Assembly (NCBI GenBank): GCA_011523365.1
Contig: WTGY01000113.1
Span: 1 to 64,000 of the forward strand
Direction of reading: 5' to 3'
DNA from: Caldilineaceae bacterium
Lineage (GTDB): Bacteria > Chloroflexota > Anaerolineae > Caldilineales > Caldilineaceae
Length of the DNA stretch: 64,000 nt
The stretch's first letter is position 1. The number at the start of each line of letters is the position of its first letter. The position numbers were made by a program, and so were the translations under genes. Of the stretch, positions 1-64,000 are shown in pieces. The notes beneath the pieces are model-generated. The model was not told the origin of the DNA, ran no database searches, and saw only the letters and a list, made by a program, of their open reading frames with translations.

Positions 1-610
1 CGCGCTTGGCGTGCTCCTGGCCGCGAATGTCCTGAAAGTCGACGGCGTGAACGACCTCTTCACCGGGGTCGAAGGTGGTCGCGTTCTGGGGAGGGATCTC
101 CTTTTGCCCTGAGAGATGGGCCACGAGATTGCTGAGATGGCCGACGGGGAAGACGTCGATGCCCTCGACGAGGGCGGCTTCGGAGGCGTTGGGTTGGGGG
201 ATGAAGAGGCGCCGGTAACCTGCCTTTTGGGCCATTGCGGCCATAGACAGGGCGCCGTTTACGGGGCGGACGGAGCCGTCCAGGCCGAGCTCGCCGACGA
301 CGAGCGCGTCGTCCATTTCGGCCAGCACCTGGCGGGTGGCGGCCATGATGCCGAGGGCGATGGGCAGGTCGTAGGCGGGGCCATCTTTGCGGAGGTCGGC
401 CGGGGCCAGGTTGACTGTGAGGCGGTGGTGGGGGAAGTGGAAACCGCTGTTGGCGATTGCGGAACGAACGCGTTCGCCGCTTTCGCGGACGGCGGCGCTG
501 GGGAGGCCGACGACGGTCAGCCGTTCGAGCCCGTTGGTGATATCGACTTCGACTTCGATCTGTTCGGCATCCAGACCTACAATGGCACAGCTGCGCACTT
601 TGGCGAGCAT
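1..610 (-). CDS. comM: ComM/YifB-family Mg-chelatase-like AAA ATPase, N-terminal part
   Basis: This is the N-terminal 203 residues of a ComM/YifB protein; the rest runs off the left edge. ComM is a hexameric helicase-like AAA+ ATPase that promotes branch migration during natural transformation. The visible part is the ChlI-type N domain, beginning MLAKVRSCAIVGLD and containing ERLTVVGLPSAAVRES, the family's usual opening. The Walker A region would lie just beyond the edge, after FQDIRGQEHAKR. The start at 610 is supported by a GGAGGAG ribosome site directly upstream. The next 100 bases upstream hold no gene, then the CGGAGG repeats begin. No frameshift is visible. Family identity is firm; a role in DNA uptake here is inferred from the family. 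Confidence 0.9.
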   Translation of the reverse strand, partial: MLAKVRSCAIVGLDAEQIEVEVDITNGLERLTVVGLPSAAVRESGERVRSAIANSGFHFPHHRLTVNLAPADLRKDGPAYDLPIALGIMAATRQVLAEMDDALVVGELGLDGSVRPVNGALSMAAMAQKAGYRRLFIPQPNASEAALVEGIDVFPVGHLSNLVAHLSGQKEIPPQNATTFDPGEEVVHAVDFQDIRGQEHAKR

Positions 611-717
611 TCACTCCTCCATTGGGGGATAGCGAGGTGACGGCAGATTGGGCCAGGGGCCCGGCGCTCTTAGTGTAGCCAGATGCAACCGGCAGGGCAA
701 CTACAGGGGCGGTCCAT

Positions 718-945
718 CGATCCGCGAAGTCACGCGGAGAACTGCTTTTTGTCCGCGGAGGGCACGGAGAACGGCAACATCTTTTTGATCCGCGGAGGAC
801 GCGGAGGGGCGCGGAGAACGGCGAAACCTTTTGATCCACGGAGAGACACGGAGGGACACGGAGAACATCTTTTTGATCCGCGGAGGGCGCGGAGGGGCGC
901 GGAGAACATCCTTTTATCCACGGAAGGACAGGGAGAACAACTGAG
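718..945. repeat. Tandem CGGAGG-rich dispersed repeat, about five units
   Basis: Five imperfect units of 35-60 bases follow one another, each opening with a short T run and TCCGCGG or TCCACGG, followed by CGGAG blocks and ending in GGAGAAC. Single copies of the same unit recur at about 2569, 6627, 7985, 10538, 17214, 39628, 51085 (inverted) and 55905. A conserved tail with GCGCAG-GCGC follows several copies, here at 950-1020. The units are always in intergenic DNA or at gene ends and do not code. Confidence 0.85.
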
Positions 946-1020
946 GCGAATTGGATTTTCTTTGCGCAGTTGCGCGGACCAGCTGGATTTTGCTCCTGCA
1001 GATCGCTGTTCAGGCATATG

Positions 1021-2049
1021 TCAAGGCTCTCTCTCGTTCCACATGGCGGCGCGGCGCATGAATACGGCAGGGTCTTCTTGCCAATTTGCATAGTCGATGC
1101 GCCGGTTGTCGGTGAGCCAGGTGATCATGCGGTCGAGGCAGGAGGCCAGTTCGGCATTTTCGGCGGCGAGCGCAAAGCCGCCATGTTCGACCTTTTGGTC
1201 GAGGGCTGTGACCGTGAAGGCGCCGCCACGCGCGTGGGATGCGTCGCGGTTGCCGATTTCGCCTCTGGCCACTGCGTCTATCGTGCCCGCTTCGAGGGCG
1301 TCGAGAAGCTCCAGTTCACCGGCCTGGTCCCCGAGATACACCAGTTGCGGCATGGTCTGTGAAGGCGGGTGGAGGCGCCGTCTTCCGGCAAGAATGGGAG
1401 ATTCGGCGGCTGCGGTGATGAGGTAGTCCGGACTGCCATCGGCGACCACTGCGCCGGCGGGCGTGTCAATGCGTACGCCGGCGGTTAGGACACCATTGGC
1501 ATCGACAAGCCCCGTCAGCTCCAGAAGACGGCGTTCGCCTGTGGAACCGGCGAGGGCGCCGACGCGGATGTCGCTGGTCAGGTCGTCATGCGAGGCAAGG
1601 CGCGCGGCGTCTGCGGCGCGCACGAGAAGTGACTGGCGGAAGACGACGTGCCCCGATGTGAAGGTGACGACTTGATTGCCGGCGGCGTCCCGGGTGCGGG
1701 CGTCGAGAATGGTGATGTCGCCGGCGATGATGTCGTATTGCGGCGTCGCCGCCTGCAGCCAGATGTCATCCCAGGCCGCGATCGGGTGGCGGGAAAAGGA
1801 GAGGCCGGCGCCGTCGATGGCTTCGAGAGCGGTCAGCAGATCGGCTTCATAGCCACGATGGGTGTGAAATCCCTTGGCATCCGGATTTTCGACGGCGCTG
1901 TAACTGATGGGCGCGAAGAAGGCGTAGAAGCCGACGTTGAGAACGCGCTCGTCATCTACGCAGGCCTGCGACGGGGCACGGGCCGGCGGGGCGGCAGGGT
2001 CGACGGCGCAGGCGGCATCGATCAGCAGTTTCTCTGTTGTGCGCGCCAT
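1021..2049 (-). CDS. Solute-binding-like protein (SBP_bac_3 type) without a signal peptide
   Basis: The 342-residue product resembles family 3 periplasmic amino-acid binding proteins. It has the early stretch RVLNVGFYAFFAPISY, then GYEADLLTALEAIDGAGL, a central DIIAGDITI, and VGALAGSTGERRL in lobe two. Normal members carry a lipobox or Sec signal; this one starts MARTTEKLLIDAAC and has none. The start at 2049 follows a GGGGA site; an upstream in-frame extension is less likely. The first nine or ten codons, the ribosome site and about 60 bases upstream closely match the start of the Uma2 gene at 10462, so the 5' end looks captured. No permease or ATPase gene is adjacent. It may be cytoplasmic or non-functional in transport. 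Confidence 0.7.
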   Translation of the reverse strand: MARTTEKLLIDAACAVDPAAPPARAPSQACVDDERVLNVGFYAFFAPISYSAVENPDAKGFHTHRGYEADLLTALEAIDGAGLSFSRHPIAAWDDIWLQAATPQYDIIAGDITILDARTRDAAGNQVVTFTSGHVVFRQSLLVRAADAARLASHDDLTSDIRVGALAGSTGERRLLELTGLVDANGVLTAGVRIDTPAGAVVADGSPDYLITAAAESPILAGRRRLHPPSQTMPQLVYLGDQAGELELLDALEAGTIDAVARGEIGNRDASHARGGAFTVTALDQKVEHGGFALAAENAELASCLDRMITWLTDNRRIDYANWQEDPAVFMRRAAMWNEREP

Positions 2050-2108
2050 GGCAATTTCCCCGTTGGTGATGAGGTGAGGGCATTGTACTACAGATCCGGG
2101 GGCCCAAG
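2020..2108 (-). promoter_or_regulatory. Leader/promoter segment shared with the Uma2 gene at 10432-10520
   Basis: About 89 bases covering the first codons, the ribosome site and the upstream region of the gene at 1021-2049 align at roughly 85% identity (by eye) with 10432-10520. Both hold a TACAAT -10-like box on the minus strand with a CTTGG -35-like box some 15-17 bases upstream. Promoter function is inferred; the duplication is directly visible. Confidence 0.6.
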
Positions 2109-2245
2109 ATGGAGCGCGGGTGGCGGCGGACCGCCCGTTACCGGGCCGAGCAAACCGCATCTGTGCGAATGCGTCTTATCTTTTCCGTCTTGTGATCCAG
2201 AGACCGGGGCTCATCATACGGCATAAGACCTGGGGGAGGCAGGAG

Positions 2246-2542
2246 ATGACAGAAAGGATGCTGACCTGGAGAAAGACCCTGCTGGTCGCCTACGAGAAGT
2301 TCGGCGGCGAGGCAGACAATGTTTCGATTGCGAACTTCATTGTCGACCTGATCAGTTGGGATGGCGACCGGACCAAGCTACACACCTACCTTTCCAAGTA
2401 TAGAGCCCAGCTTGCCGAAGCCGGGCACCTTGAAAAGGTCCGGCATCCTTCCACCATACGTCCCGGCGTACATAGACTCACCCCCGCCGGACGGGAGGTC
2501 GCTTCCGGCTTGTTAGGCAACGAATGCGGGATTTTTGACTGA
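2246..2542 (+). CDS. Small winged-helix-like protein
   Basis: This 98-residue product begins MTERMLTWRKTLLVAYEKFGG. Its second half (LHTYLSKYRAQLAEAG, then GVHRLTPAGREVASGLL) has the recognition-helix and wing pattern of winged-helix domains, such as those at the N-terminus of Mrr-type nucleases or in small PadR/MarR-like regulators. The start at 2246 is chosen because GGGGGAGGCAGGAG lies immediately upstream. It diverges from the solute-binding-like gene at 1021-2049, with 196 bases between. A CGGAGG repeat starts right after it. It could be a stand-alone regulator or the remaining N-terminal piece of a longer restriction-type protein; I cannot decide between them. Confidence 0.6.
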   Translation: MTERMLTWRKTLLVAYEKFGGEADNVSIANFIVDLISWDGDRTKLHTYLSKYRAQLAEAGHLEKVRHPSTIRPGVHRLTPAGREVASGLLGNECGIFD

Positions 2543-2568
2543 GATGAGCTGGTTGCAGGAGACGACTT

Positions 2569-2735
2569 AGCGCGGGGAGAACTGCCGAGTACGCGGAGAC
2601 ACTTTTTTTGTCCACGGAGGGTCACGGAGAACACCAAGGGCGTACCGGGTTTTCCGTGCGCAGCCGCGCAGCCCTGCGCGGACCGGCCTCATTTTGCCCC
2701 CGCGAATCGCCGTTCAGACAGACGGCAACGGGCCC
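2569..2735. repeat. CGGAGG-type dispersed repeat with conserved tail
   Basis: A single unit of the CGGAGG repeat leads into CACCAAGGGCGTACCGGG, then a GCGCAG-GCGC segment and CCGTTCAGACAGACGGCAACGG. The same composite order appears at 6627-6745 and in part at 10580-10665, 17268-17345 and 55920-55985. Confidence 0.7.
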
Positions 2736-2771
2736 GAGACACCTGCGCGCGCAGAGGTATGGCACCGGCAC

Positions 2772-2829
2772 TGCAGATATGTTCATCTGTAAATATATTC
2801 ATGTATGAGTTAATGCAACTTTTGGCATC
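2772..2829. repeat. 58-bp direct repeat, copy 1
   Basis: This AT-rich 58-base sequence, starting TGCAGATATGTTCATC and ending TTTTGGCATC, is identical to 4770-4827. The two copies enclose the betaine-binding lipoprotein gene and its terminator. Confidence 0.9.
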
Positions 2830-3034
2830 GCTCTTCCAGCCACGCGCGTTGTCCGTTCGCGGCTCGCAACAGCAGGGGTTAGGGAATAAGGGCCGGGGAG
2901 TCGTGCCGGGAAAGAGCGAATCTGCGTGAGGGGTTTGAGGCGGGGAGCATCTCCCATTCTGTCTGGATTTGAAACCATCGAATGGGGGATCATAGCACGA
3001 TTCTGCGGCCTAATTGGAAAGAGCTCAACTTACG

Positions 3035-3067
3035 AAAAAGGGCGGCCCCAACTTTGGGGCCGCCCTT
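3035..3067 (-). terminator. Intrinsic terminator of the betaine-binding protein gene
   Basis: A perfect 10-bp GC-rich stem (3040-3049 with 3056-3065) around a six-base loop is followed on the minus strand by a T run. It lies 43 bases past the stop codon of the gene at 3110. Confidence 0.9.
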
Positions 3068-3109
3068 CCTGGTTCAGTTTAACAGTTGGGCTGCGAAATG
3101 GCCTTTCAG

Positions 3110-4150
3110 CTACTCTGTAGGCCACCCTTCCGGGATCTCATTGGCCGCAAGCGCTTCCTCAATCGCCGCGGCAGCATCCTCGGTCACCCATCCGCTCCAG
3201 ATGTCCGACTTGCTGTTCAGCCACCACAGCGCCGCGTCATTGCTGCTGGCGTCACTGTTCTGGTCCAGCCAGCGCGCGACCTCCTTGTAGACTTCGATGT
3301 TGAAGTCCCACGCCCGCAGCATTTCGACAACGTCCGGCGCGCCGTCAACCATGTCCGGATGGACGGCAATCAGAATGTCCGCGTCTTCGTATGCACAGGC
3401 TTTGTCAGCTGCCCAGCATTCGTCGCTGTAGGCCGGTTCTTCCAACCGGACCAGGTCGAGAATGAGGGCCGGATCATTGGTGCCCCACTGATAACCAACC
3501 CACGGTTCCCCCTTCTCGTAGGCACCGTAAAGGTCCGCATTCAGCGCCGCACCGTCGCCCGGATTAACAATATGTACATGATCCTCCAGTTCGTAGCCGA
3601 TCACCTGTGCCGCATTGACCTCTTCACATGCCCAGCCAATAACACACGAAACCAGTCGCACCTTGCCGCCAGTCTCGGCAGACGCAAACAGCTCTTTGAA
3701 CTGATCGTCCTTCAGATCCTCAACACTATCCAACTCCGGATACTGTTCCTGCAGATACTGGGGAATGACAAATGCCGACTGCCAGTCCTTGCCCAGGCTC
3801 GCGCCAATCTCAACTACCTCCTCGTTGCCCAGAGCTTCATACCAGGCCTCATCCTGGTTGGGCAGCCAGATTTCCAGGGTCACATGGGTATCGCCATTGC
3901 GCAAGCCCTGGAACAAAGGCAACGTTGAACCAAATACAACTTCAGTGGAATATCCGTAGCCCTTTTCCACAATGTACTGTGCGACGCGGTTCTGAATCTG
4001 GGCGCTGGACCAGTTCAGGTCGCTGAATATGATCGTATCGATCGGGGCAGCCGCCTCCTCAGCCGGCGCGCTCTGTTCAACCGGCGCACACGCTCCGGCG
4101 ACAAAGAGGACGATCAGAGACAGTATAAGCAATCGATATTGGACCCGCAT
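3110..4150 (-). CDS. Glycine betaine/proline-type ABC transporter substrate-binding lipoprotein
   Basis: The 346-residue protein belongs to the OpuAC/ProX family, which captures quaternary amines such as glycine betaine outside the membrane for an ABC importer. It has a Sec signal ending in a lipobox (LFVAGAC, Cys about residue 20), the family opening TIIFSDLNWSSAQIQNRVAQYI, the motif DTHVTLEIWLPNQDEAWY, and GEPWVGYQWGTNDPALILDL in the second lobe with aromatic residues suited to a cation-pi box. It is full length. The start at 4150 follows AGGAGAGAATC. No permease or ATPase is adjacent, so it either serves components encoded elsewhere or was moved alone. The gene and its own terminator sit between exact 58-bp direct repeats. 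Confidence 0.88.
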   Translation of the reverse strand: MRVQYRLLILSLIVLFVAGACAPVEQSAPAEEAAAPIDTIIFSDLNWSSAQIQNRVAQYIVEKGYGYSTEVVFGSTLPLFQGLRNGDTHVTLEIWLPNQDEAWYEALGNEEVVEIGASLGKDWQSAFVIPQYLQEQYPELDSVEDLKDDQFKELFASAETGGKVRLVSCVIGWACEEVNAAQVIGYELEDHVHIVNPGDGAALNADLYGAYEKGEPWVGYQWGTNDPALILDLVRLEEPAYSDECWAADKACAYEDADILIAVHPDMVDGAPDVVEMLRAWDFNIEVYKEVARWLDQNSDASSNDAALWWLNSKSDIWSGWVTEDAAAAIEEALAANEIPEGWPTE

Positions 4151-4769
4151 GATTCTCTCCTATGGGTGTATGGTCGAAGAAAGGCCCACATCTGAAGCAA
4201 GCAGTCTCACAAGGCGTGCACCCAGTCAGGCCTCTGACTTGGCACGCTCTGTACTTCAGTCCAGTACTAGCCGCGACTGGTCTTCCTATCAGGAACTGTT
4301 CCCAAAAAGGGCGGAATGACCCGCTCGCCGTTGCTCTGCCGCCTTCAATCTGGATGAAGTCTTGCCCCGTTAGCCTCTCCTTAAGAATGTGCCCACTCAG
4401 GCGCCTCCAAGCGCATTGACAACCGCAAATCCAGGCCTGACAATCTTGTCGAAGAAGGCCATGCCGTTCCTTTACCGGCTCGGATGTCCTGAATGGGGCA
4501 GAAACTTTTTTTCCGCGACCCTATGTTATCAGGCTTTGGGCTCATGGTCAAACCGAAGCCTTGAGGAACCTGTGCAGGTTCTGTCCCTGTCCATGATTAA
4601 GTACAGAAGGACGAGCTTGCCAATCAAATGGCGCACCCAGGCGACAGCCGTCTACCTGCAACCGCGTGACCGTTTGTCTCAAGATGACACGAGCAGAAAG
4701 CTGATATCGTTGATCGGACAGATGGCAACGAGCCCCAGACTCCTGAGCAAGTAGAAGCGGCGCCGGCAA
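4151..4769. other. Intergenic region upstream of the betaine-binding protein gene
   Basis: About 620 bases without a convincing gene. Open frames here lack ribosome sites and recognisable sequence. On the minus strand a 21-codon frame (MAFFDKIVRPGFAVVNALGGA) starts near 4460 and could be a leader peptide or chance. Confidence 0.4.
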
Positions 4770-4827
4770 TGCAGATATGTTCATCTGTAAATATATTCAT
4801 GTATGAGTTAATGCAACTTTTGGCATC
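4770..4827. repeat. 58-bp direct repeat, copy 2
   Basis: Identical to 2772-2829 in the same orientation. Confidence 0.9.
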
Positions 4828-4910
4828 CGATGCATGCGGTGACCGGCAGGTAGTTGGCCCGGCCGGTAAGTGCATCACACAGGTTACACCGCATTCGGAG
4901 CTGCCAAAAC

Positions 4911-4938
4911 TTGACAAGTATACTTTTCTCTGTATAAT
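4911..4938 (+). promoter_or_regulatory. Consensus sigma-70 promoter
   Basis: TTGACA (4911-4916) and TATAAT (4933-4938) are separated by 16 bases. Both boxes match the consensus perfectly, which is rare in this GC-rich window. No protein start follows within 350 bases; a hairpin-rich stretch and a terminator do. Confidence 0.8.
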
Positions 4939-4944
4939 TTACTT

Positions 4945-5140
4945 ATATAAGGGGATGTGATTTTCCTCGCACAGCCCCTTTATCCTTGGCAGGGAATCCC
5001 GAATTTCCGCCAGGGAGGAGCCCGGGCAGCCCAGGGATAGAGGCTGTAAACCCAGGAAGTTGCCCGTCTGCTTTCCTGGTGAATTCGATATTGTCGCCGG
5101 CCAAGCGACGCCCAGAAGCCGCCAATAGGCGGCTTTTGTG
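4945..5140 (+). ncRNA. Candidate structured small RNA, about 195 nt
   Basis: The segment runs from a perfect promoter (4911-4938) to a perfect 8-bp terminator stem at 5116-5135. In between I can fold several hairpins by eye: ATAAGGGG with CCCCTTTAT near the 5' end, an inner TGTG/CACA, a GGGA/TCCC pair near 5000, and CCAGGAAG with CTTTCCTGG at about 5050-5080. No coding frame with a ribosome site is present. It does not match 6S, tmRNA, SRP RNA or any riboswitch core that I know. It could be an sRNA or a cis-acting leader ending before the Prim-Pol gene; the second promoter at 5134-5162 favours an independent RNA. Confidence 0.5.
5116..5140 (+). terminator. Intrinsic terminator
   Basis: AAGCCGCC (5116-5123) pairs perfectly with GGCGGCTT (5128-5135) around AATA, followed by a T-rich tract. 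Confidence 0.75.
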
Positions 5141-5162
5141 GTTTTCAAGGGTATGGTATAAT
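5134..5162 (+). promoter_or_regulatory. Probable extended -10 promoter for the Prim-Pol gene
   Basis: A TGGTATAAT extended -10 (TATAAT at 5157-5162) has only a weak -35 (TTTTGT, 5134-5139). It overlaps the end of the upstream terminator and lies 135 bases before the Prim-Pol start. Confidence 0.5.
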
Positions 5163-5297
5163 GAAATCTATCGAATTCGTGCCGCCTGGCAAGCGGCGCA
5201 ACACAGACCGACGGGAACCTCGTGAATCTCCTTAAGAGACAATCCCCATATTGTTTGCGTTTTCCTTGCCCCGCGGCCTATTGGCACGGGGGCAGGG

Positions 5298-6551
5298 ATG
5301 GACCGCGAGACGGCGGCTGCTGAGCGCGAGCTGCATTATGTCGTTGTGGCCGCGGCGGATAAGCGGCCGCTGGCGAAAGGCTGGCTGCGTTACGGCGCGT
5401 CTGCCGAAGAGGTAGACGCGGCGCGGGCTGATCCCGATCAGATGATCGGGCACGTTCCCTATGCGGCGGGCCTGCTGGTGGTGGATATTGACACCGGCAA
5501 GGGCCGGCCGGTCTGGTACTGGCGCGAGGCTGTGCGGGACCATTTGGGCGCGCCCTTGTTTGAAGTGCGGACGCGGTCGGGCGGGCTGCACCTGTATTAC
5601 CGCTGCGATAAGCCGGTGGGGAACCGCTATTGGGAGGGCGGGGAGATTCGCTGCGCGAAGGGATACGCCGTCCTGTGGGATGAAGAGGCGGTGCTGGCGG
5701 CGCTCGAGCAGATCGAGCTGGTCGAGCCGGTTGACGTTTCGCAGTGGCCGATCCGTTACAAGACGGGGAAACGGCGGCGACCGGGAAGAGGCTGGCGGGG
5801 CCAGACAGCGCGGGCGCGAGCCGCGTTGCGGTTAATCCGGTGCAGCGAGGTCAGTTACGGTGAGTGGCTGATGGTCGGTATGGCGCTCCACTGGGGCGAG
5901 ACTTACGGCTGCGTCGAGGACGGGTTGGAACTGTGGCGCGCCTGGTCGGCGACGGATCCGGACCGCTACAAGGTTGGGGAATGCGCGGCAAAGTGGCGGG
6001 GTTTCGACGCTGAGGGCGGACTTACCCTCGGCAGTCTGTTCCGGCTGGCAAAGCAGTATGGATGGAAGGGACGCCGGCGGCGCGGGCGGCGGACCGGCAA
6101 GAAGCAGAGCCGGCCGCACCCGCTTTTGAATGCGCGCCAGGCGGCAATACTCGACATTCTGACCGCCCTTGCCACACCGGGGAAGAGCGGAAGGCTGACC
6201 GTATCGGTCCTTCACCGGGTGCTGGCCGATCATTTCGGCCGCTGCCGCGAGACGATAGTGCGGGATTTCAGACAGCTGAAGGCCTGCGGGTATGTGCGGA
6301 TCGTCGGCCAGAGGATTATTCGGGAGGCTGACGGCGGTTTCGTTGCGCCGGTCTACCGGCCGACCGACCCCGAAATGGAGAGATGGCTGCGACTTGCACG
6401 GGCGAACCGGGCGCCTGCCAGACGCGTCGCGGTCGTTGATATGGCCGGGGGGGTCTGTGACATTTTCGCCCCTATACCAGGGGTTGGGTCCGGGTTGCCG
6501 CTTTTGCGGTGGCGCTCCGGGGCGGAAATGACGTCGCGCGCGCCTCCCTGA
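5298..6551 (+). CDS. Prim-Pol (bifunctional primase/polymerase-type) replication protein
   Basis: The 417-residue protein has an N-terminal archaeo-eukaryotic primase-like Prim-Pol domain. The metal motif is LLVVDIDTGKG (about residues 58-68), followed by EVRTRSGGLHLYY (95-107) and GEIRCAKGYAVLW (115-127). A PriCT-like helical domain follows at about 175-255 (YGEWLMVGMALHWGE, KWRGFDAEGG, LGSLFRLAKQYGW). A basic linker leads to a winged-helix-like C-terminus (about 275-345, with LLADHFGRCRETIVRDFRQLKACGY near its core). Such proteins start replication of plasmids, phages and integrated elements. No helicase domain is attached, unlike longer phage enzymes. The start at 5298 follows GGGGGCAGGG. 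It is probably part of a decayed integrated element. The domain call is firm; activity is inferred. Confidence 0.8.
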   Translation: MDRETAAAERELHYVVVAAADKRPLAKGWLRYGASAEEVDAARADPDQMIGHVPYAAGLLVVDIDTGKGRPVWYWREAVRDHLGAPLFEVRTRSGGLHLYYRCDKPVGNRYWEGGEIRCAKGYAVLWDEEAVLAALEQIELVEPVDVSQWPIRYKTGKRRRPGRGWRGQTARARAALRLIRCSEVSYGEWLMVGMALHWGETYGCVEDGLELWRAWSATDPDRYKVGECAAKWRGFDAEGGLTLGSLFRLAKQYGWKGRRRRGRRTGKKQSRPHPLLNARQAAILDILTALATPGKSGRLTVSVLHRVLADHFGRCRETIVRDFRQLKACGYVRIVGQRIIREADGGFVAPVYRPTDPEMERWLRLARANRAPARRVAVVDMAGGVCDIFAPIPGVGSGLPLLRWRSGAEMTSRAPP

Positions 6552-6626
6552 GGCGGCAGTTGGGAGATGGACGGCTATCAATTTTTGAGAACGCCAGCGC
6601 CGCGCGGATCGGATGCATTCAAGTTG

Positions 6627-6745
6627 TGATTCACGGAGAGACGCGAAGAACGCCAAGGGCGCAGCGCGTTGCCTGCGCACGGCTGCGCACAGACCAGCCG
6701 CATTTGCTCGCGCACACGCCGTTCGGGCAGACGGCAACGGACCCT
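6627..6745. repeat. Composite CGGAGG dispersed repeat
   Basis: Same order of blocks as 2600-2735, ending in GCAGACGGCAACGG. It separates the Prim-Pol gene from the minus-strand operon at 6774-7687. Confidence 0.6.
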
Positions 6746-6773
6746 GGATCGATCATGCAAGTTGAACCAGGGC

Positions 6774-7193
6774 TCATTGCCCGCCTCTTTCGCGTTCGGC
6801 CAGCCAAGCCCAGGCGATGGACCTCTCCAGGTCGTTCAGCTCACGTGCGAGCCGGTACAGCTGGCTGCCGGCGCCGGATGCCAGCTGCGCCTGCAGACCG
6901 ACGGTGCGGACGCGCAGGACGGGCAGGTCGCCGGCGCGCGCCGGCTGCACGGTCATGCTGATGAGAATCCTTTCGCCCGCGTCCGCATGGCCTATGGCGA
7001 CCGCCAGGCTGCCGTCCTTCAGTTCGCATTGTATCCAGTAGCCGTCCAGGACCTGGGCGCGCCGGCCGCTATTGACAGCCTGTTTTACAACCGGTGTCAG
7101 CTGCTCGACGGCCCAATCGTCCACCTGGGCGCGCCCGCTGATCATTTCCCGACGGCTTTCCACTGTGATATGCCGCAGTTCGCGTCTGTCCAC
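6774..7193 (-). CDS. Conserved protein of unknown function, paralogue of 24176-24685
   Basis: I do not recognise the family. The 139-residue product matches the one at 24176-24685 in several places: a GYW-I/F-Q segment after 'the D/G' turn (LDGYWIQCEL here, PGGYWFQGQQ there), RILISMTVQP, LPVLRVRTVGL, and a C-terminal ELNDLERSIAWAWL versus EINDLERRLAWAWL. The GTG start at 7193 is supported by AGGAGCTCACA. It is the last gene of a minus-strand run 7687 to 6774 (62-residue protein, two-helix membrane protein, this protein). At 24176 the homologue is likewise next to a small membrane protein. The conserved pairing suggests a shared job, perhaps linked to an integrated plasmid-like element; function unknown. 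Confidence 0.65.
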   Translation of the reverse strand: MDRRELRHITVESRREMISGRAQVDDWAVEQLTPVVKQAVNSGRRAQVLDGYWIQCELKDGSLAVAIGHADAGERILISMTVQPARAGDLPVLRVRTVGLQAQLASGAGSQLYRLARELNDLERSIAWAWLAERERGGQ

Positions 7194-7252
7194 TGTGAGC
7201 TCCTAATCCGACCCGGGCTGGTGAAGCCGCTGACCCAGGTGGCCCGCCGGTT

Positions 7253-7420
7253 TCACTGGCGAGTCTTCTTTTCCCGTTGTGCGTTGCCGATGATACGCCA
7301 CATAAGGAGCCCGTACAGGATTCCGACGACAACGAAAGTCAGCGCTTTAGACACGGGCCACATATAGGCGGCGACAAGGAGGACGGTCAGGCAGATCAGG
7401 CAGTCAATCAGCTTCGTCAT
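7253..7420 (-). CDS. Small two-helix membrane protein
   Basis: A 55-residue product starting MTKLIDCLICLTVLLVAAY, with two hydrophobic segments (about 3-22 and 26-46) and a basic tail NAQREKKTRQ. I chose the ATG at 7420; an in-frame ATG at 7456 is also possible but lacks a ribosome site. It lies between the 62-residue gene and the paralogue gene at 6774, in the same orientation. A small membrane gene also neighbours the paralogue at 24176. Function unknown. Confidence 0.55.
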   Translation of the reverse strand: MTKLIDCLICLTVLLVAAYMWPVSKALTFVVVGILYGLLMWRIIGNAQREKKTRQ

Positions 7421-7498
7421 GGCGTGCCCTTTTTGCAATGCACCGAATTGGCGCATTTGGGATTAGCCAGGCGGCGTCCACTTCAGATTCCCGTCTTG

Positions 7499-7687
7499 TC
7501 AACGCCTGCCAGCCCTGCACCACGTCCGCAGTTCGTGACGCGCCGCGCCCGACACATCTATCCAATGCAGATCGATCATGCTTTCGGCCGCCTGCGCGGT
7601 CCGCGTCCGCTCGAACTCGAAATGCCGGGGCAGGGTGTTCGCGGCGAGGATGCCATCAAGCAGCAACAGCTGAATGCGGGCAATCAT
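7499..7687 (-). CDS. Small hypothetical protein, first of a three-gene run
   Basis: A 62-residue product, MIARIQLLLLDGILAANTLP and onward, ending in an Arg-rich HELRTWCRAGRR. GGAG lies 12 bases before the start. It resembles no family I know. It precedes the two genes at 7420 and 7193 on the same strand with gaps of about 78 and 59 bases, consistent with one transcript. Confidence 0.45.
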   Translation of the reverse strand: MIARIQLLLLDGILAANTLPRHFEFERTRTAQAAESMIDLHWIDVSGAARHELRTWCRAGRR

Positions 7688-8375
7688 CTGTCCGTCTCCA
7701 GGGTTGGCCTGAGGGCGAAGGACTTTGGGAAATGCAGCTGGATGCAGATCCCAAGCGGGACCAGGAGTTCCTGTTTTTCGGGAAGGCAGGAGGAACTTCC
7801 TTGTTCCAGTTGCGGGGCGTTCCGCACGTTCGTGGCTTCAAATGGAATCTACATCCGTTAAACAGTTTAGCAGATTTCTTATGCCATTTCAGTGGCACAA
7901 GGGACCATTTTATGTCAGTTTCATATCAGTTTTTGAGGCTGCGGAACTGCGGATTCAGGTAGTCGGTTTTTGTGAGTTGCTGAGTCCGCGGGGACGGCTG
8001 GTTTTGTCCGCGGAGGGACGCGGAGAAGATCTTCCGGGAGTGACGCAGGTTCTGGTCGTTAGTTATGGGGGTCGGGAGAGAAACGGCCCGATTCTACCGG
8101 CAGGCGGCATGTCGGCCCTGCGAGAGCGTCTGCCGCCACTGCGCGAATTCGTCTGCAAAAGCGACAAATTGTCGTTTTTGAGATTGCGGCCGGATGCTCT
8201 GACCCAGTTCCCGGTTGCTCTTGGAGGCCGGGTGGACTTTGACCCGTTGGAAGTAACCCCGGCGCAAGGGCACAAATGGAGCGGCGCGAAGGCGTCTACA
8301 CTAGCAGCAGGTTTGACTGGATAGAGAGGCCAAGTTGATACTGATACAGTGCGCCCCCGTGCAGTTGCGAGGAGA
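7688..8375. other. Intergenic region with repeat remnants
   Basis: No gene is convincing here. It contains a short CGGAGG unit (7985-8030) and, at about 8157-8187, a palindromic GCGACAAATTGTCG segment with a T run. The latter is the core shared with the DUF3102-like remnants elsewhere in the window. Confidence 0.5.
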
Positions 8376-8900
8376 TCACCGGGACTCAGCTGGCGTCAAT
8401 GCCGGCGCTGGAATCAAGGTTGGCTCTGGCGTAATTGTTGACAAGAGTTCAAACGTCGGCGTCGGCGGTACGTCCACCACCCTAACACCGCGGGCGTTGA
8501 CAGCCTTCTCGAACGGCGCATACAACCATCCATGCGCCTCCTCCCCCTCATTATTCACAAAGACAATCTTCCACCAGTCACCCGCCGGATTCCGGCCCAC
8601 TATCCTATACTCGCTCCCCATGGGCGCATTCCCGATAATGTCGTAAACAGCCCCGGGACCCGAACTGATGGCTACGCCATAGTTTTTCACCACCACTTTC
8701 GGCACGAGTCCATCAGTAGCATTTCGATCAGCCAAAGCAGGCGTCGCCACAACCTCCGGCGTAACCAATACCGTCGCCACCACAGGCGTCACACCCGGAT
8801 CCTCCTCACGTAACCCCATCACGTAGCCGACAACGCCCCCAACCACAGCGCCCAACAGAATCCAGCCCGCGATTCCCGCAACCTTTTTCACCTTACACAC
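8376..8900 (-). CDS. Membrane-anchored SH3b-domain protein
   Basis: The 174-residue product has one N-terminal transmembrane helix with glycine repeats (about 8-28, IAGWILLGAVVGGVVGYVMG), a Val/Thr/Pro linker (35-60), a bacterial SH3 (SH3b) domain (about 68-137: VKNYGVAISSGPGAVYDIIG, GDWWKIVF, HGWLYAPF) and a Pro/Thr-rich tail. SH3b domains usually bind peptidoglycan or other surface ligands, so it is probably displayed on the outer face of the membrane. Related SH3b repeats are in the large protein at 11946-16901. The ATG at 8900 overlaps its own GGGG; a GTG three codons later (8891), with AGGGG well placed, may be the true start. Confidence 0.7.
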   Translation of the reverse strand: MCKVKKVAGIAGWILLGAVVGGVVGYVMGLREEDPGVTPVVATVLVTPEVVATPALADRNATDGLVPKVVVKNYGVAISSGPGAVYDIIGNAPMGSEYRIVGRNPAGDWWKIVFVNNEGEEAHGWLYAPFEKAVNARGVRVVDVPPTPTFELLSTITPEPTLIPAPALTPAESR

Positions 8901-9108
8901 ATCCCCTGCCTCAACTCAACCAACGCGCCCACTCGGCACGGTGGCCACACCAAGATGCCAAATGTCTCACCCCACCAGGGGGACCATCATGCCCGCTGAA
9001 AACCGGTCGGCACCAAGCGAGCGGCACGATTGTATGCATAAGCGGCTGGCATTGAACAGAACATGAAGGGCCCCCGGTTGGTGTTCGACGGTCGGGCCTT
9101 TGATGCGA

Positions 9109-9213
9109 TCATGCGAAGCAGGGCTCCCGTTCGGAAGTAAACACAATCTGAGAGCCGTCGGGCGACCACGGCAGGCCGTAATGGCTGGCGCCGAACGAAT
9201 AAAGAATGTTCAT
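9109..9213 (-). pseudogene. TolB/PD40 beta-propeller fragment
   Basis: A 34-codon frame ends GLPWSPDGSQIVFTSEREPC plus stop. The W-S-P-D-G-S-Q-I-V-F-T-S core is the hallmark of one WD40-like PD40 blade, as found in TolB and DPP-type propellers. One blade alone cannot fold as a propeller, so this is a leftover of a longer gene. No other blade is found nearby. Confidence 0.55.
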
Positions 9214-9438
9214 AAATACCAAGCTCGGAGTTTGAAGTATGTTCAGGAAATGGAGCGCCTAGGTCTGCTGGAAATGGCTCATCACGGCGGCCAGATTAAA
9301 CTATGCCCCCCACGCGGCTAGGGTGTCAACTTCCAAGCTCCGGCAGCGGTGAAGCAGTTAGGCAGGCGGAAAAGACAGGGCCAGTGAATTGCGTATCAGT
9401 GTCCGCGTTTCTCTCTGGTAGAGGTCTCCACCCCAATT

Positions 9439-9499
9439 ACCCCATACCCAAAAAGGGTATGGGGTGGTTGCCCATGCCCCTTGGGGGGGGCGGGCAACC
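9439..9499. other. Two adjacent perfect hairpins
   Basis: ACCCCATACCC (9439-9449) pairs with GGGTATGGGGT (9455-9465) around five A. Immediately next, GGTTGCCC (9466-9473) pairs with GGGCAACC (9492-9499) with a G/C-rich inner stem. They fill a gene-free stretch between 9213 and 9662; neither has a T run on either strand clear enough to call a terminator. Confidence 0.7.
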
Positions 9500-9661
9500 C
9501 TGGTATAAGACGCGGCTTGCCCGGTCAGGAGGATAAGGGGTGCTGCTGACAACTCTCTCTCCAGGAAGCAGGGAGCAGGTTGCCGGCGGCCGTTGCGTTT
9601 GCCCGGGTGGTCGATGAGGAAGGTGCCGAGGATGCAGGCGCGGATGGGATGACCGGCCAGG

Positions 9662-9847
9662 TTATGGGGTTAGCGGCGGCTGTTTGCGGGATTTTGGTTG
9701 ACTTGCCTTTTGGCGGGCGCGCATGTCTTCTGTGCGTTTGTGCCAGAATTCGAGTTGTTCTTCCCGTGACATACCCTCGACGAGGCGCCGGACGCGTTCT
9801 GCGCCGCGACGTTTCCAGGTCATAAATCCGGGTTCACGGTTCGGCAT
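9662..9847 (-). CDS. Small charged protein, antitoxin-like in size
   Basis: A 61-residue, highly charged helical product beginning MPNREPGFMTWKRRGAERVR and containing GMSREEQLEFWHKRTEDMRA. The start at 9847 is chosen because a near-perfect GGAGGTGG site sits nine bases upstream; a longer in-frame start at 9886 lacks one. Small proteins with a S-R/Y-E-E-Q-L-x-x-W/Y core often accompany toxin or nuclease genes. The Uma2 gene starts 615 bases away on the same strand and ends 58 bases upstream of this gene's start. A partner role is only a guess. Confidence 0.5.
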   Translation of the reverse strand: MPNREPGFMTWKRRGAERVRRLVEGMSREEQLEFWHKRTEDMRARQKASQPKSRKQPPLTP

Positions 9848-9904
9848 GTTGAACCACCTCCAGGGGAGAATGGATTCCTGAGTCACGCCTTGAAGGATTC
9901 AGGT

Positions 9905-10462
9905 CTAGAGTTCAAACACGTCGCGCACGGGACAACTGAAGCCGGGCAACGTCTCGCTGCCGTCGAGCGTGTCATCTTCGGCCAGATGCCGCACAGGTTG
10001 ATTGGGACGGTGGACTTCGATGGCACGATTCTCCGGGTCCACAACCCATACGAGCGGCGCGCCGAAGCTGATCCACATGCGGGCTTTGTGATAGAGCTCC
10101 CGGGGCCTGTCGCTGGGAGAGATAATCTCGATTGCCAGGTCAGGGGCGCCCTCGTAATATCCAGGCAGATCAGCATCCAAAGGGAGTCTATTGGCGGAGA
10201 TATAGGCGATGTCAGGCGCCCTCACAGTATCAGGGTCGCGTTCGAGCAGGAAACCCACTTCGGAAGCCAAGATCCACCCAAACCGCCGGGGCTTGATGAA
10301 GCCACCCAGCAGAATTGTCAGATTCACCACAATGTGGCCGTGTCTTACTCCTGCTGGCATCGTTTCGCAAAGCGTCCCCTGTATCAGTTCGCCACGAATT
10401 CGTCCGCTATTTAGGCGGAGAAGGTCGCCGGCGGTCAGCAGTTTCTCTTTTTGGCGTGCCAT
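9905..10462 (-). CDS. Uma2 family (DUF820) PD-(D/E)XK nuclease-like protein
   Basis: The 185-residue product is a typical Uma2 protein: N-terminal LLTAGDLLRLNSGRIRGELI, the histidine turn GVRHGHIVVNLTILLGGFI (about 40-58), VRAPDIAYIS (about 80-89) and the nuclease core PDLAIEIISPSDRPRELYHKARMW (about 107-130), where D, E-I-I and K match the PD-(D/E)XK pattern. Uma2 genes are abundant in cyanobacteria and Chloroflexota and are thought to encode endonucleases, with unproven biological roles. The start at 10462 follows GGGGGAACTGCA. Its 5' region is duplicated at the start of the gene at 1021-2049. Confidence 0.85.
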   Translation of the reverse strand: MARQKEKLLTAGDLLRLNSGRIRGELIQGTLCETMPAGVRHGHIVVNLTILLGGFIKPRRFGWILASEVGFLLERDPDTVRAPDIAYISANRLPLDADLPGYYEGAPDLAIEIISPSDRPRELYHKARMWISFGAPLVWVVDPENRAIEVHRPNQPVRHLAEDDTLDGSETLPGFSCPVRDVFEL

Positions 10463-10520
10463 TGCAGTTCCCCCGTTGGTGATGAGGTGCGGGCATTGTA
10501 CTACAGGTCGGGCGGGCCAA
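10432..10520 (-). promoter_or_regulatory. Leader/promoter segment shared with 2020-2108
   Basis: Minus-strand TACAAT -10-like box with CTTGGC about 15 bases upstream, then the ribosome site and first codons of the Uma2 gene. The same arrangement precedes the gene at 1021-2049. Confidence 0.55.
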
Positions 10521-10537
10521 GAGGGCGTCCCTACAGG

Positions 10538-10660
10538 TTGTCCGCGGAGGCCGCGGAGGGACGCGGAGAACACCTTTTTGTCCACGGAGGGCACGGAGGA
10601 TCACGGAGAACACCAAGGGCGTATCGGGTTTTTTGTGCGCAGCTGTGCTACGGGCCCTAG
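10538..10660. repeat. CGGAGG-type dispersed repeat
   Basis: Two CGGAGG units joined to GGAGAACACCAAGGGCGTATC and a GCGCAG segment, as in the copies at 2569 and 17214. Confidence 0.75.
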
Positions 10661-10664
10661 TCGG

Positions 10665-10880
10665 CCGCGGCAGTGCCAAATGCGACAATTTGTCGTTTTT
10701 GCGCGTGTGTTTGGCGCAAATGGATGGTGTGCTGGGCGGTACGAACGGGTATGCCCCGCTCCTTGAGGGCAGGTGGCCAGGTCCTTCACGAGAGCTGCGT
10801 TTTGACCCGCGGCAGCGCGTCGTCCTCCAGTCAAACCTTTTCGACGGTGCGCCTGGTGTTTGGCGCTTTTGTCAATGGGG
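10665..10880 (-). pseudogene. DUF3102-like gene remnant with in-frame stops
   Basis: Read on the minus strand, codons give TRRTVEKV-stop-LEDDALPRVKTQLS-stop-RTWPPALKERGIPVRTAQ, then HAQKRQIVAF. This follows residues 20-75 of the intact gene at 41063-41749 (RRTVEEAWLAGDALLRIKEQ and onward) with two nonsense codons. It is the clearest of several decayed copies in the window. Confidence 0.7.
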
Positions 10881-10921
10881 CCAACCATCGTATTGATGGA
10901 GGCCAAAAAGGAGTCTGGATT

Positions 10922-11278
10922 GTGACCAGGAGAGATGTCACCGACAAAATCAGGCAAAAGGTCGTAGAGACGTTCCGCATTTCCGGCGATGACGAATCCG
11001 GGAAGGGGACGCCGATCTCTGGCTGTCTCACTTATTGGATTTTTGGCATTCCCTTCTTTCTGTTCTGGTTCTTCGTGATGCTAGTACGTAGAAGAGAACA
11101 GATTAGCAAAATAGAGCTCTGGTTTGTTGCGAATATTATTGAAGGGTACGTGGAACCATTCTGTTTCGGTGGGGGCATATTTGTTGTAGCGGCTATTGGA
11201 CTGGTTGTTGGCTTTGTCTTCGTAGTGCGTGACTGGAAAAGGGAGAGACGCAGGCGAAGACAACTAAGGAAGAAGTGA
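10922..11278 (+). CDS. Hypothetical two-helix membrane protein
   Basis: A 118-residue product. The N-terminus is soluble and charged (MTRRDVTDKIRQKVVETFRI). Two strong transmembrane segments follow, about 34-56 (GCLTYWIFGIPFFLFWFFVM) and 80-104 (FGGGIFVVAAIGLVVGFVFV), and the end is very basic (RDWKRERRRRRQLRKK), so the C-terminus is probably cytoplasmic. The GTG start at 10922 has AAGGAG nine bases upstream. Lower GC than its surroundings suggests a different origin. No family recognised. A strong hairpin (11281-11306) follows the stop. Confidence 0.6.
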   Translation: MTRRDVTDKIRQKVVETFRISGDDESGKGTPISGCLTYWIFGIPFFLFWFFVMLVRRREQISKIELWFVANIIEGYVEPFCFGGGIFVVAAIGLVVGFVFVVRDWKRERRRRRQLRKK

Positions 11279-11280
11279 TC

Positions 11281-11306
11281 GGAAACCCAGGCCTAGCCTG
11301 GTTTCC
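11281..11306 (+). terminator. Hairpin after the membrane-protein gene
   Basis: GGAAACCCAGGC pairs with GCCTGGTTTCC around CTA, with one bulge. It starts two bases past the stop codon. No T run follows, so terminator function is uncertain. Confidence 0.45.
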
Positions 11307-11318
11307 CTCCTGTCAAGA

Positions 11319-11440
11319 AGTTCAGAGGGTAGCCAAATGCCATGGAAGGGGAAGTAGCCAGGGGACCCTCATGACTGGAAAAACGCTAAGGACGGCTCTG
11401 GCGCGGCCAGTTGTATAGGGCTGCCCCTGGGGCGTTGCAA
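11319..11440. repeat. Dispersed repeat shared with 25036-25165
   Basis: The stretch AGAAGTTCAGAGGGTAG to GGTTGTAT-like sequence, with GGACCCTCATG in the middle, is about 80% identical by eye to 25036-25165. A shorter relative occurs at about 19317-19380. At 25036 it abuts a DUF3102-like remnant. Confidence 0.6.
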
Positions 11441-11442
11441 TA

Positions 11443-11512
11443 ATGGGGTTCCGGAGGTCCGGAATGTCCGCTCTCATACGGTCGGCGGTTGGGGTCGCAG
11501 CCGGAACCCCAT
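11443..11512. repeat. 12-bp perfect inverted repeat spanning 70 bp
   Basis: ATGGGGTTCCGG at 11443-11454 is perfectly inverted at 11501-11512, in the gene-free region before the LRR-protease gene. The rest of 11513-11945 shows no gene or clear promoter. Confidence 0.6.
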
Positions 11513-11945
11513 AGCGGTAAACAGCCCCTCATCTTTCTCAATCCACTAAGGAATGATTCGACTGCTCGTGTCCGCGGTTACGTGTCGCCGCGCCGACCAA
11601 AGTCCTGGATGGAGAAGGACCGTTCAATTACTGGCATAATTTTAACACAAGGAAAAAGCATAATGGCATGGTGATGACATACGAATTTGGTATACTTGGA
11701 CTCGGGTAATTGGGATCTTGGGTCTTACGTATGCTCCATACAGCCCCAGGGTAAGGAGTTGGGCGCGTATGGAGAAGATAATGGCAGTGACAGTTCTGGA
11801 GGCGTTCGTTCTGTCTTTCTGCGTGAGGACCGCCATACTCAACAGCGCATCCCCTGCGGCTCAACAAGCGAATGTTTGGGCCATGCGCCGGTTCGCTAGG
11901 CCTCTGGGTCTTTGGTTCGGGCCTCCAGCCAGGATGAGGGAGATC

Positions 11946-14900
11946 ATGAGCTCTGTTCTCAGAATTTCGACCGTCATGGTCGTTGTATTTGCCCTGGTTG
12001 CCGGCTTGAGAGGGCCTCGGGTGTTTGCATCGACACGTATCGCTACGGACGCCGGCACGGACAGGGAGGCGCTGGTCGCGCTCTACGAGGCCACGGACGG
12101 CGACAACTGGATAAACAACGACAACTGGTTGAGCGACGCGCCGTTCGGTAGCTGGTATGGTGTCACTACCAACGATCGCGGTCGCGTGATTGACCTGTTT
12201 CTTTCGTATAACGGCTTGAGTGGAACGATTCCAGCGGGACTGGGCAACCTTATCGACTTGAGAAAGTTGTACCTTCGGGGCAATGAGTTGAGCGGAGAGA
12301 TTCCGCCAGAACTGGGCAAGCTTGCCAGCCTGAAAGAGATGTCCCTCGCAGACAACGTGTTGCGCGGAGAGATTCCGCCAGAATTGGGTAACCTTTCCAA
12401 TTTGAGAGAGTTGACTCTCTGGGGAAACCAATTGAGCGGGTCGATTCCGCCGGAACTGGGCAGCCTCGTAAGCCTGGAAGTGCTGGACCTTTCTCTCAGT
12501 GGAGACAACAAGCTGAGCGGGTCGATTCCACCAGAGCTAGGCAACCTCGTAAGCCTGAGAGAAATGTCCCTTCCAGACAACGCGTTGAGTGGAGAGATTC
12601 CACCAGAACTGGGTAAGCTCACCAACTTGGAATCGCTGCACCTTGGGGGAAACCAGTTGAGCGGGTCGATTCCACCGGAACTGGGCAACCTCACCAACCT
12701 GCAAGAGTTATTACTCTGGGACAACGAGTTGAGCGGGTCGATTCCATCGGAACTGGGCGACCTCATCAACCTGCAAGTGCTGTCTCTCCCGAGTAACGAG
12801 TTGAGCGGGTCGATTCCGCCGGAACTTGGCAACCTCGCCAAACTGAGATCACTATACCTCTCAAGCAACGCGTTGAGCGGACAGATTCCTTCGGAACTTG
12901 GTAAGCTCAGCAGATTGGCTTTCCTGAACATTTCGGACAACCGGTTGAGCCACCCTATCCCGTCAGAATTGGGCAATCTCAATGGCCTGAGACAGCTTAA
13001 CCTTTCAGGCAATCAATTGAGTGGGTCGATTCCACCAGAACTTGGCAACCTCGCCAACCTGAAAGAGTTGTATCTTTCTGGTAACCGGCTTACCGGCGAA
13101 ATTCCGTCGGAATTGAGCAACCTCATTCATCTGGAAGGAGTCTCCCTCGCAGGCAACCAGTTACACGGCTGCATGCCAGCCGCCTGGCGCAATCTCAGAA
13201 GCTACGGCTTTTCACGGAACGACCTGGACAGAGCCGGGCTGCTCTTTTGCGTGTCCTCCTTTTCGACGCCAGCCCCCGCCGCCGAGATCGCGGCGGACAA
13301 AGCCGCGCTGGTCGCGCTCTACCAAGCCACGGACGGCAATAACTGGCTGAACCACCTTAACTGGCTTTCAGATGCGCCGATCGGCACTTGGCTCGGCGTC
13401 ACCACCGACGACAGCGGCCGCGTAATCAAACTAAGTCTTTCAAGAAACGGATTGCACGGCGCGATTCCACCGGCTTTGGGCGACCTCACGAGTTTGGAAA
13501 CGCTGGATCTTTCGGACAATCAGTTGCGTGGGGAGATTCCGCCCGAATTGGGCAACCTCACAGACCTTGAAACGCTGGATCTCTGGGACAATCAGTTACG
13601 CGGGGAGATTCCGCCCGAATTGGGCAATCTGAACAACCTAAAATCGCTGGACCTTGCGGACAACGAGCTACGCGGAGAGATCCCCGCCGTACTGGGCAAA
13701 CTCGGCCTCTCTACACTGTACTGGTTGGATCTGCGAGGCAACCGGTTGAGTGGGGAGATTGCGTTTGAACTGAGCAGCCTCGCCAACCTGAGCGGCCTGT
13801 TCCTGGAGCAGTACTCAGAGAACAATTTCACTGGCTGTATACCGGCGGCTTGGGAGGAGATCGAAGAGAGCGACGTGTTTGCTATTCCCCTGCCGTTCTG
13901 CGCAGCGTCATCTCCTACACGAACGGCCGTCGTGGAGACACTCACCCGCCCCCAAATCTTCGACAAGGTTTCGCCGGCGATTGCTTTCATTCAGACGGAA
14001 ATCGGCTCCGGCAGCGGCGTGCTGATCGAGAGGGGGTACGTGGTGACGAACGCCCATGTCGTCTGGCCCTTCGACGCAGCGCGCGTCGTCTTCCCGGATG
14101 GAACCGAGTTTGGCCAGGTGCCGGTTAAGGGCTGGGATCTATTGGCAGACCTGGCCGTGCTTGGCCCGATTGACGCTCCTGCGCAAGCTGCGACACTGCT
14201 TGACGGAGAGAGCATCCCAATTGGCTCCGACATGTATCTGGTCGGCTACCCGGGCGAATACGATCGCTTCCCACAACCAGTGATTGTGCCGGGAATTCTG
14301 TCGGGCCTGCGGCAGTGGGAGCCTGTCGGCGTCACCTACTTCCAGACGCCTGTTCCGACTGCGGGCGGGCAGAGCGGCGGCGCGCTCGTTTCTTCTACAG
14401 GCTACGTGATCGGCATCAGCGGCTTCACGATCATCGAGGGGAAATTCGTGCTTTCTGCTTCGTCTGCCGACCTCTTGCCGCGCATCCGGCAACTTATCGC
14501 CGGCGAGGATCCTTCCGGCCACGGCGAGCGGATGCTGCCCCTGGAAGGAGGCGCCCGCCGTCATGAACTCCCATTGCAAAGCTATGGGGATGTCTACATA
14601 TTCAACGAGCTGGCCGGCACGGCGATCGAAGTCGAGTTGAGCGGCGCAGACGAAGGCGGGTTCCGCGTCTTTGACTCCTATGGTTACGAAGTCACCGAGG
14701 ATGAGACCGATTCTCTTTCGTTTGAAACGGAATACAACGGGCCGCACTTTCTGGTCGTATCGAAATCGGGATCAGGCAAGTTAACGCTGATCGCGAACCG
14801 CCCGCTTACACGCTTTGACGACCCGGACGACAACCAGCGGATCCAGGTGGGACAGTCCCTTAACGGCAATATCGATTTCCCAAGGGACATCGATTTCTTT

Positions 14901-16901
14901 TCCCTGCGTTTGGAAAGGAATGAAACGGTCGAGATTGTGGCGCGGTCGGCGCTGGCTGACACTTTTCTCTCTATCTGGGATCCGATCGCGGAGGAGTGGG
15001 CCAGCGATGACGACGGCGGCGGCGGTCTGTTCGGGGAGGATGCGAGGATCATTTTCCAGGCGCCACAAACCGGGGACTACGATCTGTTCGTAGCAGACGC
15101 CACGTGGTCTGCACCAGGCGGGTATGTCATCTCCGTAAAGCAGGCCGGGGAAACGGAACCGTTGACGTCTCTGGCTTATTCAGATACCCCCACGCGCCGG
15201 GTTCCCGTGGTGTCGATCCACAACCCGCTGGTGATCCCGATTGGAGACGCGGCGGCGGTCCCGGCAGGAGACCTTTATGAATGGTTCCCGGCCGGGTATG
15301 AGCCCCCAACCGGCCCGACGGTGACGATCAACGGGACCATGAATGTGCGCGGGGGCCCGGGAACCAATTATCCTATCATCGGCGCGGCCACGGCGGGGCA
15401 GGAGTACGCCGCGCTCAGCAGAAATGCGGCCGGCGACTGGTGGCAGATCGAGTACGAAGGCAGGTTGGCATGGGTCTACGGCGGGCTTGTGATTGCGTCC
15501 GCCGATGCCGCGAACGCGCCGCAGGCGGATCGATCCGGCTGGCTGACGTATGAGGATGAAGCACGCGGTCTGTCGCTGTCTCTTCCGCCAGAATGGCGGT
15601 ATTTCGACCCCGCGAGGCCTTCCCAGGCCGATTTGGCGCTCTTTTCCGCGGCCAGAAAGGGCGATGAGGAGCAACTCGACATCGCGGAGATGGGCGCAAT
15701 GGTTTCCGCAATGAGCGCCGGCAGCGAGGATGCCGTAGTCGGACTTGGCCTCCAGGCAGATCAGGCGAATGACGCGTCGAGCAACTTCATGCTTGTCTTC
15801 TCTTTTGCGGCAGATGGACTGAGCCTGGAACGCTACGTGCAGGTGGTTGCCGACCGGCTGAAGGACAGCCATGGCGTCGAGGCGGACAGCGTCGGACTGG
15901 TTCCGGAACTCAGGCCGCTGGGCGAAGAGGCGGTGTCGATCCGCTATCGCGAGAGCGAGACGAACAGCGAAGTGTGGCAGGTCTGGCTGCTTTCCCCGGA
16001 TGAAGAGACGCTGCTGGCTCTCGCGTTCAGCGTTCACAGCGATGAGTTCGTTGCATTGGAGCCGTTGCTGCGTGAAATCGTACAGAAGGCGCAATGGGCC
16101 AATCAGCCTGCGCCCTCCTTTCCGGTCGTGACCGTCAACGGAAACATGAACGTGCGCGGTGGGCCGGGCACGATTTACCCCGTACTGGGCACGGCCAGCG
16201 CCGGTGAACAGTTTGCCATAACCGGCAAGAACTCATCCGGCGCCTGGTGGCGAATCAACTATAACGAACAGCCCGGGTGGGTCTTCAGCCAGCTGGTGAC
16301 CGCATCCGGCCCGCTGGATGACGTCCCGCTTGTGAAGGCGTATGATTGGGACGCGTTCCATGACGGCGAGCGCCGCTTATGGATCTTCTATCCGCCGGGC
16401 TGGTTTTTCTTCGACCCGACACAGCCTTCTGAGGCTGACCGGAGGAGCCTTGCCGACATGATCGGCGCGGAAAATGCGGAAGATTTTTTGCGCGACTTTT
16501 CTGCGGATATGGACAGCGAAGATATGGAAACGTTCGTTGGCTATGGCTTCGACACGCGGTGGAAGTTCGGCGGGCACATCGAGTCCACGATTCATCCGTC
16601 CGGCGGCTTGGCGTTGCGACAGTTGGTTCCGATTTTGGAGAACGGGTTGAGAGAGGCCGGGCTTGACGTGGAGAGCGCGGGCGCGGTTACAAATCTTCGT
16701 TATGACGGCGCTGAGGTGGTTTCTGTCTTCTTCCGCGACAACCGCGCCGGGTTGGATTCGAATGATATTCGCTGGCAGGTTTGGATGTTGTCCCCGGACA
16801 GAGCCTCGTTCCTTCGGATTGACTTCACTTTCCGCAGCGAGGGTCTTGCCGAACTGGTTCCGTTGCTGAGTGAAATGGTGCGCCGCATACGCTGGGAATA
16901 G
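11946..16901 (+). CDS. Secreted LRR / trypsin-like protease / PPC / SH3b multidomain protein
   Basis: A 1651-residue protein. A signal peptide (about 1-29, MSSVLRISTVMVVVFALVAG) is followed by two plant-type LRR blocks. Each block opens with an ATDGDNW/ATDGNNW cap (about 35-430 and 450-640) and has repeats of the LSGSIPPELGNL type. Next is a serine protease domain (about 668-850) with a visible triad: His in TNAHVV (about 703), Asp in LLADLAVL (about 735), Ser in GGQSGGAL (about 810). A PPC domain follows (about 955-1068, PRDIDFFSLRL, GDYDLFV). Then come two repeats of SH3b domain (about 1123-1185 and 1391-1452, MNVRGGPGT) plus a PsbP-like domain (about 1198-1385 and 1465-1651). The start at 11946 has GGGAG nearby and gives a good signal; earlier in-frame starts do not. 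No neighbours in operon. Likely cell-surface recognition and proteolysis; substrate unknown. Confidence 0.85.
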   Translation: MSSVLRISTVMVVVFALVAGLRGPRVFASTRIATDAGTDREALVALYEATDGDNWINNDNWLSDAPFGSWYGVTTNDRGRVIDLFLSYNGLSGTIPAGLGNLIDLRKLYLRGNELSGEIPPELGKLASLKEMSLADNVLRGEIPPELGNLSNLRELTLWGNQLSGSIPPELGSLVSLEVLDLSLSGDNKLSGSIPPELGNLVSLREMSLPDNALSGEIPPELGKLTNLESLHLGGNQLSGSIPPELGNLTNLQELLLWDNELSGSIPSELGDLINLQVLSLPSNELSGSIPPELGNLAKLRSLYLSSNALSGQIPSELGKLSRLAFLNISDNRLSHPIPSELGNLNGLRQLNLSGNQLSGSIPPELGNLANLKELYLSGNRLTGEIPSELSNLIHLEGVSLAGNQLHGCMPAAWRNLRSYGFSRNDLDRAGLLFCVSSFSTPAPAAEIAADKAALVALYQATDGNNWLNHLNWLSDAPIGTWLGVTTDDSGRVIKLSLSRNGLHGAIPPALGDLTSLETLDLSDNQLRGEIPPELGNLTDLETLDLWDNQLRGEIPPELGNLNNLKSLDLADNELRGEIPAVLGKLGLSTLYWLDLRGNRLSGEIAFELSSLANLSGLFLEQYSENNFTGCIPAAWEEIEESDVFAIPLPFCAASSPTRTAVVETLTRPQIFDKVSPAIAFIQTEIGSGSGVLIERGYVVTNAHVVWPFDAARVVFPDGTEFGQVPVKGWDLLADLAVLGPIDAPAQAATLLDGESIPIGSDMYLVGYPGEYDRFPQPVIVPGILSGLRQWEPVGVTYFQTPVPTAGGQSGGALVSSTGYVIGISGFTIIEGKFVLSASSADLLPRIRQLIAGEDPSGHGERMLPLEGGARRHELPLQSYGDVYIFNELAGTAIEVELSGADEGGFRVFDSYGYEVTEDETDSLSFETEYNGPHFLVVSKSGSGKLTLIANRPLTRFDDPDDNQRIQVGQSLNGNIDFPRDIDFFSLRLERNETVEIVARSALADTFLSIWDPIAEEWASDDDGGGGLFGEDARIIFQAPQTGDYDLFVADATWSAPGGYVISVKQAGETEPLTSLAYSDTPTRRVPVVSIHNPLVIPIGDAAAVPAGDLYEWFPAGYEPPTGPTVTINGTMNVRGGPGTNYPIIGAATAGQEYAALSRNAAGDWWQIEYEGRLAWVYGGLVIASADAANAPQADRSGWLTYEDEARGLSLSLPPEWRYFDPARPSQADLALFSAARKGDEEQLDIAEMGAMVSAMSAGSEDAVVGLGLQADQANDASSNFMLVFSFAADGLSLERYVQVVADRLKDSHGVEADSVGLVPELRPLGEEAVSIRYRESETNSEVWQVWLLSPDEETLLALAFSVHSDEFVALEPLLREIVQKAQWANQPAPSFPVVTVNGNMNVRGGPGTIYPVLGTASAGEQFAITGKNSSGAWWRINYNEQPGWVFSQLVTASGPLDDVPLVKAYDWDAFHDGERRLWIFYPPGWFFFDPTQPSEADRRSLADMIGAENAEDFLRDFSADMDSEDMETFVGYGFDTRWKFGGHIESTIHPSGGLALRQLVPILENGLREAGLDVESAGAVTNLRYDGAEVVSVFFRDNRAGLDSNDIRWQVWMLSPDRASFLRIDFTFRSEGLAELVPLLSEMVRRIRWE

Positions 16902-17017
16902 TCGCAGGCGAGGTCACCTGCCCGAGTGCCATTTGGCAACCAGTGTGCATGGTCGGGAGGCTTGCCTGGCGGTGCACGGTTGCGGCTTAAGAGGCAGCAG
17001 TCCCATCGTCCTTTGAC

Positions 17018-17140
17018 ACCGGCTTTCAAGAAGCGGTGCACACCGGTCAGGATAGGCCAGGGGTTCTTCCAATTGCGCCAAGCATATCGGCAAATGCGAC
17101 AATTTGTCGTTTTTGCGGGGGTATTTGTCGCATATCTCAG
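17018..17140 (+). pseudogene. DUF3102-like gene remnant, plus strand
   Basis: A plus-strand frame reads PAFKKRCTPVRIGQGFFQLR then QAYRQMRQFVVFAGVF. This matches PALRERGIPVRTAQRFLRLR and RQIVAFASV in the intact gene at 41063-41749. Only about 40 codons survive. Confidence 0.55.
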
Positions 17141-17213
17141 GAATAACAGTTGTATCAATTTGCTCGTCAGGCAATTCTGCTCGCTTGAATGTTGTGCTAA
17201 ACAAAACCAATTG

Positions 17214-17345
17214 ATCCACGGAGAGACACGGAGGAGCACGGAGAACTGCCTTTTTTGTCCGCGGAGGACGCGGAGGGGCGCGGAGAACATCAAGGGCGTA
17301 TCGGATTTTCTTTGCGCAGCTGCGCCGCCCTTCGATGATGGCGGC
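17214..17345. repeat. CGGAGG-type dispersed repeat
   Basis: Two units plus the GGAGAACATCAAGGGCGTATC segment and the GCGCAG-GCGC tail. It lies just past the end of the rep gene. Confidence 0.75.
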
Positions 17346-17402
17346 AGACCGCCCGCTTTGCGATCAGCCGCAATTTGCACCCGGAAACTGTTCCTACCTT
17401 TC

Positions 17403-19019
17403 CTATTGTTGTAGGGACAGGGCCTCGTTTGGGTGTTTGAGACCGGCGCGTTGACTGGCAGGGAGCATGCGCCAGCACAGATCGCCAGTGTACTGGGCGA
17501 GGGTGCGGTAGTCCTGGATGGATCTTTCAGGCGAAAGCAGGTTATCGAGCGAAAACAGTTTATCGATCTGTGCCTCTGCCTGTTTCGGCGTTATGCGGCG
17601 CATTGCAAGATTAAACAGCGGAGGGACCAGCTTTAGTGAGGATAGAAGATCGAAAGTTGGCGGCGCCAGATCTCCTCCTGTTTTCAGAATATGCTCAAAG
17701 CGGTCGCAAAGCGGTTCCATGTTCTCAGCCCATTGGCTGAGGTCATCCAGCTGTTGCGCGTCTGCCGGCGCCGTTTCGGGCATGAAGTCAGCGAGTACGG
17801 CTTCCGGTGGATGGTCGATCAGTGCGGCGGCGATGTTCTGTGTGTCCGTGGCTGTGTTTGTCTTGCGTTTGATCCACTGTGCGATTTCAGTACGGCGGCG
17901 GTAGTCGGTCATGGTCAGGTCCCTATCCTGACTGCGGCACAGGTCGTCCAGCTCGGCGTAGAGGCCGCTGTTGTTTTCGATCGGTGCGGTTCGTCGTTCC
18001 TGCATATGCCCCGAGTGGTTCAATAATGGTTCTGGTTTACTATTGTGGTTCCCAATAGTGGTTTGTGTCGGGGCCGCTTCGAAGGTGGTGTCGGGACCGC
18101 TTAACGGTTTTTGGGTGGATATGTCGGGGCCGCTTAACCGATGTGTCGGGACCGCTTCAGGCGTTTTGGTTACGTTACCTGTCGGGACCGCTTTATTGTT
18201 TTGGCGCGCCTGCCGGCAGCGGGCCTGCGCTGCGGCGGTAAACGGCTTGACGGCGGCCGGCGTGTCGATCCGGGTCTGCGCCTGTTTGAACTGGTCTGCG
18301 GTGTGGGCCAGCAGGGTGTATGTGTTGCCTTCCTGGGTGATCAGCTGGGCGTTTTTCAGCGTCTCCAGCGCGGTGTAGATCGTCACGTTCGATCTATGCA
18401 GGCTCTTTTCGATGGCTGCGACTTTGATGGTGTAGGCGCCGAAGTCGGGGGCGGCGGGGCTGGCCTGCACAAGCCAGGCGAGGAACAGGAGGAGCTCGGC
18501 GGCGGCGTCCGGGAGAAATTTGAGGATGCCGGACTTCAGGACGGCGTCCGGCAGATGGAGGATGTTTTCGGCGTTTCTGGGCGCGGGCCGTATGTCGTGG
18601 AGATAGGCGCCGTGCTGCTCGGCGATTTCGCAAAGAGAGGCGAACTCGGCGAGCTTCGTGGTCCGGGTTTTGCGCCCGGCAATGGGGTAGCGCAGGACGG
18701 CGCCCAGGGCCTTCAGGTCATTCTGGGCGCGATTGACTTCCTGGCGTGAGCGCCCGATCATTGCGGCGATGCTGCTGTCGCTGTGCCAGTGCTCCCGATA
18801 GTTGGGCTTGTTTCGGTCCGATCCGCTGACGAGGGCGTTCGCCATCAGGACGAGGCGGTCGGTGGGGTTGGAGACGGCTGAGAAGATGCCGCTGGCGAAC
18901 AGGTCCCCCAAGCGGTCGATGCGGTCGGGTCTTTGGACCACGGCGCCGGTCCCTGGGCCCGGGCGCCTATTTGCGGTTTCGGCGTTTGGCGCTCGACGCG
19001 GGGCGCGTGTATGATGCAT
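17403..19019 (-). CDS. Plasmid/phage-type replication initiator with two winged-helix domains
   Basis: A 538-residue product, best read as a replication initiator. Residues about 25-130 form a first winged helix (LVLMANALVSGSDRNKPNYR; SDSSIAAMIGRSRQEVNRAQ; DLKALGAVLRYPIAGRKTRT). About 165-230 form a second (AAELLLFLAWLV; IEKSLHRSNVTIYTALETLK). A low-complexity linker follows (about 250-350), then a helical C-terminal domain. I chose the ATG at 19019 because GGAGAAAGGAAAC precedes it. The linker is encoded by DNA that contains five copies of a 14-base repeat (18066-18193), the organisation of lambda-O type initiators, whose origin lies within the gene. Short GTGACGAAAG repeats lie upstream of the start. 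No partner helicase loader is adjacent. The function is inferred from domain layout and repeats. Confidence 0.6.
   Translation of the reverse strand: MHHTRAPRRAPNAETANRRPGPGTGAVVQRPDRIDRLGDLFASGIFSAVSNPTDRLVLMANALVSGSDRNKPNYREHWHSDSSIAAMIGRSRQEVNRAQNDLKALGAVLRYPIAGRKTRTTKLAEFASLCEIAEQHGAYLHDIRPAPRNAENILHLPDAVLKSGILKFLPDAAAELLLFLAWLVQASPAAPDFGAYTIKVAAIEKSLHRSNVTIYTALETLKNAQLITQEGNTYTLLAHTADQFKQAQTRIDTPAAVKPFTAAAQARCRQARQNNKAVPTGNVTKTPEAVPTHRLSGPDISTQKPLSGPDTTFEAAPTQTTIGNHNSKPEPLLNHSGHMQERRTAPIENNSGLYAELDDLCRSQDRDLTMTDYRRRTEIAQWIKRKTNTATDTQNIAAALIDHPPEAVLADFMPETAPADAQQLDDLSQWAENMEPLCDRFEHILKTGGDLAPPTFDLLSSLKLVPPLFNLAMRRITPKQAEAQIDKLFSLDNLLSPERSIQDYRTLAQYTGDLCWRMLPASQRAGLKHPNEALSLQQ
18021..18193. 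other. Candidate replication origin: five iterons plus AT-rich repeats inside the rep gene
   Basis: TGTCGGGRCCGCTT occurs at 18066, 18089, 18122, 18144 and 18180 (starts), spaced 23, 33, 22 and 36 bases, close to whole helical turns. Three AT-rich repeats of the AAT(A/G)(A/G)TGGTT kind sit beside them (18021-18064). On the coding strand the same 14-mer is translated in two different frames (AVPT/AAPT and SGPD), so its conservation is at the DNA level. This is the pattern of iterons with an adjoining unwinding element. Confidence 0.65.
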
Positions 19020-19253
19020 CTTGTAGTTTCCTTTCTCCGTGTTTACACGGGGATAGGGGCGCCTTTCATTGAATGCCGAAAGCACTCTCTCTCTGTGGCA
19101 ATCGTATTCAACGAAGGGCTGGGTTGTGTTGGGGCGCCTGTGGGGGCGCCCTTTCCTTTTGCCTTCTTTTTTCTTTCAGCGGCCTTGTTCCTGGCCACTA
19201 CCCCCAATTTAAACGCGATCCGGCCTGGGGACAAACTGGCTATTTGAGTAGCA

Positions 19254-19286
19254 GTGACGAAAGTGTGACGAAAGTGGTGACGAAAG
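19254..19286. repeat. Three GTGACGAAAG direct repeats upstream of rep
   Basis: Copies start at 19254, 19265 and 19277, spaced 11 and 12 bases. They are about 235 bases upstream of the rep start and could be an operator or a second iteron set. Confidence 0.6.
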
Positions 19287-19334
19287 CGGAAGGTTACAGA
19301 GGAGATGCAGGGGTGATGGCGGGGCTTATAACGG

Positions 19335-19500
19335 CTCTGCTACGGCCGGTTGCGTTGCCGCTGGGCCGCTTCGCGGCGGGCGTTCTGTGCGTAAGGGCCG
19401 GTGAAAGGCTGGCAAATGCGACAGTTTGTCGTTTTTGCGGGTGTTTCTAGCGCAGAGGGAGAGGCGCTGTGTGGTGCGAACGGCCGGGTCCCTCACGGGA
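19335..19500 (-). pseudogene. DUF3102-like gene remnant
   Basis: The minus strand gives HPQKRQTVAFASLSPALTHR and then TPAAKRPSG, matching YPQKRQIVAFASVSAALTKS and the following Lys/Pro stretch of the intact gene at 41063-41749. The flanking frame is broken. The same core with AAKRP occurs at 25140-25240. Confidence 0.6.
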
Positions 19501-19889
19501 GCTGCTTTTTGATTCACAGTGGCGCGTCGAAAGAGCAAGCTGGGACACGGATTTTCGCCTCCAAATGTTGCTTTGGGCTAAGCTACACAGGACCGCACTT
19601 GAAACCAAGCACATGATAGACTGAAAAGCCTTGGTATGTTATCGTTTTTCACAATCCTGAGGGTAAGCAGGTGACGTCTGAGGTGGTCTATTCTAAGGTA
19701 TACCACGTTGACCGAGGCTGCACGAGCCGGATTCGGGTAGTCAGTTCACCCGGAGAGTTCGGTGCTCGCCATCTCAGCCACTCTTTTTGAGGGCAACGCC
19801 AGACTGGACCTTAATCTAACATGGGTTCGTCATCAGGCAGGAGGTTTTGTCCCCAGGGGTCAGAGCTTCCAGGCGGAGGAGCAGCAACA

Positions 19890-21035
19890 ATGGACAAAGC
19901 GAATAGACCACACACGGCAATACCGCTGGAGGTAGTCACCAAGGTCCCGGTACGGAGGCTGGCGCTGGACCGCCTGAATCCTCGCTTGTTTCTCAGCGGT
20001 GCGGAACCAACTGAGGTGGAAATAATCGCGCGGCTCTATCGTTCTGAAGATTTGAGCGAATTGCTCCAATCGATAGCGGCGAACGGTTATCTTGATATTG
20101 AACCTCTTGTCGTCCTCAAAGAGGAGGAGAACCTGACCGTCCTTGAAGGCAATCGCCGTTTAGCGGCCATTCGTCTCTTCGAGGAACCTGACCTCCCGGT
20201 GCAGATTCGTCGACAAACGGGTCTTAAAGTCACCATTCCTTCTTTGCCTGAGGAATTCCGCGGCACGCTTCAGGAGGTTTCGGTTTACCGAGTAGAAAGC
20301 CGTGAGGATGCCAGGGCCTTTATTGGATTCAAACACATTAACGGCGCCGCCAGATGGGAGTCTTACGCAAAGGCGAAATATGCTGCTGACTGGTACAAGA
20401 GGGGGGGTACCTCTCTTGAAGTCATAGCATCCCAAATTGGCGACAGGCATGACACCATTAAGCGGATGGTAAATGCAATCTATGTGCTAGAGCAGGCGGA
20501 ACGGGCTGGAATCTTTCACCTCTCGGATCGGGTAAGTCCGCGATTCAACTTCTCACATCTTTACACGGCCTTGTCCCGCTCGACATACATGCGTTTTCTC
20601 GGTCTGAAGGAGGCATGGACCCGGTTCCATCCCGAACCGGATCCCGTCCCTCAAGAAAAGCTGGAAAGCTTAGGCAAGGTGTTACGGTGGCTGTATGGAT
20701 CAAAAGAAGAGGGTGTTGATCCGGTAATACACTCTCAGAACCCTGACATCCGGCTCTTGGGAGAAGTCCTTGAGAGCCCCGAGGCGCTCTTGATTCTGAA
20801 GGGTTCGGGTTCCCTTACAGAAGCGCATTTGAGCACAGTCCCAGCGAACCAAATGTTTCTTGAATCATTGGTACGAGCAAGAAGGGAAGTACGTGAGGCA
20901 TCAAATAACCTTCGTGGATTTGACGGTCAGGATCAGGCTCTGATTGGAATCGCGGAGGATATTTCCGAAACGGCTCAAGCAATGCTCGCTCGAATGATCA
21001 GGAAGATGAAAGACGTAGAGGCCGACGAAGCGTGA
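19890..21035 (+). CDS. ParB/Srx-like nuclease-fold protein
   Basis: A 381-residue protein with an N-terminal ParB-like domain: VPVRRLALDRLNPRLF (about 20-34), IAANGYLDIEPLVVL (62-76), and the ParB box LTVLEGNRRLAAIRLFEE (82-99) with E-G-N-R-R in place of the usual G-E-R-R. A helix-turn-helix-like stretch follows (about 165-200, LEVIASQIGDRHDTIKRMVN). The C-terminal half is helical and unassigned. The start at 19890 has GGAGGAG nine bases upstream. The stop overlaps the next start by four bases (ATGA), so the three genes 19890-23121 are translationally coupled. ParB-like proteins outside par loci can be nucleases, CTP switches or DNA-binding adaptors. Here the company of a nuclease-like protein and a methylase points to a defence role; that is inference. 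Confidence 0.75.
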   Translation: MDKANRPHTAIPLEVVTKVPVRRLALDRLNPRLFLSGAEPTEVEIIARLYRSEDLSELLQSIAANGYLDIEPLVVLKEEENLTVLEGNRRLAAIRLFEEPDLPVQIRRQTGLKVTIPSLPEEFRGTLQEVSVYRVESREDARAFIGFKHINGAARWESYAKAKYAADWYKRGGTSLEVIASQIGDRHDTIKRMVNAIYVLEQAERAGIFHLSDRVSPRFNFSHLYTALSRSTYMRFLGLKEAWTRFHPEPDPVPQEKLESLGKVLRWLYGSKEEGVDPVIHSQNPDIRLLGEVLESPEALLILKGSGSLTEAHLSTVPANQMFLESLVRARREVREASNNLRGFDGQDQALIGIAEDISETAQAMLARMIRKMKDVEADEA

Positions 21036-22036
21036 AACCAGTCCTCTATTTTCCCTCCGACGAGTTTGCCGCCGGCAAGTCTATCGATATTGACATTGCG
21101 GCCGACTATTTGGAACTGAGCGCTCTTTTTTCCAGGGAAAGTCAGTCATTTAGCGAAGACATCGTCAATGCGCTGGAACTCGCAGCCGACGCGGAATACG
21201 ATGACGTTGAAGACGAAGTCAAGAATCGGGAGGAAGTTGCAGCGGGAGCGGTTGCCCGCATGGCATCTCGGAAACGAGCCCTGGCGACATCTTATCCATT
21301 TGACATCGACGACAACGGAGACGTCATCTTCTATACGGGCGAAAAGACGGATCTGGGTCATACCGCTTATCTTGTGTCGCTGATTTTATCCAATTTGAAA
21401 GGGGTATCCCCTCTATTAGTGGGCAGCGACGTGCATCCCACAGAAGAGGAGGTCAGTCGCCTGCGCAGGTACTTTCAATACTTGGCGACCGCCGCTATTG
21501 CAGCGGAGGTTGGTGGACCCGCCTGGTCTTTTGGCTTTCCCCGGCCTGACGGAACAGGTTTCTTGCCGAAGCTCTGTGAAATATGGGTATCATTAAGGGA
21601 CGGATATGTGGGCGCCGACCCTTCTGCGCCTGCCGACCCCAAAGACGATAAGATAGACATTTTTGCTTGGCGCGAGCAAAAGGATGGCCTGCCAGGGTTT
21701 CTTTTGCTGGCAGCCCAAGTTGCTACGGGCCGCGACTGGAAGGAAAAATCCCTCAAAAGTCATGTTGGTGGTGTGTTTCAACAGCGCTGGTTCAGCCGCC
21801 GCGCTCCTGTTACTGCTATGGTTGCTTATCATGTGATTCCATTTGCGCGACCCGATGAAAAGTTTCGCGATGACGTACTGATGCTGGGCAATGTGTTACA
21901 TCGCCTTCGGGTTCCATTTAGGGTTAGAGAGGCGACCAGTCTTGTCTCCAACGGCGTAGAGGTGGAAGCGTTCGAATTGCTCGACCATGCCTCCGAGTGG
22001 ATCCACTCCTACGTGACGAGGACGAGACCAACATGA
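21032..22036 (+). CDS. Putative PD-(D/E)XK-type nuclease, middle gene of the ParB-methylase operon
   Basis: A 334-residue protein. The only family-like signal I see is at about 205-240: DDKIDIFAWREQKDG, then GFLLLAAQVATGRDWKEKSL. A conserved Asp, a hydrophobic strand and Q-x-A-T-G plus Lys fit the PD-(D/E)XK variant in which Gln replaces the acidic residue. The N-terminal part is acidic and helical (SEDIVNALELAADAEYDDVE). It overlaps the ParB-like gene by four bases upstream and the methyltransferase start by four bases downstream. In this setting it is the best candidate for the cutting subunit. Without a search the nuclease call stays tentative; a structural adaptor is the alternative. Confidence 0.6.
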   Translation: MKPVLYFPSDEFAAGKSIDIDIAADYLELSALFSRESQSFSEDIVNALELAADAEYDDVEDEVKNREEVAAGAVARMASRKRALATSYPFDIDDNGDVIFYTGEKTDLGHTAYLVSLILSNLKGVSPLLVGSDVHPTEEEVSRLRRYFQYLATAAIAAEVGGPAWSFGFPRPDGTGFLPKLCEIWVSLRDGYVGADPSAPADPKDDKIDIFAWREQKDGLPGFLLLAAQVATGRDWKEKSLKSHVGGVFQQRWFSRRAPVTAMVAYHVIPFARPDEKFRDDVLMLGNVLHRLRVPFRVREATSLVSNGVEVEAFELLDHASEWIHSYVTRTRPT

Positions 22037-23121
22037 GACATCGATTTCATTCAATTTGCCCTTATTTTGCTACGTTCCCTGAGACTTTCGTAGAAAAGCA
22101 CCTTGCTGCGTCCAATCTGAATGGTGTGGTATTTGATCCGTTTTGTGGGCGGGGCACAACGGTTTTCGAAAGCCTTATAAGGGGACGGCGGGGTGCTGGA
22201 TGCGATATCAACCCAGTGGCTGCTTGTATTGCGGGGGCCAAGTGCGATCCGCCGGCGCTTCCTGAGCTGCTAGAGCGGTTATCGCTCTTGGAAAAGGAGA
22301 GCATTCACTATCATTCCAACGCCAGCGCAGGAGACCTCACGGAGTTTTTTTCTCTCTGTTTTGCGCCTGAGACGTATGACCAGATACTCTTTCTGAGAGA
22401 TTCGCTCAATTGGCACACTGACCGAATTGATCGTTTTGTTGCAGCACTTTCCTTAGGGGCACTGCATGGCGAGTCCCATCGCAGCCCTAACTACTTCAGT
22501 AACCGTATGCCGAGAACGATAAGTACCAATCCGGCATACTCGGTTCGATGGTGGCGGGATAACGGTTACACCGCGCCTGTCAGGGATGTGTTTTCGATTC
22601 TCAGAAACATGAGCCATTACCGCTTTGTGTCGGCACCGCCTGCGTTTCGAGGGGAGATCGCATTGTCCGACGCTCGCAAGGCCGCTGAGAGTTTTCCACA
22701 CTTGCTCGGACAGATCACAGATGTGATTACTTCGCCCCCTTACCTAAACACAACGAGCTACCGTGAAGATCAGTGGCTGCGATTATGGTTTCTTGGCGAG
22801 GATGTTGAGAATCCTGTACGGGACGATGGACGTCATCATAGCGTCAAGAAATACAAGGAGTTCCTAGAAGAATCCTGGGCAGGTGTGACTCCGCTTCTGG
22901 CAGATGAAGTGCGAATTGTTGTGAGAATTGGAGGTCGCAAGCTACCCAAAGAGGAAGCGTTTGAATTCCTCGATTCTGTCCTGAAGCGGGCAACGCAGAG
23001 AAGTGTTCAAATTCAGGGTGAGGGGGTATCTTCATTGGTTCGAAACACTCAAGCGAATGCCTTCCTCGGTTCGAAGCCTTCCCCCACCAATGAGCATGAC
23101 TTTTGCTTTCTTTTGCATTAG
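22033..23121 (+). CDS. DNA methyltransferase (N6-adenine/N4-cytosine type)
   Basis: A 362-residue amino-methyltransferase. The SAM-binding motif is VVFDPFCGRGTTVFESLIRG (about 32-51), preceded by a motif X-like start (CPYFATFPETFVEKHL). The catalytic motif is TSPPYLNTTSY (about 233-243); the S-P-P-Y form is typical of N4-cytosine enzymes but is also seen in some N6-adenine ones. About 190 residues lie between the two motifs, enough for an inserted target-recognition domain. It starts inside the stop of the previous gene (ATGA overlap), so expression is coupled to the nuclease-like protein, as expected for a modification enzyme guarding self DNA. No frameshift seen. The stop is followed by 285 bases without a strong gene. 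Confidence 0.85.
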   Translation: MRHRFHSICPYFATFPETFVEKHLAASNLNGVVFDPFCGRGTTVFESLIRGRRGAGCDINPVAACIAGAKCDPPALPELLERLSLLEKESIHYHSNASAGDLTEFFSLCFAPETYDQILFLRDSLNWHTDRIDRFVAALSLGALHGESHRSPNYFSNRMPRTISTNPAYSVRWWRDNGYTAPVRDVFSILRNMSHYRFVSAPPAFRGEIALSDARKAAESFPHLLGQITDVITSPPYLNTTSYREDQWLRLWFLGEDVENPVRDDGRHHSVKKYKEFLEESWAGVTPLLADEVRIVVRIGGRKLPKEEAFEFLDSVLKRATQRSVQIQGEGVSSLVRNTQANAFLGSKPSPTNEHDFCFLLH

Positions 23122-23406
23122 ATCGTGCAAATATCCCCAGTCTTTTCCTCCATTTAACTAAAAGACAGCGCGAATCCAGGCGACCTGACGCGATTTTACG
23201 CGGCAAGACTCGCCTTCAGAGAATTCACAGCCTCCGAAAGACCCTTGTTTAGCGCTGTGAATAGGCGACATGTGCCGGGCCGGCTCAACCGGATAATCTG
23301 CAACTGATGAGCGGAGCCTGCAATAGCACGAAGGGCGCGGGCAGCCACGAGGAGTTGAAGGCGAAGTTGAAGCAGCAGGGGATCATCGGTTAAGGAGACA
23401 AACAAA
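23122..23406. other. Intergenic region
   Basis: No supported gene. A 69-codon minus-strand frame (QLRLQLLVAARALRAIAG and so on) could be a transposase leftover but lacks enough similarity to call. Confidence 0.4.
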
Positions 23407-24123
23407 ATGCGATTATTCCTCGTAAAGATGGTTGAGAGAAAAGAGTACGCTTCCAGTCTTCTGCGAGGCGAACTTTATGCCAATCGATTAGCTTGCTTTA
23501 GGAAATTCAGAGGAGACAAAGAGAGAGAGGATGACTTGGAGGGGGTAATTCAGGAACCGCCGGGATCTCGCCTAGAGCTTGAAGGGACCGATCTACGAAC
23601 TGGGGAAACAGGAAAAGTGATTGTGCCCCTAGAAGATATGGCTGATCGTATAAGGCGCCAAATACGCTCCATAGACAGCATCAATGTTTTTTGCACATTT
23701 TCTGTCGATCACAACAATCTAGAGAAAGTTCCAAACGGGAATGCCGATAGGCAGGGTTGGCGAATCGGGCCAGCAGAAGTCTTTTCGGAGTTTGGGGAAC
23801 ATGCTGTCGTCATCTGGAATCCTCCTGAATTTATAGAACGGGTAGAGGCAGCCGCACAGCGCCAAGGGTATGCCGTTTCCCATGGCCATGTACTGTACTA
23901 CGATCCCGAAACTGGACCACAAAACATAGACCCTGAAGTGGCGGCACTATTCGCAAAGCGCAATACTTATGCCCACCAAAAGGAACATCGGATTGCAATC
24001 AACACTGGCACAATTGGGAGCGACCCTTTGAGACTCAGTATCGGCGACATCAGCGACATCGCGCTGTACTTCAATGTCAACAATATGGATCGTGAACTTT
24101 CGATAATTACACAAGACCGATAA
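23407..24123 (+). CDS. DUF2971-like protein of unknown function
   Basis: A 238-residue protein starting MRLFLVKMVERKEYASSLLR, with an AGGAG site upstream. The segment FRGDKEREDDLEG (about 38-50) and the C-terminal LFAKRNTYAHQKEHRIAIN (about 181-199) resemble DUF2971 proteins, where a Y-x-x-E-x-E-x-R-I pattern closes the domain. That family is common in phage, plasmid and defence contexts and its activity is unknown. It follows the methyltransferase gene on the same strand after 285 bases, so it may or may not belong to that system. Lower GC than the flanking remnants. Confidence 0.55.
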   Translation: MRLFLVKMVERKEYASSLLRGELYANRLACFRKFRGDKEREDDLEGVIQEPPGSRLELEGTDLRTGETGKVIVPLEDMADRIRRQIRSIDSINVFCTFSVDHNNLEKVPNGNADRQGWRIGPAEVFSEFGEHAVVIWNPPEFIERVEAAAQRQGYAVSHGHVLYYDPETGPQNIDPEVAALFAKRNTYAHQKEHRIAINTGTIGSDPLRLSIGDISDIALYFNVNNMDRELSIITQDR

Positions 24124-24175
24124 TCTCACGCAACTGGCACAGGTGAGCATCGCAAGCGAAGAGGTCACCGGAAAT

Positions 24176-24685
24176 ATGAGCCAACGTAGAGGCCGGAATG
24201 AACCGGCGCCAGCCAGGTTGCGGCATATCAATATCTTCTGGAATGTCATAGGCAAAGAGGACGAACGGAAAGAGATCGGCCGCGACGAAGTGGACAGTTC
24301 GGCTGTTGAGCTGCTGCAGCCGCTTATCGAGCGTGCAATCGACAGCGGCGCGGCAGTGGACATTCCGGGCGGCTACTGGTTCCAAGGGCAACAGCTGTCC
24401 GGCGAACTTTATGCGGGCATAGGCCGTGCGGATCTGGAAGGCGCGTTGAAGAGTTACGGGGATGGAGCGGACACGCTGGTCAGTATGCGCCTGCTGCCGG
24501 GGCGGGGCGGGGATATGCCTGAACTGCTTGTTCGCAGAGAAACGCTGGATAAGCTGCTTGTCCGCAATCACTACGATTCTTACGGGGGGCAGTGGGAAGA
24601 TACCCTATTGCAGGTTGCAAGCGAGATCAACGATCTGGAACGGCGCCTGGCGTGGGCCTGGCTTGACACCGTAAGGAGAGGGTAG
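24176..24685 (+). CDS. Conserved protein of unknown function, paralogue of 6774-7193
   Basis: A 169-residue product (start MSQRRGRNEPAPARLRHINI). It matches the 139-residue protein at 6774-7193 in its PGGYWFQGQQ segment, a DTLVSMRLLPGRGGDMPELL stretch and the end EINDLERRLAWAWL. It has an extra insert (RNHYDSYGGQWEDTLLQ). I use the ATG at 24176; an in-frame GTG at 24143 is possible. A small membrane protein follows after nine bases, mirroring the membrane gene beside the paralogue. I cannot assign a function. Confidence 0.6.
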   Translation: MSQRRGRNEPAPARLRHINIFWNVIGKEDERKEIGRDEVDSSAVELLQPLIERAIDSGAAVDIPGGYWFQGQQLSGELYAGIGRADLEGALKSYGDGADTLVSMRLLPGRGGDMPELLVRRETLDKLLVRNHYDSYGGQWEDTLLQVASEINDLERRLAWAWLDTVRRG

Positions 24686-24694
24686 AGGTGTAGG

Positions 24695-24895
24695 ATGCCA
24701 GAAGTGACGCGGGAGATGATGGATTACGCGATCTTCATGGAGACTTACGTTGAGCCAGTCTTCTATGTTCTTGCCTATCTTGTCATGACTGTGGGTCCCG
24801 TGATTTTGCTGTTTGCCAACATCGTGATGAGCATTGCGGCGTGGGCTGCGGGTGGAGAGGTACCGGCCTTTGGAGCTATACCGAACTGGGACTGA
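24695..24895 (+). CDS. Small two-helix membrane protein
   Basis: A 66-residue product, MPEVTREMMDYAIFMETYVE then two hydrophobic stretches (about 21-40 and 42-58). It starts nine bases after the stop of the paralogue gene, so the two are co-transcribed. A GGAGAGGGTAGAGGTGTAGG stretch serves as ribosome site. It is not alignable by eye with the membrane protein at 7253-7420, but the position is the same. Confidence 0.55.
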   Translation: MPEVTREMMDYAIFMETYVEPVFYVLAYLVMTVGPVILLFANIVMSIAAWAAGGEVPAFGAIPNWD

Positions 24896-25035
24896 CGAGG
24901 AAATCCCGGCCCGCTTTCTGGCCGGCCGACCTGATCGGTATGCCGCGCTCATAGCAGCCCGCAATAGTCGCTGAACAACTCTTTCGTACTCGAAGGGTTC
25001 TTTGACAACCGGCCCCAGCTGCCTGCTTTGCCGCT

Positions 25036-25340
25036 GTTGAGAAATTCAGGGGGTAGGCTAAATGCGATAGAAGGAGGCGTAGTTGGGGGGACCCTCATGC
25101 CTGGGAAAGCGCTTAGGACGGTTCTGGTGCGGCCGGTTGTATGGACCGGCCCCTGGGTCGCTTCGCGGCGGGCTTTCTCTGCGTGAGGGCCGCCGGAACG
25201 CTGGCAAATGCGACAATTTGTCGTTTTTGGGTGTGTTTGTTGCAAATGGGTGAGGTGCTAGGCGGTAGGAACGGGGATGCCCCGCTCCTCAGGGGCGGGT
25301 GGCAAGGCTTCAGGCGGGGGCTGATTTCGGTGACTACAAA
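25036..25340 (-). pseudogene. Decayed DUF3102-like element with repeat tail
   Basis: The minus strand holds LPPAPEERGIPVPTA (near 25310) and, in a shifted frame, HTQKRQIVAFASVPAALTQR (near 25200), matching the intact gene at 41063-41749. The 25036-25165 part is shared with 11319-11440. The element is broken by frameshifts. Confidence 0.6.
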
Positions 25341-25703
25341 AATACGAAAGTCTTGAACGCGAGTAAAGCAGCGGTAGCCGACCCTGACAGCGCTGGTAAG
25401 GGTCTCGTCCCCTTCGTCGAGGAGAACGGCAACTGGTTGGCTCAACTTTGCCGGCACGCCATCGGGCCAGGCTGGATCCCCGTGGTGCGGTTGGTCCAGG
25501 GGTGGGTGGCCATGTCATTTTTTGCAGTCATTCACGTTTTGGCATGAAAGCTGTTCTTGAAACCAATCCTGGAAGTGAAACTCCTTGTCTACCTTATTGG
25601 TTCTATGGATAAGCCGGCCTCGTTAGATAGCTCGGTCACACTGTGGGAATATAGTTTTAACGCAACCGCTCTTCTTTGTGTCTTGCCTTTGGGCTAGGAC
25701 TGG
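25341..25703. other. Intergenic region
   Basis: No supported gene between the decayed element and the CBASS regulator capP. Confidence 0.4.
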
Positions 25704-26762
25704 TTAGCCATCTGCATTAAGTGAGACAATTGCCCAAACTTCAGCGTCACCGCGCCTCCTTGCCTCAACAAAGATTTCTCCAGAGCCGATAGGCCCTCCT
25801 GAGCTCGTCTCCCAGGCGTCAAGGGCCTCTGTTCCTTGTTTGGCCTCCCCCCGTACGTCATGGAACCCAAGATTCACGATACTGGATTCTGGGACCCGCA
25901 TGTTTGGGTGGAATCTTGTCGCCAGGTCTTTTGCTAAAGGGCTGGATGAGCCCTGTAACACTCTCAGCTTAGCTTCAGGGGTTTCTTCGGGAAAAAAGGA
26001 CATCTGGGGATTGTTCAGTCTTCGCATTTCGGAGGCATTCAGTCCCATTCCACATTGCAAAAACCAAGCAGGAAAGGGAATGTGCCGCAGGCAAGCGCTT
26101 GTTGTGGCTTCGCGGCTAGCGTCCGGTGCGATTCGTTCGCGTACCCTGTCAATTACATCAAATGTGAGTCGTCCCTCTCTTGTATACTCTTCTCTCACGA
26201 TGGGCTCAAACATATCAGGGTAGAACGCTAAAACAGCCGCCACTCGATCTACCAAGATTTCCGCGGGTTCGGGCCGGTTTTCTTTTGTACGGCGAAAGGC
26301 GAAGGCCAATTGTTGACCTTCGAGCAGGAGATGGACGATCTCATGCCACGTGGTGAAGTACCGACGGTAGGCATGCCAGTCCTGGCAGTTAATGATGGCC
26401 CAGTACGCACGGTCCCAAGGCTTGGGGTCCAGGCGGCGCATGATAATGGCATCTGTGTCCCCGCCGAATTCGGTCTTCAGCTCGCCAATGGCGGCCTTTT
26501 GGACAGGTGCGACCTTGTCTAGAACGGCATCAATTTCGGCTTCAGTGCGCACCTCGGTGATCAGCAGGTCCAATGACGCGGCAAATCCGTTCGCTAGTTC
26601 GCTTAGGGTCTCAGGTGTGCCATGCGCAACCACCCAGGCGCGCAGGCGTGCAAGACAATGTTCAATGATCATGCCTTCGACGTTGTCGCTTCGACCTAGG
26701 CCCAATTCCTCGGCGACGCGATTAAGCTCTAACTTGTAATCACTGTTCCAATCCCTATTCAC
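25704..26762 (-). CDS. capP: ImmA/IrrE-type zinc metallopeptidase, CapP-like CBASS regulator
   Basis: A 352-residue protein with the zinc-peptidase motif H-E-I-V-H (about residues 140-144, inside RRYFTTWHEIVHLLLEGQQL). It is the second gene after a HTH repressor and divergent from a CBASS operon. This matches the described CapH-CapP pair, in which CapP cleaves the repressor CapH after DNA damage and releases CBASS transcription. The start is a GTG at 26762 with GGAGGAACCGGA upstream; it overlaps the capH stop by four bases (GTGA). An acidic residue downstream for the third zinc ligand is likely in EPAEILVDR (about 165-173). The role is inferred from motif plus position. Confidence 0.75.
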   Translation of the reverse strand: MNRDWNSDYKLELNRVAEELGLGRSDNVEGMIIEHCLARLRAWVVAHGTPETLSELANGFAASLDLLITEVRTEAEIDAVLDKVAPVQKAAIGELKTEFGGDTDAIIMRRLDPKPWDRAYWAIINCQDWHAYRRYFTTWHEIVHLLLEGQQLAFAFRRTKENRPEPAEILVDRVAAVLAFYPDMFEPIVREEYTREGRLTFDVIDRVRERIAPDASREATTSACLRHIPFPAWFLQCGMGLNASEMRRLNNPQMSFFPEETPEAKLRVLQGSSSPLAKDLATRFHPNMRVPESSIVNLGFHDVRGEAKQGTEALDAWETSSGGPIGSGEIFVEARRRGDAEVWAIVSLNADG

Positions 26763-27187
26763 TCCGGTTCCTCCAAGAACTGTCTTACTGCCAGATAAAG
26801 GGCCCGCCATTCTTCTTTGCCCTTCGTGCCGCGGGGTCCGCCGCCGCGCCGGGCGACAATTGAGTGTTCGATTTCGAGAATGGTCATCATCTGTCGGTAT
26901 GTCAATCCTTCTTCCTCGGCGAGTTCGCCAAGACTCCGAGGGACCTCAACCGACGGCAGCTCGTATTCCGCTGGTGCTGCCCCTCCCCTGAGGAGAAATT
27001 CCACCGACGCATTCAGAGCATCGGCCAATTGGAGTAGCCGCCGGCCGCTGATGTCGGAGCGATCTTGTTCTACTTCCCATAGGAAACTCTTCGACAGCCC
27101 CGCGCGCTCTGCCAACGCTTCTAAGGTGAGGCCCATCTGGGTACGTATGTAATTGACCCTCTGGCCCACAGTGTTCAGCGACGGCAT
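26759..27187 (-). CDS. capH: XRE-family HTH repressor, CapH-like CBASS regulator
   Basis: A 142-residue protein with an N-terminal Cro/CI-type helix-turn-helix (about 8-65: QRVNYIRTQMGLTLEALAER, AGLSKSFLWEVEQDR, RRLLQLADALNASVEFLL). A linker and a C-terminal helical domain (about 80-142) would carry dimerisation and the CapP cleavage site. Its start is 296 bases from the CBASS CD-NTase gene, transcribed away from it. An AT-rich inverted repeat lies 28 bases upstream of its start. The layout fits a repressor that controls both its own operon and CBASS. The alternative is a general phage-type repressor-peptidase pair that happens to be adjacent. Confidence 0.75.
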   Translation of the reverse strand: MPSLNTVGQRVNYIRTQMGLTLEALAERAGLSKSFLWEVEQDRSDISGRRLLQLADALNASVEFLLRGGAAPAEYELPSVEVPRSLGELAEEEGLTYRQMMTILEIEHSIVARRGGGPRGTKGKEEWRALYLAVRQFLEEPE

Positions 27188-27214
27188 GTATAACTCTTTT
27201 GTTTCTCGATTTGG

Positions 27215-27253
27215 CTTTCCTATATATCGGATTTATACTTATATACAGGAAAG
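27215..27253. promoter_or_regulatory. Inverted-repeat operator between capH and CBASS
   Basis: CTTTCCTATATAT (27215-27227) faces ATATACAGGAAAG (27241-27253), 12 of 13 positions pairing around a 13-base spacer. It sits in the only AT-rich patch between the divergent genes and is the obvious CapH site. Confidence 0.7.
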
Positions 27254-27438
27254 TCTAACTGTGCCATTCTGGGTTCTATACTACTGCCCAAATTCGGCAA
27301 ATGCAAGGCGTTTCGTAGCTCAGGGGTAGGTTTGTGGTCTCAATTTTATCTGGCTGCTTTGGGATTCTATCGCGGGACCTGCGCTTGGCAGACCGAAATT
27401 CGCAAACGGTGTAGCAGCCGTAGCAAAGGAGATTTGAA

Positions 27439-27486
27439 ATGAATGTAGGGGAACTGACACAGGCGCGGGAGGAGAAATCTAAATGA
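27439..27486 (+). CDS. 15-residue leader peptide coupled to the CD-NTase gene
   Basis: ATG at 27439 with AAAGGAG eight bases upstream encodes MNVGELTQAREEKSK. Its TGA overlaps the ATG of the CD-NTase gene (ATGA at 27483-27486), and a GGGAGGAG site lies inside it. This looks like translational coupling, or a start missed by one: it could also be a fortuitous frame. Confidence 0.4.
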   Translation: MNVGELTQAREEKSK

Positions 27487-28454
27487 ACGACCCGTTCATA
27501 GCTCACTCCGATATTCGTTCCTTCGCCGAAACACGCGTGAATCTCCCATCGGATTCCGCACGACGGTATCGGGAACAAGTGAACCGCTTACGAGAGAGTC
27601 TTGCAAAACACATCGCGGACAACCCTGGTTTCGCGCTGGTCAAAATGCTTCATGCCGGAAGTGTTGCTAAGGGGACTGCTCTTCGTACTATCAACGATCT
27701 TGACGCCGCCGTATACGTAAAGAAAGACCAATCCCCTGTTGACGAGAGAGAGTTGGTGCCTTGGGTGGCGGACTGCCTCCGCGAAGCATACCCTCAAAAG
27801 GATCCGAGCGATTTCAGTACGGACTCACCGCATTGTGTGACTATTCACTTCAGGGGAAGTGACCTGGATGTCGATGTCGTCCCTGTCCTCTACGAGGGAG
27901 ATGAGAACGACTATGGATACCTTGTAGATAAATATACAGGCGAAAGGCTTCTAACCAGCGTCCCTCTCCATCTTGAGTTTATTCGCAAGCGCAAAGCTGC
28001 CAACCAGACACACTTTGCCCAAGTAGTGCGTTTAGTCAAGTGGTGGGCTAGTCAACGCAAAGCGGAGAACTCTGCATTCAAGTGCAAGTCTTTCCTTTTG
28101 GAGCTTCTGATCGCTTACCTGGCGGATAAAGGTACCGGCTTGAAGGATTACCCCCAAGCTCTTGAGGCTTTTTTCAGCTACATAGTGAAGACAGGCCTTG
28201 AAGAGCGTGTATCATTCCCCGATTACTATTCGCCTAGTGGTCTACCAGGTCCTACTGGGGCCGCCATCGAAGTCTTCGATCCAGTCAACGCTGAAAACAA
28301 CGTGACCGACAAATACACATTGTCTGATCGTCAGGCGCTTGTCGAAGTCGCGGAAGAGGCGGCAGACGCCATTCGAGAAGCTTTCTACGCCACAACCAAG
28401 GGGCGTGCAGTGGAATTATGGCAGGTTGTTCTTGGACCATCTTTCAGAGGATAA
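27483..28454 (+). CDS. CBASS CD-NTase (cGAS/DncV-like nucleotidyltransferase)
   Basis: A 323-residue nucleotidyltransferase, the signal generator of CBASS. It makes a cyclic oligonucleotide when phage infection is sensed. The active-site pattern is clear: G-S (59-60) in LHAGSVAKGTALRTINDLDA, with D72 and D74 in the D-x-D, and the third Asp in GSDLDVDVVPV (D129/D131). The OAS-like helical half follows (VVRLVKWWASQRKAENSAFK; SFLLELLIAYLA). It is full length. The start at 27483 has GGGAGGAG upstream. First gene of a four-gene operon with HORMA, TRIP13 and Cap4 genes (type III CBASS). I do not assign a clade or a product. Confidence 0.9.
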   Translation: MNDPFIAHSDIRSFAETRVNLPSDSARRYREQVNRLRESLAKHIADNPGFALVKMLHAGSVAKGTALRTINDLDAAVYVKKDQSPVDERELVPWVADCLREAYPQKDPSDFSTDSPHCVTIHFRGSDLDVDVVPVLYEGDENDYGYLVDKYTGERLLTSVPLHLEFIRKRKAANQTHFAQVVRLVKWWASQRKAENSAFKCKSFLLELLIAYLADKGTGLKDYPQALEAFFSYIVKTGLEERVSFPDYYSPSGLPGPTGAAIEVFDPVNAENNVTDKYTLSDRQALVEVAEEAADAIREAFYATTKGRAVELWQVVLGPSFRG

Positions 28455-28460
28455 CAAAAT

Positions 28461-28964
28461 ATGACGAACACGTTCACTACCAGCACCACTTTCACTAGGA
28501 CAAATGCGGAGTATCTTGCTTCGAAGGTGGTGTCGGATCTCCGAGGCATGAAGGCCTACTATTATCGGCCGGATGAATCCCTGATATGGGACTACTATGA
28601 AGAGTTGGCCGAACTCCTCTCTGAAGGCTATGTGGCAAGTGTGGAGTATGGCTTCAAGCGAAATGGGCAGAGAGTCGTTACGCTGTTCTATGAAATTCGA
28701 ACGGACGGTTCGCTCGCTGATGGGAAGTCTGGAGGTGTTTACGCGAGGGCGGACATATTGGGAACTACGTGGTTCTCCTTCCTAGAGTACAGCAGGAAGT
28801 GGAGTTCCTTGACTTCTGACGCTCAACAGGAGATTGAAGCGAACCTTCCAATCCAACGTAGTTATGGTCAGGCACCCCAAGACGGCAGCGGCTACTGGGT
28901 TACAGACCGGAGTTACTCCTCACAAGGTGTAGGTACACAGCGCCGTACTTTCCGTCCCTACTAG
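28461..28964 (+). CDS. cap7: CBASS HORMA-domain protein (Cap7-like)
   Basis: A 167-residue bacterial HORMA protein: TFTRTNAEYLASKVVSDLRG (about 10-29), then YRPDESLIWDYYEELAELLS and VASVEYGFKRNGQRVVTLFY (about 58-77), the conserved family core. In type III CBASS the HORMA protein binds and switches on the CD-NTase, probably after binding a phage peptide through its closing safety-belt loop. The C-terminal tail is Gly/Ser/Arg-rich (SYSSQGVGTQRRTFRPY). Starts six bases after the CD-NTase stop. Confidence 0.85.
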   Translation: MTNTFTTSTTFTRTNAEYLASKVVSDLRGMKAYYYRPDESLIWDYYEELAELLSEGYVASVEYGFKRNGQRVVTLFYEIRTDGSLADGKSGGVYARADILGTTWFSFLEYSRKWSSLTSDAQQEIEANLPIQRSYGQAPQDGSGYWVTDRSYSSQGVGTQRRTFRPY

Positions 28965-28974
28965 GTGTTTCTTT

Positions 28975-29910
28975 ATGACCTCATTGGACCTGTTCGACGA
29001 CGTAAAGGAGCTGCCTGACACGGACGCGGCTCAACAGTTTGCCCGGCTGGTTGGACTAGATCGTTTGAAGGAACTCCTGCTGAAGGAAGTACGCCTCCTG
29101 CTCGTTCCAGGACTTCTCGAACAATGGAGTATGGATAGGCACGGCAGTGTGTTGCCATGTATAGAAGACTTCAATCGGAGACCGCCGCTGTTAGTGTTTT
29201 CTGGAGATGTGGGCACTGGAAAGACAACCCTTGCTAACAGTTTCGGTGATCCTATTGCACGAGGGGGAGACATAGCAAGGGTTACAGTTCTTCGTTTGAG
29301 CCTCATCACTCGTGGCAGAGGAGCTGTCGGCGAGATGACCCGTTTGATTTCGCAAGCATTCGATGAAGTGGGTGCATTGGCTCGGAAGGGGGTCAATGCC
29401 AACGGTAAGCCCTCTTCGGCGGTCGTATTCGTGATAGATGAGGCTGACGCGCTTGCAGAGACGCGGGCCACTGAACAAATGCACCACGAGGATCGAGCGG
29501 GAGTCAATGCCCTTATCAGGGGCATAGATCAACTCACGCAGGAGCGTTTGCCTGCCCTGGTGGTACTTTGCACAAATCGTCCCGAATCGCTTGATCCGGC
29601 AGTCCTGCGTCGGGCGGCAGTACATTATGAATTCAAGCGGCCAAGCAAAGAACAGAGGGAATCGCTCTTACGCGAGGCTTTCGTTAATGTCTTCAGCGAC
29701 AGCCAATACCGTGAATTGGCAAGACTGACCGGGCCAAATGGAAGAGATTACGGCTACACCTTTTCTGATGTGATCCAGCGCTTCATACCTGGCATTGTCC
29801 GCGACGCCTTCCCAGATAAGGAAGTGACCTTTGAACTCGCCCTATCAGTACTTGAGCAAGTAGAGCCCACCCAGCCGTTTGGCATCACAGATGGTGTACG
29901 GAAATTATGA
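28975..29910 (+). CDS. cap6: TRIP13/Pch2-like AAA+ ATPase of CBASS (Cap6-like)
   Basis: A 311-residue AAA+ ATPase with Walker A GDVGTGKTT (77-85), Walker B AVVFVIDEADAL (149-160) and a sensor-1-like VVLCTNRPESLDPAVLRRAA. TRIP13-like remodellers open HORMA proteins and so switch off the CD-NTase in type III CBASS. It lies ten bases after the HORMA gene, as expected, and its stop overlaps the start of the effector gene by four bases (ATGA). Confidence 0.9.
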   Translation: MTSLDLFDDVKELPDTDAAQQFARLVGLDRLKELLLKEVRLLLVPGLLEQWSMDRHGSVLPCIEDFNRRPPLLVFSGDVGTGKTTLANSFGDPIARGGDIARVTVLRLSLITRGRGAVGEMTRLISQAFDEVGALARKGVNANGKPSSAVVFVIDEADALAETRATEQMHHEDRAGVNALIRGIDQLTQERLPALVVLCTNRPESLDPAVLRRAAVHYEFKRPSKEQRESLLREAFVNVFSDSQYRELARLTGPNGRDYGYTFSDVIQRFIPGIVRDAFPDKEVTFELALSVLEQVEPTQPFGITDGVRKL

Positions 29911-31361
29911 CAAAACGACTAAGCGCAAGCGGTGCCCGCATCAGAGGCGACGACTATCAGCATCTGTTCGCATGGCTTCAGGTGATCAGGGCAATTCAGG
30001 TAGGGAGCGGCATCACCGAAATCGGAATAGAAGATCCCGAAGCAGGCAATGCAGATGACGTTACTGTCTACACGGAAGACCAAGAACACGAATACTATCA
30101 AGTAAAGTCTTCAGTCGATGCACGGGAGACCATCGGATTAGAATGGCTCATGAAGCCGAGCAGATCAGGTGGGCCAAGCGTAGTCCAAGGGTTCCACAGA
30201 CTGTGGGCGGATGGCCCGAAGCAATGTAAACCAAAGTTATTCCTGGTCACTAACCGCCTCGTCACAGATGGAGATCCGATCTTGAAAATGAGAGACGGGC
30301 GCGATGGTACCGTCGTACGTTCCTTGAAACGCGCACGCCCTACGTCAAACGCTGGCATTGCGCGCAAGACACTCGCTGAACATCTCCAGGTTTGTGAGAA
30401 GGAGGTGCTATTTTTTCTTGAGAACCTTTGTTTTAAACTCGGTAAGACCCATAACGACTGGATAGAGATGGCGATACCATATATGTTCGCAGCAGGTCTC
30501 CGCCATGATGAAGATGCGGTTTCTCAAGGCATAGGAATCGTGCGAGGCTGGGTAACCGAAGGCGTGAGGAAACTCACCACCGCCGAATTGCGTCAAGCGG
30601 TAGAGCCACTAAATCGCCCTAGCGATCTTCCGGCAGCTTCGCTTCTTGTCCAGGCCATTGACCGGGACCCCATGCCGGAGGCCGCTACGATTGCTCTTGA
30701 CTGGGCCAGTCTGTTTCCGGGGAGGGAGCCAAGAGAACGCCGTCTGCCAACAGACAGAGCGATGTGGAACGACCGTTTCCGGCCAGAACTCCAACAAGCA
30801 GTGAAGGACTTAAGAGCCTTGGGACACAATAACGTTCTCGTCCGAGGGTACATGCGGTTACCTACATGGTTTGCTACAGGAGTAGAGCTGGGCAAAACTG
30901 CTGACTTTCAGGTTGCGTCATTTCAGGGTCAGGCACCTTGGTCATCAGAAGGAGCGTTATCTGCCATCGCTATCGAGCGTATCGATAAAGACCTGGGAAG
31001 TGGCGATGATCTTGCCATAGGGATTGCGTTGGCATTTGACCTCTCGACAGATGTGCTGGCATACCTTCACGAACAACAAATCAATGTCGGTGAATATGTA
31101 TGTCTCCGTCCTGCAGGCGGTGCAAATAACCAGGCAATCCGTAACGACGCTGAGGCTAGACAATGGGCTTATGAGGTACGGGACTTGATTCGACGTCTCG
31201 TTCAGGAATATAGACCCAGCCGAATTCATCTCTTCTTGGCGGGGCCGCGTGGAGCGATACTCCTACTAGGCCACCTGTGGGACCGTATGCCGACAACTCA
31301 GCTATATGAGGACCTAGGGCCCACCAAAGGGTATAGCCCGTCGTACCTGATTCCGAACTGA
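29907..31361 (+). CDS. cap4: CBASS effector Cap4: nuclease domain plus SAVED sensor domain
   Basis: A 484-residue effector. The N-terminus (about 8-220) is a Cap4/DUF4297-type PD-(D/E)XK nuclease: GARIRGDDYQHLFAWLQVIR, Asp at about 50-51 (NADDVTVY), then E-Y-Y-Q-V-K (62-67). The C-terminus (about 290-480) is a SAVED domain, which binds the cyclic oligonucleotide: VGEYVCLRPAGG, RRLVQEYRPSRIHLFLAGPR and YEDLGPTKGYSPSYLI are typical. When the signal is bound the enzyme oligomerises and degrades DNA, ending the infected cell. Start overlaps the TRIP13 stop. The last gene of the operon; the next gene is on the other strand. Confidence 0.88.
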   Translation: MTKRLSASGARIRGDDYQHLFAWLQVIRAIQVGSGITEIGIEDPEAGNADDVTVYTEDQEHEYYQVKSSVDARETIGLEWLMKPSRSGGPSVVQGFHRLWADGPKQCKPKLFLVTNRLVTDGDPILKMRDGRDGTVVRSLKRARPTSNAGIARKTLAEHLQVCEKEVLFFLENLCFKLGKTHNDWIEMAIPYMFAAGLRHDEDAVSQGIGIVRGWVTEGVRKLTTAELRQAVEPLNRPSDLPAASLLVQAIDRDPMPEAATIALDWASLFPGREPRERRLPTDRAMWNDRFRPELQQAVKDLRALGHNNVLVRGYMRLPTWFATGVELGKTADFQVASFQGQAPWSSEGALSAIAIERIDKDLGSGDDLAIGIALAFDLSTDVLAYLHEQQINVGEYVCLRPAGGANNQAIRNDAEARQWAYEVRDLIRRLVQEYRPSRIHLFLAGPRGAILLLGHLWDRMPTTQLYEDLGPTKGYSPSYLIPN

Positions 31362-31384
31362 GGAGCAGTGCGCGAGATAGCATC

Positions 31385-32149
31385 CTATCGATCTCGTGAA
31401 CGCACGGTCGGTCTGGAGTTCGCCGATTCGGCGAACTCGGAACTGCTCAAGTGCAGGATTGGATCCGGGCCGCGCCCGCCGCGTCTCGCTAACTGTCTAC
31501 GGGGCCACGGCTTCCAGTTCAAAGCCAGTCGGTGACGTCCTCTGGACATCTCACGCCCTCGGCTCCGGTCAACACGAGACCTGTGTCGCCTTCTCCTTCC
31601 GTCAGGCGACCAAAACCTGGTATCAACCCAACCGGCCCCCATAAAGGACAGCAGGGGAATCTCGATTGCCTCGCGAAACCTCCCGGCGGTCACATCGTCG
31701 ATCATTTCAGTTAGCCGCTCGATCTCGTCTTCTTCTGACTCATCGCAGGCGTCGCAGCCACAGACCGGGAAAGGCTCGATGTACCACCACCCAAACCGGA
31801 TCCGAAGACCCGGAAATGCAGTAAACACGACCGAGACAGGCGCGGCGTCAGGGTCTTTCGGGGTAAGTCTCACATCCGCACGAGCAAGGTCCAGACCCCT
31901 CGCCAGCTTCTCGTCGAAACCAAATCCTTCTGCACACTCGACTTCGAAGTCACTCTCGAGCCGGTCGATAATTGCCAACATAGCGGTATGCAACGGGCGA
32001 AAGCGCTCGGGGTTGGTCACGCGGCTGTATGCTGGGTCCGTAAGGGACGACTCACCAGTTCCGTTTCCAAACCACCCAGGCGTTTCTCTCCGTTTTAAGT
32101 GCGCGATGCGTGCCCGTAGACGCGCTTTGAGTTTAATCACCCAGGACAT
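31385..32149 (-). CDS. DUF6226-like protein
   Basis: A 254-residue product. The core DVRLTPKDPDAAPVSVVFTA, FPGLRIRFGWWYIEPFPVCG, CDACDESEEDEIERL and ERLTEMIDDVTAGRFREAIE looks like DUF6226, a family known to me mainly from actinobacteria and Chloroflexota. After about residue 185 the sequence becomes Arg-rich and loses clear family character, though LALNWKPWPRR may be the real end of the domain. The frame then continues another 36 residues. The ATG at 32149 is two bases after the ISP enzyme's stop, so it is read on the same message. Its link to restriction is unknown; it might be an accessory or an unrelated passenger. Confidence 0.55.
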   Translation of the reverse strand: MSWVIKLKARLRARIAHLKRRETPGWFGNGTGESSLTDPAYSRVTNPERFRPLHTAMLAIIDRLESDFEVECAEGFGFDEKLARGLDLARADVRLTPKDPDAAPVSVVFTAFPGLRIRFGWWYIEPFPVCGCDACDESEEDEIERLTEMIDDVTAGRFREAIEIPLLSFMGAGWVDTRFWSPDGRRRRHRSRVDRSRGREMSRGRHRLALNWKPWPRRQLARRGGRGPDPILHLSSSEFAESANSRPTVRSRDR

Positions 32150-32151
32150 AT

Positions 32152-35100
32152 TCAATCTTCACCGGCAGTCTCGTCATCGAGATAGGCTTCCAAGCCCTCG
32201 ATGTCCTCAATTTCGTCTGCATACTGATTGTAACCGAGACCCCGGACGTGGGGTTCGTTGCTCAGCAGCTCGCGCAGTTGGGCCAATTGCTCCGGATCCC
32301 AACCCATGGCTTCGGCTACGGCCTGGTCCCAAAGGACGCGGACTTCGCACTCGCCGTCACGAAACTGGGGCACTTTCATCTCTCTGGTATTTTCCCAGCA
32401 GTCGGTCAGGATGTCGCGGATGCGAATGTCTCTGATGTCTGGGATACGAATAAACTTGTAGGATGCAGGCCTATAAAGGGGGAACTCTAGCGTCCGACCC
32501 GCATTACACATGATTTGCAGCCGTCCAGGTGTAGAGTTGAGAAACACTGCGATCGCCTTTGCTTCCTGTGGTGATATTCCTCTTACAGGCATCCAACTTA
32601 CCCCAACATAACTGCTTTCGCTGGCTACAGCTGTCAATCGTGCTGTGCTGTTTCGTTGCCCGTCAGTAACAAGCAGGAACGCTGCTTTTTGAAGCAATTT
32701 TTCGGCCTTAGGATATCTCAATCCGTTTGCCAGCCGATGAGTATCATCCTCTTTTGGGATCCAGTATTCATCCGGTTGGCTTTCAATCCTGGTTTGGCCA
32801 TCAGCCCCCTTCGACTTAAGTATAGGGAAGCCTTCCATGTTCTTCAGCTTCGGTGGTTTGAAAGCGCTCCGTATTTGTTCGTCAGTTCTTGTCGGAGACA
32901 GCCCAAGTTCCTCCATAGTCTGCAGGCCCTCGTTATCGGCGATTCTCGTTACGGCCTCTGCCAATTCAGGCGCCCGCCAGATGGCCGGCGTCCAGTTACC
33001 TGCTTCCATTCGTTCTGCGGCCCACTGTGATACCTCTCCCCAGCCGTTCGCCATCTGGCCAAGGGGGGTTTCCAGTAGACATCGATGCAGGTCTTCTACA
33101 TCGCTCTCATCTACCGGCATCCTGTCCAGGTGGATGAAACGTGTCGGGGGCTTGGGTCCGTCGCTGTGGCGGCTCATAACTATAATGCTCTCGTAGATGC
33201 TGGTCTGCTGGCTCATGTTGATGTTGCCTGGCTGGTGACAGGTCAGCACGGTGTGAATGTGGAATCGCTCCGCGAGTAGCTGGCGCTCCTTCAATCCCGA
33301 CGTGGATGACAGGGCAATGGTCGGATTGATCATCGTCATCACGCCATCGGGCCACTTTTGTATGTGGTCCGCCAGGGCCACAAAAAGTGGCCTGATGGAA
33401 TTCTTGTCTGAGAATTCCATCAGGCCGGGGTCCGCTCCCACCAGGATTCCCTCCATTGCGTCTGCCCGGGAGCGCATCTTCTTCTGTGTCTCCTGCGGGA
33501 ACTTTTTTCCCATATTGGCCCGGTTTGTGAAGGGCGGGTTCATAATGACGATGCGGGCGTCCTTGACGGCGGACACAGCGTCCTCCATCTCGGTGTCATC
33601 GGACGGACTCCAGGTTAGCTGCGACCCTATCTTGTCGTCGGCGAGGCCCAACTCGCCGTCTCTCGGTATGATTGCTTTCTGCCCCAGCAGTTCAAGAGTG
33701 CCAACGGAGACGCGCTTGGCGTCATCGGGGTGTGGCCCATAGGGCATGAGGTGAAGACCCATGGAGCGGTACCGGATCTCCTGGTTTCCCGTGGTCAGCT
33801 GGGAGGCGGCCAGTTGCAAAGAGACCGGGTTGATGTCCAGGCCCTTGATGGTCTCCTCGACTCCGAGCTTCTGAAGCTCTACGAGGCGGTCTGTACCGGC
33901 CCCCAGATCCTGGGCTCTTCTTTTCATGTCGGTGAACATGGCCGCCAGCAGGGTGCCGCTGCCGCAGGCCAAGTCCACCGTCTTGAATTCCTTCCATACG
34001 GCGGGGTCGCTCCAATCCTGTTCGCCGCAGGCGTCCAAGGTCAGGCGCGCGGCGATGGAGGCCGCCACCGGTCTCGTGAAATAGGCCCCGTCGCTGGCTT
34101 GATTGCCCATAACACGGTTGAACAGCGGGCCTGCGTGGTCCGCGCCCATGTCAGCATAGGATTCGGCGATACGCTCGGCTTCGGCGGCAATGTGGCGCAG
34201 GGCGCGCTCCAGACCGGCCAGTTTGCCCGTGTCCTCGACGGCCTGGATGGCGTTGACCGCCGGTTCCAGGACGGGACGAAAGTCATGGCGCATGATCTGG
34301 TTCCATTCCCTGTTGACCCGTCGCACCACGTTCACGTCGTTCTTGACCGTCTCCAGGTCGTTCACCCCGCTGAGCCACCGGCCATTGGCGATGCGCTGGT
34401 GCAACATGGCGGCGTTCATCATCAAAAGTGCCGCGATGGTGCAACCATCGGCTTGTTTGTTGAGTTCGCTCTCCTTCAGGTTGTCCAGCCCGAAGTGGCG
34501 GTCGAGGTCTGGGCGCAGTTCGTCGGCGTTCAGATGGTGGGCAGCCTCCCTGACGCTGTCCTCCAGGATATTCAAGTCACGGAGAACGCGGTCACTGGTC
34601 AGGCCGGACTTCTCCAACAGGTTCATGCAAATGGCTTCTCCGAACTCCTCCATTTCCTGCAGCAGCCTCATTTGCCGTTGGATGACCTTCTGCTCGCCTT
34701 TCTCTCGTTTTCTCTTCTTCTCCGCCAAGGACGGCAAGGGATTACCTTCACCCTTGTTTATCATGTCCTTGGCCCTTTTCTTGGTCCTCCTGACGTTCAA
34801 TTTGCCGGGATTGCCGGCTGCATCCGGTTTGTCTCTGACGACGGTGTCCGTGCGCATATCGAAGCTGCCATCATCGTTCACTTTGCCCGTGATGATCAAC
34901 GTTGGTGGGGCCGCGACATAGGACGTGTTCTGTTCCTGGAGAGACGTGTTCTGTTCCTGGGGAAGGGTGGAACCATTGGGGTCCTTGGTGTCCGGCACTG
35001 GTGGCTCGAACGCCTCCGGGACCGGCAAGGGAACGAATTTGCTGGCTCGCGGGCTGGCGCCCTTGAGCACGCTCTCGACGTCCTCTTGTGCGTCCCCCGG

Positions 35101-37293
35101 AGCGCCCTCGTGCATCCAGTACCGGACACGTTTGCTTTCACCCTTGGCGATGCCTATGAAGGTATGGACCTTTTCGGGAACCTTGGGAAGGTACAGCTGC
35201 AACAACCCGGACAGGTTCTCTTCGATACGCTGGTCGTGAGCGCGTAAGGCCAAGAGTATCTGTCCCAGCTCCTGCCATCCTTCCTCTGGGGAGCTGTTGC
35301 TGAGCCAGGCCTCGGCGTCGCCGTTTGCAGGAAAGACGATGGGACAGATGATGTATCCCATGTCTTTGCCCTTGGCCGTACGCATGGCGCGACCAACGGC
35401 CTGGATAACGTCGATGGGGCTCTTCCGGGGTTCGAGAAAGGCGACGGCGCTGAGGGAGGGCGAATCTGTGCCTTCGCCAAAAATGCCGACATTGATGATG
35501 CCATGGGGCTGCGTATCAGTGGCCGCCGCCAGACGGCGCTTGGCGTTCTCTCTGCTGGAGACGTTGCTGGTGGCGTCAAGATGTTCCAATGCGTAGTCGG
35601 CAGCCTTCCTCCCACTACTGAATTCAGTAAGCCAGTCCTGGAGCCACTTCTTGACAAAGGGCTCCTGCAGGTCCTTCGCCATGTTCTTGGACTTGTCCAC
35701 GGTGTTCATGAAGGCGATGCATGATTTGATGGGAACAGTGCCGCTTTCCTCGCTCTGTGTTGCTCCGCCCATTGCGAGAACAAAAGCCAGACCGCGGAGG
35801 AAGTGGGGCGTCGTCAATCGACTGCGCCCCTTGCTCTCGGTGGCTTGGGCAAGCTGGTATGCAACGTCGTAGACATCGGCCCCATTGACACCGACGGCGA
35901 TGATGCGGTAGTCGGCAAGCCAGCCGTTGTTAACGGCCTCCATATAGCTCTTGCGGTACAACTCGACTCCGAAGATTTCTTCGTCATCCATGGACCGGAC
36001 AACCCAGTCGCTGTTTCGGTCGAGTCTGACCTGGGTGGTGTCATAGACTCGCGGTGTGGCAGTCTGATAGACGCGGTAGGTTGCAGGCATCGCGTCATTG
36101 TCGTGACAGAGTGTGAAGTCGCGAACGCGTTGCTCGTCGGGGGAGAGCATGGCGCTCTTTGCGGCCTTCTTGCGGCGCAGGCCGGCGGTGCGGTGCGCTT
36201 CGTCGGCGACGAGGACTCGCGCGGTGACCCCGGCCTCTTGCAGGGCGTCGGCGATAGGACGGCCGCTTTGGTAGGTGCCGAAGATGACGTTGATGCGCTT
36301 GGCGTTCTTGCCATCTCGTATCCATTCAGCGATTTTTTGCGGATCCGTGGTGACCATTCCCTTCACCACAGAGGCGCTTACGTTGCTGTTGTCCAGGGTC
36401 GGATCGGAGGTTGTGTCGCGAGACCCTTCCTTCTTGGGGTCATAACCCGCAGTGACGTCGGAGCACACGGCGAGCGCGCGCAGCCCGGTGGTCGCGTACT
36501 GGAGGTATTCACGCCTGATCTGCGCCACAAGCGCGATGGAGGGGCAAAGGACGATGGACAACTCCCCCGGCTGCGTTAACTGCTCAATGATGCGTAAGGA
36601 GATGCGGGTCTTGCCGGTGCCGCAGGGCAGAATGATCTTGCCGCGGGCTTGGCCGACGGGCGATCCACCGCTCGCCGACTGTTCATGTTCCCTGAGGATG
36701 CGAATGCTCTCGGCGATAGCCCCGGCCTGCATGCACGACTTGGTTTGTCGCCGCGGTTCGCTTTCGGGATTGGGGGCGCAGTGCAGGCACTCTTCCTCGA
36801 TGGGGGCAGTCTGCTGCTCCAGCAGGTCATTGGTGATGTTCACCGGCTTGACTGGCTTGCTGGTCATCGAGAGGACATGCAGTGCGTTGTTGCTCAACGG
36901 ATTGTTGCCGTTGGTTACAATCCAGCGTTCCGCCCAGAAGTCATCTACGGAGGCACTGGCGAACTTGTCGATTTCACCCTTCTCGATGGGAGCGCCGTTG
37001 CCGTGCCCGTCCAGTTGCCGGGCCTTGCATTGGATCGCAATGAACTGGTTGTCTTCGAGGCGAATTGCAACCGCGTCGATCCCCACGTCCTGCTTGGTGG
37101 TCTTGGGGAATTGATCTTCCCGCTCCGGCCATTCATCCCAGGGGTAGCACTGGTCGATGTCCCACTCTTTGAGGTATGGGCCTACCTGAACAGTGAGGTC
37201 CTCAAGCCATGTGCCGTCCGTGGCCTGAGGATTCATCTCATTCGTGATATCAAGTGCCTCCGAGATAATATCTCGTGTGTTGGTGGCCTGCAT
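32152..37293 (-). CDS. Type ISP-like single-chain restriction-modification enzyme
   Basis: A 1713-residue polypeptide with the domain order of type ISP enzymes such as LlaBIII: an Mrr-like nuclease (D73 in VGIDAVAIRL; Q88-C-K90 in FIAIQCKAR), a superfamily 2 translocase (Walker A PCGTGKTR 223-230, D-E-A-H 364-367 in VLVADEAHRT, helicase C with DSPSLSAVAFLEPRKSPIDV and QAVGRAMRTAKG), a coupler, an N6-adenine methyltransferase (DLACGSGTLLAAMFTDM near 1105; MNPPFTNRANMG near 1249) and a target-recognition region. Such enzymes methylate one strand and cut after translocation and head-on collision. Length is slightly above LlaBIII (about 1580). Start at 37293 with AAGGAG. No frameshift found. The DUF6226-like gene follows directly. 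Confidence 0.88.
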   Translation of the reverse strand: MQATNTRDIISEALDITNEMNPQATDGTWLEDLTVQVGPYLKEWDIDQCYPWDEWPEREDQFPKTTKQDVGIDAVAIRLEDNQFIAIQCKARQLDGHGNGAPIEKGEIDKFASASVDDFWAERWIVTNGNNPLSNNALHVLSMTSKPVKPVNITNDLLEQQTAPIEEECLHCAPNPESEPRRQTKSCMQAGAIAESIRILREHEQSASGGSPVGQARGKIILPCGTGKTRISLRIIEQLTQPGELSIVLCPSIALVAQIRREYLQYATTGLRALAVCSDVTAGYDPKKEGSRDTTSDPTLDNSNVSASVVKGMVTTDPQKIAEWIRDGKNAKRINVIFGTYQSGRPIADALQEAGVTARVLVADEAHRTAGLRRKKAAKSAMLSPDEQRVRDFTLCHDNDAMPATYRVYQTATPRVYDTTQVRLDRNSDWVVRSMDDEEIFGVELYRKSYMEAVNNGWLADYRIIAVGVNGADVYDVAYQLAQATESKGRSRLTTPHFLRGLAFVLAMGGATQSEESGTVPIKSCIAFMNTVDKSKNMAKDLQEPFVKKWLQDWLTEFSSGRKAADYALEHLDATSNVSSRENAKRRLAAATDTQPHGIINVGIFGEGTDSPSLSAVAFLEPRKSPIDVIQAVGRAMRTAKGKDMGYIICPIVFPANGDAEAWLSNSSPEEGWQELGQILLALRAHDQRIEENLSGLLQLYLPKVPEKVHTFIGIAKGESKRVRYWMHEGAPGDAQEDVESVLKGASPRASKFVPLPVPEAFEPPVPDTKDPNGSTLPQEQNTSLQEQNTSYVAAPPTLIITGKVNDDGSFDMRTDTVVRDKPDAAGNPGKLNVRRTKKRAKDMINKGEGNPLPSLAEKKRKREKGEQKVIQRQMRLLQEMEEFGEAICMNLLEKSGLTSDRVLRDLNILEDSVREAAHHLNADELRPDLDRHFGLDNLKESELNKQADGCTIAALLMMNAAMLHQRIANGRWLSGVNDLETVKNDVNVVRRVNREWNQIMRHDFRPVLEPAVNAIQAVEDTGKLAGLERALRHIAAEAERIAESYADMGADHAGPLFNRVMGNQASDGAYFTRPVAASIAARLTLDACGEQDWSDPAVWKEFKTVDLACGSGTLLAAMFTDMKRRAQDLGAGTDRLVELQKLGVEETIKGLDINPVSLQLAASQLTTGNQEIRYRSMGLHLMPYGPHPDDAKRVSVGTLELLGQKAIIPRDGELGLADDKIGSQLTWSPSDDTEMEDAVSAVKDARIVIMNPPFTNRANMGKKFPQETQKKMRSRADAMEGILVGADPGLMEFSDKNSIRPLFVALADHIQKWPDGVMTMINPTIALSSTSGLKERQLLAERFHIHTVLTCHQPGNINMSQQTSIYESIIVMSRHSDGPKPPTRFIHLDRMPVDESDVEDLHRCLLETPLGQMANGWGEVSQWAAERMEAGNWTPAIWRAPELAEAVTRIADNEGLQTMEELGLSPTRTDEQIRSAFKPPKLKNMEGFPILKSKGADGQTRIESQPDEYWIPKEDDTHRLANGLRYPKAEKLLQKAAFLLVTDGQRNSTARLTAVASESSYVGVSWMPVRGISPQEAKAIAVFLNSTPGRLQIMCNAGRTLEFPLYRPASYKFIRIPDIRDIRIRDILTDCWENTREMKVPQFRDGECEVRVLWDQAVAEAMGWDPEQLAQLRELLSNEPHVRGLGYNQYADEIEDIEGLEAYLDDETAGED

Positions 37294-37437
37294 TTCTTCT
37301 CCTTACGCTGTTGGTTGGCGCTCCCTTTCAGCCTGACTGTTCAACTTCCAGCCTTCGTCTCTGGGGGGTAGAAGAAACGTATTCGGCGTTAAATTCATCC
37401 GAGCCGAATTCCGGTTAGATGAAAAAAACTCTGCTCG

Positions 37438-37505
37438 CTACGTCATTGCGGTAGCTTTGAAGTCCTCAACCTCGATTTCCTGGGCCCGTTCTCCGGCCTG
37501 CCAGT
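37438..37505 (-). pseudogene. C-terminal fragment of a HigA-like antitoxin gene
   Basis: The minus strand reads WQAGERAQEIEVEDFKATAMT and a stop, nearly the same as the end of the HigA at 39220 (WQARERAQEIEVEDFNAAVIP). The upstream part is gone. Confidence 0.75.
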
Positions 37506-37522
37506 AGCTGCAGTCGAAGTCC

Positions 37523-37672
37523 CGACGAACTGGCGAAGGAGCTGGTGAAGAGTTGGCCGGGCATTGGTCGTGGACTGTGGGGGGGGCGGCGTTTGTGGCG
37601 TAGTGTACCCGCGGGGCGGTTGTTGTGCCAGTTTCGGGGGATGGGCACCCACAAGGGGTGCCCCTACGGGTT
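37523..37672. repeat. Long dispersed repeat with CACCCACAAGGGGTGCCC core
   Basis: About 150 bases from the CTGGCGAAGGAGCTGGTGAA segment to GGGGTGCCCCTACGG match 39078-39225. The end (GTGTACCCGCGGGGCGG to CCCCTACGG) is repeated a third time at 39013-39083, and a short part recurs at 39835-39862. Confidence 0.8.
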
Positions 37673-37674
37673 GG

Positions 37675-38934
37675 CTACGGTGCATACCTGAACACGACCG
37701 GCAGCTGCGTGATATCGTTTACGGTGGGGTCGGTGTAATGCGATATGAGGATCAGGCCGGTGCCGCAGTCTCCGAAGGTGTCACAGGAGATGGTGCCGAT
37801 GATACCATTAAAGCCGGTCGTATTGGTCAGCGCCTCGCGCAGCCTGGCCCTGTCGATGAAAAGGGTATCGCCGTCCGCCACCGCAACCTCCTCGATCGCG
37901 CGCAGCAGAATGGTGGCGGCGTCGTACGCCAGGGCTAGGTAGGCGTGGTTGGCGCCCTCATTGTACTTCTGCTGGTAGGCCGCGAAGAGTTCATCGCCGC
38001 TCCTGCCGGTCGCCTCGTTGACGTTGGCGCCGAAGTTGAACTCCGGGCCCGCCAGATAGGCGTCCACCGACTCCAGCTCGATGAACAGAAGCGACTCGCT
38101 GTTGATGAGCGCCAACTCTTCAAGCCCCTCTACCTCCTCGATCTGCCGCACAACATAACCGGCCTCATCGGGGAAAAGGGGAAAGAAGATCCCCTCCGGG
38201 TTGCCGGCGGCGATGCGCGTCAGCACGGGGATCATGTCGGTGTCCCCCCTGCTCACCTCCTCAACCGCGGTCACCGCGCCGCCCAAGGCTTCGAACGCGA
38301 CCGCGAACGCGGCCGTAAGGCCGGTTGTGTAGGGATCGCCGTCATGGATCGTGGCCATTCTGCGCAAGCCCAGCTCGGTATGCACAAATTCCGCGACGGC
38401 CTGTGCCTGGTAGAGGTCGTTGCTCGATACCCGGTAATAGCCGGCATGGTAGTTGGCCCCGGCCTTGCCCCGCAGGTCCGACGTCAGGGAGGGCGAGGTA
38501 TTCGAAGAGGAGATCATGACCATGCCGGCCTCGCTCAGGATGGGAGAGGCCGCGGCCGCGGCCACTGAGCACGAAGTCCCGAGCACGCCGACGACGCGGG
38601 GATCGCCGACGGCCGTCTCGGCCGCGGCCTTGCCCCCTTCCGCGGTACACAGCGAATCCAGGCCGGCGCCCATGGAGACATTGTGGCCCTTGATCGGGCC
38701 GTAATCGGCCAGCGCCATCGCCAGCGCCCGCTGTCTCGGAATCCCCAATTCCCCGATGCTGCCGGTAATCACCTCGAGGGAACGAATCTGGATATCCTCA
38801 CCGGGTCCCACCACCACCGTTCCCAGCGGGCTGACGATCATGTTCTGCGGCACACACGCGCCGCTCAGCAGCAGTGTTAACGTCAGTGCCAGACAGCACA
38901 GCAGCGCCGGGCGCGGCGTGTCAAGTGTTTTCAT
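37675..38934 (-). CDS. Branched-chain amino acid-type ABC substrate-binding lipoprotein
   Basis: A 419-residue LivJ-type (Peripla_BP_6) binding protein. Signal peptide with lipobox LLLSGAC (Cys about 27), the family's early GSIGELGIPRQRALAMALAD (about 58-77), the ligand-side VVGVLGTSCSVAAAAASPIL (113-132) and ISSSNTSPSLT, YYRVSSNDLYQAQAVAEFV and a C-terminal CDTFGDCGTGLI. Full length. Start at 38934 with AAGGAG. Family members bind branched-chain amino acids, amides or urea, so the ligand cannot be fixed from sequence. No permease or ATPase gene is adjacent; long repeats lie on both sides. Confidence 0.85.
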   Translation of the reverse strand: MKTLDTPRPALLCCLALTLTLLLSGACVPQNMIVSPLGTVVVGPGEDIQIRSLEVITGSIGELGIPRQRALAMALADYGPIKGHNVSMGAGLDSLCTAEGGKAAAETAVGDPRVVGVLGTSCSVAAAAASPILSEAGMVMISSSNTSPSLTSDLRGKAGANYHAGYYRVSSNDLYQAQAVAEFVHTELGLRRMATIHDGDPYTTGLTAAFAVAFEALGGAVTAVEEVSRGDTDMIPVLTRIAAGNPEGIFFPLFPDEAGYVVRQIEEVEGLEELALINSESLLFIELESVDAYLAGPEFNFGANVNEATGRSGDELFAAYQQKYNEGANHAYLALAYDAATILLRAIEEVAVADGDTLFIDRARLREALTNTTGFNGIIGTISCDTFGDCGTGLILISHYTDPTVNDITQLPVVFRYAP

Positions 38935-39012
38935 GGGTCTTTTCTCCTTGGTCGGGCTGGCTGTTACCCGGGCACAGAACGCGGCTTGCGGGGGCGGCCG
39001 GAGATTCGGGTG

Positions 39013-39225
39013 TAGTGTACCCGCGGGGCGGTTGTTGTGCCAGTTTCGGGGTTGTGGGCACCCACAAGGGGCGCCCCTACGGACTGGCTAAGGAGTTGGT
39101 GAAAATCTGGCCGGGCATTGGCAGCGGATGGTGGGGGCGGGCGGCGTATGAGGGGTCGTGTACCCGCGGGGCGGCGGTTGTGCCAGTTCAGAGGTTGTGG
39201 GCACCCACAAGGGGTGCCCCTACGG
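39013..39225. repeat. Two further copies of the CACCCACAAGGGGTGCCC repeat
   Basis: Copies at 39013-39083 and 39159-39225 enclose a segment related to 37523-37605. The second copy touches the stop codon of the HigA gene. Confidence 0.8.
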
Positions 39226-39516
39226 AATTACGGCAGCGTTGAAGTCCTCAACCTCGATTTCCTGGGCCCGTTCTCTGGCCTGCCACAGGTCATAGGCGGT
39301 CTGCATACCGAGCCATGTCTCTGGTGTGGAGCCAAATGCCCGGGAGAGGCGAATCGACATTTCTACCGATATGCCAGCCTTCCCGTTGACGAGGTCCGAC
39401 AGTGCCTGACGCGTTACGCCCAGCCCTTGCGCGGCGCGCGTGACCGTCAAGCCCAGTGGTTCCAGGCACTCGTACCTTATAATCTCGCCCGGATGGGGCG
39501 GGTTGCGCATACCCAT
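39220..39516 (-). CDS. higA: HigA-family antitoxin (XRE HTH)
   Basis: A 98-residue antitoxin. MGMRNPPHPGEIIRYECLEP is the classic HigA opening; the HTH is LTVTRAAQGLGVTRQALSDL (about 23-42), followed by SIRLSRAFGSTPETWLGMQ and a YDLWQARER tail. It would neutralise a HigB ribosome-dependent mRNase and repress the operon. I take the ATG at 39516, eight bases after GAGGAGG; a GTG at 39525 is also in frame. The upstream toxin gene is reduced to its last 25 codons, so this antitoxin seems orphaned. Confidence 0.88.
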   Translation of the reverse strand: MGMRNPPHPGEIIRYECLEPLGLTVTRAAQGLGVTRQALSDLVNGKAGISVEMSIRLSRAFGSTPETWLGMQTAYDLWQARERAQEIEVEDFNAAVIP

Positions 39517-39529
39517 TGGTCCCACCTCC

Positions 39530-39607
39530 TCAGTGGTAGTCTGTGTAGTCGACTTCGACCGCGTGTCCGTTCTCGAACCTGAAAGTCACCCGCCAATTCC
39601 CCGACAT
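39530..39607 (-). pseudogene. higB: Truncated HigB toxin, last 25 residues
   Basis: MSGNWRVTFRFENGHAVEVD and YTDYH-stop is the C-terminal strand pair of HigB (normally about 92 residues). Just upstream the sequence turns into a CGGAGG repeat and no further toxin sequence is found. The order toxin then antitoxin and the close spacing are those of higBA operons. Confidence 0.8.
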
Positions 39608-39627
39608 GGAGGACGGCTTAACTGCTC

Positions 39628-39705
39628 TTGATCCACGGAGGGACACGGAGGGGCACGGAGAACATCTTTTGTCCGCGGAGGACGCGGAGGGGCGCGGAGG
39701 AACGG
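39628..39705. repeat. CGGAGG-type dispersed repeat interrupting higB
   Basis: Two units (TCCACGGAGGGACACGG and TCCGCGGAGGACGCGG) start about 20 bases from the last HigB-like codon. Confidence 0.8.
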
Positions 39706-39912
39706 CAAGAGCATTTTTTGTGTCCTGGCAGGGTCGCTTAGCATCCGTAATTGTCACATTTTGAGTGGCTTTCGCCAATTGGCAACGAAATCTGATCAGG
39801 TTCACTTTTGTTTAGGGCGGCAGAATGGCGCCTGATGGGCACCCACAAGGGGCGCCTCTACGATATGGCGGATGGGTGGCGGTGGGATCGTGAGCAACCT
39901 GTTCCAGCGGTA

Positions 39913-39941
39913 TTGATGCAATGATGAGAAGGTGTTATGCT
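39913..39941 (+). promoter_or_regulatory. Promoter of vapBC, probably leaderless
   Basis: TTGATG (39913-39918) and TATGCT (39936-39941) have a 17-base spacer. The vapB ATG at 39950 lies about eight bases after the -10 box, so the transcript would start at or near the start codon. No ribosome site precedes it. Confidence 0.5.
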
Positions 39942-39949
39942 AGTGCATC

Positions 39950-40207
39950 ATGAGAACCACTATTTCTCTTGACGACCAGCTTGCAAAGCAGGTGCGGCGT
40001 GCAGCCGAAGCCCGCGGCATCAGCGTCAGCGCGTTTATCGCCAAGACGTTGGATGACGCTCTGAAGCGTCGCGAGCGGTCGGAGCCGCCGCCGTTCCGGC
40101 TGGTGACGGTGCGGGGGGTTCACGCCCGCGCGGGCGTCGATCTCGACCGGCCGAGGGCGCTCGACGCGCAGGATGACGAGGCCCGGTTTGGGCACGGGAG
40201 CCGGTGA
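39950..40207 (+). CDS. vapB: VapB-like ribbon-helix-helix antitoxin
   Basis: An 85-residue protein whose N-terminus MRTTISLDDQLAKQVRRAAE ARG, then ISVSAFIAKTLDDAL, is a typical ribbon-helix-helix DNA-binding domain. The C-terminal half is Arg/Pro-rich and would wrap the toxin. The stop is six bases before the PIN toxin gene. It likely represses its own promoter. Little doubt about the pairing. Confidence 0.8.
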   Translation: MRTTISLDDQLAKQVRRAAEARGISVSAFIAKTLDDALKRRERSEPPPFRLVTVRGVHARAGVDLDRPRALDAQDDEARFGHGSR

Positions 40208-40213
40208 CTCGGG

Positions 40214-40657
40214 ATGCTGCTCCCCGACGTAAATGTTCTGATCTATGCCCACGTCGAGGACTCCGTTCCCGAACATCCCGAGTATGCGACGTGGATCACG
40301 CGTCTGGCGACGGGGCCGGAACCGTTCGCCCTCTCGGTCCTGATCCTGGCCGGCTTCGTGCGCGTGGTAACCAACCCGCGAATTTTTGACCCCCCATCCA
40401 CGCTCGACCAGTCCTTCGCATTCATTTCCGCGCTCGTGGAACGTCCGACCGCGCGCATCGTGGGTCCGGGCCCCGATCATCTGGAGATATTCGAGCGGCT
40501 GTGCCGTGAGTCCGGCGCTACGGGGAAGCTGGTGGCCGACGCGCAGCACGCGGCGGTTGCGGTCGAGCACGGTTGCACGATGGTATCGACGGACTCCGAT
40601 TTCAGCCGGTTTCCAGGCCTTCGATGGCAGCATCCACTGCGTCCTGGCGGGTTGTAG
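40214..40657 (+). CDS. vapC: VapC-like PIN-domain toxin
   Basis: A 147-residue PIN ribonuclease. The metal-binding acidic residues are visible: D5 in LLPDVNVLIYAHV, an acidic residue near HPEY (about 21), D107 in GATGKLVADAQHAAVAVEHG, and D-S-D in TMVSTDSDFSRFPGLRW (about 124-126). Length is normal for the TA_PIN group. VapC toxins cut tRNA or rRNA. It follows vapB directly in an operon. Confidence 0.85.
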   Translation: MLLPDVNVLIYAHVEDSVPEHPEYATWITRLATGPEPFALSVLILAGFVRVVTNPRIFDPPSTLDQSFAFISALVERPTARIVGPGPDHLEIFERLCRESGATGKLVADAQHAAVAVEHGCTMVSTDSDFSRFPGLRWQHPLRPGGL

Positions 40658-41062
40658 CGCCGCTGCGTGCAGCGACAATGCATCATTCTACTGCTGGCAG
40701 CGCAGGGTGGGCGCTACGCATTGCAAGGTAGTAGAAGTACCCTAAGGCGATTTTAGACGCTCTACGGACTTCCTGTGCGGGAAGGTTTGTTCTGATCGGG
40801 ATGAGAGCAGGTAGAAGCGCCGGATTCGGGCATTGCGGCCTGGTCCGGCGCTTGTCGATCAAGGGGCGAACGGATGCGAGTGGTGACGGCCGGTTCTTCG
40901 ATTTGGATTGTGTTGACGCAGGGGTTTGGCGGCGGGGCTGTACGCACGCTGCCGCCGGCGTCGTGTCCGATACGTGTCCGTTTTACATTCGATCCGGATT
41001 CAACCCCGATCGGGGCCGCAATCCGAGCCAAATCAGGCTGATTCACACTGCCTGCGACGCGG
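40658..41062. other. Intergenic region
   Basis: No supported gene. Open frames on both strands lack ribosome sites and family resemblance. Confidence 0.4.
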
Positions 41063-41749
41063 TCAGTTTTGTGGAGCGTGCTCGATTGGCAGGGCCTTGC
41101 GCGGTCCTATGCGGAAGAAGTCGCCCTGATTTGCAACCCAGTCAAGGTGGCTGCCAAAGAAGGCTTTGTACCGACGCTCCGTTTCGTTCATCGCGTCAGC
41201 GTCCTTTTCCAGCGGCCCGATGTCTACGATGCAACTCAGGGCCAACCGGAACCATCCCAGGGCCTCGCGGCATTTCTCGTCTTCTTCGTAATAGTCGAAG
41301 TGCTGCCGGATGACGTCCGTCACCGCGCCGCTGAAAACTGTCAGCTCTTCCTCGTCCAGCAGGCGACGGGCCAGGGCCGTGACTTCCATCAGCTGCCAGT
41401 CCCACAGGTCGTCGGCCGATATAACGTATATGGGCCTGCTCTCAGGCGGCTTCTCGGCTGGTTTGCTCTTTGTCAGCGCGGCCGAAACGCTGGCAAATGC
41501 GACAATTTGTCGTTTTTGGGGGTAGTTTTGGCGCAAGCGGAGAAAGCGCTGGGCAGTGCGGACGGGTATGCCGCGCTCTCTGAGGGCCGGAGTCCATGCG
41601 CCATGCGGGAGCTGTTCTTTGATGCGCAGGAGGGCATCACCCGCCAGCCAGGCCTCTTCGACCGTGCGCCGCGCCAGCTGCTCGAATGCGCGTATGTGCT
41701 GTTCGGCTTCCTGCCAGAGCGCCGGCAGATCCGTTATCTGCTGGGTCAT
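41063..41749 (-). CDS. DUF3102-like protein, the intact copy of a decayed family
   Basis: A 228-residue protein. The N-terminal half (ARRTVEEAWLAGDALLRIKE, QLPHGAWTPALRERGIPVRT, AQRFLRLRQNYPQ) is of the DUF3102/plasmid KfrA-like kind, where a helix-turn-helix chooses a site and a charged region follows. The next stretch (KRQIVAFASVSAALTKSKPA) overlaps a DNA palindrome, GCGACAAATTGTCG. The C-terminal half is helical and acidic (DVIRQHFDYYEEDEKCREAL). Start at 41749 with GAGGAAAG. At least four broken copies of the N-terminal part exist in this window (10665, 17018, 19335, 25036). Such proteins usually sit on plasmids or integrated elements; exact role unknown. Confidence 0.65.
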   Translation of the reverse strand: MTQQITDLPALWQEAEQHIRAFEQLARRTVEEAWLAGDALLRIKEQLPHGAWTPALRERGIPVRTAQRFLRLRQNYPQKRQIVAFASVSAALTKSKPAEKPPESRPIYVISADDLWDWQLMEVTALARRLLDEEELTVFSGAVTDVIRQHFDYYEEDEKCREALGWFRLALSCIVDIGPLEKDADAMNETERRYKAFFGSHLDWVANQGDFFRIGPRKALPIEHAPQN

Positions 41750-42104
41750 ATTCACTTTCCTCTTCATGCCGCTTTGCGCCCCTCGTGCGTGTCCGCATCC
41801 TGGTAGATGTTGGGATCTTTTATGGTGCAACACTACGCTTCCAGGCGCAACATGGGTTGCTTAAGGTTAGCAACGCTTTGGCTACGCGGGCCGTATCCGG
41901 CGCTGTCTTTGCGAGGTCTTTCTGGAGGTCGATTTTTGAGGTTTTTCCTGCGCTGCAGGTCGCTTTTTGTTGGAAAAAACCGTCTCTATTCCGTTATTTC
42001 CGGCTGTTTTTCGCCTTTTTTTGTGTCCGGACGAGGGTGTAGGGTTTATCCTTGCGTCGTTTATTGGGATTTCAATACTGCGGCATAGCAGCGGCAGTTT
42101 TGTG
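41750..42104. other. Intergenic region
   Basis: AT-richer, T-run-rich DNA upstream of the DUF3102-like gene. No gene supported. Confidence 0.4.
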
Positions 42105-43142
42105 GTATAGGGCGGTGGATTATGCGGCATAGAGCGACGGTCTGGCGTCAATTATGAGGTGGTCGTCGACAAGGGGGCGGTGTGTGTGCGGCGCGAAAAG
42201 TTTTTTTGAGGGTGAATTTACTCTGGTGGCGCGGGCCTGAATTGCGGCATTGGGGAAAGTCCATAAGCGCTCCAGAGGCAGTGGCAACCTGCGCGTTTGG
42301 GCGGCCCAAGCGGAGGCCGAGGTCGAGTGAAGCGAGGGCGAGGGTGAAGCGCAGGGCCGCCCGGTGTTGGGCTGGGCGATCTGCCGGCGTCTTGGCGTGA
42401 CTGCAGTTGGCCGTCCGTGGGTTCTGTTGGTAACACGGAGTCGCGTTCGTACTGTTGGATGGTATGGCGGCGCCGGAGCGTGCGAGGGACGAGCCGTGGA
42501 GGCGCCGGCTGTAGTTCCGTCGGAGTGCAGGACCTCGGAAGGGTTCAAGCGAGAGTGAGAGCGCTGTCGGGGTAAGGGGCGGGTTGTGTTTCGCAAAGCT
42601 CGAGCTTTGCACCTTCGCAATTTCGCCGGCGCGTGCTGGCCGGCCTGAATGGTCGGTCGGGGCGCCGGCCCCTGGCTAGCGTCAATCGTGGGCCTGGGCG
42701 CAGGTGCAGGAAGGAGACACGAGCAGGTGCAGCTGCCGGCACACTCCAGAAACAAGACACGGGGTGGGCTGCGCCGCGTTCGCCTTGGCGTCGCGGTGGT
42801 AACGGGTGGGACAGACGCGGTCACAGAAACAGACACATGCGCCGGCACCGGCTTGTCCGGGAATTCTGTCGGCAACACGGCGTAGCGTCCGTTTTGCCGA
42901 ATGGTAGGCGGCGCCGGAGCGTGCGAGGAACGAGCCGTGGAGGCGCCGGCAGGGGTAGCGCGAAGGCTGTCTGGCGTTTCGGCGTGAGGTGGTTTTGTCA
43001 TGGTGGTCCGGGCGTCTTGCTGGTTCTGCGGCGTCATGGAGGTTGAGGAGGGGGGGTGCGGGGGGCTTGCCCCCTGCGAGGGGGAGAGTTTGAGAGGGGG
43101 GTACCCCTCTCATGTTGCCGGCCCGGAAGAGCGCTTTTTATT

Positions 43143-43269
43143 CCGTATAATTCCGTCTTATACAAAAAGGGGCGGCCGCACCGCCCAGTGACAAACACTG
43201 GCGGTCGCCCCGGTGCAAACCGGCCAGGGTTCAGCCGGTTTGCATTTTGTATAAGATCCAGTTATACGG
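43143..43269. repeat. 127-bp palindromic element with two inner hairpins
   Basis: Outer arms CCGTATAA (43143-43150) and TTATACGG (43262-43269), and a perfect inner pair TCTTATACAAAA (43156-43167) with TTTTGTATAAGA (43245-43256), form a 25-base imperfect inverted repeat. Inside are a hairpin at 43169-43216 (GGGGCG...CGCCCC) and a perfect 10-bp hairpin at 43215-43243 (GCAAACCGGC with GCCGGTTTGC). Confidence 0.75.
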
Positions 43270-43419
43270 TCGGGGCGCCGGCGGCGATCAGCCGACGGAA
43301 TGCGCCCCGAGTAATAAAAAGCGCCCGGGCCGGCAATGCCGTTGACGTTCGGCCGGCGACGCTGTGCGCCCTGATCGCTCCTGGCGTGCGCTCCGTTGGA
43401 TGGGCGTATAACAGACACC

Positions 43420-43920
43420 GGCCAGGACAGACCCAGGCACCGGTCCGGAGATCTGCACAAGACCGGGACTGGAACTGGGTACATGGCCGGCGCCAGCCCG
43501 GGGTGTGTACTGCCGGCTCTGTACGAATGCCGGCTGCTTTTTCTGATGGAGGCGCGTGGGGGGTTGCGGCGGTCTGCCGCCGCCCGGTAAAGGACCCTCC
43601 CCGGCAGTTTGGGGAGAGGGCCTTTACCGGCCTTTCCTGGGCGCCGGCGTTCAAGTCCGCAGGCCTGCAACCTGGGCCCAGGCAGGCTGCTTGCAGCTGG
43701 ATTGCAAGGTCCTGCAGGAGCTGAAGGCTCAAGAGGATCGCTCTGCAGGCCTCCTGTGCCTTTTTATGTCGCCGGCCCGGGCGGAGATCGCAGTGGCGGC
43801 TTGTGCGGCGACACCTGGGGTTGTGTATGTCCCAGCGCCCACGGCGCTACCGGTAGCAAGCAAAGCGCAGCCTTGCCGGCCATATCCTGCGCCCCAAGGG
43901 TAAGGTGGGCCGCCGGCGAG
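43420..43920. repeat. Mosaic repeat A, copy 1
   Basis: Contains ACCGGGACTGGAACTGGG, then GCGGCGGTCTGCCGCCGCCC, then a strong palindrome GGTAAAGG...CCTTTACC (about 43587-43630). All parts recur in the same order at 44500-44935. Confidence 0.75.
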
Positions 43921-43962
43921 TTACTTCGCGTTCGCAGAGCACTTTTCCGCCAAACCCCTTCC

Positions 43963-43996
43963 GAATCGGACATGCGGTTTTCACCGCATCCGGCTC
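43963..43996 (-). ncRNA. Group II intron domain V (remnant)
   Basis: On the minus strand a 34-base segment begins GAGCCGGATGCGG, has a GAAA loop and closes CCGCATGTCCGATTC, the length and sequence of group II intron domain V: AGC triad, two-base bulge, GAAA tetraloop. The partner of the triad C is A where G is expected (CGATTC for CGGTTC), so the catalytic helix is damaged. No reverse transcriptase is seen upstream and no clear domain VI follows, so this is the 3' relic of an intron. Confidence 0.6.
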
Positions 43997-44499
43997 TCCT
44001 GTGTCGTTGCAAAGCAGCCGTGTTTGGTCGGTGTTGGCATTCCAGAGATCAGCCGATTTTTGGAATGCGGTCCACAGGAGGAAGGTTTGAAGGGGTGCCG
44101 GGAGGGTGATGGCCACGGTCTGACCCGGATCCAGGTCAACCGGTTTGGTCAGGTCTAACTTCGTCCCGATTGAGAGGTGGACTTCAACGTCGTATTGGAA
44201 TTGGTCTGGAGGGATCAGCGCGCTGTGTCCTTTGCCAGTCTTGCTTACTGACTGTCTTTGCGGAGAAGGGGCGGCCCAAACAGAGGCCGAGGTCGAGCGA
44301 AGCGAGGGCGAGGGTGAAGCGCAGGGCCGCCTGGTGGTAAGCGGGGCGTTGCGATTCTGAGGTGTTGGAGTGGTTTTGCCCCTGATTGAGCCTGAGCGTG
44401 ATTCTGAGAGGCTCTGTATGCGAATTTGCGCTCGGCGGCGCCGGCCCACGGCCGAAAAGTGGTACTGGCGATGTCTTAGGCGTCTGACGGGAGTAGGAA

Positions 44500-44935
44500 C
44501 GGGGCCAGCGCAGGCCCAGACGCCGATCCGGGAACCTGCACAAAACCGGGACTGGAACTGGGCACATGGCCGGTACCAATGCCGGCGCCATCCGGGGTGT
44601 GCACTGCTGGCCGCAAGCGTGTCAGTCTTTCGCAGTTGTGTGGTGGTCGAGTTCCTGCTGGCTGTGTAGGAATGCCGGCTGCTCTCCCTGATGGTGGCGC
44701 GTGAGGTGTTGCGGCGGTCTGCCGCCGCCCGGTAAAGGACCCTCCCCGGCAGTTTGGGGAGAGGGCCTTTACCGGCTTTCCCTGGATGCCGACGTGGTTA
44801 TGCGGCTTGGTTGGTCAGATGTCGGTCTATGCGGCGACATCCGGGGTTGTGTATGCCCCAGCGCCCGCGGCGCTGTCGGCAGCAAGCAAAGCGCAACCTC
44901 GCCGGCCGAGCTTGCGGCCCAAGGCGCTCTCGCTT
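44500..44935. repeat. Mosaic repeat A, copy 2
   Basis: Second copy of 43420-43920, with the same GGTAAAGG...CCTTTACC palindrome at about 44732-44773. Confidence 0.75.
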
Positions 44936-45116
44936 CGAAGACTGTTGCGCCTACTGCTGTAATGTCATCCTCGGCTATACGGCACCGATTTCGCATTCGG
45001 CGGCCTTGAGCAAGCCAATGGCGCAGCCTCGCCGGCCATGTCGTCGCTGTTGTTGCCTGCTCCTCCTGGCAGTGCCGCGACGACCGCTTTGAATTGAGGT
45101 GTATAGGGCGGTGGAT

Positions 45117-45827
45117 CCTCTACCAAAGAGGACTGCAGGCTCGCTGGGCAGGCTGAACGGTACGGAAATGCTAGGTTCTCTGGGACCTAGGCAGTCGATT
45201 CAGGGTCTTACAACGGCTGATGGATGAAGGCTGCTATGCGCCCTGTTCATCCGTCTTCGACAGTCGAGCTGTGAGCAGGCAGGGCGGATAGCCGCTAGCC
45301 GTAGCCACTTGTGCGTTTGCGATGCGTTCGCGTGTATCCATGTAGTCCCCCTGTGAACGTGTGGGCCCGTGAATCCCCTGTGAATGAGCGTCTTGCTCCG
45401 CTGAAGAGATTGGTCCGATCTTGACGGTTTACTCGATATCGGTTCATGTGTCGGCGGGATTTCAAAATTTTTTGAAGGGCATTTTTTCAGGTTGAGCCAG
45501 ATGGAACTCGAAGTGTTGAGACGTTATGCGTTGTGTGCGTGATAGGGAAAGCCCACGAAGTCCCCAGTCCTTTCGCTCGCGCGCCCAGCTTGTTCTCTTC
45601 AAGAGAGACAGGCCATGACTGGTAAGGCTGTCGCCTCTGTCGTTTTCCAATCTGCACTGATTGTAACCCGGGTGTTTCCATATTCGGATGTCATTGTTAT
45701 GTCAATTCCGCCTCTTTTCGTGCCAGTATTGTGCAAAGGGGAAACAAAGGCCGCGCGGGCAGCGTCACCTATTTGAACACGCAAATCATTTTATGTGTGC
45801 AAGCGGGGAAGACAAGGAGACATTACA
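45117..45827. other. Intergenic region
   Basis: About 700 bases with no supported gene upstream of the secreted Gly/Pro/Asn-rich protein. Confidence 0.4.
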
Positions 45828-46493
45828 ATGACAAAGTTTCGAGTTTTGGCCGTTTTCGCAGTCCTGATCGCCGCGTTCGCGGTTCCGGCTTCAGTGTTTG
45901 CTCATCCGTCCAGTGAGGGTGAAGGCTACTGCAAGTTCCCGGACGGCACCCTTACACCCGGCCATTGCAGCGCTGCGGACCACGCCAATGGCGGCCACGA
46001 CACCCATATTCCTTCCGTGCCAAGTGGTAACCCTGGTGGCAACGCTCCAGGCGGCAATCCTCCGGGAGGTAATCCTGGTGGTAATCCCCCAGGCGGCAAT
46101 CCTCCGGGAGGTAACCCTGGTAGCAATCCTCCGGGCGGCTCAGGCGGCGGCGGCTCGACTACGACGCCGGTTTACACGGGGATCGACTGCCACATAACAC
46201 ACGCAGCCAGGCCCGCCCAGATCTGCTCTGTCGAAGGCGGTCTGCAGTACTGGTTCATTGGCGCGGACGGTAGCGCGCAGCCCGGCCCCTTCTTGCCCGA
46301 TTCGCCCAGGATCACGCGTTATGAGGGTACCAACCCCATGACCGGCAAGCCGGTTGTGATCGACTATGTTGTCGAAGGGGAGAAGACGCTGCTGCGGGTG
46401 AGCACGTACTATCCCGACAACGAGTATGACACGAACAAGCCCTATGTGTTTACGCTTGATCCGGGTCACACGGTGAGATATATCAGCTGGTAG
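45828..46493 (+). CDS. Secreted protein with Gly-Asn-Pro repeat region
   Basis: A 221-residue product with a clean signal peptide (about 1-26, RVLAVFAVLIAAFAVPASVF). A short domain with two Cys (GYCKFPDGTLTPGHCSAADH, about 34-53) is followed by a GGNPPGGNP-type repeat (about 64-105) and a compact C-terminal domain (about 112-221: YTGIDCHITHAARPAQICSV, LQYWFIGADGSAQPG, a YEGTNPMTGKPVVIDYVVEG stretch). The repeat DNA is near-identical unit to unit and may vary in number. Start at 45828 with AAGGAGA. A good terminator follows. Possibly a surface or matrix protein; no family recognised. Confidence 0.7.
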   Translation: MTKFRVLAVFAVLIAAFAVPASVFAHPSSEGEGYCKFPDGTLTPGHCSAADHANGGHDTHIPSVPSGNPGGNAPGGNPPGGNPGGNPPGGNPPGGNPGSNPPGGSGGGGSTTTPVYTGIDCHITHAARPAQICSVEGGLQYWFIGADGSAQPGPFLPDSPRITRYEGTNPMTGKPVVIDYVVEGEKTLLRVSTYYPDNEYDTNKPYVFTLDPGHTVRYISW

Positions 46494-46514
46494 GAAAGTA
46501 GAGGCGAAGTGAGA

Positions 46515-46556
46515 GTGCGGTCTGTTCCTGTACAGGGGCGGGCCGCATCTTTTTTG
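46515..46556 (+). terminator. Intrinsic terminator
   Basis: GTGCGG pairs with CCGCAT-side bases, with an inner CCTGTACAGG hairpin, followed by TTTTTT. It lies about 20 bases past the stop of the secreted protein gene. Confidence 0.7.
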
Positions 46557-46608
46557 GTGGCGTCCTTGCCGGCGCCACCGGTGCATTCGTGAAGCTTGCC
46601 AAGGTGAG

Positions 46609-46851
46609 ATGATGAAATTTATCAAGAAGCATCGTGTGGGACCGGCAGGCGTTGCCGGGTATGTCCTGGCTATCGGATTTCTTCTTTACGTGGACAGGAC
46701 CTGGGGATGGGATCCTGAAGTGTTTCCAGCTGTGTTCCTGGTCAATATCGGGTTGCTCATCCTCGGTTATGAGTTGGACCGACGCTACGACACTCGAAGC
46801 TGGCTCTACAAACTGATTGATGACTCGATGGATTTGTGGTCGCGGCCCTGA
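46609..46851 (+). CDS. Small two-helix membrane protein
   Basis: An 80-residue product, MMKFIKKHRVGPAGVAGYVL with two transmembrane segments (about 14-28 and 41-55) and a polar C-terminus ELDRRYDTRSWLYKLIDDSM. AAGGTGAG precedes the start; the second ATG (46612) is equally possible. No family recognised. Confidence 0.55.
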   Translation: MMKFIKKHRVGPAGVAGYVLAIGFLLYVDRTWGWDPEVFPAVFLVNIGLLILGYELDRRYDTRSWLYKLIDDSMDLWSRP

Positions 46852-47116
46852 AACGGCCTTTCACCCGGTAAGCTGGTGTTCCCTACATGTTTGGAATGCT
46901 TGACCGGAACTGCTCTTTCAGCCCCCTTAGTTTGAGCACAAGAGAACGGTTACAACAAGGAGGTTTTCAGATCAGCTTGGGTTGGTTTCGGGTTATGGAT
47001 GCGGCACACAATTGGAATGGTACGCCCTTCCTTTCGTGTAGCCATCCAAAACCAAAATAACGGATCTCTTTAGCTCTACGTACTCAATTATCAAGAGCCA
47101 AGAAAAGGCTCATATC
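46852..47116. other. Intergenic region
   Basis: No gene supported. An AAGGAGG sequence near 46960 is not followed by a start codon. A GAGCC...GGCTC hairpin sits just before the next small gene. Confidence 0.35.
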
Positions 47117-47212
47117 ATGACTACCAAGACTCGAAATATCGTAATCATCGTCGCCCTTCTGCTCATCATATTTGCTCTCATTCTCAGTAACCTTCTTAGC
47201 GAAATGGAATGA
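47117..47212 (+). CDS. 31-residue single-helix membrane peptide
   Basis: MTTKTRNIVIIVALLLIIFA then LILSNLLSEME-stop: a basic start, one hydrophobic helix, an acidic end. AAAAGG lies ten bases upstream. This is the form of small membrane peptides of toxin or regulator type; chance cannot be excluded at this length. Confidence 0.4.
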   Translation: MTTKTRNIVIIVALLLIIFALILSNLLSEME

Positions 47213-47389
47213 GCCCTGCCAGGCCAGCCTCCTGTGCGTCTTCGGACGTTAACTCGAAATGATCCTCCCAGATCAGCACACCGGGAACGGGAGGCGGCCT
47301 GGTTTTGGGATAGACATTCAGGTTTTGTCCAGATCGGGTGGCGGCGAGTGAGGGCAACTACGCGTATGTTCCGCGATGTGGGTGGGGAA

Positions 47390-49783
47390 TCAGGTGGATG
47401 ATGGCTTGCCCATGCGGTAGCCGACGCGTGGTTCGGTGAGGATATATTTTGGGTCGTGCGCATCGTCACCCAGTTTGCGGCGGAGTCTCTGCACCACGGT
47501 GCGGGCCAACCCTGCGTCACCGGAGTTCTCCGGCCCCCAGACCCGCTGCAGCAGCTGGCCGTGAGTCAACACCATACCGGCGTTGGTCGACAGCTCGAAG
47601 AGCAGAGCGTACTCGGTCGCGGTCAGCACGACAGGTTGTCCGGCCACGGCCACGCGGCGCTCCGCATAGTTGATCACCAGGTCCTTAAGGACGTAGTTTT
47701 CGGGTTGTCCGAGATAGCCGGTGCCGGAGCGCTGGCGCAAGACCGACCTGATGCGCGCGGCCAGCTCGGTGGGCGAGAAGGGTTTGACCACGTAGTCGGC
47801 GGCCCCCATGTCGAAGGCCTTGGCGATGACGTTCTCCTGGCCGTAGGCGGACAGGAAGATGACGGGTAGAGCCGTTTTTCCCAGGATATTCCTCATCAGA
47901 TCGATCCCGTCGAACCCCGGCAGCATCATATCCAACAGGACGAGATGGGGCCCTTCCTGCGCAATCAGACGGTCGACATCCTCCGGGTCTCCAGTCACAA
48001 TCGGGTCATAGCCTGATTTGGAGAGGACGTCGCGGATATATCTGAGGGCCTGGGGATCGTCGTCCACGACGAGGATGCGCGTCCGTTCTTGTGTCTCATT
48101 GCCGGGGTCGCTGGCGAACGGCGCGGGTTCGCCGGCGCCTGCAGTTTCTTTTTTCTCGACTATTGGCACTGTAAAGATGAAGCGTGCGCCCTGGCCGGGT
48201 CCGTCACTTTCGGCCCAGATACGGCCCCCGTGCGCCTCGACGATGCCTTTGCAGATGGCGAGACCCAGCCCCGACCCGGTGAGGTCTCCCTGCCGGTCCT
48301 CGCCGTTGACGCGGGAGAACTTTCTGAATAGGAGCGGCAGTCGCTCGGCGGGTATGCCTCTGCCCTCGTCGGCGATCGAGACGACAACCTGAAACTGTTT
48401 CAGCACAGCGCGCACGGTGATGGTGGACAGCTCGTTGGAATACTTGGCCGCATTGGAGAGCAGGTTGCTGAGGACCTGGACGATGCGGCGTCTGTCGGTC
48501 ATGATCTGTGGCAGATCCAGGTCGACGTCGATGTCGATCCTGTGCCTGCGGCCTGAGCTCATGAACATGATGCGGGCCTCGTCCACCAGGGTGGCGGTAT
48601 CGGACGGCTCCGGGGCGACGGAGAGTGTGCCGGTTTCGATGCGGGCCACGTCGAGCAGGTCGCGTATGAGGCTGCGCATGCGATCGGCCTGATCGGAGAT
48701 GATGCGGTGGAACTGTCGCATTTCGGCGGGGTCGAGGGAGGCTGCTTCGTCCAGGAGGGTGTTTGCGGAGCCTCTGATTGAGGTCAGCGGGGTCTGCAGC
48801 TCGTGGCTCACCATCCCCATGAATTCAGCGCGCAGCCGTTCCAGCTCCTCGAGCGGCGTCATATCCTGCATGGTCACGACAAACGATTCGACCACGCCCT
48901 CCTGTGAGTGGATGGGCGTGGCGTTGATCAGTGTCTTGACGCTGCGGCCGTCGGGGACCTCCATGACGATCTCTTCAAGGCGTACGGTCTCGCCGGTACT
49001 GAGCGCCTGGGTCAAGGGGAATTCGTCGAGGGCGATCTTGCGTCCGTCGGCGCGCCGGAAGGTTATCAAATCGAGGAGCTCCTCCAGAGGGCGGCCGGGC
49101 ATCTGCAGGCTGCTGACGATCCTTCTGGCCTCTTGATTCAACGACACCGGGACACCGGCTTCTACGTCGAATACCACTACACCGACCGGCGAGGTGTTGA
49201 TCAGGGTTTCCAGGTCGTTCCGAGCCCGCTGTTCGTCGCGGTAGCGGCGGGCGTTGGCGATGACGAGCGCGGCCTGGCAAGCAAACATGACCAGGGTCTC
49301 TTCATCTTCGGAGGTGAATTCCTGACCGGTTTCTGTCACGGCGAGAAAGATGTTGCCAACGCGTTCTCCTCTGTGGAGGATGGGCGCGGCCAGGAAGGAG
49401 AGCGGAACAGTCGCGCCCCCGGGCAAGGGCGGTTCGGGAAGGTTGAAGGACCTGATGTGGCCGATGAGGTCGGGAAGGCGGAGCGGGTCCGCGATATTGC
49501 CGAGGTGTTCGAAGAGTTTCAAGGCATCGGGCAGATCCCACAGGGCTTGGGCATCCTGGGGAGTCAGGCCGGAGGAGAGAAAGTCAGCGGCCTGGCCCGT
49601 TTTATCAAGGAGGGTGAGTATGCCGTAGCGGGCACCGGCGAGAGAGCGGGCGGAGTCGAGGACGCTTTGGAGGACGTCGTCGAAGTCGAGGCTTTCGTTG
49701 ATGCGCAGGCTGGCCTTGCTCAACCGGGAAAGGCGCTCCCGCAGCGCTTCATTCTCTTGTATGAGCTCGTCGGCGGGCTTCAT
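47390..49783 (-). CDS. Hybrid sensor kinase fused to OmpR-type response regulator
   Basis: A 797-residue cytoplasmic protein that carries a whole two-component system on one chain. In order: coiled start (1-25), GAF domain (about 28-185), PAS-like domain (190-310), HisKA with the phospho-acceptor H327 (FMGMVSHELQTPLTSIRGSA), HATPase with N box LSNLLSNAAKYS (438-449) and G boxes DEGRGIP and GSGLGLAI, receiver domain with D618 (LVLLDMMLPGFDG; about 568-685) and a winged-helix DNA-binding domain (about 695-795, ending RRKLGDDAHDPKYILTEPRV). No transmembrane helix, so the signal is intracellular. Start at 49783, with AAGGAG close upstream. Direct phosphotransfer from kinase to attached regulator is likely; target genes unknown. 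Confidence 0.9.
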   Translation of the reverse strand: MKPADELIQENEALRERLSRLSKASLRINESLDFDDVLQSVLDSARSLAGARYGILTLLDKTGQAADFLSSGLTPQDAQALWDLPDALKLFEHLGNIADPLRLPDLIGHIRSFNLPEPPLPGGATVPLSFLAAPILHRGERVGNIFLAVTETGQEFTSEDEETLVMFACQAALVIANARRYRDEQRARNDLETLINTSPVGVVVFDVEAGVPVSLNQEARRIVSSLQMPGRPLEELLDLITFRRADGRKIALDEFPLTQALSTGETVRLEEIVMEVPDGRSVKTLINATPIHSQEGVVESFVVTMQDMTPLEELERLRAEFMGMVSHELQTPLTSIRGSANTLLDEAASLDPAEMRQFHRIISDQADRMRSLIRDLLDVARIETGTLSVAPEPSDTATLVDEARIMFMSSGRRHRIDIDVDLDLPQIMTDRRRIVQVLSNLLSNAAKYSNELSTITVRAVLKQFQVVVSIADEGRGIPAERLPLLFRKFSRVNGEDRQGDLTGSGLGLAICKGIVEAHGGRIWAESDGPGQGARFIFTVPIVEKKETAGAGEPAPFASDPGNETQERTRILVVDDDPQALRYIRDVLSKSGYDPIVTGDPEDVDRLIAQEGPHLVLLDMMLPGFDGIDLMRNILGKTALPVIFLSAYGQENVIAKAFDMGAADYVVKPFSPTELAARIRSVLRQRSGTGYLGQPENYVLKDLVINYAERRVAVAGQPVVLTATEYALLFELSTNAGMVLTHGQLLQRVWGPENSGDAGLARTVVQRLRRKLGDDAHDPKYILTEPRVGYRMGKPSST

Positions 49784-50118
49784 TTTGTCTCCTTACCTGA
49801 TATGACGGTGCGCCGCTGGATCCGGGTCCTGATTTGGGCCGCTATGACCCAGATGATTCCCCATTCTACCATCTGGCGGAAAACTGACACAATATTGATA
49901 CAAAAAAAGTAGAGATTCACATATGAATGACATTTCGGCGCGGTATAATATAGAATTCGCGGTCTGTGATTGGAGACGGACGCGCTTGCGGATCATGTTT
50001 ACGGCAACGTCATCGACAACGTTAGCGCCGTCAGGGCAGGGCGGCCCGGAACAGGGAAAGGGCTGTGTCGTGGTCGAAGGGGCAGATGCAGCTTGCTACT
50101 GATGTGGTGGGGAAGGCC

Positions 50119-50340
50119 ATGAGTGAACGCAGATTGAGGTTTCCGCCCAAATCGAGGCGGCGCATGTACACCGACAGACAGAAGGCGGAAGCCTTACAGC
50201 TTTTGAGTGAGATAAACGATAACCAACGGGTGTCGGAGGGGACGGGCGTGCCTCGCCGCACCCTGAGCCAGTGGCGGATCCGGTACCAGGCCGATGAGGA
50301 GTTTGCACAACGCATCGATCTGTTTCTGGCTGAGGGTTAG
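50119..50340 (+). CDS. Small helix-turn-helix protein, paralogue of 52621-52857
   Basis: A 73-residue basic protein: MSERRLRFPPKSRRRMYTDR, then a HTH of transposase-Psq kind (QKAEALQLLSEIND, VSEGTGVPRRTLSQWRIRYQ) and an acidic end DEEFAQRIDLFLAEG. GGGGAAGG is just upstream of the chosen start. The protein at 52621 has the same plan (RRVYSDARIAQVLLFL, AEELDIPRGTIAQWKQRYLD, EEFAERIDKF). The two lie at the ends of a duplicated cassette with zinc-ribbon and secreted genes between. Probably a regulator; an orphan transposase orfA is the alternative. Confidence 0.65.
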   Translation: MSERRLRFPPKSRRRMYTDRQKAEALQLLSEINDNQRVSEGTGVPRRTLSQWRIRYQADEEFAQRIDLFLAEG

Positions 50341-50770
50341 GGTCTGCCGTCTCCATTTTTTGTTGCGGGCCACTTGAGTAAGTGTAGTCCGATGTGGTTG
50401 CCAGCTATCGGTCTGCGGGTGCATATCTGGCAGGCTGTGCGACCGGCCCGTCACCGGTTGAGCGGGGGAAATAGTTACGAAATACGCTCCTTACCGATAG
50501 AGGAGATGAGATGTTGGGCATTCCGGTGGAATGCCTCCCGTGGAACGGCGGGCAGACGGGTACAGGAAGAATCAGACAGGTATCAGGCTTGCGGCGTCAG
50601 TGACGGAGAACTCAGTTGGATTTCAGGACACCTTGTCACTGCCCGATCACGAGATATGAAAACAGCCTGCGGTGTTTTACTCGAAATGGGGTTTTACCCG
50701 GCCCTGCTGGAGACCCAGAAGCAGAACACTTTGGCTCAGTGAAGGATGCCGTCGTGAACGACCTACCCAA

Positions 50771-51013
50771 ATGAATCTCCGAATCATTTGCCGCAACTGT
50801 AAGGGCGCGGCCCGGTTTGATGAAATGGACGGACTTTACGTGCGTATCTGGTGCTCCAGTTGCGGGGTCGATGTTCGAGGAAAGCGTGCCGACCGAATGA
50901 TGCGGTATGAGATTTTTTGTCATGACCAAGGTCCAGGCATGGACCATGCCCCAACTCATCTGGAACTCATCCCGCCGGTCTGGGAGTTTTATCTGTCCAG
51001 ACTGCAGGAATAG
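50771..51013 (+). CDS. Small zinc-ribbon protein
   Basis: An 80-residue product with C7-x-x-C10 (MNLRIICRNCKG) and C28-x-x-C31 (IWCSSCGVDV), a classic four-Cys zinc ribbon, then a C-terminal part ending PPVWEFYLSRLQE. No ribosome site stands out, so translation may rely on the upstream context. A second small Cys-containing gene sits at 51945 before the other secreted paralogue. Confidence 0.5.
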   Translation: MNLRIICRNCKGAARFDEMDGLYVRIWCSSCGVDVRGKRADRMMRYEIFCHDQGPGMDHAPTHLELIPPVWEFYLSRLQE

Positions 51014-51084
51014 CCGGCTGCCCGGGGATCGTTGACGTCTGTCAGAATAGCGAATCGGGGGAATAAAGAGCGGCTAGTCTGCAA

Positions 51085-51140
51085 AGGGCAGCGCAGTCAT
51101 GCGAAGCAAATCCGATACGCCCTTGGTGTTCTTCGCGACA
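51085..51140 (-). repeat. CGGAGG-family repeat tail, inverted copy
   Basis: Read on the minus strand it gives GAACACCAAGGGCGTATCGG and the GCGCAG-like end, the same tail found after the CGGAGG repeats at 2608, 10600 and 17285, here in opposite orientation. Confidence 0.6.
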
Positions 51141-51183
51141 CCATTCACCACTCAAAACCTAGCGAAACAAGGACACTCCAACC

Positions 51184-51786
51184 GTGAAGCGCACCAACCT
51201 CTACGCCCTGATCATCGTCACAATTGCATTGATCCTCTTCTGCCTCGCCGCCGCCAACGCCAACGCCCAGGAAGCCGACAACGACGAAAGTCTCATCACT
51301 CACCTCGGTGAACTTATTGACGAGTTGTTTGCCCGTGTTGACGAGCATGACGGACGCATAACCGACATTGAAGACGCAGACCAGCAGGATGAACTGTGGG
51401 ATACGATAAATGCTCTTGATCTCCTCGTCGGAGACCTCGAGCGGGAAGTGAAATCTTTCGGGGATATGTCAGATCGGCTAGACGATCTCGAAGCCATCTG
51501 GGACGGGCCTGGACCTGTCTATGGCGAAAACGGGCACTGCATCCTCGCCACAGCCGGCGCTGGCGGCCCCCTCCTCACCCTGCAGCACCAGACCATTGTC
51601 CGCTACATGGCCCAGTTCGATTCCTTGCCCACCGAATACAGCATGTATTCCGTCCAGGGCGACCCTGAAAGCAGGGAAATTCTGATCTTCTACAAGACCC
51701 ACGATGAAAGGCCGCTCTATGTGATCGAACGCTGGCAAGGCTGCGAATTTCGCGGCAGCAGCGACTGGATGGCGGCCGAGGGATAA
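51184..51786 (+). CDS. Secreted coiled-coil protein with C-terminal W-x-G-C-E-F signature, paralogue 1
   Basis: A 200-residue protein with a signal peptide (about 1-27, LYALIIVTIALILFCLAAAN) followed by an acidic coiled coil (about 35-100, with HLGELIDELFARVDEHDGRI). A small C-terminal domain follows (about 118-200) with two Cys: GHCILATAGAGG and ERWQGCEFRG. The GTG start at 51184 follows AAGGACAC. The protein at 52156 shares the plan: signal, shorter coil, C-x(5)-G-x-x-GP, TI.RY, LP and W-R-G-C-E-F. I know no family of this kind. It probably acts outside the membrane; a disulphide between the two Cys is likely. Confidence 0.7.
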   Translation: MKRTNLYALIIVTIALILFCLAAANANAQEADNDESLITHLGELIDELFARVDEHDGRITDIEDADQQDELWDTINALDLLVGDLEREVKSFGDMSDRLDDLEAIWDGPGPVYGENGHCILATAGAGGPLLTLQHQTIVRYMAQFDSLPTEYSMYSVQGDPESREILIFYKTHDERPLYVIERWQGCEFRGSSDWMAAEG

Positions 51787-51944
51787 AGCATATGCCAAAG
51801 AGGGAGGCCAGGCCCGCCGCGGCCGCCACCGAGGATATATATATTCGCCACGAAGTCGCAGCCTTGCTCGTTTTCCAGCTGTAGGCAGTCGACAACAGGC
51901 CGACTCCAATACCTTTACAAGGAGTACCCAGGGATGTCAGAGAG

Positions 51945-52238
51945 ATGAAAGTACGAGACCGCAGTCGCAGACACAGCTGGGAGGTTTTACGAACGGACCG
52001 TCACGAATCGGGCGGCTACAGCGAGGTTGAATACTGCAGCAAGTGCAACGCCAGGCGGGAGGTGCTTTATCCGCCCGGAATCATCACCAGTTCGGACCCG
52101 ATACCCGTACCCGAGTATTGTCCCGTGCATGTGGGGAGAGAGGGAATGTCTTACGATGAAACGCGCTCTGATTCTTATCGCGTTGCTGGCCCTCATCGCG
52201 CCGACCCTGTTATTCGCTCAGGAGGAGGTTACGATTGA
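51945..52238 (+). CDS. Small Cys-containing zinc-binding-like protein
   Basis: A 97-residue product with C31-x-x-C34 (VEYCSKCNARRE) and C59-P-V-H62 (PEYCPVHVGRE), a plausible Cys3His zinc site. It overlaps the start of the secreted gene at 52156 by 83 bases in another frame, so its last third may not be conserved. It occupies the same slot before a secreted paralogue as the zinc-ribbon gene at 50771. Confidence 0.45.
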   Translation: MKVRDRSRRHSWEVLRTDRHESGGYSEVEYCSKCNARREVLYPPGIITSSDPIPVPEYCPVHVGREGMSYDETRSDSYRVAGPHRADPVIRSGGGYD

Positions 52239-52620
52239 GGGCCTGAACGACAAGGTGCAAGCCCTGTCCACAGACCTGATTATTCTCGCCAAGGAGCTTC
52301 GGGGGCTGGGTGACCGGGTGACGGCCTTGGAGGCAGATCAGATCATACCTGCCGGCGAGTTCTGCGTTGTGTCGGCGAACACGGGGATGGACGGTCCGAC
52401 CGGTTTCCAGTTGCGTCCGGAGACGATCGACAGGTATCTGAACAGTTATGGGAAGCTGCCTGAAGGCATAAGCCTGCAGGACGCCAGAATCTTTCCTGAA
52501 AGCGGGATATTGGAGATGCGCTACGTTGTGCTGGACTCGATGTATGACATTGAGATCGTCGAGAGCTGGCGCGGCTGCGAATTCAAAGGCGTGGAGTTAG
52601 AGGATGTGGCGGCACCATAG
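52156..52620 (+). CDS. Secreted coiled-coil protein with W-x-G-C-E-F signature, paralogue 2
   Basis: A 154-residue protein: signal peptide (about 1-22, ILIALLALIAPTLLFAQ), coiled coil (about 25-62, LNDKVQALSTDLIILAKELR), then the C-terminal domain with EFCVVSANTGMDGP (first Cys about 69) and VESWRGCEFKG (second Cys about 139). It shares this layout with 51184-51786. The HTH gene at 52621 starts at the base after its stop, so the two are read together. The start at 52156 gives the best signal peptide. Confidence 0.7.
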   Translation: MKRALILIALLALIAPTLLFAQEEVTIEGLNDKVQALSTDLIILAKELRGLGDRVTALEADQIIPAGEFCVVSANTGMDGPTGFQLRPETIDRYLNSYGKLPEGISLQDARIFPESGILEMRYVVLDSMYDIEIVESWRGCEFKGVELEDVAAP

Positions 52621-52857
52621 ATGAGAAAGCTCAGCTTAACCCGCAGGGGCAGAAGAAGGGTCTACAGCGACGCCCGTATCGCCCAAGTTCTACTTTTTCT
52701 GGACAGGAGCGACAAGGGGATGAATCGCATTGCAGAGGAGCTAGATATTCCGCGCGGCACGATTGCACAATGGAAGCAGCGCTACCTGGACGAGGAGGAG
52801 TTCGCGGAACGGATAGACAAGTTCATCGACTTGGAAGAGGAGGGCGACGAAGATTAG
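52621..52857 (+). CDS. Small helix-turn-helix protein, paralogue of 50119-50340
   Basis: A 78-residue product (MRKLSLTRRGRRRVYSDARI; AEELDIPRGTIAQWKQRYLD; acidic end EEFAERIDKFIDLEEEGDED). Zero bases separate it from the secreted paralogue's stop codon. It has the same plan as the protein at 50119. The basic head and acidic tail would suit a small DNA-binding regulator. Confidence 0.65.
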   Translation: MRKLSLTRRGRRRVYSDARIAQVLLFLDRSDKGMNRIAEELDIPRGTIAQWKQRYLDEEEFAERIDKFIDLEEEGDED

Positions 52858-52919
52858 GAAACGCGTGCGCATAGCGCCCGTGATGTTCCTTACCGTATGT
52901 ATGACTTAAGGGTAGCTTT

Positions 52920-53246
52920 TTGCAAAATAGAAGTAATGGAACTCTGGTCACAGCTATGACCTACCGCGACGCCGAAATCACCGCAGACAGCGTCGGCCAA
53001 GCCTTGCTAACCGAATCGGGCGCCGAACCTATCCGCTTTGAATGGGCCTGGGAAGGCTGTGAATTGTGGGAAGCCGCGCGCGGCACAACTGCATCCAATC
53101 ACGGGCAGCATGGGGAGATGGTTCTACTTTCGTCCGGAGAGGATGGTGTGATTGTGAATATGTGGCGTCATCTACAACGATTTGATCTCAGATGGGGTGT
53201 ACGAGTAGTCCGTTTGTATAGGCATTTTCGACTGATTCTGCCTTGA
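52920..53246 (+). pseudogene. Truncated third copy of the secreted W-x-G-C-E family
   Basis: A frame with MTYRDAEITADSVGQALLTE then RFEWAWEGCELWEAARG matches only the last third of the two secreted paralogues. Signal peptide, coil and first Cys are missing, and no ribosome site is seen. Sequence after EAARG is unrelated. Confidence 0.5.
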
Positions 53247-53262
53247 TTAGAGAACCCCCTTA

Positions 53263-53302
53263 AGCTGTCTTCTGGGTCCCCGCACCGGAAGACAGCTGTT
53301 TT
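53263..53302 (+). terminator. Strong hairpin terminator
   Basis: AGCTGTCTTCTGG (53263-53275) pairs with CCGGAAGACAGCT (53285-53297), one mismatch, followed by GTTTTC. It ends the HTH/secreted-protein cluster. Confidence 0.8.
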
Positions 53303-53576
53303 CAGTGCATGTAACGTTTATGAGTCAGCGGGGACCTTGGCCAGCTCTCTGTGCGCCCAAAGGCGTAAACTCGACGCAGAGGTTCTCATATAGGGAGTTA
53401 TGGAACGTAGTCAGACGTCGTGGAACGGAGGGCGGCCAGGTATCGCTAGGCAAATGCCAGAGACAAGTCTCCTTGACTCGATCACAAAGCTGAAAGCGGC
53501 GAAGTTTACCTGGCGTGGTCAGTTTTCAGCCGATTAGGTTTGGTTGACATTCAGGGAAGGCCGTTCAAAGGCGTGT

Positions 53577-53801
53577 TTACTCGTGGGGGTCGAGAAAGAA
53601 ACCCCAGTCGGGTTTATTCAGCGCCGGCCCGGGTTCCTCTGTCATCGTTACGAAATCGCTTCTGAATGGCATAAATTCACCGATGATTGCGTCATGCGCC
53701 GTATTCCGCGCCAAGTAGCGGACCTCCTCCCGATACAGTTCAATGGCTTGAGCTCCGGAGATTTCATTCTTGCAGGCGGGGCAGCGGATGGAGTTATCGT
53801 T
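53577..53801 (-). pseudogene. Open coding-like segment without a start
   Basis: The minus strand reads DNSIRCPACKNEISGAQAIE, LYREEVRYLARNTAHDAIIG and ends KPDWGFFLDPHE-stop. The sequence looks like a real protein with a C-P-A-C zinc knuckle, but a stop lies just before it and the first ATG is far inside. It may be the frame-shifted end of the gene at 53849-54217. Confidence 0.5.
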
Positions 53802-53848
53802 TCATCCGCCGGCGCGGAAAATCGCAGTCCGGCCTCACCGCATGCCGG

Positions 53849-54217
53849 TCATCGCGGCGACTGCAGTCGATTTGCGGCCGCATGACCGGAGGCGGGTACG
53901 CCCTCGTCGTCGAGCCACTGGTTGATCAACTCACGCAGTGGCGCGGGCAGCCGGTAGGAGAACTCATCGCTCTCAGCCAGCCGCCGGCCGTCGAGGATAT
54001 GGTAGATCTTGTCCTTCTTCTTGGACCGGCACAGGCTGCATGCGCAGGCGGCGTAGAATTTTTTCCACAGCAGGCCCCAGGCGTTGAAGAAGTGGCCGTG
54101 GGACAGGCCGCTGACGTCGTTGGTTACGGAGGAACTTGCGGTGAAAGGTAGAAGGCGCCGGTTGACCGTGAAGGCCCGGAACGTTCTGCTTCTTGTCGCC
54201 GCCGTCGCGGCGCTCAC
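53849..54217 (-). CDS. Hypothetical protein, possibly the 5' part of a frameshifted gene
   Basis: A 122-residue frame. From about residue 35 it looks genuine: GLSHGHFFNAWGLLWKKFYA, ACACSLCRSKKKDKIYHILD, and LPAPLRELINQWLDDEG. The N-terminal 34 residues run antisense to the LRR pseudogene at 54141 and may not be translated. With the open segment at 53577-53801 it could form one gene of about 190 residues broken by frameshifts. No family recognised. Confidence 0.4.
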   Translation of the reverse strand: MSAATAATRSRTFRAFTVNRRLLPFTASSSVTNDVSGLSHGHFFNAWGLLWKKFYAACACSLCRSKKKDKIYHILDGRRLAESDEFSYRLPAPLRELINQWLDDEGVPASGHAAANRLQSPR

Positions 54218-54690
54218 ACCTCTTTCCCGCCACAGTTATTTTGCAACACAGGCGCAGACGAAGACGGCAGAGAGTTTGGCCGCGCCGGTGCTGTCCGCGT
54301 CGTCGACAGGCGCGAACACGGTGGCCCTGCGAAGGAACGCGGTTTCGGGCGCGGCGCGGCACAAGTTGTGGGCGTGGTGGAAGAGCGTCACAACGGCTGG
54401 CAGCAACTTGACGGCGGCGACCACGGAAAGGGCAGTGCTCACTGCCCTTTCCGTGGCAACGAACGGCGCCAGATGGTCGCGCAGCGACAACTGGCTGACC
54501 GAACTGCCGGTCTCCACCTGGTACGGTGTCTCTACGGACGCGAGCGGACGTGTGACCGGATTGGACCTGTAAAGTAACGGGCTGCGCGGCCCAATTCCGG
54601 ATCTGAGCGCCCTCACTAAACTGACAGTGCTGGAGCTCGGATACAACCGGTTGACTGGGCCCAATCCCGGACCTGCATGCTCTCACTCAA
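54141..54690 (+). pseudogene. LRR protein gene with a premature stop
   Basis: A GTG start with GGAGGAAC eight bases upstream leads into a signal-like segment (NVLLLVAAVAALTPLS) and an LRR cap ATNGARWSRSDNWLTELPVS, TWYGVSTDASGRVTGLDL, then TAA at 54570-54572. The same frame then continues SNGLRGPIPDLSALTKLTVL and ELGYNRLTGPNPGP. L-D-L-stop-S-N-G-L-R-G shows a nonsense change in the first repeat. It is related to the LRR part of 11946-16901. Confidence 0.7.
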
Positions 54691-54758
54691 TTACCTATTG
54701 CTACACGCTTGGCTGTTATAAACTCAGGCTGACCATCACTCACCCGGGAGACAACGCC

Positions 54759-55475
54759 ATGTTCAAGAAACTTCTGATTGTCGGACTCGCAGTTCTTACC
54801 GCCGCCTGTGTGCCGATCCAGCCATTGCCACAAGAAGCAGGCATGGAGACAGAAGCAGTTGCGGAGATGCCTGGGCAATTCGCAAGTTGTGATCCAACGT
54901 ATTCGATCCTGAAGGTTGGTTACAGCGCGGATGATCTGCCGACCAGCGATGTGCCAGATTACGTTGACATTGTCAGGGTAGAATCCAGTCTGGATGGCGA
55001 AACCCTTACGGTCGTGTTCTATCTGGAGAGCCTGTCTCAGGAAGTGACAGTTAATCGGGAAGGCCTTTCTGATTTAGCTATAGATTCGGGCGGATCCGGA
55101 ATTCCTTTCGAATACTATTGGAATGTCAATATCGATGTACAGGGCGCGGCGAAAAGCCCTAACAACAACACGCTCTTCGACTACATGTTCAGTGCTGTTA
55201 TCGACCCGGGGTCGCTTAGCTTGGAATCACCGCCCACAGCTCTCGACTTCGAAGACGCACTGGACCTCAGCTTCTTTAGATTCGAGCATCCTGCTGACAG
55301 ACAACGTCTTTCACGCTTGCACCATGCCGGGGCCGCCCAACTCCACATTTCCTACGAGGACAATTCCCTCACGTTCAGCAGTAAGGTGCCGGGGATAACG
55401 GACAACGCAACCCTTTTCTTCTATTCCGATGACGTTCTGCTCGGACACGACGGCATTTCATGCCGCTCGGGTTAG
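54759..55475 (+). CDS. Lipoprotein of unknown function
   Basis: A 238-residue lipoprotein: lipobox AVLTAAC (Cys about 17), a spacer, and one domain of about 190 residues with alternating strands (DYVDIVRVESSLDGETLTVV, FYLESLSQEVTVN, YWNVNIDVQGAAKSPNNNTL, LHISYEDNSLTFSSKVPGIT) that looks beta-rich. Start at 54759 with GGGAG. No family recognised; anchored on the outer face of the membrane. Not in an operon. Confidence 0.7.
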   Translation: MFKKLLIVGLAVLTAACVPIQPLPQEAGMETEAVAEMPGQFASCDPTYSILKVGYSADDLPTSDVPDYVDIVRVESSLDGETLTVVFYLESLSQEVTVNREGLSDLAIDSGGSGIPFEYYWNVNIDVQGAAKSPNNNTLFDYMFSAVIDPGSLSLESPPTALDFEDALDLSFFRFEHPADRQRLSRLHHAGAAQLHISYEDNSLTFSSKVPGITDNATLFFYSDDVLLGHDGISCRSG

Positions 55476-55904
55476 TGCAAGCCGTTCCGCGGCGGACTAG
55501 AAAGCGATACTCGAAATAGAACGGATGTCGGTTGGAACGCTGTCCCAAATCTGTTCGTTGGACACCAAGCAGTGCTTTCTTGTCTTGCGTGCCATCCCAG
55601 TAGAGTGGGACGAAGGTATAGCTTCGCGCGCCTTCCGGTTTGGGAGGCCTTTGGTGTCTGGTGTGGTGTCCCCTTTTTATTTCAGGAGAAGGAACGATGA
55701 AGATCAAGAACATTCCAAGCGCGCAAAAGGACGCTGTGCTGCCCGACTGAGGTAGCCGGGACCTTAAAACAGGGACCCTACGCGCGGCAATCAGGCAGTT
55801 GAACATAGACTGGGGGGCGTTCCGGGAGATGTAACGTCGGACGTTTGACGGTGTTGATATTTGTTGGACCTGTGCGTGGGCAATCCGCGAAGAACACTTT
55901 CTTT
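55476..55904. other. Intergenic region with a 5'-end remnant
   Basis: No full gene. An AGGAGAAGGAACG site before a 17-codon frame (MKIKNIPSAQKDAVLPD, about 55697) may be the beheaded start of a lost gene. Confidence 0.3.
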
Positions 55905-55985
55905 TGATCCTCGGAGGAACGCGGAGAACAGCAAGGGCGTTTGAGGTTTTCTTTACGCAAATGGGCGGCCCTGCGCGGATCAGTT
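55905..55985. repeat. CGGAGG-type dispersed repeat
   Basis: One unit with GGAGAACAGCAAGGGCG and the GCGCGG tail. Confidence 0.7.
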
Positions 55986-56490
55986 GCACTATTGGGTCAG
56001 TTTGTCGTCGGTATGATGGGAAAGAGGGGCGCTTCGTGTAGTCAATTCAAGAGCCCATCTAACCACCCAGTTCAACATTTTGACCTATCTTCAACCCAAA
56101 CTTCCAAATTGAAACGCCGCAGGAGGCCCGTAGAGCGCCTGGAATCGCATGTGGGTACCTGGGATACCTCTCGATTCGCGGTGTTTGGCTTGCTTTGCCG
56201 GCGGCGACCCGGTTTCGGACTGCGGCCGCCGCCGGCCGGCCGCAGTTGCAGGAGACAGTGGTTGCGGCGCTTGCCGGCTGGTGGAGCGTACACCTGTATT
56301 GATGCGCGTCTGCCTGGCGCAGCCCCCTCCTTTGTCGCAATTTGGCATCTTCGCGCCCTTGCTTTGGTGGTGTATACTGGGCAGTATAAATCGACGTTAA
56401 ACGAATTTATCGCGTGTTTATGATGATGGACCTTTCTATGGGCTTTTCCATGGACCTTCCGGCGGGGATCTGCAGGCAGAGGACAACACG
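55986..56490. other. Non-coding region upstream of the recombinase gene
   Basis: GC-rich, several short palindromes, no gene supported. Confidence 0.4.
56373..56388. promoter_or_regulatory. Palindrome upstream of the tyrosine recombinase gene
   Basis: TATACTG-GG-CAGTATA: 7-base arms with a two-base centre, about 100 bases before the recombinase start. A second inverted pair ATAAAT/ATTTAT follows at 56386-56411. It could be an operator or part of a recombination site. Confidence 0.5.
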
Positions 56491-57474
56491 ATGAGCGAGG
56501 CGCCATCCGCACCAACGAGCGCAGGCGAGGGCGTCCTGGCCGCCATCCAGGACGCGGCGCTCGGGCTGGTCAGACCGTACGATTCCGAACAGGCGACGCG
56601 CTTCGAGGCCGCGCTCGAGGCGCTGGCGCCCAACACGCGCCGCGCCTACGGCAGCGCGCTGGCAACCTGGGGACGCTGGGCCGCCTTGCTGGGCGTGCAT
56701 GCGCTGACGCCGTCGCCGTTTGTGCTGCGCGCCTATCTGCGCGAACGGGCCGACAACGGCGCCGGTATCTCGTCGCTGCGGCTGACAGTGGCCGCGCTGC
56801 GCAAGGTGCAGGCGCTCGTCGGTGTGGAGCCGACCGCGAACGACCAGATCGTGACCGACACGATCTCCGGCCTGGCGCGGCAGGCCTCGACGCCGCGGCA
56901 GGCGTACGCGCTGACCGCAGAGGCGCTGGCGGTTGTCACCGCGACCGCGTGCCAGCCGCGCGTGGGCCGGGGCGGCAAGATGGAGCGGCCCGAGCAGGCG
57001 CGTCGGCGGGGTCTGGTCGACATCGCGCTGTGCCGTGTGCTGTCGGACGCGGGCCTGCGCCGCTCGGAGGCGGCTGCGCTTACGTGGGATGACGTTGTGC
57101 GCTGGGACGACGGCTCGGGCCGGCTGACCGTGGGGCGCTCGAAGACGGATGCGGAGGCGCGCACGGTCTATTTGACGCCGGCGTCGGTGGAGGCCCTGGG
57201 TGCGATACGGCCGGCGGGCGCGCACGGGGCGGCTTCTGTGTTCGGGCTGTCCGCGGCTTCGATCTCGCGTCGCATCCGGGCCGCGGCCGCGGTGGCTGGG
57301 CTGGGGCAGGGTTTTTCCGGGCATTCGGGGCGGGTGGGGATGGCAAGGCGCATGGCCGCGGCCGGCGCGCCGACGCATGAGATTATGGCGCAGGGAAGAT
57401 GGAAGACGGCGAGGATGGTCGAGGTCTATACACGCTCGGAGGAGGCCGGACGCGCGGCAAAGTGGCTGGCGTGA
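56491..57474 (+). CDS. Tyrosine recombinase/integrase
   Basis: A 327-residue recombinase. The SAM-like core-binding domain is about 40-115 (LAPNTRRAYGSALATWGRWA). The catalytic domain shows the Arg in GLRRSEAAALTWDD (about 190), Lys in VGRSKTDAEARTVY (about 216), H-x-x-R in FSGHSGRVGMARRM (about 278-281), Trp in the usual second His position (GRWKTARM, about 302) and the nucleophile Tyr in VEVYTRSEE (about 313). It cuts and rejoins DNA through a 3'-phosphotyrosine. Start at 56491. A truncated HEPN gene follows. It may serve the integrated elements of this region or be a stand-alone invertase. Confidence 0.88.
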   Translation: MSEAPSAPTSAGEGVLAAIQDAALGLVRPYDSEQATRFEAALEALAPNTRRAYGSALATWGRWAALLGVHALTPSPFVLRAYLRERADNGAGISSLRLTVAALRKVQALVGVEPTANDQIVTDTISGLARQASTPRQAYALTAEALAVVTATACQPRVGRGGKMERPEQARRRGLVDIALCRVLSDAGLRRSEAAALTWDDVVRWDDGSGRLTVGRSKTDAEARTVYLTPASVEALGAIRPAGAHGAASVFGLSAASISRRIRAAAAVAGLGQGFSGHSGRVGMARRMAAAGAPTHEIMAQGRWKTARMVEVYTRSEEAGRAAKWLA

Positions 57475-57501
57475 TGCTGGGGGCAACGCAGGCTAAGATG
57501 C

Positions 57502-57816
57502 ATGCCGCGCGCCCGCGAGTTGGCCTGTCGCATCTGCGCACAGAAAAGCCGTGCCCAAGCTGCTTTGCGCTATAATGCCCTGGTACTCGAGGGAATCGAT
57601 CTTCCTTTCACCCATGACCTGAACGCGCTGCGCAATCTGCTGCCGGACAGCTGGCCCGTCCGGGCTGACCTGGCTGATCTGACCGGATGGGCTGTACAGG
57701 CCAGGTATCCCGGCGAGTGGCCGGATCCTTCGGCTGCTGAGTCGGAGGCCTGTGCTGTGTATAACGTTGTTGTGGTTTGTAAGTGTGAAGTGAGTGTTGG
57801 GTCTGATGGGGATTGA
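57502..57816 (+). pseudogene. Truncated HEPN-domain gene
   Basis: The stretch ALRYNALVLEGIDLPFTHDL, NALRNLLPDSWPVRADLADL and TGWAVQARYPGEWPDPSAAE is the second half of a HEPN domain of the MNT-associated type. The N-terminal half with the first helix, and the usual end after SEAE, are missing or frame-shifted (ORF ends VYNVVVVCKCEVSVGSDGD). No MNT partner is present. Confidence 0.65.
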
Positions 57817-58060
57817 GGTTTTGATTGACTACACGAAAACCGCATGTTGTCGACTTCGATTCCAAGGCTATCGATCCTCGATATTGAGTACGCCTCCAGC
57901 ACTCCGCCAGAAGAAGCATTCACTCATCGGAGCCGACCGCATCTGTCTCGATGCACTTCACTTTCCCCCTTACCTGGTCTAGCCATTGGGGCCAACCATG
58001 CTCAGCGCAGTGGATTCAGGTCTGGCCGCGGTAAGGTTAATCTCTGATTGAAAGTAAAGC
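57817..58060. other. Intergenic region holding repeat copy 1
   Basis: Contains the TTGACTACACGA repeat (57825-57880). No gene supported. Confidence 0.4.
57825..57880. repeat. Imperfect 56-bp direct repeat, copy 1
   Basis: TTGACTACACGA, then TGTCGACTTCG and GGCT-TCGA-C blocks, shared with 60549-60604. The two copies flank the membrane glycosyltransferase-like gene. Confidence 0.65.
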
Positions 58061-60529
58061 ATGTTTAACTACCTTCTACTGTATGGAAGACGGCTCAATG
58101 TGATCAACCACGTTGACGCCGGGCTTTCATTCGCCTTGTTTCTTATCGGCCTTGCTGTTTACTTGCTGCAATGGCTCGCTCTGCCACCGGACATTGGTAG
58201 AGATGCGTCCGAGTTGGGGCTGAACGCATATGATTTCTTGCAAGAAAACATCTTCCCTTTCTACGTCTATCATCAGTTTGCGCCCAGTCCTTTCATAATC
58301 TATATACAGTCCCTTGCAGTTGCCCTCTTTGGTTACAGCATTGCCAGTCTACAGGTCGTCACAATCGTGGTGGGAGCCTTAGCTGCACCGGCAATCTATT
58401 GGGCATCTCGTTGGCTCTTTGCGGATTGGGGCGCGGTTCTTGCCCGCAGGACAGGAGTGATAGCCGCGTTGGGATTAGCGCTTTCCTCATTCTTTGCTTC
58501 GCAATCTCGCCGCGGGGATGAACCCATTCTATTTCCTGTCGTGGCAGCAGTGGCAGTTGCGTTCCTGTGGCGCGGCTTTCGGCGCGGGCGTGAGTCAGAC
58601 TTTGTTCTGGCCGGTCTTTTTGTTGGAATGAGTCAATATGCCTATATCGTAGCGCGTTTCTTTCCTATGGCGTTGGTCGTAGCGAGCGCAGGCGCTCTAT
58701 TGGCGAATCGCCAACTATTGACACACTGGCGTGGTTTGATATGGGCAGCAGCCTCTTCCGCCCTCGTCGCGCTACCTCAGTGGATTCTGTTTGTCGCTTT
58801 TCCTTACACGTTCGTCGCACGCGTCACTGTTCAACACAACAGACCTTCAGGGGGAAGTTGGATTTTTGAGCTGCCGGATCCTGTTACCGTCTTTGCTGCC
58901 AAACTATCAAATCAGCTGCTGACCTTATGCTGTTACAACGACGCCAGAGCGGTCCCTCTCACAGAAGGATCGCTTCTAACCCCCATCCTCTTCGCGGGTC
59001 TGGTGGTTGGCGTTGTGGTCGTCATTACGCAGAGAGGGGACGGGCACATCTTTGCGTCCCTGATGATGGTATTGATGCTAGTGCCGGATCTCCTGACGTA
59101 CGATGGACGAACTCCTCTGGCAGCTATAGATCATTCACGGTGGGTTGGGGGGGTTCCTTTCATCTTTGTTATAGCTGGCTTGGGTGCCGCTACCCTTTGG
59201 GCATGGATAGAAAAGATACGTCGACTTCCTTTTTGGACCGGTTATCTTGTCCTGGCTCTGGCATTGTTGTCCGGCTTGCTTCGACAGTGGGACTTTGCCA
59301 CCCAAGTAAGGCCACAGCTCCTGGCCAGGCATGGCAGCACTTTGATAACCACCCAGGTTGTCGAATACATCGGTAACCATCTCGACAGACCCCTGCTGTT
59401 GCCCACCAGCCAGTATCTCCCACCAGCAATCGCTTTCTTGCTGGCAGAGTACTTCCCGCATCGGAAGGCCGGATTGGAAGACACGCTGAAACAAGGTGAG
59501 ATTGTCACGGCAGTCGTGGTGGACCCTGCGCGGTCAATGGAGAACGGCTTCCCCGAGGAATGGGTCTTGCTCAGAGACGAAACAGTCTATTTCCTTCCGC
59601 CCATGTCTGAAAGCATCAGGCCGCTGCGCGGGGAGGGAACGGCAATCGCAGAGCGTGAAGGTGTGATCGTAGCCAAAGCGTTCAAGGCGCGCTGGCAAGG
59701 CGAGTTCCCAACATACATGCCTTTGGACGCCTCCTTTACAAATCATCTCAACTTGGTCGGCTATCAGAGCAGCAGTTTTAAAGCTGGATCACCACTTGCG
59801 TTAACCTTCTTTTGGCAGCCGGCACAGCGGATCAAGCGAGATGTCAAGCTATTCGTGAAACTCTACGACCCAAACCGGGACACGGTAGTTGTAAACGATC
59901 ATAACTGGCCCCTGTCCGGGGTCTTTCGAGTACGCGCCTGGCATCCTGAAGAGACGATGCCTCTGAGCTATTCCCTTCCGATCCCTGACGATCTCCCTCC
60001 CGGCCCGTATCATTTGAATGTAGGCGCCACTGACGTGATTGCGAACAAACGAATTCCCCTGGTGACAGGTCGCGACACGTATCTTGTCAAAACATTCAAG
60101 ATCCCTCTTCCAAAAGACGATCGTGCGCCGGAGATTTCTACGGGCATCAATTTTGGGAACATCATAGAACTTAGCGGTTATTCGCTGACTCCAATCAGCG
60201 ATGGCCTGAAGATCACATTTTTCTGGCGGGCTTTAGCGTCCCCCGGGATTGACTATACCTCTTTCGTCCACATCGTTGATTCGAATGACAAGATTGTGGC
60301 CCAGACTGATGTTGAACCGCTCGATGGTCGGTATCCAACATCGATCTGGTCCCCGGAAGAGGTGATCGTAGATGAGCGGATTGTGTCCTCAATCCCTGAT
60401 GGGGAATATCGAATCTACATAGGGTGGTACTGGCATCTGGAGGATGGCTGGAAGCGGTTGTCGACGGTTGCGCAGGGAGGTATACCCGCGACCGATCATG
60501 TCTTGTTGGACACGATTATACTGCCGTAG
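58061..60529 (+). CDS. GT39-like membrane glycosyltransferase with C-terminal soluble domain
   Basis: An 822-residue protein. The first 450 residues contain about ten transmembrane helices. The first periplasmic loop holds PDIGRDASELGLNAYDFLQE (about 43-62), the position of the acidic catalytic motif in PMT/ArnT-type GT-C enzymes (usually R/F-x-D-E). These use a polyprenyl-linked sugar to modify a protein or lipid outside the membrane. The C-terminal half (about 540-822) is a two-lobe beta-rich soluble domain (LNLVGYQSSSFKAGSPLALT; IELSGYSLTPISDGLKITFF), two copies of one fold, common in Chloroflexota homologues. Start at 58061 has only a weak ribosome site. Acceptor unknown. Confidence 0.75.
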   Translation: MFNYLLLYGRRLNVINHVDAGLSFALFLIGLAVYLLQWLALPPDIGRDASELGLNAYDFLQENIFPFYVYHQFAPSPFIIYIQSLAVALFGYSIASLQVVTIVVGALAAPAIYWASRWLFADWGAVLARRTGVIAALGLALSSFFASQSRRGDEPILFPVVAAVAVAFLWRGFRRGRESDFVLAGLFVGMSQYAYIVARFFPMALVVASAGALLANRQLLTHWRGLIWAAASSALVALPQWILFVAFPYTFVARVTVQHNRPSGGSWIFELPDPVTVFAAKLSNQLLTLCCYNDARAVPLTEGSLLTPILFAGLVVGVVVVITQRGDGHIFASLMMVLMLVPDLLTYDGRTPLAAIDHSRWVGGVPFIFVIAGLGAATLWAWIEKIRRLPFWTGYLVLALALLSGLLRQWDFATQVRPQLLARHGSTLITTQVVEYIGNHLDRPLLLPTSQYLPPAIAFLLAEYFPHRKAGLEDTLKQGEIVTAVVVDPARSMENGFPEEWVLLRDETVYFLPPMSESIRPLRGEGTAIAEREGVIVAKAFKARWQGEFPTYMPLDASFTNHLNLVGYQSSSFKAGSPLALTFFWQPAQRIKRDVKLFVKLYDPNRDTVVVNDHNWPLSGVFRVRAWHPEETMPLSYSLPIPDDLPPGPYHLNVGATDVIANKRIPLVTGRDTYLVKTFKIPLPKDDRAPEISTGINFGNIIELSGYSLTPISDGLKITFFWRALASPGIDYTSFVHIVDSNDKIVAQTDVEPLDGRYPTSIWSPEEVIVDERIVSSIPDGEYRIYIGWYWHLEDGWKRLSTVAQGGIPATDHVLLDTIILP

Positions 60530-60548
60530 AGTCGCTTGCAGGAGGCAG

Positions 60549-60604
60549 TTGACTACACGATAAAATCAAGCGCTGTCGACTTCGCTTCTGTGGCTGTCGA
60601 CCTC
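60549..60604. repeat. Imperfect 56-bp direct repeat, copy 2
   Basis: Second copy of 57825-57880, starting 20 bases after the stop of the glycosyltransferase-like gene. The rest of 60605-60858 has no supported gene. Confidence 0.65.
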
Positions 60605-60858
60605 TTTCCTCTCGCACCGCGGCGGCATCTGCACACAGACACAGTTTTCCGGAGAAAAGCAGGAGCAGAATAGGCGAGCACGGTCCGGCATGGCTGGCGC
60701 GGCGCGTTTTGGTCGCGCCAGGCAGGTGTCGGTGCGCGCCGGCGCGAAGCGCCACATGCCCAGCCTGCACACTGCCCGGCCACACCTGCAATCACAAAGT
60801 TGCGGCATCGCAATCAGTTTGGCGGCTAAGACCTCACCCACAAAAAACACTGCCTACA

Positions 60859-63765
60859 TTACTGGTCCGGAATGCCTCCGTCGACCATGGTTGCTAATAG
60901 GCCATCTTTTGTGTAGAAGCAGGGTGGCACCGACTTGAACTCGCTGCAACCCAAGAAAGGGCCGAATTTGGAACGTTTCTGTTCCAGGATGCCGACATGA
61001 CATTCGGGGCAGACTATCAGATGAAAACTACATGCCGAGTTTGTACACAAAGACGTTAACCGATCCTTTACCACTGCATATCCGACCCCACACCCGGGAC
61101 AGCGCGGCGCGAGATGCCGACAATAAGGATCATTGGTGCAGCGAAGATTCTTGCGGCTCTTGGAGGGAACTAAATGTCCACTGAGACAACACGGGCAGGA
61201 AGGACCTGTTGGAGGAAACTCACCTATTGTCTGCAGATCGCCGGACTCGCGGAGCAACTCAAGGACAAACGCCGATGACCTCTCGGGATCTGTGACCAGA
61301 TAGGTACCCCGCCGCGCGCGCGTCATCGCTACGTAGAAAAGGCGCCTCTCTTCTGCGAATAGGTAGGCACCTTCACTTACAGAGGGCAGTACGAGCTCCA
61401 GAACCGGATCGTCTTCAATCTGTGAAGGGAACCCTCTACGATCATCCTTGAGATCCAGCACCACGACGTAGTCTTCTTCCAATCCCTTTGCTTGATGGAC
61501 GGTTCTGAAAAGGTGTCGCCATTCCCGGGAGAGACCCTCCGTGCTGTCGCGATAGCGTCCTAGCACGAGAACCGAGGGTGTCTTACCCCCTGCCTTCGAC
61601 TTGATGTCGTGCAGCGCTCGCAGAGGGTCGCCATCGGTGACAACGCAGATCCCATCATCTTTGACACGGTTAACAGGCTTAGGTAGCAACATCCTTTGCG
61701 TCTGTTCCGGATTGCGCCGCACGAACGCCGTAGATGGACCACCGACGCGGTCTCCGAAACGAAAGGTCTGGCTCAGTGGTCGCCTCTCTACGTGACCGAG
61801 GTAGTTGCCGCAGTCTTGCAACAGGCCGACGTCGCTTCCTGCGAATCGGTAGATCGACTGCCAGTCGTCCCCGACGAGAAAGTAGGCCACGTTCCGGCGT
61901 CTAAGACTCTGAAGCAACGCCATCCGCCCAGCCGAGATATCCTGGAACTCGTCGACCAGCACATATCGATATGAATGTTCCCATCTGCCCTCACGGATGT
62001 GACAGGCGGCATTGTTGATGAGGTCATGGAAGTCAAGCGCCTTCTCGTCGGCAAGCAACCGTTCGTAGCGTTCATGCACCAGTTCGAATACGTCGAGGAA
62101 ACGCTGGTTACGCCGCCAGTCGCCAAGTACGCGATTGCGTAGTTCATTGAGTGTCAGGCTGTTAGTTTTGAAGTGATTCAAGAACGTTTTCAAGAGATAG
62201 GCCAGCTTTGTAATCCGCGACTTCTGCCGTGCCAGTTTCTTGACCAATTCTTCATGTGGGATTGGGTCGAACTTGACTCCCACTTTTTCGAGTTCCGCAC
62301 GCAACGTCTCGAGTAGCTCTCCTCTTTCGTGTTGCCAGCTAAAAGTTTGGATGAGATGCGTACGATGTTTCCTGTGCTGGTTCCTCTTCCAATCGACACC
62401 TTCACGGTACCTGTACCAGTTCCGTGGCGGCTGCCCCGACTTATTTAGTGCGAAGTGTTCAATGTAGATATTATGATCTGGGAGAAAGAAGTCTGGCCGA
62501 TACTGACTGCGTTCCTGTGTGGCAGTCGGTACCTTGTATGGCCTTTCGTACTCGTACTTGATGCCGTTTTCGGTCAGTAAGTTCGCGATTGCTACTTCCT
62601 CAAGACTCTTGACCAAATCACCATTGAGCGTTCTTAACTCGGTGTTGTAGATATACTTCTTATATTCAGCGGGCGTACTGAAGTCGTAAGGTGGTCGATA
62701 TGGTGAAAGTAGGTTAGCGATGAAATCGATCAAGGCGCGTGATTTCTGGGGATCTTGCAGGATGTCTCGGATAATGTCATCAATCGCCTTAGTCAGCGCC
62801 ATTTCATCTCTTGCCAGCTTTGAGATGGTTGGCGCACTTTCTTCAGCCGATGCGATGACGCTGCGGCCAAAAGCGTGAAATGTCTTAACTTCTGTTGTGT
62901 CGAAGTCGCCCTTCAGCCGCTCGCGGATGTTCTCAGCCGCCTTATTGTTGAATGCCAGCACAAGAATTTCTTGCGGCTGGACAGCCTCGTTCTGAACGAG
63001 ATGGGCGACTTTGCCAGCGATGACTCTTGTCTTGCCCGTCCCCGCGCCGGCAAGCACTAGCGTTACATTCTCATCCGTGGCGATTGCTTCAGCCTGTTCG
63101 TCAGACATGGGATCAGGGAGTCCCGCGCTCTTCACAGCCGGGATATTGGCCTTGACGAAGAGACCGTTCTCTCGTTCTCGCGCCGCCTCTAATTTCTCGA
63201 CGGACTCGTAAGGCGCCAGCCGACTTAACGCCTCTCTTTCTCTTCTTGCAAGATGTTCCTGAACCAGTCTGCGACTCTTGTTCAGCACTGATTTGAGCTC
63301 GGTGTGGAACACATTGGCCTCGGAGCGCCGAGTGTAGCGGGAGTCTCCAAGGAGCTGGCTCAGCTGTCCGTCAAGCCGCAAGAGACGTTTACCAAGCGCT
63401 GATGTCAGGCGGAGAATCTCCACGTGTACTGCATCGCGGACCCGGCCGGCTTCCGTCTTTTCAAGCCCCCCTATCCAGCGCACTTGACCATCCCCGAAAC
63501 GGATGATCAGCTGACTTCGCGACCATTCATTCCGGACCGTAATTTCGTCGATAGTGTCGACGTGAATCTCGGTAACGGTGTTGCCGTGTTCAGCGATTTC
63601 AACTTTTTCGGGGAGAACTGAGATCTGTGTTGGACCCCTCTTCGCAAGGCGGTACACGCCGGAACTCTTCGCGACGATCCTCTCACCGGGGCGGAGTCCA
63701 CGCGTTCCCGATCGCCGGTCGAAGTCAGGGCTCTTTGCGACGGTTTTGCCGGATGATGTATTCAT
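60859..63765 (-). CDS. UvrD/HelD-like helicase with nuclease-like insert and zinc ribbons
   Basis: A 968-residue superfamily 1A helicase. A helicase IV-like N-terminal domain (about 25-205, with VDTIDEITVRNEWSRSQLII) precedes the ATPase: Q-motif DPMSDEQAEAIA (218-229), Walker A LAGAGTGKTR (238-247), LAFNNKAAENIRERL, Walker B YVLVDEFQDIS, and late motifs TVHQAKGLEEDYVVVLD and FYVAMTRARRGTYL. Between them lies a PD-(D/E)XK-like insert (about 395-440, GIKYEYERPYKV, YRPDFFLPDHNIYIEHFAL). The C-terminus (about 850-960) has three Cys4 zinc ribbons of topoisomerase type (CPCC, CPGCGVGYAVVKD, CPECHVGIL). A DNA repair or defence role is likely. Start at 63765 with AGGAA. Confidence 0.88.
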   Translation of the reverse strand: MNTSSGKTVAKSPDFDRRSGTRGLRPGERIVAKSSGVYRLAKRGPTQISVLPEKVEIAEHGNTVTEIHVDTIDEITVRNEWSRSQLIIRFGDGQVRWIGGLEKTEAGRVRDAVHVEILRLTSALGKRLLRLDGQLSQLLGDSRYTRRSEANVFHTELKSVLNKSRRLVQEHLARREREALSRLAPYESVEKLEAARERENGLFVKANIPAVKSAGLPDPMSDEQAEAIATDENVTLVLAGAGTGKTRVIAGKVAHLVQNEAVQPQEILVLAFNNKAAENIRERLKGDFDTTEVKTFHAFGRSVIASAEESAPTISKLARDEMALTKAIDDIIRDILQDPQKSRALIDFIANLLSPYRPPYDFSTPAEYKKYIYNTELRTLNGDLVKSLEEVAIANLLTENGIKYEYERPYKVPTATQERSQYRPDFFLPDHNIYIEHFALNKSGQPPRNWYRYREGVDWKRNQHRKHRTHLIQTFSWQHERGELLETLRAELEKVGVKFDPIPHEELVKKLARQKSRITKLAYLLKTFLNHFKTNSLTLNELRNRVLGDWRRNQRFLDVFELVHERYERLLADEKALDFHDLINNAACHIREGRWEHSYRYVLVDEFQDISAGRMALLQSLRRRNVAYFLVGDDWQSIYRFAGSDVGLLQDCGNYLGHVERRPLSQTFRFGDRVGGPSTAFVRRNPEQTQRMLLPKPVNRVKDDGICVVTDGDPLRALHDIKSKAGGKTPSVLVLGRYRDSTEGLSREWRHLFRTVHQAKGLEEDYVVVLDLKDDRRGFPSQIEDDPVLELVLPSVSEGAYLFAEERRLFYVAMTRARRGTYLVTDPERSSAFVLELLRESGDLQTIGEFPPTGPSCPCCLSGHLVPSKSRKNLRCTNDPYCRHLAPRCPGCGVGYAVVKDRLTSLCTNSACSFHLIVCPECHVGILEQKRSKFGPFLGCSEFKSVPPCFYTKDGLLATMVDGGIPDQ

Positions 63766-63851
63766 GAGTCATTCCTGTAAGGTTGGCCCCAATCGCTAGA
63801 CCGCGAAACGGAAAAAATAAGGTGCATTCCGATGAATTGAGCCAGCCTTGA

Positions 63852-64000
63852 TCAGAGCACGAAGTGCTCTTCAGCCGGCATGCGAAAAGTGAGAACTTTG
63901 ACGCGTTCTTTCATGGTTGTAGAAGTCGAAGGAGGCGTTCAAACCGGTTTGCAGCTGACGCACCGCGTCATACTGGTTGGGGGATGTCAAAAAGAGCTAG
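63852..64000 (-). pseudogene. IS3-like transposase C-terminal remnant, frameshifted
   Basis: Minus-strand codons read YDAVRQLQTGLNASFDFYNH ER, close to the IS3/IS481 integrase-core end (F-x-F-Y-N-H-E-R-P-H-Q-S-L), but then shift frame: TRQSSHFSHAG-stop in one frame, RMPAEEHFVL-stop in the next (compare T-P-A-E-x-x-F). It continues past the right edge. Confidence 0.65.

What the first reader, a model, noticed from the sequence alone, without database searches (positions are those of the whole stretch)
19890..23121. Three-gene coupled module: ParB-like, PD-(D/E)XK-like, DNA methyltransferase
Both junctions are ATGA overlaps, so the three proteins are made together. A ParB-like nuclease-fold protein, a nuclease-like protein with D...QVATG...K, and an amino-methyltransferase form a restriction-like set that matches no R-M type I can name. 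It lies next to CBASS and an ISP enzyme in a defence island. I consider it the best candidate in the window for an undescribed system.
Basis: partly seen in the sequence, partly recalled or inferred. Interest (0 to 1): 0.72.

Follow-up and report, generated by a model that had tools for sequence, protein, structure and literature searches.

The report
ParB-guided restriction system with exchangeable methylases
The three overlapping genes belong to a widespread, undescribed set, carried mostly by prophages, in which a ParB-like DNA-binding switch and a nuclease always travel together and are paired with a DNA methylase of one of three unrelated classes; it looks like a new kind of restriction-modification defence against phages, though nobody has tested it.

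Summary
Three genes overlap at 19890-23121, but only the second junction is ATGA; the first is GTGA. A (381 aa) models as a ParB/KorB-type protein: NTP-binding ParB fold with an intact GNRR box plus a helix-turn-helix. B (334 aa) matches no Pfam, NCBIfam or PADLOC family, but models confidently (pTM 0.90); its solved-structure matches are mostly PD-(D/E)XK nucleases. D209 is invariant, and all 63 homologues keep a lysine at one of two alternative positions. C is an N6_N4-type methylase with an SPPY motif.

The pair A-B is conserved. In 72 of 72 complete A-B loci from viral contigs, B directly follows A and a DNA methylase lies alongside. Its class varies: 28 C5, 27 D12 (Dam-like) and 5 N6_N4 among 60 checked by Pfam. 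The set occupies the old/tin defence hotspot of P2-like phages, including phage Wphi of the laboratory strain E. coli W.

The nearest catalogued system is PD-Lambda-5, which shares A's ParB part and a D12 methylase but has no B. I read this as a new restriction-modification-like architecture: the methylase marks self, and A-B recognises and cuts unmarked DNA. Defence, cleavage and NTP use are inferred, not shown.

The parts
19890..21035 (+). Gene A: ParB/KorB-like protein, 381 aa (ParB/Srx NTP-binding domain, helix-turn-helix, C-terminal helices)
   Evidence: model pLDDT 90.8; best solved matches KorB Z 10.1, ParB 8.8, Noc 8.6 over residues about 15-302
20148..20159 (+). GNRR (residues 87-90 of A): Box II / phosphate motif of the ParB fold
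   Evidence: E86, G87, N88, R89, R90 invariant in 45 homologues; the GxxR motif binds NTP phosphates in ParB-fold proteins (PMC12704722)
20415..20507 (+). helix-turn-helix region of A (residues 176-206)
   Evidence: model secondary structure; alignment to the KorB/ParB/Noc DNA-binding domains
21032..22036 (+). Gene B: PD-(D/E)XK-type nuclease, 334 aa, GTG start overlapping A (GTGA)
   Evidence: no Pfam/NCBIfam/PADLOC family
21656..21658 (+). D209, predicted metal-binding aspartate of B
   Evidence: invariant in 48 of 48 homologues
21716..21718 (+). Q229, position of D/E (here Q) in the (D/E)XK motif of B
   Evidence: 47 of 48 homologues
21746..21748 (+). K239, predicted migrated catalytic lysine of B
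   Evidence: all 63 homologues have K at 239 (56), at 231 in QxK (6) or at both (1)
22033..23121 (+). Gene C: N6_N4-type DNA methyltransferase, 362 aa, ATGA overlap with B
   Evidence: PF01555 E 1.1e-13; DPFCGRGT and TSPPY motifs
22135..22158 (+). motif I DPFCGRGT of C (SAM binding)
22732..22743 (+). motif IV SPPY of C (catalytic)
   Evidence: present in all six members checked (window, L010, L015, L041, L065, L082)

Best explanation
This is a restriction-modification-like anti-phage system with a three-part design. C methylates its recognition site in the host chromosome and so marks self. A, a ParB/KorB-type NTP switch with a helix-turn-helix, is the DNA-recognition and sensing subunit: it binds the same unmethylated site, or senses lack of marking, and loads on DNA, probably as an NTP-gated clamp. 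B, a PD-(D/E)XK-type nuclease without a recognisable motor domain, is recruited or licensed by A and cuts the unmarked DNA. The conserved core is A-B; the methylase is an exchangeable module (C5, D12 adenine or N6_N4 type). Shown here: gene set, co-occurrence, methylase exchange, predicted folds, conserved catalytic positions, hotspot location. Inferred: defence, methylation-dependent cleavage, A-B complex, NTP gating, the site shared by A-B and C.
For: B directly follows A in 72 viral-contig loci found by searching with A alone, and all 72 carry an adjacent DNA methylase: 70 by motif within 1.5 kb, and L045 and L091 by reading the sequence. Methylase-like genes are rare elsewhere in the same loci: 11 in 575 kb. 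Pfam confirms 28 C5, 27 D12 and 5 N6_N4 methylases in 60 loci checked. Methylase class follows the A tree (7 changes against 26.8 shuffled) yet switches several times, as expected if A must match its methylase. B models with pLDDT 88.4 and pTM 0.90, core helix 138-160 and strands 210-215, 223-230, 264-268; solved matches are mostly PD-(D/E)XK nucleases (BsmI, MspJI, PaqCI, SdaI, FokI, AF1548, AspBHI, HindIII; Z 5.0-6.5). Every homologue keeps one of two catalytic-lysine positions. A resembles KorB/ParB/Noc including the DNA-binding domain and keeps the NTP motif. In P2-like phages the set lies between replication endonuclease and portal genes, a hotspot holding old, tin and other tested defence systems (PMC9122126, PMC9519451). 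The window copy lies in a defence island with CBASS and a restriction-methylase. PD-Lambda-5, which shares A's ParB part and a D12 methylase, protects E. coli against most phages tested.
Against: No activity has been measured. Individual structure matches for B are below Z 8 and Foldseek E-values are weak (best 2e-3), so the nuclease fold rests on their agreement plus the motif. The lysine migration is a single event on the tree. One A-B pair (Persicobacter plasmid, L040) has no adjacent methylase and no C5 methylase on its 404 kb plasmid; its chromosome was not available. L019 shows none either, but its contig is 4.7 kb. The recognition site, and that A-B and C share it, is unknown. In most loci the methylase is convergent, not co-transcribed.
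Confidence: 0.62

Rival explanations
1. Abortive version (PD-Lambda-5-like): A senses infection or loss of methylation and B then degrades host as well as phage DNA, killing the cell; the methylase acts as the antidote that keeps the switch off.
For: PD-Lambda-5, which shares A's ParB part and a D12 methylase, was described as a compacted RM+Abi system (PMC9519451). A is shared while the effector differs, so A looks like a sensor that can be wired to different killers.
Against: B resembles restriction nucleases, and strict pairing with a DNA methylase suits direct restriction at least as well. Nothing computed here separates the two.
Confidence: 0.2
2. Selfish addiction or stability module of phages and plasmids: A-B cut DNA that lost the methylase mark, killing cells that lose the element; phage defence is a side effect.
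For: Strict linkage of nuclease and methylase on mobile elements; classical type II RM genes can behave this way (own knowledge).
Against: Also found in bacterial genomes and in defence islands, and inside larger RM-like Z1 islands that already have nucleases.
Confidence: 0.08
3. Modification-dependent nuclease: B, whose best folds include MspJI and AspBHI, cuts foreign modified DNA, and the neighbouring methylase has a separate role.
For: MspJI ranks first in Foldseek and second by VIA-align; AspBHI is also listed. Mrr-type QxK in some members.
Against: An own methylase beside nearly every copy would create targets for such an enzyme. Methylase class follows the A tree, which a separate role does not explain.
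Confidence: 0.07
4. Partition or anti-restriction cargo: A is a ParB partition protein and C protects phage DNA from host enzymes; B is accessory.
For: A is annotated in databases as ParB/RepB/Spo0J family partition protein; phage methylases often protect phage DNA (PMC3091744).
Against: No ParA partner was annotated or read next to A in the loci examined. B keeps a nuclease active site in all members and always accompanies A. Copies outside phages exist.
Confidence: 0.03

Closest known systems
PD-Lambda-5 (Vassallo et al. 2022, PMC9519451; PADLOC PD-Lambda-5_A/B)
   Same: A matches the ParB and helix-turn-helix part of PD-Lambda-5_A (profile comparison 99.9 % over columns 14-242). Its partner PD-Lambda-5_B is a D12 methylase like that in 27 of 60 loci here. 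Both are found in prophages.
   Different: PD-Lambda-5_A is one 450-500 aa protein whose C-terminal half is unrelated to B (probability 0.1 %). There is no separate nuclease gene. C5 and N6_N4 methylases are not part of it. The window set has no D12 methylase.
Type II restriction-modification
   Same: One methylase plus one PD-(D/E)XK nuclease, no motor ATPase.
   Different: A third protein of ParB type with its own helix-turn-helix; nuclease family not in PADLOC or Pfam; one nuclease family paired with three unrelated methylase classes.
ParB / KorB / Noc CTP-dependent DNA clamps
   Same: Fold of A over residues 15-302 including the DNA-binding domain; GNRR box.
   Different: No ParA partner gene; operon with nuclease and methylase. 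Whether A binds CTP, ATP or nothing is unknown; PMC12704722 reports that this cannot be predicted from sequence.
ParB-methylase fusions and GmrSD-type ParB-HNH proteins (PMC12704722, PMC5512222, PMC12839542)
   Same: ParB-fold domains combined with methylase or nuclease functions in conflict systems.
   Different: Those are fusions of other domain families; none is described with B or this three-gene set.
Z1 / MORC / DUF262 islands with C5 methylase (L147 with L036, L148 with L037, L151 with L039)
   Same: A-B sits downstream of such islands in three loci, so it also associates there with a C5 methylase.
   Different: In the other loci A-B stands with one methylase and without Z1 or MORC ATPases.

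Membership tests
PD-Lambda-5 | PD-Lambda-5_A, full length (about 450-500 aa, ParB part plus its own C-terminal half) | tested here: not met
   A matches only residues 17-170 to profile 5-163 of 466; true members L113 and L117 match most of the profile; B is not the missing half
PD-Lambda-5 | PD-Lambda-5_B, D12 adenine methylase next to A | tested here: not met
   C is N6_N4 type. In 27 sister loci the methylase is D12, and the one scanned against PADLOC (L130) hits PD-Lambda-5_B at 4.6e-94
Type II restriction-modification | site-specific DNA methylase with intact motifs | tested here: inconclusive
   motifs I and IV present; activity and site not testable here
Type II restriction-modification | cognate endonuclease acting on the same site | not testable with these tools
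   B has a PD-(D/E)XK-type fold and motif; specificity unknown
Type II restriction-modification | B belongs to a catalogued restriction endonuclease family | tested here: not met
   no PADLOC, Pfam or NCBIfam hit for B
PD-(D/E)XK nuclease superfamily (protein B) | alpha-beta core with D and (D/E/Q)xK or equivalent lysine | tested here: met
   moderate Z scores, so fold assignment rests on agreement of matches plus motif
ParB/KorB/Noc fold (protein A) | ParB NTP-binding domain with GxxR and helix-turn-helix DNA-binding domain | tested here: met
ParABS partition system | adjacent parA and parS sites | tested here: not met
   no ParA gene annotated or read beside A in the loci examined; parS not tested
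Type I, III or ISP restriction systems | helicase or translocase motor in the set | tested here: not met
   A, B and C carry no helicase domain

The most novel reading that the evidence does not exclude
A restriction system in which a ParB-type NTP-gated DNA clamp, rather than a target-recognition domain or a motor, finds unmethylated sites and hands the DNA to a separate nuclease, and in which one nuclease-clamp core has been paired repeatedly with methylases of unrelated chemistry.
Probability: 0.33. Interest if true: 0.87.

Novelty: new variant of a known kind. Interest (0 to 1): 0.7.

Why it matters
If right, this adds a restriction-modification architecture that is common in prophages and present in E. 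coli W and its phage Wphi, yet filed today as a partition protein, a hypothetical protein and a lone methylase. It would be a role for the ParB switch fold in immunity, would show a nuclease core accepting methylases of three classes, and would explain many apparently orphan prophage methylases. Some PD-Lambda-5 calls made by PADLOC-type searches in D12 loci may really be this system.

Tried and rejected
Pfam, NCBIfam, PADLOC and PDB sequence searches with B gave no family. That B is the C-terminal half of PD-Lambda-5_A: rejected. That PADLOC candidate PDC-M38A (715 aa) is an A-B fusion: rejected, its C-terminal half matches proteins that read as OLD/AAA-type ATPases (by reading, not Pfam-tested). 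That the 'putative plasmid partitioning system' reported in about a quarter of P2-like phages (PMC9122126) is this set: not claimed, since ParB-DUF3850 fusions beside ParA (PMC12704722) are the likelier cause. Promoter and terminator scans were no better than shuffles. Literature searches for a described ParB plus nuclease plus methylase system found none in the held library; preprints and most subscription papers are not held, and the supplementary tables of the two P2-hotspot papers could not be read.

Full report
Observation. The window is a contig of a Caldilineaceae (Chloroflexota) metagenome genome, judged by its closest relatives L010 and L011 (B 86 % identical). Gene A is 19890-21035, gene B 21032-22036, gene C 22033-23121, all on the + strand.

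What the proteins are. A hits ParB_N weakly and an unknown-function PHROG strongly (phrog_3694, 4e-79). An AlphaFold model from 45 aligned homologues (pLDDT 90.8) matches KorB (Z 10.1), ParB (8.8) and Noc (8.6) across residues about 15-302, that is the ParB/sulfiredoxin NTP domain plus the helix-turn-helix. E86, G87, N88, R89 and R90 are invariant. The GxxR motif contacts NTP phosphates in this fold, and different members bind CTP, ATP or GTP (PMC12704722), so A is probably an NTP-binding DNA-associated switch; its nucleotide is unknown. B has no Pfam, NCBIfam, PADLOC or PDB sequence relative; PHROGs 14650 and 3984, both of unknown function, contain it. Its model (pLDDT 88.4, pTM 0.90) has an alpha-beta core whose matches among solved structures are mostly PD-(D/E)XK nucleases at Z 5.0-6.5; no single match is strong. 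In support, D209 is invariant, Q229 nearly so, and across 63 family members a lysine is always present either at position 239 (W-x-x-K) or at 231 (QxK): 56 have the first only, 6 the second only, 1 both, none neither. This is one event on the tree, so it is a constraint argument rather than a statistical one. C is an N6_N4-family methylase with DPFCGRGT and TSPPY; SPPY is more usual for N4-cytosine methylases (own knowledge), so m4C is a guess.

Co-occurrence. Homologues of B in other Chloroflexota and on plasmids of Vibrio, Mesorhizobium, Neorhizobium and Persicobacter are preceded by A; in the Microvirga plasmid hit (L014) B is split into two frames and no A was found. In plasmids, a search with A of L018 returned four records, the same four found with the neighbouring B. 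A search of viral contigs with A alone returned 80 loci. In 72 both A and B are complete and adjacent; of the other eight, three end within or just after A and five carry distant 450-500 aa relatives without B. All 72 have a DNA methylase beside A-B: 70 by motif within 1.5 kb, plus L045 (upstream) and L091 (cut at the contig end) by reading. Methylase-like genes elsewhere in the same loci number 11 in 575 kb. Hmmscan of 60 of these methylases, from viral, Chloroflexota and plasmid loci, gives 28 C5, 27 D12 and 5 N6_N4. On a tree of A the class needs 7 changes against 26.8 for shuffled labels, and N6_N4 appears in several separate places: the methylase is inherited with A for long periods but has been replaced repeatedly. 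In most viral loci the methylase is convergent with A-B; in the window and the other N6_N4 loci it is co-directional. In three loci A-B stands behind a Z1 island that itself carries a C5 methylase. Exceptions: L040 (no methylase nearby, no C5 methylase on the plasmid), L019 (short contig) and L016 (B truncated after about 59 residues, no methylase read).

Location. In E. coli and its P2-like phages the set lies between the portal gene and the replication endonuclease: phage Wphi gp98-gp96-mth, E. coli W, E. coli A134_1EC and phage 12474III. C5 and D12 forms occupy the same site in different strains. This is the locus of old and tin, and two studies found many defence systems there (PMC9122126, PMC9519451). 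In Pseudomonas phage D14A the set lies elsewhere, near tail genes. In the window it lies near a CBASS operon (cyclase, HORMA, TRIP13, endonuclease effector) and an ISP-like restriction-methylase.

How it most likely works. The simplest reading is restriction-modification: C marks self; A, with its own DNA-binding domain and NTP pocket, recognises unmarked DNA; B cuts. Exchange of methylase class suits a core that reads the state of a site through A, and the co-inheritance of A and methylase suits matching of the two. The alternative that unmarked or invaded DNA triggers suicide is the main rival (0.20), because PD-Lambda-5, which shares the A sensor, was proposed to be RM plus Abi.

Relation to known systems. 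PADLOC's PD-Lambda-5_A matches A only in the ParB part; profile comparison gives 99.9 % over A columns 14-242 and 0.1 % for B. PD-Lambda-5_B is a D12 methylase, and the E. coli D12 methylase of this set hits it at 4.6e-94, so present detectors may confuse the two. I therefore do not file the set as PD-Lambda-5 but as a sister architecture. I found no paper in the held library that describes it.

Verdict. A real, widespread, conserved and apparently undescribed restriction-like system; the mechanism is inferred from anatomy. Confidence in the restriction-modification reading 0.62.

Noticed in passing
window 25704-31361: CBASS operon: oligonucleotide cyclase (4e-122), HORMA, TRIP13 and a SAVED/PD-DEXK-type endonuclease effector (3e-141), preceded on the other strand by weak CapP-like and CapH-like regulators.
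   Followed up: partly
window 32152-37293, minus strand: 1713 aa restriction enzyme-methyltransferase (type IIG / ISP-like by PADLOC, 3.6e-97), next to the CBASS operon.
   Followed up: partly
L016 / L012 (1-1460): A relative of the same genus has an intact A, but B breaks off after about 59 residues and no methylase was read nearby: a decayed copy.
   Followed up: partly
L147 with L036, L148 with L037, L151 with L039: A-B appended to Z1 islands: C5 methylase, Z1 ATPase and a PD-(D/E)XK protein, plus a HATPase/MORC-like gene and Vsr-like gene in L148, a MutY-like glycosylase gene in L036, and DUF262 in L151.
   Followed up: partly
L135, L136, L138: PADLOC candidate PDC-M38A (715 aa profile) combines an A-like ParB part (positions 57-199) with a C-terminal half that matches proteins reading as OLD/AAA-type ATPases, so the ParB part may be a sensor shared by several effectors.
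   Followed up: partly
L113, L117, L115, L120: PD-Lambda-5_A-type loci beside D12 methylases; PADLOC-style searches may mislabel D12 forms of the A-B set as PD-Lambda-5.
   Followed up: partly
window 11718-16901: 1727 aa protein with two blocks of leucine-rich repeats, a trypsin-like protease-like segment and SH3-like repeats (by reading the translation).
   Followed up: no
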